A stretch of DNA of 26,578 bases from a virus. Positions 1-26,578 of the stretch are shown here, one piece after another; the first letter of the stretch is position 1, and each line of letters begins with the position of its first letter. The notes under the pieces were generated by a model. It did no database searches. It saw only the letters and a program-made list of their open reading frames with translations, and was not told the origin of the DNA. A program made the position numbers and the translations under genes. The DNA is taken from positions 1-26,578 of the IMG/VR virus record IMGVR_UViG_3300036761_000568; one strand, 5' to 3'.

Positions 1-153
1 AAATAGAACCCTGGACGTTTGAATAACCGCGAATTTCCCTAGATTGTTTTCGACGGTGGCAACATGGTTTGTAATCCATGAAATTGTGGCAAATACGATT
101 GACCCCCCCACCAACAATCCTACACATAAACCAAGTATCAACATGGTAAACAT
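1..153 (-). CDS. Small membrane protein, N-terminal part (runs off window)
   Basis: Fifty-one codons are visible before the window edge. The protein starts MFTMLILGLCVG and has one strongly hydrophobic segment at about residues 3-26 (LILGLCVGLLVGGSIVFATI), followed by a polar stretch (WITNHVATVENNLGKF) that could begin a coiled coil or an extracytoplasmic part. The ATG overlaps the TAA of the upstream RHH-like gene by one base (TAATG). A good ribosome binding site (GGAAGGTAAGATA) precedes it, so the two are probably co-translated. The family is not recognised. The single N-terminal helix could be a membrane anchor or an uncleaved signal; holin-like or partition-related roles are possible but unsupported. 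Confidence 0.6.
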   Translation of the reverse strand, partial: MFTMLILGLCVGLLVGGSIVFATISWITNHVATVENNLGKFAVIQTSRVLF

Positions 154-383
154 TATCTTACCTTCCTTCCGTTTCGAGAACGTTCCCTGTGCCCCTCGTA
201 TTCGTCGATGCAGCGTTCTATTACCGTTGCTAGGGAAACCCATTCCCCCCGTGTTCCCTGTTCGGTAATTCGGATTTCCGATTGTCCACGTTCATAAGCT
301 AGCGACATTTCTTCAGATAGTTTATCAAGTCTAGCCTTGAGACCTCTTGGAACGGATACCATGACTCTATTTTTTCCCGCCAT
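153..383 (-). CDS. Putative ribbon-helix-helix DNA-binding protein
   Basis: This 76-residue basic protein has a beta-strand-like start (NRVMVSVPRGLKARLDKL) followed by a helix, and a second helix near the end (SLATVIERCIDEYEGH). That is the pattern of MetJ/Arc/CopG ribbon-helix-helix regulators, in which the strand contacts the DNA major groove as a dimer. About 22 residues (AYERGQSEIRITEQGTRGEW) lie between the two helices, more than a minimal RHH, so the assignment is tentative. The ATG at 383 has a strong site (GAGGGGGGAAGAACA). The gene is immediately downstream of a 600-bp non-coding tract with a 9-bp tandem array and 21-bp iterons. RHH proteins of the Omega and ParR types bind such direct-repeat arrays, so autoregulation or partition is a reasonable inference. 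Confidence 0.55.
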   Translation of the reverse strand: MAGKNRVMVSVPRGLKARLDKLSEEMSLAYERGQSEIRITEQGTRGEWVSLATVIERCIDEYEGHRERSRNGRKVR

Positions 384-455
384 TGTTCTTCCCCCCTCGT
401 TGTTGTTATCGTGCCAGTGGATTCTACTCTATATATTCGCCACATGTATACACCC

Positions 456-586
456 CCTGACAATAATTCTAGAAATTTTGCCTAATATTTTACGGGTGTA
501 ATCCTGACAACGAAATCGGTTGACGGAACAGGGGGTGGGAAATCAGGTGGGAATCGGGTAATGTGGTTAACGGTTGCCTAATATTT
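456..586. repeat. Short direct repeats upstream of the RHH-like gene
   Basis: Two pairs of exact direct repeats lie between the RHH-like gene and the 9-bp array. CCTGACAA occurs at 456-463 and 503-510, 47 bp apart. TTGCCTAATATTT occurs at 478-490 and 574-586, 96 bp apart. The second CCTGACAA contains the proposed -35 box, and the first TTGCCTAATATTT contains the proposed -10 box of the leftward promoter. The repeats are therefore placed where an operator would be. TTGCCTA also matches the start of the adjacent 9-bp units. Confidence 0.5.
482..510 (-). promoter_or_regulatory. Candidate leftward promoter for the RHH-like gene
   Basis: On the minus strand TTGTCA (510-505) is followed after exactly 17 bp by TATTAG (487-482). 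This is a reasonable but imperfect sigma70-type promoter (5/6 and 4/6 matches). It would give a leader of about 95 bases before the ATG at 383. No other gene reads into this start from nearby, so some promoter is expected here. Confidence 0.4.
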
Positions 587-592
587 GGGCAA

Positions 593-772
593 TTGCCTAG
601 CTTGCCTAGCTTACCTAGATTGCCTAGTTTACCTAGCTTACCTAGTTTGCCTATTTACCCTAACTTGCCCAGTTTGCCTATTTTGCCTATCTTGTCCATT
701 TTGCCTAGATTACCCATTTTACCCAGTTTGCCCAGTTTGCCTATTTTACCCAGTTTGCCCATTTTGCCCAAA
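593..772. repeat. Tandem array of twenty 9-bp units (TTRCCYAKN)
   Basis: Twenty unspaced 9-bp units run without a break from 593 to 772, with consensus TTGCCTAGT. Positions 1, 2, 4, 5 and 7 are almost invariant. Position 3 alternates G/A, position 6 T/C, and positions 8-9 vary. One irregular unit (TACCCTAAC) sits at 656-664. Read rightward in one frame the array gives Leu-Pro-Ser/Ile repeats behind a GTG at 563; read leftward it gives Gly-Lys-Leu/Ile/Met triplets that are broken by a TAA. Most changes are transitions that are silent in both readings, so the pattern does not prove coding. The array lies in the otherwise gene-free stretch 384-1006 and is best regarded as a protein-binding or origin-like array. 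Confidence 0.85.
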
Positions 773-833
773 TTAACATTGGTGCGGCCACGGTTTTAGA
801 CCGTTTAGTTCCGGCATATTACCGAAGTTCTGA

Positions 834-1206
834 GGGGATAGACAGAAAATCAGAGGGGATAGACAGAAATTCTGAGGGGATAGACAGTGGGATAGACCAG
901 GGGATAGACAGAAATTCTGAGGGGATAGACAGAAAATCCCCCGGTGACCTTTCAGCCGCCGGGGGATAGAGGGAATAGAGCGATGAGAATTCTAAGGGGA
1001 TAGACGTTACTTCCGCTTGCCAGTTTTCTGGGAAGAAGAGGATCGTCCTTGCTGATGAGTGATCGTACCCAGGGGCTTGCCGTACTGACCTCGGATGACG
1101 GTGCGGTTGTGCCGCGTGGTGGTCGTGGCTACCGGCTTACCATACTGACCTCGGATCGTGGATCGTTTGGCTTGCTCCCCCGCGTTGAGGTTCCAGGGGG
1201 ATAGAC
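834..1206. repeat. Iteron family GGGGATAGAC, mostly 21-bp spaced
   Basis: The 10-mer GGGGATAGAC, or a one-base variant, starts at 834, 855, 876, 888, 900, 921, 962, 996 and 1197. Spacings are 21, 21, 12, 12, 21, 41, 34 and 201 bp. Several copies are joined by the short palindrome CAGAAATTCTG, giving a 21-bp composite unit of about two helical turns. The spacing resembles plasmid and phage origin iterons. The 21-bp unit equals seven codons, and one rightward frame stays open across it (EGIDRNS repeats), but that frame has no start codon. The last copy lies inside the signal-peptide codons of the next gene. Confidence 0.85.
932..965 (-). terminator. Candidate leftward terminator of the accessory operon
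   Basis: The perfect inverted repeat CCCCCGG (938-944) / CCGGGGG (959-965) has a 14-base loop. On the minus strand it is followed by ATTTTCT. It lies about 40 bases downstream of the stop of the secreted-peptide gene, where the leftward accessory operon should end. The T-run is short, so termination may be weak. It sits between two iteron copies and replaces part of the regular 21-bp spacing. Confidence 0.45.
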
Positions 1207-1240
1207 AGAGAATCACGAGAATAATGAGAAGCTTTTTCAC
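1007..1240 (-). CDS. Small secreted protein with duplicated IRGQYGKP motif
   Basis: The 77-residue product has a classic signal peptide: MKK, then a hydrophobic core (LLIILVILCLSP), then a likely signal peptidase I site after LNA, residue 20. The mature part is short, basic and rich in Ser/Thr. It contains two copies of a TxIRGQYGKPxxTxT module at about residues 27-40 and 47-60, and ends in a Ser/Lys/Arg tail. The start is GTG at 1240, preceded by AGAAGGGAA. It is the last gene of the leftward accessory operon. No family is recognised; the repeats suggest a binding peptide or a substrate for processing. One copy of the intergenic iteron overlaps the codons for CLSP in the signal peptide. Confidence 0.65.
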   Translation of the reverse strand: MKKLLIILVILCLSPWNLNAGEQAKRSTIRGQYGKPVATTTTRHNRTVIRGQYGKPLGTITHQQGRSSSSQKTGKRK

Positions 1241-1255
1241 AATGGGTTCCCTTCT

Positions 1256-1498
1256 TTAGAGTTCTTTACCACAGAATGGACAGTAGGATGGGACGATAGA
1301 GCTAGCCTTCTCCTTGTTACGTTTCTTCTCGATGAGTTCAGTCTCAACGGAGAGTGTAACCATAAATGCCAGTTGACTGGAATTCATTGCCCCCACGCGG
1401 AACTTGCGAGCAAGTTGGGTATTATATGGAGCTAATAGCTCGTCTACCCGGTCCCAACACTCGTTTGAGTGAGTCTCTTTTTGTTTTGGTTTTGACAT
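1256..1498 (-). CDS. Small protein with C-terminal CPFCGKEL zinc-knuckle motif
   Basis: The gene encodes 80 residues from the ATG at 1498 (MSKPKQKETHSNE). The body is mostly helical and charged. The last residues are YCPFCGKEL, a CxxCG knuckle seen at the ends of many phage and bacterial zinc-ribbon proteins; with only two cysteines it would need to dimerise or use other ligands. An in-frame GTG at 1534 has no visible ribosome binding site, so the ATG is preferred, although its own site (AAAGGTC) is also weak. The first 77 bases overlap the end of the upstream zinc-ribbon gene in another frame. A start further in, at the internal Met near residue 37 (MNSSQLAF), would remove the overlap. Function is unknown. 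Confidence 0.5.
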   Translation of the reverse strand: MSKPKQKETHSNECWDRVDELLAPYNTQLARKFRVGAMNSSQLAFMVTLSVETELIEKKRNKEKASSIVPSYCPFCGKEL

Positions 1499-1664
1499 AT
1501 TTTCTTTTGACCTTTTGTTGATCCCGCTTCTCACGAATTTCTAAACAGCATTGGCGGATCTCTTCTTTATCTGGGGCACTGGTGGCAGCGGTGTTACCAC
1601 AGATGTGGCAGATACCAAACCAGATGTGGCGTTCCTGTCCACATTTGTTACAGACTAGGTACAC
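1422..1664 (-). CDS. Small N-terminal zinc-ribbon protein
   Basis: An 80-residue protein opens with a four-cysteine zinc ribbon: C5 and C8 in CNKCG, C19 and C22 in CHICG. A very basic helical tail follows (KRKYVKTKTKRDSLKR). The start is GTG at 1664 with AGGAG eight bases upstream, and it overlaps the end of the preceding gene by ten bases. The basic tail and zinc ribbon suggest binding to nucleic acid or to a host protein such as RNA polymerase, but no family is recognised. The last 25 residues are encoded in a 77-base overlap with the next gene, so either this C-terminus or the next start may be misjudged. Confidence 0.6.
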   Translation of the reverse strand: MYLVCNKCGQERHIWFGICHICGNTAATSAPDKEEIRQCCLEIREKRDQQKVKRKYVKTKTKRDSLKRVLGPGRRAISSI

Positions 1665-1822
1665 GTCTTGTGCTCCTGGTAGAAGATGTAGCGTTGAGCA
1701 GAAGTATCAGCGAAGATAGAGCGTTTACAATGTGTACAGCGGACTACAATGTGTAACCCTTTCTGTTTCATTTCGATGTGTAGGCATTCATTGGGGCAGC
1801 CGTACCATTGCCAGTTATTCAT
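1655..1822 (-). CDS. Small four-cysteine zinc-binding protein
   Basis: The product has 55 residues from the ATG at 1822, with GAGGG nine bases upstream. The cysteines are paired as C9/C13 (GCPNEC) and C29/C32 (CTHC), with a final Cys near the C-terminus (HKTCT). This is consistent with one treble-clef or zinc-ribbon fold. The ATG follows the stop of the upstream coiled-coil gene by one base (TGAAATG), so translation is coupled. It is one of three consecutive zinc-binding miniproteins in this operon. No specific function can be assigned. Confidence 0.6.
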   Translation of the reverse strand: MNNWQWYGCPNECLHIEMKQKGLHIVVRCTHCKRSIFADTSAQRYIFYQEHKTCT

Positions 1823-1823
1823 T

Positions 1824-2123
1824 TCAGCTACCCTCGTAGAACTGATTAACAACTTCGTCTATGTTCAGGATGCCACGCTGCTCTAATTCCTTCACGCGAG
1901 CCTCGGCCGCCGCCAGCTTGGCTTGCAACGACTCGATTTCCATTTGCCGCTGAAACACAATGGTATGCACAGCCACGCCCCCTGATTTCTCAAACCATTC
2001 GATGCGAGCCTCAGCCGCCGCGAGCCGCTGTTGCAACCACTCTACGTACTGATGCTTGTACGCATCGCTGCCAACGTCACCAGCGTAAATGCGAAACAAC
2101 TTGTCCTTTGGGTAGTCTGTCAT
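1824..2123 (-). CDS. Coiled-coil protein of the LAAAEA family (copy 4)
   Basis: The gene encodes 99 residues from the ATG at 2123, which has a textbook site (GAAGGAGGTGCTGGG); the longer open frame upstream belongs to the neighbouring gene. After a short N-terminal region (MTDYPKDKLFRIYAGDVG) the protein is dominated by two heptad-like segments, LQQRLAAAEARIEWFE and LQAKLAAAEARVKELE, separated by about 20 residues. It overlaps the previous gene by the ATGA junction. It belongs to a tandem set of four genes (1824-3016) that share the LAAAEA segment but little else. The product is likely an oligomeric coiled coil in the cytoplasm. Function is unknown. Confidence 0.65.
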   Translation of the reverse strand: MTDYPKDKLFRIYAGDVGSDAYKHQYVEWLQQRLAAAEARIEWFEKSGGVAVHTIVFQRQMEIESLQAKLAAAEARVKELEQRGILNIDEVVNQFYEGS

Positions 2124-2407
2124 CCCAGCACCTCCTTCGCTCGCTGATACCACTCGGCGAAACCACAATCGCATTTTGCGCGAACCCGGTCGGTCGACCA
2201 CTTGACCGGCAAAACACAAGCAGCAGAGTGATCGGCATAGTCGTCAATCGCCTCCCGCAGCATTGCCTCAGCCGCCGCGAGCCGCTGCTCTAGATCCAAG
2301 TACGCCACCGCTGTGGCAACCGCATGATCTGTCGATTGATGCGGATCACCCAGGCCCACTTGTATGTAGTTTTCGACGATCCGTTTAGCGTGTTCGTGTG
2401 GTGTCAC
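2120..2407 (-). CDS. Coiled-coil protein of the LAAAEA family (copy 3)
   Basis: A 95-residue protein starts at GTG 2407 (site AAGGAGGTGACGAA), which overlaps the upstream stop as GTGA. The N-terminal half looks like a helical domain (MTPHEHAKRIVENYIQVGLG). The single LEQRLAAAEAMLREAIDDYA segment follows, then Cys-containing sequence (AKCDCGFAEW) and the C-terminal WYQRAKEVLG. The ending W-x2-(R/K)-AKE is shared with the two preceding genes of the set (WLDKAKEVTK, WEERAKG). The short RLAAAEA-to-AKE arrangement therefore defines a recognisable module. Function is unknown. Confidence 0.65.
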   Translation of the reverse strand: MTPHEHAKRIVENYIQVGLGDPHQSTDHAVATAVAYLDLEQRLAAAEAMLREAIDDYADHSAACVLPVKWSTDRVRAKCDCGFAEWYQRAKEVLG

Positions 2408-2676
2408 TTCGTCACCTCCTTCGCTTTATCCAGCCAGTGGGCGTTCATCTCACAATGAAAAGTTCCGTCGAACCACTCGCCACACTCCACAGCCCCCCGC
2501 AGCAACGCAGTGGCCGCCGACAGCTTGTTCTCTAGTCTCTCAGCTCGCATTCGCCCCAATTCAGAATTGCACTCGAAACCAACTAGTTTTTCCTCGGCCG
2601 CCGTGAGCCGCTTGCGGAGTTCTTCGTTTTCCGCAACCAACTGCTCCCGTGATTCGGCTTCACTCATATTCGTCAC
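2404..2676 (-). CDS. Coiled-coil protein of the LAAAEA family (copy 2)
   Basis: Ninety residues are predicted from GTG 2676, chosen because AAAGGAG lies six bases upstream; the ATG at 2667 (MSEAESREQ) is the alternative but is about 15 bases from that site. The protein is a heptad-rich coiled coil (LVAENEELRKRLTAAEEKL), with a second degenerate copy (LENKLSAATALLRGAVE). It then has a short Cys/His-containing stretch (GEWFDGTFHCEMNAHW) and the family ending WLDKAKEVTK. It overlaps both neighbours. The Cys/His stretch occurs at the place where the related downstream copy carries CDCGF, so a metal site formed by the partner proteins is possible but unproven. Confidence 0.6.
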   Translation of the reverse strand: MTNMSEAESREQLVAENEELRKRLTAAEEKLVGFECNSELGRMRAERLENKLSAATALLRGAVECGEWFDGTFHCEMNAHWLDKAKEVTK

Positions 2677-3016
2677 CGCACGCTCCTTTCGCTCGTTCTT
2701 CCCAAGAATCCCATTGGTCCAGATCCATCCCCTGGCACGCCTCCTGCAGCAACGCCTCGGCCGCTGCGAGCCGCTGCAATCGCTGCTGTAACCAGTCGCG
2801 GAAACGTCCATCCCGGTGCGGCCAATCAGTTTCGTTGTCGTCGTCCACGAGTGATTCGTAATACGAAATCTCGTGATGTAGTTGCTCGTTCTCGGCCTCA
2901 GCCGCCGCCAGCCGCTGCTGCTGCTGCTCCTCGATCATCTCGTTCGCTTGCCTGAGGGTCTCCGCTTGTCTCGCGACTAGTTTCTTCAACTCGCCAAGTC
3001 GTGCATGTTTCTTCAT
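2660..3016 (-). CDS. Coiled-coil protein of the LAAAEA family (copy 1)
   Basis: The gene encodes 118 residues from the ATG at 3016, with GAGGAG ten bases upstream. The N-terminal half is one long coiled coil (LGELKKLVARQAETLRQANE), including a poly-Gln step and QQRLAAAEAENEQL. It then has an acidic linker (VDDDNETDWPHRDGRF), a second LQRLAAAEALLQEACQ segment and a tail with WEERAKG. It is the first and longest of the four tandem coiled-coil genes. No enzyme motif is visible. A scaffold or oligomerising decoy protein is a guess; the sequence supports only a coiled coil. Confidence 0.6.
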   Translation of the reverse strand: MKKHARLGELKKLVARQAETLRQANEMIEEQQQQRLAAAEAENEQLHHEISYYESLVDDDNETDWPHRDGRFRDWLQQRLQRLAAAEALLQEACQGMDLDQWDSWEERAKGACGDEYE

Positions 3017-3017
3017 T

Positions 3018-3233
3018 TTAAGATAGCTCCTCAATCTCTAGGAGTTCCTCCTCAATGCGGTAGACCCATTCCTCCTGATCAGCTAGCTTGAGTAAGTAGC
3101 AGGGACCTTTGCGTTTGGTCCGTTCCGGGGGTGCCGGGTCGATACCGACAATCCTCCCACGTTGAGGTGGATTCCGGGGTTTGTCTTTGTCGATGAATGT
3201 GACGGTGTTGCCAATCTCGAAGACAGGTGTCAT
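3018..3233 (-). CDS. Small SH3-like (KOW-type) domain protein
   Basis: The 71-residue product from the ATG at 3233 begins MTPVFEIGNTVTFIDKD. It has the strand pattern of a small SH3-like barrel: a hydrophobic IGNTVTF strand, a GRIVGID turn, a variable loop (PAPPERTKRKGP), a YLLKL strand and an acidic C-terminal helix (EEELLEIEELS). Similar IGDxVxxxxxG(R/T)I sequences occur in DNA- or RNA-associated barrels, and a related barrel appears twice in the candidate ssDNA-binding protein of this phage. A second ATG at 3242 is possible. The much longer open frame upstream overlaps a better membrane-protein gene and is not used. Confidence 0.55.
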   Translation of the reverse strand: MTPVFEIGNTVTFIDKDKPRNPPQRGRIVGIDPAPPERTKRKGPCYLLKLADQEEWVYRIEEELLEIEELS

Positions 3234-3258
3234 ATACCTCATCCTGAAAAACGAGAAT

Positions 3259-3558
3259 TTACTCGGCAGACGACCGCCGTGACCATTCGAGTAATTCCAA
3301 CGCATCTTCTTTGGCCTCCTCCTTGGAGGTGAACCCAAACTCAGTGAGGAATTGTTCCTCCATAGCTGCCAGTCCGGCAGCCGTACCATTTTGGTATTGC
3401 CGGTCTGTGTAAATTTTACCGGTGAAGAAACCAAAAGTAAATATGATTCCGGCTGTTGCCACTAGGAAGGAGGCAAGTACAGCGGTTGCTATGCCCACTT
3501 CGTTTACTTTCTTTGGAATGTAAGCTTGTGGGGGAACTGGTTTTAGGGGAATGGGCAT
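3259..3558 (-). CDS. Small single-pass membrane protein
   Basis: Ninety-nine residues are encoded, with a proline-rich cytoplasmic-looking start (MPIPLKPVPPQAYIPKK), one long hydrophobic segment at about residues 21-46 (GIATAVLASFLVATAGIIFT), and a polar C-terminal region with an acidic helix (SKEEAKEDALELLEWSRR). The start ATG follows AAAGGATTAGAGAC. The family is not recognised. The arrangement could suit a membrane-anchored phage accessory protein; a holin is less likely, because only one segment is present and the gene sits among replication and accessory genes. Confidence 0.55.
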   Translation of the reverse strand: MPIPLKPVPPQAYIPKKVNEVGIATAVLASFLVATAGIIFTFGFFTGKIYTDRQYQNGTAAGLAAMEEQFLTEFGFTSKEEAKEDALELLEWSRRSSAE

Positions 3559-3596
3559 GTCTCTAATCCTTTGTGTGGGGTATTCCGAGAATAAAA

Positions 3597-3974
3597 CTAA
3601 ACTTCTTCTTTCTTTGTGTAAGTCGTTCCTCCTGCTGTTGCCGCTCTTTCCGCAGCTTCTTTAATCGCCTTCTTCCGAAGCTTGTCTGCTTGATTGCCTT
3701 TTCGATGTTTTTTCTCTCCATGGGGGAACTCCTGTTTGAAGGCTACTAAATCGGTAACAAATAAACGGAGGATACGAGCACATTCCTCATTGGTCTTGGC
3801 ATGAAGCCAAGCATCGTAAAGTGTGACGTAGAGTGGGTAGAAGTTTCGTTCAATATCTGTCTGTTCGCGGAACTGTTTGTTTTCTTTAAGAATTTGCTCC
3901 ATGATGTTGGCGGTTTCTTCCAGGGTCTGGTCGCCAATCATATTTTGTAGATGATGAATTCCGCTGTCTGACAT
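3597..3974 (-). CDS. Hypothetical helical protein with basic C-terminus
   Basis: The gene encodes 125 residues. It is largely helical, with an N-terminal part containing ETANIMEQILKENKQF, an aromatic central helix (FYPLYVTLYDAWLHAKTNEE) and a strongly basic Lys/Arg/Ala-rich tail (KHRKGNQADKLRKKAIKEAA). The ATG at 3974 lies one base from the stop of the nucleotidyltransferase gene, with GGAG upstream, so it is translated with that gene. No family is recognised. The basic tail suggests contact with nucleic acid, which is inference only. Confidence 0.55.
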   Translation of the reverse strand: MSDSGIHHLQNMIGDQTLEETANIMEQILKENKQFREQTDIERNFYPLYVTLYDAWLHAKTNEECARILRLFVTDLVAFKQEFPHGEKKHRKGNQADKLRKKAIKEAAERAATAGGTTYTKKEEV

Positions 3975-3975
3975 T

Positions 3976-4569
3976 CTAGAACTCCATGTTATAATTTTTC
4001 TTGAGGTGTGCTAGGAGAATTTGGAGGGACTTAGCAAAGAGTGTGGGGACGCCAATATCCTGCATATTGTAAGCCCACATTTGCATATCCTGGTCGTAGT
4101 AAAAACAATCCTTGCGGAGGATATGAAGAATGTGTTCGTAGGAGTAATCTCCATGATTGTTAATTGTCTTAATTTTATAGGCAGCGTTAACTGGTAAGAA
4201 GAATGGGTTACCCTCTTGAATGAAGACTAGATCAGGTTGGATACAGGAAATAAGTGTTTGTAACTCATCGGGTGCGTAGGGAATCACAGCAGCAACCATT
4301 TTATAGAAACCTATTAGAATTGACCTCTCAATCTCTGGGAAGAGAGGACTGCGACCAAAGGCTTCCAGGAGGGCACTGTCCCTCCAGATACCAACAATGA
4401 GTACATCACAACTTTCGGCTGCCATGCGGAGCATGTGGAGGTTGCCGGGATGCATAAATTCAAAGCGTCCAAATACGAAACCTATCTTGACTCCCTGTTT
4501 GTGAAATTGATCCATGACTTCCGTAAGTGTGGTGCTAACCTGGATACCCGTGCGTTGTGATGCGACCAT
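3976..4569 (-). CDS. HldE/RfaE C-terminal-like nucleotidyltransferase
   Basis: A 197-residue cytidylyltransferase-fold protein. The nucleotide-binding signature is FVFGRFEFMHPGNLHMLRMA (about 31-50), matching the family pattern GxFDxxHxGHxxLL, but the second catalytic His of HxGH is Asn43. The later pattern also fits the ADP-heptose synthase C-terminal type: a SALLEAFGRSPLFPEIERSI segment for the SVRxLKGxxRPxxxxEER region, VAAVIPY, then LISCIQPDLVFIQEGN for the PDLLVKGGD region. Known members join nucleoside triphosphates to sugar phosphates or small molecules. The ATG at 4569 has AAAGGATAGG upstream; the earlier TTG at 4587 is not used. It follows the primase gene directly. The substrate is unknown, and activity is uncertain because of the HPGN change. 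Confidence 0.7.
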   Translation of the reverse strand: MVASQRTGIQVSTTLTEVMDQFHKQGVKIGFVFGRFEFMHPGNLHMLRMAAESCDVLIVGIWRDSALLEAFGRSPLFPEIERSILIGFYKMVAAVIPYAPDELQTLISCIQPDLVFIQEGNPFFLPVNAAYKIKTINNHGDYSYEHILHILRKDCFYYDQDMQMWAYNMQDIGVPTLFAKSLQILLAHLKKNYNMEF

Positions 4570-4573
4570 GTTC

Positions 4574-6712
4574 CTATCCTTTCGCAAACGCTAGTCGATA
4601 ACATTTCAAGACTTGTGGCGACAATTGAAAATAGTTGGCTTTATGTCCTCCCCCGTGGACATTGTTGATGGCACGGTAATTGATGATTTTCAATTCCTGC
4701 ATATCGCAGACCTTTTTGTAAGTCTGACCCAGCTCCAGGTGCAGGGCGATAGCTAGTTGTTGCTTGTTCATGCCTTCTTTGCTGTGAGCTAGCTGCTCGA
4801 TGATCTCGAAGTGGAAGCCGTAGGCTGTGTCGCGGCAGATCCGTTGGAGGATGGAGATAACCCGTTGAGTGATAATGACCTTCTTCGGGTTGTTGGAAAG
4901 TACGATAGCGAGGAAGTAAGCTAGCCGCGTGAATGTTTCTCCAAGACGGGTACTTAGTTCCTTCTCTGGACGAAAGCGAAGATCTCCTTTCATGTCGCGG
5001 GATACGTCTGCTCGACAATAGCTAATGAGTTCTCCCATAGCGAGAATAGTCTCTATACGTTGTGGTGAGAAGTCTATGAGTTCTACTCCTTTCTCAAAAG
5101 CTTGATGCTTCTTATGTTGTAGAAATCCTATTGTGGGTGGACCAATAATGTTAATAGACTTCTTTAACTTACTATCTTCTTCTTCTTTCTTCTCTCTTCC
5201 AGCAAGGGATTTACATAATGCCTGAAACTGTGAATTTACTGCCTTGAGCACTATGTCATGTGAGTCACGTTTGGTGTCGTGAATGACAATATCCACGAAA
5301 CGTGAGCCAAGAATGCTACTATCCATCTGTCGTAAGACTTTTGTGCCACACATAACGACGGTAAAGCGGGTGTGGATGATGATGACCTTTCCCGTGAGAT
5401 ACTCGGTGCGGATGACGCCATCACCCATTGCATCGCGGAGTTCACTCTCGACCTGGGGAAGATTTGGTAGCTGGATCATGGTGTCTGCATCTTTGATGAT
5501 GAGGCACTTACCATTGATCTTACTGGCGAGTTGTTCCTTCTTTGAGAGTGGACCCCAACCGGATACCAGACCGGTAAATTTTGAGCGGGGATAGGTGAGT
5601 TCCTTGCAGAGACTAGCTGCTTCCGCGAGAGTGCTTTTAGCACTGCCAGGGGGACCGATGATACGGAGACCTAGCTGCCCACCTTCGGCTTCCGTTGAGA
5701 TGATGACGGCAAGCATGGTTGCTAGGGTATCCTCAATTTCTGGAGAAAGAAGAAGCTCCTTTTCGTAGTGACCTTTGAGCTGTGTGAACGTCTCGCAGGG
5801 AATCGGGTCAACTGTGTCGTCGTCTGTATCCTCTTCAAGCTTGACTTCATGTAATCGCTCGCGGACGAATTGGTAGGTCTCGTAGTGCGAGTGTTCTAGA
5901 AGTACATCTCGGATATCGTTGGGATCTCCCATTCGCCATTTGAGAACCTGGGCTGATGCAATGTGAATGCCGGATTCTTCGAGGATCTTCAATGTCCGTT
6001 TGGAACCCTTCTGTCCCGGTTCATCGTTGTCGAAGAGGAGGATTATATCCTTGCCGCGTAGCAGCTTTACCCACTTGTCGTTGAAGACACCGGCACCGGG
6101 TACACCGACGACCGTGACGGAATCCAGGAGCTTGCTTTTGAAGTTGGGAGTCTTCCGTTCGATGAAGGCACCGTCCTTCTCGTCCAGGTGGAGCAGCACC
6201 TCTAGCCATGCCGCCATATCCCAGTGTCCTTCACAGATGTAGACTGTCTTCTTTCCCTTGAGCGTCTCTTGACGGAGTAGTTGATGGGTGCAGGGTGCTG
6301 GGGAGGAAAGGACCAGGAACTTGGTCTTGCCCTTCTCCTTGGTCTCCTCGATGCGGTAGAGGTTCTTAAGCTTGCCGTCACTGGCTCCCCAAGCAGGCCA
6401 AACCCATTCATCGTTTACTGCTGATCGGCAGAGACCTATGTGGCGAAAAGTTGAGGCTTTGATGCCGCGATTGGCACTGAGATAGGTGTAGTCCTCTACG
6501 GTTGTTGTTGATTCAGTGAGTGTCTTGGTAATGAAGTCCCAAGTATTACCTGTTTCCTGACAGGTCTTACAATCCCACTGGCCGGTTCTAATCGAGGCGA
6601 AAAACTTTTGCTCTTTCCCACAAAATGGACAGTCCCCTTGTAATTGAGATCCCTTAATTGTTGTGTCTAAACCCTGGAAGTGATAGAACTTCCTGAAGTT
6701 TATGCTATCCAT
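4574..6712 (-). CDS. Primase-helicase: zinc-Toprim primase fused to AAA+ ATPase
   Basis: This 712-residue replication protein combines priming and motor parts. A CHC2-like zinc ribbon lies at C28/C31 (CPFC) and C48/C51 (CKTC). A Toprim domain follows, with the conserved Glu161 (YICEGHWD) and the Asp pair D228/D230 (LLFDNDEPG). A P-loop ATPase has Walker A GPPGSAKST at 353-361, Walker B LIIKDAD at 404-410 and a sensor-like VVMCGT segment. The C-terminal 100 residues look like a winged helix (LAIALHLELGQTYKKVCDMQ). It is organised like T7 gp4 in principle, but the ATPase is AAA+-like rather than RecA/DnaB-like. The ATG at 6712 has AGGAG five bases upstream. It sits directly after the nuclease and polymerase genes. 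Confidence 0.9.
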   Translation of the reverse strand: MDSINFRKFYHFQGLDTTIKGSQLQGDCPFCGKEQKFFASIRTGQWDCKTCQETGNTWDFITKTLTESTTTVEDYTYLSANRGIKASTFRHIGLCRSAVNDEWVWPAWGASDGKLKNLYRIEETKEKGKTKFLVLSSPAPCTHQLLRQETLKGKKTVYICEGHWDMAAWLEVLLHLDEKDGAFIERKTPNFKSKLLDSVTVVGVPGAGVFNDKWVKLLRGKDIILLFDNDEPGQKGSKRTLKILEESGIHIASAQVLKWRMGDPNDIRDVLLEHSHYETYQFVRERLHEVKLEEDTDDDTVDPIPCETFTQLKGHYEKELLLSPEIEDTLATMLAVIISTEAEGGQLGLRIIGPPGSAKSTLAEAASLCKELTYPRSKFTGLVSGWGPLSKKEQLASKINGKCLIIKDADTMIQLPNLPQVESELRDAMGDGVIRTEYLTGKVIIIHTRFTVVMCGTKVLRQMDSSILGSRFVDIVIHDTKRDSHDIVLKAVNSQFQALCKSLAGREKKEEEDSKLKKSINIIGPPTIGFLQHKKHQAFEKGVELIDFSPQRIETILAMGELISYCRADVSRDMKGDLRFRPEKELSTRLGETFTRLAYFLAIVLSNNPKKVIITQRVISILQRICRDTAYGFHFEIIEQLAHSKEGMNKQQLAIALHLELGQTYKKVCDMQELKIINYRAINNVHGGGHKANYFQLSPQVLKCYRLAFAKG

Positions 6713-6720
6713 GCTTTCTC

Positions 6721-7146
6721 CTACAGATCGAAGCGGTAGTTACATGCCTTGATAAATGCGGTCGATGTTCCTGGGAAAACATCTGAGAAGTGCTCAGCGA
6801 ATAATCCCAGCTTTCCCCTTTTCTCTTGAATGTAAAACATGAGTGGTCTGAGACCCTTGAAGAAGCCGCTGATGGCTATGTAGTGAACTCCTTGTTGTCT
6901 AAGCCAAGTGATGTATTCCTTATTTGGCATCTGACCTTTGATTTCAATAAGTGTATATGTTATTTGCGTAACCTTTCCTACTGTGGATGTATGGGCAATA
7001 CTGAGATCTGGAAGTGTATCTGGACCATTCGGTTCATACCAAAACTGTATTCCGCTAAGCGTTAGGAACAATGCCCAACGGGCTTCCAACCTGCTCTTGT
7101 AAGTCATTCCATGCAGTGTAGTGGGAATGGCCTTAATGTCTTTCAT
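6721..7146 (-). CDS. PD-(D/E)XK nuclease
   Basis: The protein has 141 residues and a complete small PD-(D/E)XK core. The helix YKSRLEARWALFLTLSGI holds the conserved Glu21 and is followed by WYEP with Glu38. The metal-binding Asp47 lies in LPDLSI, and E68-x-K70 lies in LIEIKGQ, followed by a conserved Gln in KEYITWLRQQGV. This arrangement is common in phage proteins encoded beside replication genes, which are often annotated as endonucleases or Holliday-junction-resolvase-like. The start overlaps nothing upstream incorrectly: the polymerase stop and this gene share an ATGA-type junction at 7143-7146. The likely role is processing branched or flap DNA during replication. Confidence 0.75.
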   Translation of the reverse strand: MKDIKAIPTTLHGMTYKSRLEARWALFLTLSGIQFWYEPNGPDTLPDLSIAHTSTVGKVTQITYTLIEIKGQMPNKEYITWLRQQGVHYIAISGFFKGLRPLMFYIQEKRGKLGLFAEHFSDVFPGTSTAFIKACNYRFDL

Positions 7147-9281
7147 TTTCGTTTTACTGTTTCCCCAGTAGACCAGTCCTCTCGGATGAGTTTCCCTTCT
7201 ACTGGTAAGGGAATCCCAATGGCTTTTCCCTGGACTTCCATGAGTGTTAACAGATTGTGGATATGCGTATCGAAGTTGGGCATATCCTCTGGGAAATCAA
7301 ATAGGAGTTCGTCATGTATCTGGAGAATGAGCTTGGGATCACGTTGGGTGACATACTGTGTGTCCTCCAGGTAAGTCGAGGTGATAGCCATGGCTCGACC
7401 GATGATTGATCCTGCGGTGCCCTGAACGCGACCTGAGACCGCTTTATGAGGCTCCCCCTTGGGAATGTAGAGACGGTAGCCCGTCATGGTCTCTATGTAG
7501 CCGCGTTGTTGGACCTGTCGGTGCAGACGCTCAGTGAATTGGCGGACCTCCGGGAAACGTTTAGAGAGCTTATTATAGGCCCCCTTAACTTTATATGTCT
7601 CATCTGCCAGTCCTGGTGAGGCACCGTAGATGATCGCGAAGTCTCCGTTTTTTGTATACTTGTACGCCTTGGTATTCTTTGCCTCCTCATCGGTCATTTT
7701 CTGGAGGTGAGGATGCAGCTCGCGGGCGATAATGAGATGGACGGATTGGTCCTGCTCAAAAGCTTTGATGAATTCTTTGTTTCCGCATTCGTATCCCCAG
7801 ATGCGTAGTTCGATATTGCTGTAGTCTACATCAAGCCAGATTCTACCTGGGGCTGGTCCGAAGACGACGCGGAGGTTGAATTCTATCACTCCTCCATCGT
7901 CTCGACCGGTTCCGACGTTTTGGAGGTTGGGGTTGCTACTGGACTGTCTGGTGAAACGTGTTCCCGTAACGTTGACTGATGGATGGATGTAACGGTTGTG
8001 CCTCCCAGGTATTCGGCTGTGATGCGGAATGGAAATCGGTGCATGTAGATTCCCGATTCTAGATGTTGTATCATACGTTCCACTTCCGCTTTTGTCAGTG
8101 GTTCGAGTGGTGACGACGTTGTTGAGCGAGCCATGGGGTGTACTCCATAAAGTGTAGGATTCCAGGGATTCCATTGCCTTCTCTGTCCTACGGCAGAGGA
8201 GCAGGTTTTCAACGAATTTCTGTGGTTCCTGTGGGAGATCCTGATTTTGTAGTTTCTCCAGTACATCAGCAGCTACTGAAGCAAATCCACCTTCCGTCTC
8301 TTGGACTACTGGCAGTTTCCAATGTTCAAAGAGTAGTTTACGGAGTTGGATTGGGGAGCCTAAGTTGGGTTCTTTAATCCCGCACTTCCTCATAATCTTT
8401 TCAACAGTAGCACGGTACTTGTGAGCTTTTTCCTTATAACGTTGGGTCTCCGTTTTTATATTTTGTTTGATGGTGATACCGTTGTTCGTCATTTTATAGG
8501 CAGCTTCTAGGACGGATTTGCGTTCTTCATACTGCTCCCAAAGATCTTCGTCTTTCAATTGCTGCTTGAATGTTTCCCAGAGGACTAAGGTGGTCATAGA
8601 ATCTTCTATGTTGTAGTCCCGAAGAATGTTTTCCCAGGGGTGTAGGAAGAAGTCTGCTCCTGGATAGAGATAATCTTGTTCTGGTGGTAAGAACTCCGGG
8701 GCAAGACGGACAATGGTAGCTGGAAGCCACATATCAAGGACCCACCAACCACTGTCCCCACTGGAGGATTTTGGTGCGGTTGTAATCGCAGGCCAATGGG
8801 GATCTGCTGAGTCCGCGATCCTCCATTTCCCGTGCTTGGTTTGGAAGCGTTTGGTGCGGCAGATGCGGCGGGCTTTGTCCACTGATTTGTGGAGGAAGTC
8901 AACTGTCTCGTTACTGAGGAAGAGAACTGTTTCGCGGAGTGACTTCAGCCCATGCGGCCAGAGGTTGCGGAGAGCGTGAGATGCGATGAGGGTGTCTTCA
9001 ATAGCATTCCATTGCCATTCGTAGTCGTAGTCTAGGAGTGGCCAAAGAAGTTCGACACCCCGCATGTCGAATCCAACGTTGTGACCGACGAAGGAATCCT
9101 CGCTTAGTAAATTCATACATAAGCTGAGATTCTGTGAATTTACTTGCACCTCACGATTGTAGGGATCAACTTCCCATTCCCAATAACTGACCCCACCTTC
9201 CTCATCGCAGATAGAGAGGGCAAAGGGGCGGCAGCCATGCCAAAAGTCGATGCCGGTAGTCTCAATGTCTAATGCGAGCAT
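7143..9281 (-). CDS. polA: Family A DNA polymerase with 3'-5' exonuclease
   Basis: This 712-residue replicative polymerase starts immediately at its exonuclease domain. Exo I is LALDIETTG (D5, E7), Exo II is VGHNVGFDMRG and Exo III is DYNIEDSMTT, so proofreading residues are present; there is no 5' nuclease domain. Motif A is DVDYSNIELR with catalytic D486. Motif B is YKYTKNGDFAIIYG, with Phe548 at the E. coli Phe762 position, and motif C is QIHDELLF with D657. The ATG at 9281 is chosen because AGGGGA lies seven bases upstream and because a longer frame would run through a strong hairpin and the end of the previous gene. Motif B has Tyr where the usual triphosphate-contacting Arg is expected. 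Confidence 0.93.
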   Translation of the reverse strand: MLALDIETTGIDFWHGCRPFALSICDEEGGVSYWEWEVDPYNREVQVNSQNLSLCMNLLSEDSFVGHNVGFDMRGVELLWPLLDYDYEWQWNAIEDTLIASHALRNLWPHGLKSLRETVLFLSNETVDFLHKSVDKARRICRTKRFQTKHGKWRIADSADPHWPAITTAPKSSSGDSGWWVLDMWLPATIVRLAPEFLPPEQDYLYPGADFFLHPWENILRDYNIEDSMTTLVLWETFKQQLKDEDLWEQYEERKSVLEAAYKMTNNGITIKQNIKTETQRYKEKAHKYRATVEKIMRKCGIKEPNLGSPIQLRKLLFEHWKLPVVQETEGGFASVAADVLEKLQNQDLPQEPQKFVENLLLCRRTEKAMESLESYTLWSTPHGSLNNVVTTRTTDKSGSGTYDTTSRIGNLHAPISIPHHSRIPGRHNRYIHPSVNVTGTRFTRQSSSNPNLQNVGTGRDDGGVIEFNLRVVFGPAPGRIWLDVDYSNIELRIWGYECGNKEFIKAFEQDQSVHLIIARELHPHLQKMTDEEAKNTKAYKYTKNGDFAIIYGASPGLADETYKVKGAYNKLSKRFPEVRQFTERLHRQVQQRGYIETMTGYRLYIPKGEPHKAVSGRVQGTAGSIIGRAMAITSTYLEDTQYVTQRDPKLILQIHDELLFDFPEDMPNFDTHIHNLLTLMEVQGKAIGIPLPVEGKLIREDWSTGETVKRK

Positions 9282-9307
9282 GTGATTTTCCCCTGGTGAG
9301 AAGAGGG

Positions 9308-9348
9308 GCACCCTGGGTACGCGGCTTGGTGCTTTGTACCCAGGGTGC
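9308..9348 (-). promoter_or_regulatory. Intercistronic hairpin before polA
   Basis: A perfect 13-bp inverted repeat, GCACCCTGGGTAC (9308-9320) and GTACCCAGGGTGC (9336-9348), has a 15-base loop. It fills most of the 79-base gap between the candidate ssDNA-binding gene and polA. It lies about 14 bases upstream of the polA ribosome binding site. No T-run follows it on either strand, so it is not a standard intrinsic terminator. RNA processing, mRNA stabilisation, partial attenuation or translational control of the polymerase are the plausible roles. Confidence 0.75.
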
Positions 9349-9360
9349 TGCGGCCTTGGT

Positions 9361-10344
9361 CTAATTTGCGAGTTCCAGGTTTTCCAGTGGTACTTCGCAG
9401 GTTTCATCCTCGAATTCAACCTTGGCGTTCTCGTCGTCCATCTCTTGAACCGTCCCTTCGTAGATCACTCCGTCCTCGAAGTAATCCCCGGTCGTCCTGA
9501 CAGTATCCCCGACTTCAAAAGGGATATCGTCCTCTGCCTCCTTCTTTGCTTTGCCCCTGGACTTCTTCTCGGCAATGATGGCGAGATTGCCCCACGGTAT
9601 GTCTTGTTGGTCGTCGTCTTCCTCGAAGAAGATGGCACAGTTTTCTTCATCCTCGTCAATCTCATTGACGATTCCCTGGTACTCGTTTCCATCCTCGAAG
9701 AAGTTGCCGGTTGTCTTGACCTTATCTCCCACTTTGAATGGAACGGACTTCTCATTTTTGGACTTGGGTGCTGGCCTGCTCTTTTTCGCTGGCTTCCTTT
9801 CCTCCTCTTCTTCGTCTTCCTCTTCCTCCTCCTCATCGTCGTCGTCGTTCACGTCTGATTCCTGGAAGAAAGTCTTGTATTCCCCATTTTTATTGGGGCG
9901 GGTCGAGGTGTTGAAAACGAACTTGACCTTCTCTTTCTCCAAGACCTTGAGGATGTTATCCGTCGCTTCGGATTCATCCCCTGCTGATTCGATGATCTCG
10001 GAGAATCCAATCAGTTTCATGTCGTTGAAGAACGCTTCCAGGTTTTGTTCTGCGGTGTTGTACTGATCCTCCGCCAGTTTGTAATACTTGCCGCAGGGAA
10101 CGCCAGCCAATTCGGTTGGTTCCAGAACTGAGGCATAGACGTAGACGTAGGGATCTCCGTTCTTATCCGCGTCCAGCTTGGCCGAGGTGGTTTGACCCAC
10201 TGCGTCCTCCAGTCCGCCAGGAAGCTTTCGACCGCCCGCTTTCGCCTCGGTCTTCTTAATCTTATCGAACGCCCCCTTGCTTCGCTTGCGGAGCTTGTTG
10301 AGCATCTTGGAGCGTTCCACCGACGTATCTTTTTCTTTCGCCAT
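9361..10344 (-). CDS. Candidate ssDNA-binding protein with acidic linker and two SH3-like repeats
   Basis: The 327-residue protein has three parts. The N-terminal region (about 1-165) begins with a basic segment (MLNKLRKRSKGAFDKIKKTE) and continues with a possible OB-like part (DPYVYVYASVLEPTELAG). A very acidic run of Asp/Glu (about 165-186) is followed by a basic linker. Two tandem SH3-like repeats close the protein: PFKVGDKVKTTGNFFEDG and PFEVGDTVRTTGDYFEDG begin each, and each ends in a W/L-GNL or L-ENL strand. It sits between Sak4-like ATPase and polA, where phages usually encode their SSB or annealing partner; that placement is the main reason for the call. ATG 10344 follows AAAGGG. An alternative is a recombination mediator. 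Confidence 0.5.
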   Translation of the reverse strand: MAKEKDTSVERSKMLNKLRKRSKGAFDKIKKTEAKAGGRKLPGGLEDAVGQTTSAKLDADKNGDPYVYVYASVLEPTELAGVPCGKYYKLAEDQYNTAEQNLEAFFNDMKLIGFSEIIESAGDESEATDNILKVLEKEKVKFVFNTSTRPNKNGEYKTFFQESDVNDDDDEEEEEEDEEEEERKPAKKSRPAPKSKNEKSVPFKVGDKVKTTGNFFEDGNEYQGIVNEIDEDEENCAIFFEEDDDQQDIPWGNLAIIAEKKSRGKAKKEAEDDIPFEVGDTVRTTGDYFEDGVIYEGTVQEMDDENAKVEFEDETCEVPLENLELAN

Positions 10345-10356
10345 GACTGCTACCCT

Positions 10357-11166
10357 TTACCACTTGTTACCCATCTTGACCTGAAAATTACGAAAGCCTT
10401 CTTCTGCTGTGTCTCCAAGCGGAATGACCCCTTGGATACCATACCAATTTTTTGCATCACAATAGGGAGTGCCATCCACGAAGAGGATACGGTCAAACTC
10501 CGGTTTCGCGATTTTACGATTGCCTCCTTTCTTCTTATCCTCCTCGATCCGGCGACCGAAGAAGAAGACGCCAGATGCCCAACGATGCAAGCGTGCCCAG
10601 GAGTCTTTCTCACAATAGGGTACATACTTCATGACGGCTGTACCCATGGGATCTGGTTCCTCCTTGGATTGTGAGTGGGCAGTGACGACTACATTCTTTC
10701 CACTCTCATACACCGCGTCAAGAGCGGTTATCAATTCAGGCCAATCGAAGCGAGCGGCATTCTTCGGGCCTTGCCAATGGCTGTAAAAACCGGTCTTAGA
10801 GAAGTCTCCGTCAAAGTGTGCCTCACAGTGATAGACGAAGCAGATATTCTCCAGACCGGTCACACTTTCGAGAACAAGCGTCTCAATCGTGTTATCGTTG
10901 CAAGCCGCCCAAACTCGTTTGAGAAGTTTCTTCCACGTTGCCGGGGAATCCACCTCTAAGTCACAGTCTATCCAAACGGGTTCAGGGACTAGCTTGTTTC
11001 TGGTGAGAAAGACAATTCCTTTCTCCTGCGAATCGCAGATAAATCCTGGTCGTGGAAATTGAGCCGCGAAGCTGGTCTTCCCCGATCCGCTGGGACCATA
11101 GAGGACCAGGGTGATATGGGTGTGTTTCTTCTTAGCTGGAGCGGCGATTGGTTTTTTGGGTGGCAT
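10357..11166 (-). CDS. Sak4-like RecA-fold ATPase (AAA_24 type)
   Basis: The gene encodes 269 residues from the ATG at 11166 (AGGA nine bases upstream). The Walker A motif is GPSGSGKT at residues 24-31. The Walker B-like strand is ETLVLESVTGLE, with Glu100 where Asp is usual. VVVTAHSQSKEEPDP resembles the next core strand with its sensor polar residue. The following C-terminal part contains the short-chain RecA core features of phage Sak4 proteins, which promote single-strand annealing or strand exchange together with an SSB. The neighbours fit: a RecB/Cas4-like nuclease upstream and a candidate ssDNA-binding protein downstream. The first 35 bases overlap a small zinc-finger gene in another frame. 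Confidence 0.8.
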   Translation of the reverse strand: MPPKKPIAAPAKKKHTHITLVLYGPSGSGKTSFAAQFPRPGFICDSQEKGIVFLTRNKLVPEPVWIDCDLEVDSPATWKKLLKRVWAACNDNTIETLVLESVTGLENICFVYHCEAHFDGDFSKTGFYSHWQGPKNAARFDWPELITALDAVYESGKNVVVTAHSQSKEEPDPMGTAVMKYVPYCEKDSWARLHRWASGVFFFGRRIEEDKKKGGNRKIAKPEFDRILFVDGTPYCDAKNWYGIQGVIPLGDTAEEGFRNFQVKMGNKW

Positions 11167-11251
11167 GTTTATGTTTCCTAGAATGGTCTGCGACTTTGCA
11201 ACGTTTGAATACCTTCCCGCAAACCGGGCACTGTCCGCGTGACCCAATCAC
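11132..11251 (-). CDS. 39-residue C2H2-type zinc-finger protein
   Basis: Between the nuclease and Sak4 genes a third frame encodes 39 residues: a short start (MIGSRGQ), then CPVCGKVFKRCKVADHSRKH and a basic tail (KHATQKTNRRSS). The pattern is C-x2-C-x11-H-x3-H (C8, C11, H23, H27), a near-classical C2H2 finger with the typical CxxCGKxF opening. The GTG start at 11251 overlaps the nuclease stop as GTGA, with GAGGATAAA immediately upstream, exactly the junction type used elsewhere in this operon. The stop TAA at 11134-11132 lies 35 bases inside the Sak4 gene. Without this gene the 81 bases would be empty in a tightly packed operon. It probably binds DNA or modulates the neighbouring proteins. 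Confidence 0.7.
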   Translation of the reverse strand: MIGSRGQCPVCGKVFKRCKVADHSRKHKHATQKTNRRSS

Positions 11252-12012
11252 TTTATCCTCTTTTCCAATTCAGCCTGGAGTTCGTAGCAGCGACGGAAGA
11301 GGAGGAACATCTCGGCAGCTCCGTCTAATTTACGGAACTGGTGGTGATGGAAATCCGCAGTCTCTTTATCGAAGCGGAGGAGGTGATAGGAATTGATCTG
11401 ATTGTCTGGGTGGTTCTCGTTCCACAACAATCCATAGGCTGCCAGTTGGCAGATGTAGTCACTGTAAACGGCTTTGCTGGTCTTCCAATCCAGGATTACC
11501 AAATCTCCGTCAAGCTCCGCGATGCAGTCAATACAGCCACCGTAACGATTGGAAGTGGAGATGAGGGCAGCTTCGGTTTGCTTGACCTTGATCTTATGGA
11601 GCTTCTCCCACTTGAGGAATGCTTGGAAGCTGGAACGGGCTTTCTCCGCAATCTCTAGATGCACGTTGAATTCTGAAGCAATGACCCGGTGGGACTTCTT
11701 TGCTAGGTTGAGCTTCTCTCCCTTGCTGGCATGAATCCAGATTTCTACCAGACGGTGAGCGACTGTTCCAGCTTCTGCCGCCCTAGCAGACATTGCCCGG
11801 TAGTTGCCGAGTTCCAGGGGATTGGTGGCGAGGAAGGATTTTACCTCTTTGACCTTAGCACCCGTCTTGAGAAGATAAACGGCTGTGGTCAATTGCTGAT
11901 AGGCAATATCCCAGGACCAGTACATCAGGGCACCTGGGTCTTTGAATTTTCCTAATATTGTTGTGACGCTGGGAACTCGCTTGCCTTGGACTGTGTAGCG
12001 TTGGGTGGGCAC
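11248..12012 (-). CDS. RecB/Cas4-like PD-(D/E)XK exonuclease
   Basis: The 254-residue nuclease has all core residues of the RecB family: an N-terminal SVTTIL element, H86 in GTVAHRLVE, E147, D162 in GGCIDCIAEL, D175-W-K177 in VILDWKTSKA, and the helix motif Q189-LAA-Y193. The four-cysteine iron-sulfur set of true Cas4 is not seen, and there is no CRISPR array, so a phage recombination exonuclease is meant. Its partner is the adjacent Sak4-like ATPase. It would resect ends to provide single strands. The GTG start at 12012 has GAGGAG seven bases upstream. The gene follows the UDG stop by four bases and overlaps the zinc-finger start as GTGA. Confidence 0.85.
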   Translation of the reverse strand: MPTQRYTVQGKRVPSVTTILGKFKDPGALMYWSWDIAYQQLTTAVYLLKTGAKVKEVKSFLATNPLELGNYRAMSARAAEAGTVAHRLVEIWIHASKGEKLNLAKKSHRVIASEFNVHLEIAEKARSSFQAFLKWEKLHKIKVKQTEAALISTSNRYGGCIDCIAELDGDLVILDWKTSKAVYSDYICQLAAYGLLWNENHPDNQINSYHLLRFDKETADFHHHQFRKLDGAAEMFLLFRRCYELQAELEKRIK

Positions 12013-12016
12013 TGTG

Positions 12017-12544
12017 CTACTCCTCTAATGCGTTAATAATTGTTGCCGCTGCCTTGTGGACGGCGACGACCTGATTCTCGTCCATACGAAGAATTGCGGC
12101 TGGGTGAAGGATGTGTATACACCGAATGCCTGAGACTTCAATAATCCCGTTAAAGGTTTGGCGAGCCGTCGCCCCGATCAAGACGATTAGATCGGGCTGT
12201 GCGGCGTTCAGAAAGGCAACCAGTCTATCGGAGCAGGCAGCGATCTCGGAGGGCCGAGGTTGGCGAAGTGACCCCCCTGATTTGGGGAGACAGCAGACGA
12301 TATTGGTTACTGCGTAGGTGAGGGGGCGGTCTAGCTCCAGCTCCACGATCTCCAGGATCTCGTCTAACAGCATCCCAGCCGGGCCGATGAATGGCAGGCC
12401 AGTTAGATCCTCGGCCATTCCTGGGGCTTCTCCGACGAAAACTATGGGGGCTGGGATGACCCCCCGGTACTGGACGACCTGGGTTCTACCCTGGTGAAGA
12501 CCACAGCGGCGGCAGTCTATCCAATCTTGGGTGTCATAGTTCAT
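12017..12544 (-). CDS. Family 4 uracil-DNA glycosylase
   Basis: The protein has 175 residues and the full family 4 signature. FVGEAPGMAEDLTGLPFIGP (36-55) carries the water-activating and uracil-binding region. The TNIVCCLP segment follows, then the RQPRPSEIAAC stretch, and HILHPAAILR near the C-terminus has the HPAA leucine-loop. The four [4Fe-4S] cysteines are C11 and C14 (CRRC), one of C84/C85, and C104. It removes uracil arising from cytosine deamination or dUTP incorporation. A phage that carries UDG is unlikely to have fully uracil-substituted DNA. ATG 12544 overlaps the preceding nuclease gene by eleven bases. It sits between a VSR-like nuclease and the RecB-like nuclease. Confidence 0.9.
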   Translation of the reverse strand: MNYDTQDWIDCRRCGLHQGRTQVVQYRGVIPAPIVFVGEAPGMAEDLTGLPFIGPAGMLLDEILEIVELELDRPLTYAVTNIVCCLPKSGGSLRQPRPSEIAACSDRLVAFLNAAQPDLIVLIGATARQTFNGIIEVSGIRCIHILHPAAILRMDENQVVAVHKAAATIINALEE

Positions 12545-12872
12545 TAGATTCTCTCAGCATCTTAATGACTCGTAGAATCTGGTTGCAAGCTGCTGCCTGC
12601 TTAGCTTTGCTGCCCAACTGTCTCTGGGTATAGCGGAGGACGGTCCAGCCATATTCCACGGCAAGATTGTCCTTCTCGTGGTCGCGTGAGAACTTGAAGG
12701 CTGTTTGGTGACCCCCACCGAAACCGTCGAGTTCAACTGCTAGTTTGACAGCGGGCCACGCAAAATCGAAGCGGAACATACGGACGGGGTGAAAGCGGAA
12801 CTCTTGCTCCGGGATTCGCCCCAGTCCGTATAGTTTCCAGGCCCCCAGGAACTTCTCGCGTAATTGATTCAT
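12534..12872 (-). CDS. VSR/DUF559-like endonuclease
   Basis: The 112-residue protein has the compact PD-(D/E)XK fold of very-short-patch-repair and DUF559 proteins. Catalytic-type residues are D36 in FRFDFAWP and E47-L-D49 in VELDGFGGGH, followed by RDHEKDNLAVEYGWTVLRYT, the family's conserved helix and strand. VSR enzymes nick near mismatches, whereas phage relatives are often linked to recombination or repair. The ATG at 12872 shares an ATGA overlap with the upstream gene; the further upstream TTG at 12902 is less likely. Lying next to UDG suggests DNA repair or processing, but no target is known. Confidence 0.75.
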   Translation of the reverse strand: MNQLREKFLGAWKLYGLGRIPEQEFRFHPVRMFRFDFAWPAVKLAVELDGFGGGHQTAFKFSRDHEKDNLAVEYGWTVLRYTQRQLGSKAKQAAACNQILRVIKMLRESNEL

Positions 12873-13159
12873 CGGCTGCCATCCCAGAATACTAAGACAC
12901 AATCAGGATTGACTGCCAAACGGATCGGTAACTCGCGATCTCGACGATACTTCCAGATACCTTCCGCCATGCTGGAGGAGGCAATCTCATAGTCAGTCCC
13001 TTGCGTCAGACGCAGGGTTGGCTGGTCGCCTTTGCAACCCCTTTTCCGCCACTCGATGGTTTTCGAGTGGATACCCTCGATCCATTGCTGTAAGGGATAT
13101 TTGATCCCCGGTGTGGGACCGGGTTTCCTCAGTTCATAGTTCTGTGTGATTTCTGGCAT
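12869..13159 (-). CDS. Hypothetical protein, first gene of leftward replication operon
   Basis: The 96-residue product starts MPEITQNYELRKPGPTPGIK. It contains a central basic region (WRKRGCKGDQPTLRLTQG), then YEIASSSMAEGIWKYRRDRE and a hydrophobic end (LAVNPDCVLVFWDG). The C-terminal part alternates strand and helix as in small nucleic-acid-binding domains, and the GPTPGIKYPLQQW start looks like a short helical DNA-binding hint, but no family is recognised. It is the first gene after the leftward promoter at 13193-13221, so it is the first to be expressed. ATG 13159 has GGGAG five to six bases upstream. A regulatory role is plausible from position only. Confidence 0.6.
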   Translation of the reverse strand: MPEITQNYELRKPGPTPGIKYPLQQWIEGIHSKTIEWRKRGCKGDQPTLRLTQGTDYEIASSSMAEGIWKYRRDRELPIRLAVNPDCVLVFWDGSR

Positions 13160-13188
13160 CTCATTCTCCCTGTTGTAGCCCCGACTGC

Positions 13189-13201
13189 CCCTAATATAGG
13201 G
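13189..13201. promoter_or_regulatory. Palindrome overlapping the leftward -10 box
   Basis: CCCTA (13189-13193) and TAGGG (13197-13201) form a palindrome around a 3-base centre. It overlaps the -10 hexamer of the leftward promoter, the classic place for a repressor or activator-exclusion operator. A second weaker inverted pair with CCCAC and GTGGG lies at 13225-13239, just upstream of the -35 box. No regulator has been identified. Confidence 0.4.
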
Positions 13202-13221
13202 ACTAGGAAATCGGTCGTCAA
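13193..13221 (-). promoter_or_regulatory. Leftward sigma70-type promoter of the replication operon
   Basis: On the minus strand TTGACG (13221-13216) and TATATT (13198-13193) are separated by exactly 17 bp, giving 5/6 matches at each box. Transcription would begin near 13186 and read through the hypothetical gene at 13159 into the nucleases, UDG, Sak4, polA and primase. The 206-bp region 13160-13365 also holds a rightward promoter, so it is a divergent control region. Confidence 0.7.
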
Positions 13222-13287
13222 TCCCCCACTATGGGTGGGACCAAGTAGATGAATCTTGGAATTCCAAAAAAAATTTGTAAGGAGCGG

Positions 13288-13316
13288 TTGACTTGTGACG
13301 AAGATGGAATAACAAT
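13288..13316 (+). promoter_or_regulatory. Candidate rightward promoter of the ParB-like gene
   Basis: TTGACT (13288-13293) is followed after 17 bp by AACAAT (13311-13316), 5/6 and 4/6 matches. It reads rightward into the gene at 13366, whose leader ends TTTTGAAAGGGGAGACAC. That leader is nearly the same as the one before the gene at 14945 (TTTTGAAAGGGTAGAATC), so the two rightward units appear to use a common promoter-leader design. Confidence 0.5.
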
Positions 13317-13365
13317 GTCCAACGTTGATCAAACTTTTGACTCTGTTTTTTGAAAGGGGAGACAC

Positions 13366-14784
13366 ATGCCTCCGAAGAAGAATGTTGCGTTGTCTGTTGA
13401 GCAGGTAGTTGTGGATGTGGATCTGGCGAAGGAGTTGCTGGGCTGGCGGGAAGCGAAGAAGGGAGACGTTCCGGCGTTTCGTCTGAATGGAGAGAATATT
13501 GTGTTGGCGAACAACCGGCACAATCGTCCGTTCTCGCTGGGACTCGCCAAGAAGTACAGCGATCAGATGTTTCGCGGGGAATGGGCTGGGCAGTGGAATA
13601 GTCCCAGCAAGACCTGTAATGGTGAAACGATTATTCTCGATGCTAAGGGCATGATCGCTTCGGCAGCTCACCGATTGGTGGGTCTGATCTTGGCTGAGAC
13701 GGAGCGGCAGAAGGTGGAGACGATGGGGCAAAAGGATTTCCTGAAGGAAAAGGGGATCAAGGGACCGATTACGTTCCCGACGATCCTGGTGAAAGGAGTT
13801 GACCCCACTTCCGCAGACACCAATGACACGGGAAAGAATCGGTCCTTGGGTGATGTGCTGTTCCGTCGTGACGAATTCAAAGGCAAGGAGCTTTCGGATT
13901 CTGCTCGCAAGCGTCTGTCGCGGGAATTGGCGGTCGCTTTACGGCTGGTCTGGTTGCGTTTGCGTGGTGAGCGGGTGGACCGGGGTACGAAGTTGTACCA
14001 CCCGGAAGCCGTGGAATTCCTGGAGAAGCATCCCCTGCTCCACGATGCCGTGTTGCACGTCTGGAATGAGGAAGGCGGCACGGGGGCGGAAGGCAAGAAG
14101 ATCTCCAGTTACATCAGTCTCGGCTACGCGGCTGGACTGCTGTATTTGTCCACCCACGCCGATTCTTCCCGTCAGGATTACGAGGAGGGAAACTTGGACA
14201 TGGCTGCCAAGACCACCCTGTGGGACAAGGCAGAGAAGTTTTGGGTCCTGTTTGGGCAGGATCTGCATGACAAGGACAACGTGATTAAGTGGTTGCACAA
14301 AGCTCTGGAGAAGAACCAGACCAGTGAAGCCAAGTACAGCCGGGATGCCCTCTGTACGTTGGTCACGCGGGCGTGGCTGGTGTGGACTAAGGTGGAAAAG
14401 TCCAAGTGGGGAACTCAGCGGGCATTCTCGACCGGCCTGACGAGCAAGACGGAGGGTGGCAAGGAAGTCCTGAACTTCGAGCGGTTCGGTGGCTTGGACC
14501 TCGATGCGGATCTGCTCAAAGAGGCGGGTTACCTGGATGAAGCGGTCCTGCGTCGTGAGTTCTCTGTGGGCTGGAAGCTCAGTGATTTGTGCTGGGTTGA
14601 TCAACCGGAGGTGGAACCCTGGTTTGGTGAGATTACCGGCTTCTCGGATGATGGCAAGGTGGCGACGGTCAAGTCGCAGGAGGAGGAACAGGAATACGCC
14701 TGTGAACTGGACTGGTTGTGTGTGGATAAGCCTGATCGTGAGGATGAGATTGAAGATGCCGAGGTTGTGGAAGACGAAGAGTAA
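13366..14784 (+). CDS. ParB-fold-like phage protein
   Basis: The 472-residue protein has the N-terminal layout of phage proteins with a ParB/sulfiredoxin-type domain: NRPFSLGLAKKYSDQMFRGEW (53-73), then NGETIILDAKGMIASAAHRL (85-104). The usual (L)DGQHRL element is ASAAHRL here, keeping HRL but not DGQ. Downstream come LVKGVDPTSADTNDTGKNRS and LGDVLFRRDEF, the invariant RxxxDxL-like part of the same family. The C-terminus has an SH3-like part (WVDQPEVEPWFGEITGFSDD) and an acidic tail (DREDEIEDAEVVEDEE). The role is unknown; CTPase/DNA-binding activity is a family suggestion and may be absent here. It is the sole gene between a promoter and a strong terminator and has the highest-GC coding in the window, suggesting high expression or separate origin. 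Confidence 0.65.
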   Translation: MPPKKNVALSVEQVVVDVDLAKELLGWREAKKGDVPAFRLNGENIVLANNRHNRPFSLGLAKKYSDQMFRGEWAGQWNSPSKTCNGETIILDAKGMIASAAHRLVGLILAETERQKVETMGQKDFLKEKGIKGPITFPTILVKGVDPTSADTNDTGKNRSLGDVLFRRDEFKGKELSDSARKRLSRELAVALRLVWLRLRGERVDRGTKLYHPEAVEFLEKHPLLHDAVLHVWNEEGGTGAEGKKISSYISLGYAAGLLYLSTHADSSRQDYEEGNLDMAAKTTLWDKAEKFWVLFGQDLHDKDNVIKWLHKALEKNQTSEAKYSRDALCTLVTRAWLVWTKVEKSKWGTQRAFSTGLTSKTEGGKEVLNFERFGGLDLDADLLKEAGYLDEAVLRREFSVGWKLSDLCWVDQPEVEPWFGEITGFSDDGKVATVKSQEEEQEYACELDWLCVDKPDREDEIEDAEVVEDEE

Positions 14785-14821
14785 TTCCCCTGAAAGGCTT
14801 TAGTTTCCCCTTTGGCCTTTC

Positions 14822-14858
14822 CCCCCTGGAGTGCCCTTTCCGCTCCAGGGGGTTTTTT
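14822..14858 (+). terminator. Rho-independent terminator
   Basis: CCCCCTGGAG (14822-14831) pairs perfectly with CTCCAGGGGG (14843-14852) around an 11-base loop, followed by TTTTTT (14853-14858). It terminates the ParB-like gene 37 bases after its stop, before the next promoter. Confidence 0.92.
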
Positions 14859-14873
14859 ATTGGATTTTTTCGC

Positions 14874-14902
14874 TTGACACTTCCGATATGGAAGACTATA
14901 AA
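14874..14902 (+). promoter_or_regulatory. Strong rightward sigma70-type promoter
   Basis: TTGACA (14874-14879) is separated by exactly 17 bp from TATAAA (14897-14902): 6/6 and 5/6 matches. The spacer contains TTCC...GGAA arms that could be a regulator site. It drives the helicase transcription unit, with a leader of about 35 bases to the ATG at 14945. Confidence 0.85.
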
Positions 14903-14944
14903 TTCAGTTGTTGAGTTTGGTTGTTCTTTTGAAAGGGTAGAATC

Positions 14945-15253
14945 ATGAGAAGAAAAGGACCACTGACCCCGGCTCAGAAGTATCGTGTGAGCCAGCTTTC
15001 GTTCAAGGTGGATCGGCCAGAGAATCGTTACATCGTGGAATTTTTTCTCTGTGCGATTACCGAAGAGGGGAAGATCACTGTGCCCGTGAAGCATTACGCT
15101 TTTCGGCAATGGGGCTTCCATGATGCGTGTGCTGGGATGATGCGAGCCTTCCGCGTGTTTCGGAGAACGCATCATTGGGGTTTCATTCGGCAAGAGCGTC
15201 TTTTTCAATACGGCGACAAGTTCCAAGACATTTACGGCTTTGTGAAAGATTGA
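14945..15253 (+). CDS. Hypothetical basic protein upstream of helicase
   Basis: The 102-residue protein is basic and aromatic-rich (MRRKGPLTPAQKYRVSQLSF, then RYIVEFFLCAITEEGKITV). Its C-terminal half has several His and Arg residues (FRVFRRTHHWGFIRQERLFQ), typical of a small nucleic-acid-binding fold, but the family is not recognised. The ATG follows GAAAGGGTAG. The stop is just before the helicase start, so the two genes are translationally linked, suggesting a helicase accessory role. That is inference from position only. Confidence 0.6.
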   Translation: MRRKGPLTPAQKYRVSQLSFKVDRPENRYIVEFFLCAITEEGKITVPVKHYAFRQWGFHDACAGMMRAFRVFRRTHHWGFIRQERLFQYGDKFQDIYGFVKD

Positions 15254-15260
15254 GGTGATC

Positions 15261-16802
15261 ATGGCGACTCGCAAAGAATTACTGGGAAAGATTGGGAAAG
15301 AGAAGCCCGCCGCGACCTGGGGGCCAAATTTGGTGATTATCGCCCGTGCCGGAACCGGCAAGACCTTTTCCTTGATGGAAGGGCTGTGGAGAATTAAGAG
15401 CAAGCCCACGGCTGGGGTGGTGGGCAGCTTGCAGCAGGAAGCCATCTGGACTGCGATGCTGGAAGGGCAGGTACCGAAGACGATCATCAGCGTGGCGTTT
15501 AATAAGGATATTGCCACTGTTCTTCAGGGACGTGTTCCACCCGGTTGTGATGCGAAGACGATGCACTCGCTGGGTTTTGGCGTGGTCACTAAGACCTATG
15601 GACGCTGCCAAGTCAATCGGTTCAAAACCCAGAATATCCTGGAACAACTTCTCGGTCGTGATATCCGCGAGTATCGCCGGTCGCCGGGGAAACAGGAAGT
15701 TATTTCCGCCGTGGAGAAGTTGGTCGATCTGTGCAAGCAGAACCTCTTGGAAGGGACCAGTGATGACCTGGAGTTCCTGGTCAGTCATTACGATATTGAT
15801 ACCAACGGTGGGCAGGATGAAGCGTTCGGGTTGGTGCCCCAGGTACTCGAACTGTCAAAGACCTGGACTTATGAGATTGATTTCTGCGATATGATTTGGC
15901 TGCCGGTAATTAACAATCTGCCACTGCCCAGCTACGACCTGATGCTGGTGGATGAGGCTCAAGATCTGAATCGCTGCCAGCAGGAGCTTTGTCTTCGTGT
16001 AGGAAAACGGATCGTCTGCTGCGGAGATCCCTGTCAAGCCATCTACGGTTTCGCGGGAGCGGATATCAATTCCATTCCGCAAATGACCAGCTTCCTGGAA
16101 GCCCGCTCTAATGGCGTGGTGACCCTACCTCTGACCGTCACCCGTCGCTGTGGGAAAGCCATTGTGGATGAGGCTCGCAAGATCGTCCCGGACTTCGATG
16201 CTCACGAGACCAATAGCCCCGGACGGATCGTGAATCAGCGGTTGCGGACCTATCAGGATCTGGTGTCGGATGGGGATATGATTCTATGCCGCTGTAACGC
16301 TCCCCTGGTCTCCCAGTGCTTCCGATTCATTTCAGCGGGTCGGAAGGCTAACATTCGCGGTCGGGAGATTGGGGACCAACTGGTGAATCTGGTGAAGAAG
16401 CTCAAGGCAACCGATGTGGGTGACCTAATTGAGAAGCTGGATTGCTGGTATCAGACTGAGTGTAAGCATGAGGCAATGAAGAAGAATCCTTCGGAGTCCA
16501 AGCTGATGAATCTGGAGGATAAGCACCACTGCCTCCAGGTGTTCACCGAGAATGCCAAGACCGTGCAGGAGGTGACCGAGAGCATCCAGACCGTGTTCAG
16601 CGACGACCGCACCGGCATCCAGCTTTCTAGTGCCCACAAGGCAAAGGGGCTGGAAGCGGACAACGTGTTCATCCTGTTAGTCAAGGGTGCCGCGATGCCG
16701 CATCCGATGGCTCGTAAGCCGTGGCAGATGGTGCAGGAACAAAATCTGAAGTATGTGGCGATTACCAGGGCGAAGCATGTCCTGACATTTGTGATGGATT
16801 GA
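15261..16802 (+). CDS. UvrD/Rep-type SF1A DNA helicase
   Basis: The gene encodes a 513-residue short helicase with the ordered SF1A motifs: Walker A ARAGTGKT (28-35), motif Ia ISVAFNKDIA, TMHSLGF, Walker B VDEAQD (230-235), motif III GDPCQAIYGFAGAD (255-268), motif IV TVTRRCGKAIV, motif V SSAHKAKGLEADNV and motif VI YVAITRAKH. The large 1B and 2B insertions of E. coli UvrD/Rep are reduced, as in phage Dda-like or archaeal-type helicases. The ATG at 15261 is chosen over an upstream GTG at 15255 because GAGG is optimally spaced. It unwinds 3'-5' DNA during replication restart, recombination or repair, in the unit transcribed from the strong promoter at 14874. Confidence 0.93.
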   Translation: MATRKELLGKIGKEKPAATWGPNLVIIARAGTGKTFSLMEGLWRIKSKPTAGVVGSLQQEAIWTAMLEGQVPKTIISVAFNKDIATVLQGRVPPGCDAKTMHSLGFGVVTKTYGRCQVNRFKTQNILEQLLGRDIREYRRSPGKQEVISAVEKLVDLCKQNLLEGTSDDLEFLVSHYDIDTNGGQDEAFGLVPQVLELSKTWTYEIDFCDMIWLPVINNLPLPSYDLMLVDEAQDLNRCQQELCLRVGKRIVCCGDPCQAIYGFAGADINSIPQMTSFLEARSNGVVTLPLTVTRRCGKAIVDEARKIVPDFDAHETNSPGRIVNQRLRTYQDLVSDGDMILCRCNAPLVSQCFRFISAGRKANIRGREIGDQLVNLVKKLKATDVGDLIEKLDCWYQTECKHEAMKKNPSESKLMNLEDKHHCLQVFTENAKTVQEVTESIQTVFSDDRTGIQLSSAHKAKGLEADNVFILLVKGAAMPHPMARKPWQMVQEQNLKYVAITRAKHVLTFVMD

Positions 16803-16871
16803 GTGTTTGGTGGCTGGGGGTGGGGTATATGCCTCATCCCCAATTTTGGGAATTTACTCTGGAGGTGAAAG

Positions 16872-17300
16872 ATGGCGTATTACCACACCTTGTTGGTGAA
16901 GTGGGAGAAGAATGATCGGTGGGAGATTCATTTTGGTGATGCTGATAGCGATGTGGTTTTCGCTGAAGCTGCTGATATGGATGATGAACATATGGTAGAT
17001 CCACCTTATGCAACCAAGATCGTGCGGACTGAGACTTCTTCACAGGAAGAAATCAATGCCGCTGTGAAGTTGATTAACGATACGGAGATTGGGGTGCTCC
17101 CCGATCCTCCGCAACGTCCAGAGTATCCTGGTTACATGGAGGCGAAGGATATGGTGGGACTGTTGGGGATCATGTCTGCCATTGTGCGAGCGGGAGATGT
17201 GCGAGAGATTCGTTCCAATGGCGATTGTGTAACTGTGGCGGCTGATTTGTTGGATATCGTAGTTGCAAAGGTAAATCGGGCAAGTGGCTGGATGGATTGA
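16872..17300 (+). CDS. Hypothetical acidic protein
   Basis: A 142-residue protein starts MAYYHTLLVKWEKNDRWEIH, where alternating residues suggest a beta-sheet start, and continues with an acidic surface (FGDADSDVVFAEAADMDDEH). The C-terminal part contains MVGLLGIMSAIVRAGDVREI, a likely helix, but no membrane segment of sufficient length. The ATG has a strong site (GGAGGTGAAAG). It is the third gene in the rightward helicase unit. The family is not recognised; no catalytic motif is visible. Confidence 0.55.
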   Translation: MAYYHTLLVKWEKNDRWEIHFGDADSDVVFAEAADMDDEHMVDPPYATKIVRTETSSQEEINAAVKLINDTEIGVLPDPPQRPEYPGYMEAKDMVGLLGIMSAIVRAGDVREIRSNGDCVTVAADLLDIVVAKVNRASGWMD

Positions 17301-17362
17301 AACCTGTGTGTTGTGTTCGTTGTTTTTTCCAATTTTGTATTGGTGTTATGAGGAGTATCGTT

Positions 17363-17548
17363 ATGTCCGAAGCAAGTCCAGTTGCGGCGAGGGCACCGAA
17401 GAAGATCCAAAAGTCCTTTTTGGTCAAAGATGCCCGGAATCTATTAGAGATTCTGCGGAACTTCCCGGATGCCGAAGTAAAGGAACTCATCACTGACAGG
17501 GGTGAAGATATCTGGCGGGTGACCTTTAATCTGCTGGAACCTGTTTAG
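17363..17548 (+). CDS. Small hypothetical protein
   Basis: The product is 61 residues from the ATG at 17363 (MSEASPVAARAPKKIQKSFL), selected because GAGGAG lies seven bases upstream; the longer frame upstream begins inside the preceding gene's end and has no site. The central part, VKDARNLLEILRNFPDAEVK, is an amphipathic helix; a C-terminal strand follows (EDIWRVTFNLLEPV). It is the last gene of the rightward unit, 22 bases before the terminator. Function is unknown. Confidence 0.5.
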   Translation: MSEASPVAARAPKKIQKSFLVKDARNLLEILRNFPDAEVKELITDRGEDIWRVTFNLLEPV

Positions 17549-17570
17549 GACCCTCCCAGGACTCTCAGGA

Positions 17571-17597
17571 CCCTCGGTGATAAGCCGGGGGTTTTTT
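17571..17597 (+). terminator. Rho-independent terminator, end of rightward unit
   Basis: CCCTCGG (17571-17577) pairs with CCGGGGG (17585-17591) including one G-U pair, followed by TTTTTT (17592-17597). It ends the helicase unit where it meets the convergent tail operon; the T-run overlaps the TAA stop of the leftward radical SAM gene. Confidence 0.8.
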
Positions 17598-18600
17598 ATT
17601 TGAGTGGATCAAACCAGAAGTTTGTCTCTGCACTGGAGTGACCGTAGAAGTCCAGGGAGCCATTGTTGATGAACCCAGCATCGACTCCTAGAGAGTGTAA
17701 GATAGGATCTTGTAGAACGTGGAGGAAATCCTGATGTTCTGGATGCTCTGGATTGGCGACATTGACGAGAGACCAGTGTTCCTTGGTGATATGCGGCCAA
17801 GGAGCAATAAGACAGAATTGAATAATGTGAGCGAGATGCCGCTTACCCATGGCAATGAATTCTGGTATCTCGCGAAAATTTGCTTGTTGTACGACCATGT
17901 TGATCTGGAAGAGAAATACTTCCTGGCAAGCAACCAAAACCCGCATGAAGTCTAAGGTCTGTTGTATCTGTTCCCACTTGGCCGGTTGCCGAAGCTGCTC
18001 ATATGTTTCTTTCTTGGCAGCGTCGATGGAGATAATAACTACGGTGACCTTCCGTTTAATCTCCTGCCAGAAGCGTGGGAGGAGTATGCCATTAGTCCAA
18101 AGGATAACATCTGGTGTTCCGGGTTGTCGTAGGAAGTCCATGCAGGTAGATGATGCAAATGGATCTCCCGCAAGGCTCATGGAAACAGTTTGGATACCCG
18201 GCATTTGTGTAATAACTCGTTGGGGAGGCCATAAGCTAGGAACACCTTTGGAAATAGTTTGTAATCGGCAAGATGAACAGTGAAGATTGCAGGCTTCATC
18301 ATCCAAAAATTGATAAGTGATGGGTGGCCGTTCCATGATTGGCTTTTCATCGGGGAGTGGAAATTCTCGGTCGCGTTTACGAAAGCGATTGGGGCAGCGT
18401 TGGCACCAACGGTAATCTTTCTGAAGGAGAGCTTCCCGCCATTCAATCAGGGAAGGGTGATTCCAAACGTCCCAGAGATTGTCGAAGTTTCCGTAGATGA
18501 AGCGAGATTCGTCCATCCAACCAGGGCAACAGGTAGAGAAGCGTCCGCGATCCTTGGAAAGAAATGTGAACGGATCTGGGCAAAATGGTATTTCATTCAT
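17596..18600 (-). CDS. Radical SAM protein with N-terminal SPASM-like module
   Basis: The protein has 334 residues. The radical SAM signature C-x3-C-x2-C is C104-NLH-C108-SS-C111, with a barrel continuing as MSLAGDPFASSTCMDFLR (the GGEP-region counterpart), ILWTNGILLP, VVIISIDAAKKETYEQLR and FQINMVVQQANFREIPEFIA. Before it, residues 6-70 hold CPDPFTF, CCPGWM (C24/C25), YGNFDNLWDVWNHP and YRWCQRCPNR (C66/C69). This resembles an auxiliary-cluster SPASM domain, unusually at the N-terminus. Such enzymes use S-adenosylmethionine to generate a radical on peptides or small molecules. The start overlaps the PRTase-HAD stop as ATGA. The substrate is unknown. It is the last gene of the tail operon. Confidence 0.85.
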   Translation of the reverse strand: MNEIPFCPDPFTFLSKDRGRFSTCCPGWMDESRFIYGNFDNLWDVWNHPSLIEWREALLQKDYRWCQRCPNRFRKRDREFPLPDEKPIMERPPITYQFLDDEACNLHCSSCRLQTISKGVPSLWPPQRVITQMPGIQTVSMSLAGDPFASSTCMDFLRQPGTPDVILWTNGILLPRFWQEIKRKVTVVIISIDAAKKETYEQLRQPAKWEQIQQTLDFMRVLVACQEVFLFQINMVVQQANFREIPEFIAMGKRHLAHIIQFCLIAPWPHITKEHWSLVNVANPEHPEHQDFLHVLQDPILHSLGVDAGFINNGSLDFYGHSSAETNFWFDPLK

Positions 18601-19736
18601 CGGAGGTAGCCTTCTTCAATGTTGAGTACGCGGAGATGACGTTTGCGGAGTTCCTGGGTGATGAGCTTATCTGACTCGATGTAGAAGGATACATCGAGTT
18701 CCCGGCAGACGTTACGCTTCCAGGAGGAGACACTTTCCAAGGTGCGGGATTGGGAAGAGGACCACATGATGAGTTCCTGATAAGTGACCCCATGCTTCGC
18801 CAACCATGCGACGGTAATCTCGCGGAACTTCTCCAAGCGGGCTGTGACGATTGCCCTGGTCTTGAACATGGTGTGCCGAGGGAGAAACTTAGGGATTGTC
18901 GTAGGGAAGAACTTCTCTTCGAGAGCATCGACTTCGTAGATTTCCGCTGGTCCGTCTTCGCAAATAACCCCATCCAGATCGAGGGCACAAAGAGAAATTT
19001 GTGGTCCATTGAAGAAATTCCACTCGAAGAGATGCAAGTTGTTTTGGATAACAACGTGCTGATCTACCAGATGGACAGTATGTGGAGTAACGAAGACTGC
19101 CGCCTTGAAAGTCCCGGTGGGGAGGAGGAGATTGAGTCTTCGTATTTGGGAACCAGATCCCAAGGAGTCTTCAATTAGAGCGAACCTGCCCGTGGTGTGC
19201 TTTAAGTCTCTGGAGCGATCCCCACTGTTCAGGCGGATGATCTTATTCCGGCTGATCGCGTAGAGTGGTTTGTGGAGTGCCGTGGCGATGATTGTGGCGG
19301 GGAGCATCCCGGAGCGGGCGACACCAATGATGGCGTCTATGTCTAAGGGAATGTTGTGAATTAGAGTTTTAGAAAGTCTGGTGAGATCCTGAGTGGAGTG
19401 CCAAGGGATAGAATACTCCGTCCATTTGCCTTGGGGGCATTTCTCTTTAGTGGAACGGATGAGATTGTTGAGACTGCTCCAACAGCCAAGATCAATACGT
19501 TTGCAGCGTTTGTGTTTATCTTCGTAGAATTCAGAGCATTGCGAGCAGATTTGATAGCGGTGAGTAATTTCCCAATCCGGAGTTCTGATGCGGAGATTGC
19601 TTTCCGATATGTATGTTTTATTCCCAGGTCTTTCGTTGTCCGGTAGCTCGACCTTCGTGACATTACCACAACGGCAGAATACCCTGGTAGTATGCACGTT
19701 TAATTCTAGTCCGCATTGGCTGCATTTCCATTTCAT
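18597..19736 (-). CDS. Zinc-ribbon / phosphoribosyltransferase / HAD fusion protein
   Basis: The 379-residue protein has three parts. The N-terminal 105 residues are Cys-rich: CSQC (5-8), FCRCG (20-24), ICSQC (63-67), C78, C85 and KCPQGKW (99-105), probably two zinc sites. Residues 130-230 form a PRTase: IIGVARSGMLPATIIATALH, then the PRPP loop FALIEDSLGSGSQI (185-198) with E189/D190. Residues 248-360 form a HAD phosphatase: LDLDG (D253/D255), IVTAR (296-300), K340 and YIESD (352-356), so all four HAD motifs are present. A PRTase coupled to a phosphatase could make a nucleoside-like metabolite via a nucleotide. The gene overlaps both neighbours. No close family name can be given. Confidence 0.8.
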   Translation of the reverse strand: MKWKCSQCGLELNVHTTRVFCRCGNVTKVELPDNERPGNKTYISESNLRIRTPDWEITHRYQICSQCSEFYEDKHKRCKRIDLGCWSSLNNLIRSTKEKCPQGKWTEYSIPWHSTQDLTRLSKTLIHNIPLDIDAIIGVARSGMLPATIIATALHKPLYAISRNKIIRLNSGDRSRDLKHTTGRFALIEDSLGSGSQIRRLNLLLPTGTFKAAVFVTPHTVHLVDQHVVIQNNLHLFEWNFFNGPQISLCALDLDGVICEDGPAEIYEVDALEEKFFPTTIPKFLPRHTMFKTRAIVTARLEKFREITVAWLAKHGVTYQELIMWSSSQSRTLESVSSWKRNVCRELDVSFYIESDKLITQELRKRHLRVLNIEEGYLR

Positions 19737-22126
19737 CAGTATGCCGTAGCTTTAATGGTTAAAGAAGTGACTCCATCACAGAGGCAACCACCTGGATAAA
19801 GTGGTCCGGATTCATAGGGTATTGTTTCGTCTACTAATGTATCACAACGTTGGCTCATAGAGAATGTTTTCTGATATAGAACTCCGCAGGATGGTGGAGC
19901 ATAAGTTCCTTCTGGAATGAATATAATTGATACGTTGAGTTCCCAACCGCTAGGTATAGCTTCTTCAATCTCCCAAGCGATTTCCAGGTAGTAGTAGAGG
20001 ACACCAAATTCTATGGGACCGTTGCAGATGAACCAGCGTTTGCGTCCTTGGCAGCTTCCTCCAAATTGTGACCAGGAACTTGGAATTACATAGGTTCCAT
20101 CTATGTCTGGACAATTCCCGCAGTATTGAGAATACTCGTTGATAAATCCGGTAATGTTGAAACTGATACCCTGCGGTCCATCTCCTCCTGGACAGGGAGT
20201 GCATTCAGTGGGGTAGCAGTCACGGCAAGCGTTGGCATTCGCGGAACCTATGATACTAAAGTCACCAGTCCGAAAGTGAACTTTACCATTGATTGTGGCA
20301 CCTGTGCCGAAGGCGACTCGTTTGTTTCCATAAACTGTGGTGTAAGAGACGGCTTGAACTAGATAATCATTTTTCCCTGGTAGGTAGTAATCCCAGAAGC
20401 CCTCTACGGTTATTGATACTGCATCCGTTCCATCTTCTGCGACGAAGGTACAAAGTGTTACTTGAAAAGGTGCTGCTCGCCCACTGACTGGAGGCTGAGG
20501 ACCGAAAGGTGGATTGACAGTTTCTAAAATAGTGCCGCCTTTACCGAGTTTTATAACTGATCCTACACCTCCGCTGTTGCCACAAGTGATTTCACCCCAA
20601 TGTCCGTTCCCAGAAGTTGGATCGTAGTCTACATAAAATCGGGTAGTATCACCGGCTGCATCGAGCCAAGCCGCGTAGACCCATAATTTCTGATAACCGA
20701 AGTCGGTGTACTCAATGCAATTCCAAGCGGATTGATCCTGGGTGCAACGGATGAGAGCGTTGGTGCTGACTGTTTCCAGATCATCCGCCCCTGGCGTTGA
20801 GTAATATCCGTAATCAGTTCCTATCCAAGTCCCGGAGACGATCTCCCAACCGCAACCGATTTCGGTAAGTGGATTTCCTGGGTAGTAGTAGAAGGGCGAT
20901 TTAGTGAAGACACAAGTCTGGGTAATTTCATCTCCTGGTGTGTAACAATCTGTAATCGTCATTCCATAGTTGTGGTAGTAATAATGGAAATCTGAAAAAA
21001 TGATACGTCCCTCTACCACACTGCCAGTTCCGATGCCCACCTTCGTGCCGGAAACCGTACCTACCGTCTCCTTCATCGTAACAGGGTTGGGTCCAAATCC
21101 TTCTTGAGCGGAAAATGTAGTCCATAAGACACCGGTTGTGGCACTATATCCAGCCCAAAGCGATATCCCCGATTGCGACTCCGGAAAACCCATTGGTTTG
21201 GATTCCTGGAGTAAGGTAGTCCCGTTGAAAAGCCTGACGATGAAGCATCCGTAGGTTGTGTATTGACTCGTTTCATTGAAACCTAGTTCTATCTCTACGA
21301 AGAGGGTGGTGCAGAGAACGATGCGGGCTTTGTCTCCATGCTTGTAATAGTCTGGGAAGCTACCTGGATAGCGAACATTCGGACAGTGGATGAGATTGAC
21401 AAGGACGACGTGCTCTGCGACGGCATTGGGATGAGCGGTATCGAAGCGAAGGTAAGCACCTGTATCTTCGGTGGAAGCACAATGATTTCCACTGAAGTTT
21501 GTCATCCCCCAGGTTCCGGACTGAACGGACCAGCCCGCACTTAAAGGAGTAGTCGTATAGTGAACTTTGATTTGAACAATGTCAATGTTGGCAGTAACCG
21601 AAGCACCGGAAGTATTGGCGACGGAGATGCGGACTTTGAAACTGGAGTTGTTAACTCCTTCTGGAGTAAGAATTAATAACCAGTCATCGTTATTGGCTCC
21701 TACCAAGTATTCCGCTTCGGCTGTGGGATAAATATCAGAGATATATTTGGGATCTTGTAAGGTGTAGGAACCTGGAAGAACTTGAATCCTGCCAAGGGTG
21801 GAAAAGCTGGTACTGGCGAAACGTCGATAACGGACTTCAATACCAGTAATGAGGGCAGAAGAAGGAACGGATAGACCGAAGCTTGACAGGTCCAGATATT
21901 TGCTGGTTTCTCCTACTGCCAGGGTGACGGATGCATAGCTACCATCATCCACTGCTAGATTGGTAGTCCCAGACCAGGAGATGCCGTCTCCTGTATTGGC
22001 AACTGTACCTGCCGTGACCCAACCGGTGTCTGTTGTGGGAACATGCTGAAAAGTATCTTCACCGATCAAGCAACTCTCTGGAGTTGTAACGCAGCAACAG
22101 TTAGAACCACCTTTGTACCAGCCCAT
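19736..22126 (-). CDS. Large Cys-rich multidomain tail protein, putative receptor-binding
   Basis: The 796-residue protein starts at the ATG at 22126 (MGWYKGGSNCCCVTTPESC). The N-terminal third has a jelly-roll-like pattern (NLAVDDGSYASVTLAVGETS through ALITGIEVRYRRFASTSF, then ADIVQ/IVQIKVHY-type strands). Two concanavalin/LamG-like modules of about 200 residues follow. They start WSVQSGTWGMTNFSG and WEIVSGTWIGTDYGY and end GIGTGSVVEGRIIFSDF and AFGTGATINGKVHFRTG. A Cys-rich C-terminal part carries CRDCYPTECTPCPGGDG and more pairs. The many paired cysteines suggest disulfide-stabilised virion exposure. Position behind the tape measure and virion genes supports a tail tip or fibre role in host binding. 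Confidence 0.7.
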   Translation of the reverse strand: MGWYKGGSNCCCVTTPESCLIGEDTFQHVPTTDTGWVTAGTVANTGDGISWSGTTNLAVDDGSYASVTLAVGETSKYLDLSSFGLSVPSSALITGIEVRYRRFASTSFSTLGRIQVLPGSYTLQDPKYISDIYPTAEAEYLVGANNDDWLLILTPEGVNNSSFKVRISVANTSGASVTANIDIVQIKVHYTTTPLSAGWSVQSGTWGMTNFSGNHCASTEDTGAYLRFDTAHPNAVAEHVVLVNLIHCPNVRYPGSFPDYYKHGDKARIVLCTTLFVEIELGFNETSQYTTYGCFIVRLFNGTTLLQESKPMGFPESQSGISLWAGYSATTGVLWTTFSAQEGFGPNPVTMKETVGTVSGTKVGIGTGSVVEGRIIFSDFHYYYHNYGMTITDCYTPGDEITQTCVFTKSPFYYYPGNPLTEIGCGWEIVSGTWIGTDYGYYSTPGADDLETVSTNALIRCTQDQSAWNCIEYTDFGYQKLWVYAAWLDAAGDTTRFYVDYDPTSGNGHWGEITCGNSGGVGSVIKLGKGGTILETVNPPFGPQPPVSGRAAPFQVTLCTFVAEDGTDAVSITVEGFWDYYLPGKNDYLVQAVSYTTVYGNKRVAFGTGATINGKVHFRTGDFSIIGSANANACRDCYPTECTPCPGGDGPQGISFNITGFINEYSQYCGNCPDIDGTYVIPSSWSQFGGSCQGRKRWFICNGPIEFGVLYYYLEIAWEIEEAIPSGWELNVSIIFIPEGTYAPPSCGVLYQKTFSMSQRCDTLVDETIPYESGPLYPGGCLCDGVTSLTIKATAY

Positions 22127-22127
22127 G

Positions 22128-22784
22128 TTAATTTCCAGTGCATTGCATGTTTTCAATGTTCCAGGTAGTCCCAGTTTTGTAACTGGCTCGACCGGCTGCC
22201 CCAGAGGCACCCTCGAAGAGATAAAGACCACCTGTGCTGGTCAAGAGGTTCTCAACGGTGATACTGGTGGTGGGATGGGTGATACCCTGTCCCCATTGAC
22301 TTGTAATCGTGGCAGACTTGGAAGCGTCTGAAGTCGCCAAGGCCGCATCGAGTGTAAAGCGGCAATGGGGCTTAAAGATGATGGGAGTGGCAACCCAAAA
22401 GAGACCCTTGCGGTCTTGAACGATAGGAAAGATCAGCTTGGTAGAAATAGGAATAGCATTATCGTAGGGATTGTAAACTGTGACCGACCTCCAGGTGCCG
22501 CCTACGGATGCTTCTGATTTTAATAACTTTGCGTCTGAGATGTTAAGTTCCAAAAGAGAAGCTTCACCGGAACCGACAACATAATTTGTACCCGCATCTC
22601 CACCTGTAGCGGCTGTGATGGTTGTTTTAGCGGTTGCCATCCAGATACGAGCAGCGGGGATCATTGTTTCTGGGAGTGAAACAACATCTTTGGGGACCTT
22701 GTTAATTTCACCTGAAGTGACGAAGTTCATCAGGTCTACGGCAATATTGCGATCTGAGAATCCAAAGATGTTCTTAGTAGGCAT
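22128..22784 (-). CDS. Putative virion (tail) structural protein
   Basis: The 218-residue protein starts MPTKNIFGFSDRNIAVDLMN. It is rich in Ser, Thr and Gly with alternating strand-like segments (ASLLELNISDAKLLKSEASV; WRSVTVYNPYDNAIPISTKL) and a beta-rich C-terminal part (GGLYLFEGASGAAGRASYKT). These features are typical of a phage tail or baseplate structural protein, but the family is not recognised. The ATG at 22784 overlaps the previous stop (TAATG). It lies between a second virion protein and the large Cys-rich tail protein, and probably joins the distal tail. Confidence 0.6.
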   Translation of the reverse strand: MPTKNIFGFSDRNIAVDLMNFVTSGEINKVPKDVVSLPETMIPAARIWMATAKTTITAATGGDAGTNYVVGSGEASLLELNISDAKLLKSEASVGGTWRSVTVYNPYDNAIPISTKLIFPIVQDRKGLFWVATPIIFKPHCRFTLDAALATSDASKSATITSQWGQGITHPTTSITVENLLTSTGGLYLFEGASGAAGRASYKTGTTWNIENMQCTGN

Positions 22785-23635
22785 TAGACTAATCCTAGAG
22801 GGGCGAAGGCGGCCATTTGGAAACGATTGTAATTGAGGTAAACTTCTGGAGCACCGTCTGCAAGTGGATAACCGTTGCCGTTGAGATTGCCCGTGGTGTT
22901 GTCTCCGTCTGCCACGAAATTGGTATATTCCTTAGTAGTACCACTAGTCGCTTTAATGTAGCGAGTTCCCTGATCTAAAAGGAACAGTCGCCAACCAGCC
23001 ATTATTAATGTCTGCGGGTCGATCTTCAAATTGAATTTGATCTTGTAGGTAACTTGCCAAACTCGTTGAGCATTGAGGAGGGCGGTCTTTCCAGATGGTC
23101 CTGTCATGAGAGCACAGTAAGGAGGAGCACCGAGGAAATAATCTGAGTTGACTCTTCCGTTGTAGAGAAGGATTATAGAAGCATTGAAGGTTGGCTCAAA
23201 GCGAGTGACGGTGAGTGTGGGAATTGGGACGGGGGCACTTGTGAGAAGTGGTTCTCCTACGGAGTTCAGGATGGGTTTGCCTGTAAGCATGTCGAAGCGG
23301 AGGACTTCCTCGCGTTCTTCAATGTCCCAGGAATATTCAACAACAGGAGTTTCCGCGTCAACGTGACTGTCATAAGTACAGTCCACTTCCCAGAGATAGG
23401 CAGCAGCGTTAATCTCCCTGGCTTCTTTGGAAATGCAGTAGCCGTTGTCCAAGAAGCTGCGAAGCAATGGTAGACCGGCGGCACTGAGAATATCATCGGT
23501 GGTGTTGTTGATGGAGTCACCCAAGACGTAGTTGGTGACCATCCAGGTCTTCCGGGTGCCTGCGGAGAGATCTGTAGCTAGTTCGCGGGAGCCTCCGAGG
23601 GAGGTATTCTTCGTCCCGATTTTTCTGATAGTCAT
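22784..23635 (-). CDS. Putative virion (distal tail) structural protein
   Basis: The 283-residue protein starts at the ATG at 23635 (AGGAGG five bases upstream), not at the earlier frame, which lies in the tape measure gene. It has mixed strand sequence: RKIGTKNTSLGGSRELATDL near the start, YLWEVDCTYDSHVDAETPVV, LTVTRFEPTFNASIILLYNG, and WQVTYKIKFNLKIDPQTLIM. Aromatic and Asn-rich segments are common in phage tail or baseplate proteins. The gene directly follows the tape measure gene, where distal tail proteins are usual. There is no confident family match. Confidence 0.6.
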   Translation of the reverse strand: MTIRKIGTKNTSLGGSRELATDLSAGTRKTWMVTNYVLGDSINNTTDDILSAAGLPLLRSFLDNGYCISKEAREINAAAYLWEVDCTYDSHVDAETPVVEYSWDIEEREEVLRFDMLTGKPILNSVGEPLLTSAPVPIPTLTVTRFEPTFNASIILLYNGRVNSDYFLGAPPYCALMTGPSGKTALLNAQRVWQVTYKIKFNLKIDPQTLIMAGWRLFLLDQGTRYIKATSGTTKEYTNFVADGDNTTGNLNGNGYPLADGAPEVYLNYNRFQMAAFAPLGLV

Positions 23636-23636
23636 A

Positions 23637-25895
23637 TTATCCTCCTGGAGGTGTTGTAAAGGATGAGCCAACACCCTCGAAGACAAACGTGCCACCTTTC
23701 TTCAGCAGCATTGTAATGCCTTCTGCAATCTTGGCAGTGTTTGAGGCGGTTTTCTGGGCAGCATCGAGGGTAGCTTTGCGATTGTCAAAGGCTGCCTTGG
23801 CGGCTTCCGTTGATCCCATTTCTAAACCTTCCGGCATTTTTGTTGCTGCGAGGCTTCTAAGTGGACCGGGACCACCAGCGGTTTCTGAGTAATTGTAAGG
23901 CTTAACATTGCTTTGAACTTCTTCGGCAATTCGATCTGGTAGTTTTGACATTTCGATAGCTTGGTTGACGGCACCCATAGCGTTCTTCTCTTGTTCGGCG
24001 TAACCCTCTCTGAGTTTCTTTGTCTCCGCTTCTAAATCTGCGAGGGCTTTGTTCTGATCTTGAGCTAGCTTGTCAGTCCCTTGCTGATTCATCTGGTCGA
24101 TTTGATTGGTAGCTAGATTGCTTTCGTTGCCTAATGCTTTGGCACGTTCGTTTTCAGCTTGCACGTCTACCCCGGAAATTTTCTTAAAGACCGCGTTGAA
24201 GAATTTATTCTTCCCAGCCATTTCCAACATACTCTTGGCAATACTACTAACGGTATCCATCCAGATTTTCTTTATACCAGCCGAGACTTCAATCCATAAT
24301 TTCTGGAAGAAGAAGGTGAACTCCAACCAGATTTTCTTCATGCCGATGATTCCTAGTTGAAGAATCTGTTCTAGAGAGACCATTAACACATTCATGGCTC
24401 CCTTGATATCGCCTGCCAGGATGCGGTCTTTAATAGCTGTGAAAGCACTACCTACAACGGACTTGATATTCTCAAAGGTATCCATAATTGGTTGGCTAAT
24501 AGCTTGGACGGCTTCATTGGCAATGTCGAAGTTCTTTGCTAAGAGGTAAACGATTCCGGCGATCTCTCCGAGGACTGCTCCTACGGCGACTAAGGGACCA
24601 AAAAGGAAGAGGATAGTAGAAGCGATGGCACTGATAGCAACTAAGGCGAGACCAAAGATTTTGAGTGTTGCCCCAAGGACAATGAGACCACCCGCTACAC
24701 CCATGATGCCCAGGAAGGCGATAGCGAGATTCTTCGCGAGATGTGTGTTTTCCTTAAACCAAGCTTCTAGTCCGTTGAGAATAGGGACGAAGCGATCTTC
24801 CAAAGTTTGAAACATCTTTTCAAAGGATAGTCCGAAGGTAACGGCCAGACTGTTGAAAGCGGTAATGAGGCGACGGATGCTACCACCTAAACCAGAGTCC
24901 ATCATCTGGGCAGCTTCGGCGGCTGTGATTTCACCTTTGGCGAGTAATCCCAAAACTTCTTCCACGCGATCCATGTTCTTCAGGGCTTGAGCGGCTCGTG
25001 ATCCCCGGATGTTGAAGAGATCATTGAGGACAGTCAAGCGTTCCTGCTGGCTCATCTCTTTCATGCCAGCCCGCAGGTCGTTGAAGACTTCAATCATGGG
25101 ACGTGCTTCACCGGCCTTGAACATCTCAAAGCCGAATAGCTCCTTGACCTTATCCGCGTTTTTGGTCATTTCGATGAGGAGGTTGTTGAGGCTGGTGCCG
25201 CCCTTGGTGCCGGTGAGCATGTTGTTGCTGAAGATGGCTAAGGTAACAACTGTTTCTTCTAGTGACATACCCATGTCATGGGCTGAGCCAGCTACGAAGG
25301 AGAGGGCTGAGCCTAATTCCTGGACGGTGGTGGTACCGGCGGAACTGGCGACGAAGAGGGCATCGGCAACTCGTGCGGCTTCTGTGGCGGGAATCTCGAA
25401 AGCCATGAGGGAGCGGGCCATGTACATGGCGGATTCCGACATAGTGATCTGTCCAGCTCTGGCTAGATTGATTACATCGTCAAGTGCGTCTTCAATAATT
25501 TGGAGTGACCCTGGACCAAAAGCTCTGGCTAATTCTTCCGCACCGAGAGCTACTTCTTCTGCTGTGTAGCTGGTGGTGCGTCCGAGATTGCGGACCTTCT
25601 TCTCCAAGGGTTCCATCTCTTTGGTAGTGACTCCGAGAATGGCTTGTGTGGCAAGCATGGCATCTTGGTACTTCTGGGCTTCCCGGATGCCGATATACAT
25701 ACTGCGGCCAAGACCTGTTGCTGCTAAGCCAAGACGGAGACCAGCGGATTCCATGCCTGAGCCTACGGCATTGAGCTGCTTACCCATGGCAGCAATCTTC
25801 TTATTAACTTGGGATAAGACCTTCCCCGTTTCATCCTTGGCTCGAATGAGAACGTAAGCTGCTCCGGCGACAACGCGACCCATGGAGAGTGCCAT
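23637..25895 (-). CDS. Tape measure protein, TP901 family
   Basis: The 752-residue protein carries the conserved TP901/PhageMin_Tail block: EAQKYQDAMLATQAILGVTT, LGRTTSYTAEEVALGAEELA, SESAMYMARSLMAFEIPATE and VVTLAIFSNNMLTGTKGGTS, then IRGSRAAQALKNMDRVEEVL. A strongly hydrophobic region (about 383-453) with several membrane-length segments probably inserts in the membrane during DNA entry. Long helical and coiled-coil stretches follow (AEQEKNAMGAVNQAIEMSKL). At roughly 0.15 nm per residue the length predicts a tail of about 110 nm, an estimate only. ATG 25895 follows AAAGGG. It marks the surrounding genes as tail genes. Confidence 0.92.
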   Translation of the reverse strand: MALSMGRVVAGAAYVLIRAKDETGKVLSQVNKKIAAMGKQLNAVGSGMESAGLRLGLAATGLGRSMYIGIREAQKYQDAMLATQAILGVTTKEMEPLEKKVRNLGRTTSYTAEEVALGAEELARAFGPGSLQIIEDALDDVINLARAGQITMSESAMYMARSLMAFEIPATEAARVADALFVASSAGTTTVQELGSALSFVAGSAHDMGMSLEETVVTLAIFSNNMLTGTKGGTSLNNLLIEMTKNADKVKELFGFEMFKAGEARPMIEVFNDLRAGMKEMSQQERLTVLNDLFNIRGSRAAQALKNMDRVEEVLGLLAKGEITAAEAAQMMDSGLGGSIRRLITAFNSLAVTFGLSFEKMFQTLEDRFVPILNGLEAWFKENTHLAKNLAIAFLGIMGVAGGLIVLGATLKIFGLALVAISAIASTILFLFGPLVAVGAVLGEIAGIVYLLAKNFDIANEAVQAISQPIMDTFENIKSVVGSAFTAIKDRILAGDIKGAMNVLMVSLEQILQLGIIGMKKIWLEFTFFFQKLWIEVSAGIKKIWMDTVSSIAKSMLEMAGKNKFFNAVFKKISGVDVQAENERAKALGNESNLATNQIDQMNQQGTDKLAQDQNKALADLEAETKKLREGYAEQEKNAMGAVNQAIEMSKLPDRIAEEVQSNVKPYNYSETAGGPGPLRSLAATKMPEGLEMGSTEAAKAAFDNRKATLDAAQKTASNTAKIAEGITMLLKKGGTFVFEGVGSSFTTPPGG

Positions 25896-25896
25896 T

Positions 25897-26481
25897 TTAT
25901 TTACCCTTTACTGTCCCGGCGTTAATGCGTCCTCGCCACAGTGGGAGAATTTTCGACTTGGCTCGGACAAGAGCAGGCCAAGCGAATTTGCGTTGTTTGT
26001 ATTTAATTGTTTTGGTGGTAAAGCCGGTGCTGGCTGGTGGCTGAATCAAACCAGCTTTAAGTTTAGCTTGGTAAGCCCTGGATTGCTTACGAGTTCTAGC
26101 TTTGCGAGTGACTCGTTTTTTGACAACTCTGATACGAACAGTCCGTCCCCATTCGTGGATCTCGGAGGGAGCCATTTGCCGTTTTCTGGGGAAAGTAAAG
26201 TGTCCAATTACCGCAGCGGTATCTTTCCCAGTGCCCGCTGGATCATAGGGAACACTGTAAATCATTTTGAAGCGTTTGGCCTTATCCCTGGAACGAGGTG
26301 GTGTACCAGGACGGGAAGGCTTGTCAGTGTTGACTTGGCGAATGCTGCCCCGCATGATGCGACGGATGAGTAGCCCCGCGTGTTTGATGGGTGACTCGTT
26401 AATTCTACCCCAGTTCCGACGCATGAAGTTCATGTCTATCGGAGGCTTCTTGACCGGGTAGAGATAAAGTCTAATGGGCAC
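25897..26481 (-). CDS. Basic tail-assembly or head-tail protein
   Basis: The 194-residue protein is very basic. Its first part resembles small head-tail or tail-completion proteins (PPIDMNFMRRNWGRINESPI, then HAGLLIRRIMRGSIRQVN and RPGTPPRSRD), with the Arg/Lys-rich centre VRIRVVKKRVTRKARTRKQS and a C-terminal basic stretch. The position immediately upstream of the tape measure gene is usual for tail completion or chaperone genes. The GTG start at 26481 has AAGGA eight bases upstream and overlaps the preceding gene by eleven bases. The similarity is general, so the family is uncertain. Confidence 0.5.
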   Translation of the reverse strand: MPIRLYLYPVKKPPIDMNFMRRNWGRINESPIKHAGLLIRRIMRGSIRQVNTDKPSRPGTPPRSRDKAKRFKMIYSVPYDPAGTGKDTAAVIGHFTFPRKRQMAPSEIHEWGRTVRIRVVKKRVTRKARTRKQSRAYQAKLKAGLIQPPASTGFTTKTIKYKQRKFAWPALVRAKSKILPLWRGRINAGTVKGK

Positions 26482-26578
26482 TGCGGAGTTCCTTCAGGAT
26501 GGAGATACGTTCTCCGTCTGCGTTGTAGCCAGAAGTTACAAAGAGAGGGTGACCCTCCACTTTGATTTTGTCTGTTGC
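26471..26578 (-). CDS. C-terminal end of a virion-region gene (runs off window)
   Basis: Thirty-five codons and a TAG stop (26473-26471) are visible, in frame from the window edge. The residues ATDKIKVEGHPLFVTSGYNA, then DGERISILKELRSAH, suggest a globular C-terminus. The stop lies inside the start of the basic tail gene, giving an eleven-base overlap as at other junctions in this operon. No family can be assigned from this piece; neighbouring-gene order suggests a head-tail or tail structural gene. Confidence 0.6.
   Translation of the reverse strand, partial: ATDKIKVEGHPLFVTSGYNADGERISILKELRSAH

Follow-up and report, generated by a model that had tools for sequence, protein, structure and literature searches.

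A PRTase-HAD fusion and a radical SAM enzyme form a conserved gene pair in uncultivated phages, with a possible role in ribofuranosylation of a phage-associated acceptor

RESULTS

A gene pair at the end of a phage tail operon

The window, that is, the whole stretch of DNA analyzed here, is a virus record of 26,578 bases in which a tail operon on the minus strand starts with a tape-measure gene and, after three more genes, ends with a gene encoding a fused PRTase-HAD protein and a gene encoding a radical SAM enzyme. The following features are pertinent to the analysis below.

23637-25895, minus strand: tape-measure gene (PhageMin_Tail in Pfam, E = 5e-36), start of the operon
19736-22231, minus strand: Cys-rich tail or virion protein of 831 aa with 28 Cys, adjoining the PRTase-HAD gene upstream; putative acceptor or scaffold
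18597-19736, minus strand: PRTase-HAD protein of 379 aa, with a Cys-rich N-terminus (residues ~1-110), a PRTase part (~110-245), and a HAD phosphatase part (~250-376)
17596-18600, minus strand: radical SAM enzyme of 334 aa, with an N-terminal twitch/SPASM-like Cys motif followed by CX3CX2C
17567-17595, plus strand: terminator-like hairpin directly past the radical SAM stop codon, marking the end of the tail operon

Both gene overlaps described in the first-pass annotation of this DNA are present. At the junction of the tail gene and the PRTase-HAD gene (TACTGATGAAATGG), a single base is shared, the A of the tail stop codon TGA opening the ATG of PRTase-HAD (TGATG), and at the junction of the PRTase-HAD and radical SAM genes (CGATGAATG), stop and start share the four bases ATGA. 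Based on its T-run, the hairpin was assigned to the convergent plus-strand gene; pattern matches around 17567-17595 are not commoner than in shuffled sequence.

Matches of the Cys-rich-domain and adapter profiles to their own seed sequences are circular and were not counted, and the homology of the Cys-rich protein was re-tested by BLASTP. In this comparison, the protein from the window aligned with the protein encoded at the same position in a related viral locus, L001 (37% identity over 614 columns); the match to L002 was short and weaker. In the window, L001, L002, L133, L129, and L005, the gene immediately upstream of the pair encodes a Cys-rich tail or virion protein, an arrangement that fits the earlier suggestion that the two enzymes act jointly, late in infection, near such a protein.

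Elsewhere on the minus strand of the window, a replication block (4574-12012) encodes a family A DNA polymerase, a primase-like protein, a Sak4-like annealing protein, and an exonuclease. The gene at 3976-4587 (minus strand), about 14 kb from the pair, encodes a nucleotidyltransferase-like protein (CTP_transf_like, E = 4e-7; phrog_7878, heptose kinase/adenylyltransferase, E = 1.5e-10), which is possibly a sugar-nucleotide enzyme; its activity is uncertain because the HxGH-like motif reads HPGN. Involvement of this gene in NAD or nucleotide salvage was also considered and rejected, as no NAMPT-like PRTase was found.

The PRTase-HAD protein retains the PRPP and phosphatase sites but lacks purine-recognition residues

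In Pfam searches, the PRTase-HAD protein matched Pribosyltran at residues 114-167 (E = 1e-3) and a HAD/PNKP-phosphatase domain at residues 252-376 (E = 0.03), in both cases below the gathering cut-off. A structure model built with 47 homologs (mean pLDDT 80) had high confidence in the PRTase and HAD parts and confirmed the PRTase fold; residues 35-105 were poorly modeled (pLDDT <50). The N-terminal part contains nine Cys, and given the low confidence of the prediction there, zinc binding by this part is only presumed. In a Foldseek comparison with the PDB, xanthine-guanine PRTases and other purine PRTases related to them scored best, with TM values by target reaching 0.74 over ~131 residues. 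A profile of the 47 homologs compared to PDB sequences retrieved purine PRTases (E = 5e-13) and, for the HAD part, Pnkp1 (E = 7e-5).

The catalytic motifs listed previously all lie where they had been placed: E189/D190 in EDSLGSGS, D253/D255 in LDLDG, T298-A-R300, K340, and E354-S-D. The PRPP-site residues G138, R141, S142, G143, D190, and G195 and the HAD residues D253, D255, G256, R300, K340, E354, and S355 are invariant in all 47 homologs, position 189 is D or E in all 47 and is always followed by D190, T298 is kept in 46 of the 47, and W239 in the FEWN motif is also invariant. The first-pass proposal of a joint pathway hinged on conservation of the active sites, which is complete or almost complete at the catalytic motifs.

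In XGPRT, the lysine of the 'KP' motif contacts the purine. The KP lysine of solved purine PRTases aligns with T217, a position occupied by K in 2 of the 47 homologs, and the catalytic Asp of the purine PRTase loop (the second Asp of 'DDLVDTG', DDxxDTG) aligns with G193, where Asp falls outside the six commonest residues among the 47 homologs. Because the PRPP and phosphatase residues are kept whereas the purine-related Lys and Asp are gone, this family keeps the chemistry of PRPP use and of phosphate removal and has lost purine recognition.

The two parts of the protein vary in their arrangement. In L032, L033, and L034, the PRTase and HAD parts are not fused but are split over two overlapping open frames, and in a Planctomycetaceae bin (L044, 7066-9030), two tandem PRTase-HAD units occupy one open frame that is open at the contig end.

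The radical SAM enzyme contains an N-terminal twitch-like Cys motif

The radical SAM enzyme matched the Pfam families SPASM (residues 19-70) and Radical_SAM (residues 163-219), both below the gathering cut-offs. The CX3CX2C motif (C104, C108, and C111) is invariant in 10 homologs, and so are the N-terminal cysteines C7, C24, C25, C66, and C69. The N-terminal Cys motif aligns with residues 210-263 of the BtrN twitch domain (E = 5e-4), and given that this motif is N-terminal here and C-terminal in BtrN, the domain order is apparently permuted. The earlier description of the enzyme as SPASM-like needs one correction: in the window protein, the SPASM/twitch-like Cys domain precedes CX3CX2C at the N-terminus and does not occupy the usual C-terminal location. 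The enzyme matches phrog_14086 (E = 1e-10), and with this family, BtrN, BlsE, and NF033640 (N_Twi_rSAM), it shares the CX3CX2C core and the BtrN-twitch-like Cys motif. It differs from enzymes of this type in the N-terminal location of the auxiliary domain and in an NF033640 score far below the curated cut-off of 170 bits, which is not reached by the proteins from the window (38.7 bits), L001 (74.9), or L002 (47.5).

The best fold matches, all structurally weak, were BlsE, viperin, TYW1, SuiB, and MoaA, with DesII lower. BlsE, viperin, and DesII have nucleoside or sugar substrates, and SuiB and TYW1 are peptide- and tRNA-modifying radical SAM enzymes. The matches that act on sugars or nucleosides provide a suggestive but weak hint at the substrate class.

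In a virus contig (L137, 6001-8439), a protein of 812 aa comprises two units of this radical SAM family fused head to tail. Its gene lies between genes that by eye appear sulfotransferase-like and glycosyltransferase-like, with no PRTase-HAD gene nearby.

The gene pair recurs in uncultivated phages

When 2.9 million viral contigs were scanned for PRTase-HAD, two close relatives emerged, with identities of 48% (L001) and 35% (L002); in both, the gene order is Cys-rich tail protein, PRTase-HAD, radical SAM, with overlapping or abutting genes. With a three-member PRTase-HAD profile, 33 viral loci encoding a relative were detected. For the radical SAM enzyme, a single-sequence search of the viral contigs gave no matches and a three-row profile was needed, which detected nine viral loci; PRTase-HAD is also encoded on eight of these nine records, and in the ninth locus, the contig end lies 783 bases ahead of the radical SAM gene.

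A broader search yielded 80 radical SAM loci, some of them near-duplicates, which were ordered by tblastn E-value to the window radical SAM enzyme; family-model scores were not used for this ranking because the model included paired members. A PRTase-HAD gene is located nearby in 12 of the closest 14 loci, the exceptions being L126 and L128 (cut at contig end), and on the same record, usually close, in 18 of the closest 27 phage loci, compared to none of the next 53 loci within flanks of 6 kb. Across the 15 pairs compared, both genes occur together from 98% identity down to about 25%, and their divergence is correlated (r = 0.91). Common ancestry of the phages would by itself produce part of this correlation, which is only weakly indicative of pairing. 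The association is one-sided, that is, PRTase-HAD is common without the radical SAM enzyme, and the window-like radical SAM subfamily is found mostly with PRTase-HAD. Such asymmetry suggests that the radical SAM enzyme acts downstream of PRTase-HAD or on the same object.

Thus, the PRTase-HAD and radical SAM genes are a real, conserved gene pair that recurs in distantly related uncultivated phages, and the first-pass proposal passed the test set for it beforehand, occurrence of the pair elsewhere. Among 50,697 annotated phage records, neither protein was matched at the tblastn sensitivity used, a result that pertains to those records only. Queries with the window proteins and with marine and rumen-type homologs yielded no relevant pair in annotated phages; what they retrieved was a distant PRTase from Flavobacterium phages and, separately, a radical SAM protein from Vibrio phages.

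Bacterial relatives are encoded in surface-polysaccharide gene clusters

A scan of 84,980 species genomes detected 113 relatives of PRTase-HAD, of which 80 were kept; these come from Bacteroidota, alphaproteobacteria, spirochaetes, Lachnospiraceae, and Planctomycetes, among others. Several are fused to glycan enzymes, namely GT2 (L056), GT4-WbsX-GT2 (L083), RgpF with a TOD1-type domain (L088), and an FkbM methyltransferase (L048 and L066). The 106 neighbors in 15 bacterial loci include Glyco_trans_1_4 (18), Glycos_transf_2 (GT2; 13), Wzy_C (6), and Polysacc_synt (2). The setting of the bacterial homologs is surface-polysaccharide gene clusters. Neighbors of the TerD, ATP-grasp, or PRTase_2 type were not found among the scanned window or neighbor genes; PRTase_2 was seen only once, in L077, below the cut-off.

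Tailoring enzymes near the pair in phages

In related phages, the pair is accompanied by various modification enzymes: Methyltransf_24 or TylF in L037, L039, L005, and L018; Sulfotransfer_1 above the cut-off in L037 and Sulfotransfer_3 below the cut-off in L133 (E = 4e-5); polysaccharide pyruvyltransferase (PS_pyruv_trans) in L130 and L131; GT2 and GT1 in L129; and GTs in L001. Sulfotransferases assigned by eye or below threshold in L002 (E = 0.2), L039, L130, and L136 were discarded, so that only those in L037 and L133 are supported. The window's own record contains no glycosyltransferase, Methyltransf_24, or Sulfotransfer_3 match, and GT1/GT2 matches are absent from seven other paired records (G002, G017, G034, G040, G043, G045, and G046). 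In the paired records without GT1/GT2, including the window, a protein or a glycan of the host may serve as acceptor.

L130, L131, L132, L134, and L136 share a cassette of PRTase-HAD, a P-loop protein (sulfotransferase-like by eye), polysaccharide pyruvyltransferase, and radical SAM; in L130, it adjoins a protein with long Ser/Ala repeats. In L129, PRTase-HAD and the neighboring GT2 (4827-5978 and 6968-7975) have a common Cys-rich N-terminal adapter, ..C..C....C...CP..KW; both proteins are seeds of the adapter model, and the pattern that they have in common is obvious on inspection of their sequences. This Cys-rich module may direct PRTase-HAD and GT2 to one acceptor, and the adapter might have a targeting role for a number of enzymes associated with the tail. 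Similar modules are present in L068 and L106 (Schlesneria). In two Planctomycetaceae bins (L044 and L053), PRTase-HAD by eye lies behind tape-measure-like genes, which makes a planctomycete host plausible for such phages.

Comparison with known systems

The original study of gPRT, by Kelly et al. in 2022, is said to have described it as divergent from other PRTases. In the dual-domain gPRT-PRP chain, gPRT transfers beta-Ribf-5-P from PRPP and PRP removes the phosphate (PMC11127046), and such enzymes are described for Klebsiella O-antigens and Thermobacillus composti (PMC11127046, PMC10299916). The CriT-CrpP module of Haemophilus influenzae Bcs3 similarly comprises a PRPP-dependent ribofuranosyltransferase, inverting to beta-Ribf, and a HAD phosphatase (PMC10299916).

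As in gPRT-PRP, the window protein combines a PRPP-binding transferase with a HAD phosphatase in one chain. Location in glycan gene clusters is seen in the bacterial homologs, only in part in the phages, and was not seen in the window's record. Unlike gPRT-PRP, the window PRTase has a recognizable purine-type fold, is phage-borne, and is paired with a radical SAM enzyme. CriT-CrpP likewise couples a PRTase-like transferase and a HAD phosphatase around PRPP, but Bcs3 is a large multi-domain capsule polymerase. The 47-homolog profile showed no sequence homology to gPRT or CriT among the best 60 of 102 PDB sequences. Given this lack of sequence membership, as far as it extends, and the ordinary PRTase fold, we classify PRTase-HAD as working like gPRT-PRP and CriT-CrpP. 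Purine PRTases (Gpt/XPRT; PDB 1a95, 4trb, and 1vdm) share with it the fold and the PRPP site with two acidic residues; the window protein lacks the KP lysine and the loop Asp and has a fused HAD part and the W239 motif. The proposed chemistry class, PRPP-dependent ribosyl transfer and dephosphorylation with a non-purine acceptor, is moderately supported.

Virion glycosylation is known in mycobacteriophages, in which capsid and tail subunits receive glycans from phage-encoded enzymes (Freeman et al. 2023, cited in PMC12619734); the citing text presents this as ordinary glycosyltransferase work, with neither PRPP-dependent ribosylation nor radical SAM enzymes in that text.

DISCUSSION

The reading that we favor, at about an even chance, is a two-step ribofuranosylation of a phage-associated acceptor by PRTase-HAD, followed by radical SAM tailoring. 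The PRTase domain would move 5-phosphoribosyl from PRPP to a non-purine acceptor, which could be a glycan or else a residue of a virion protein, for example, the Cys-rich tail protein of the phage; the HAD domain would then take off the 5-phosphate, and the radical SAM enzyme would tailor the same product, most likely its sugar. Counting for ribofuranosylation are the conserved PRPP-loop and HAD motifs, the missing purine-recognition residues, the GT fusions and polysaccharide neighbors of the bacterial homologs, the gPRT and CriT precedents, the linkage of the two genes, the tailoring enzymes in related phages, the adapter common to PRTase-HAD and GT2 in L129, and the fold matches of the radical SAM enzyme to BlsE, viperin, and DesII. 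Counting against it are the lack of a gPRT or CriT sequence match among the best 60 PDB sequences and of a GT, Methyltransf_24, or Sulfotransfer_3 match in the window's record, the absence of GT1/GT2 from seven other paired records, the frequent occurrence of PRTase-HAD without the radical SAM enzyme, the resemblance of the HAD part to PNKP phosphatase, a nucleic-acid enzyme, and the weakness of the radical SAM structural matches, which include the peptide- and tRNA-modifying SuiB and TYW1.

The first-pass annotation had suggested a modified nucleoside-like metabolite. In a full version of this reading, the PRTase would make a nucleotide from a base and PRPP, the HAD phosphatase would dephosphorylate it, and the radical SAM enzyme would remodel the product to an antiviral-like or signaling nucleoside. 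Purine PRTases are indeed the nearest solved folds, the HAD domain could release a nucleoside, and three of the top matches of the radical SAM enzyme, viperin, BlsE, and MoaA, work on nucleotides or nucleosides, but the family-wide loss of the purine-binding Lys and the catalytic Asp, the location of bacterial homologs in polysaccharide clusters, some fused to glycosyltransferases, and the absence of Ter-type genes among the scanned window and neighbor genes make this unlikely. The PNKP-like phosphatase could also point to processing of DNA or RNA ends jointly with the PRTase; with the kinase and nucleic-acid-binding domain absent, the homologs in a glycan context, and the pair late in a tail operon, we consider this highly improbable. 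The other half of the earlier suggestion, modification of a virion protein, can be recast as ribosylation or glycan decoration.

Alternatively, the target could be a host-surface glycan rather than the virion, altered in the course of infection or in the lysogenic state, for instance, as a block to superinfection. Phage glycan-modifying genes can change the host serotype, a precedent that adds to the polysaccharide setting of the bacterial homologs. Such genes are mentioned in PMC12619734. Against this stand the position of the pair directly behind a tail gene, to which it is translationally coupled, in the window, L001, L002, and L133, and the lack of a membrane-bound GtrA/GtrB/Gtr-like partner adjoining the pair, which render the host-glycan explanation improbable. 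It also seems unlikely that the two enzymes are mere neighbors in a general late-gene tailoring cassette, acting on different substrates. This would account for the many phages that encode PRTase-HAD without a window-type radical SAM enzyme, for the 53 of 53 lower-ranked loci of the wider radical SAM family without PRTase-HAD nearby, and for the other tailoring enzymes interspersed in L130-L136 and L037, but not readily for the closest subfamily, 18 of whose 27 members share a record with PRTase-HAD, or for the persistence of the pairing to identities as low as about 25-30%, with a correlated divergence to which shared ancestry contributes.

In a more specific version of the ribofuranosylation model, which we consider clearly less likely than not, the phage would decorate its own tail: a PRPP-derived ribofuranosyl group would be attached to the Cys-rich tail protein or its glycan and its sugar remodeled by the radical SAM enzyme, and in related phages, methyl-, sulfo-, or pyruvyltransferases would add more groups. 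To our knowledge, this would be the first phage PRPP-dependent ribosylation system. No cultured representative of phages with the pair was found here; the model predicts pentose on tail proteins or glycans. If ribofuranosylation is the actual function, a purine-type PRTase turned glycan enzyme would constitute a second bacterial route to ribofuranosides, beside the recently found gPRT, and phage tail genes would have a sugar-decorating cassette with radical chemistry attached to them.
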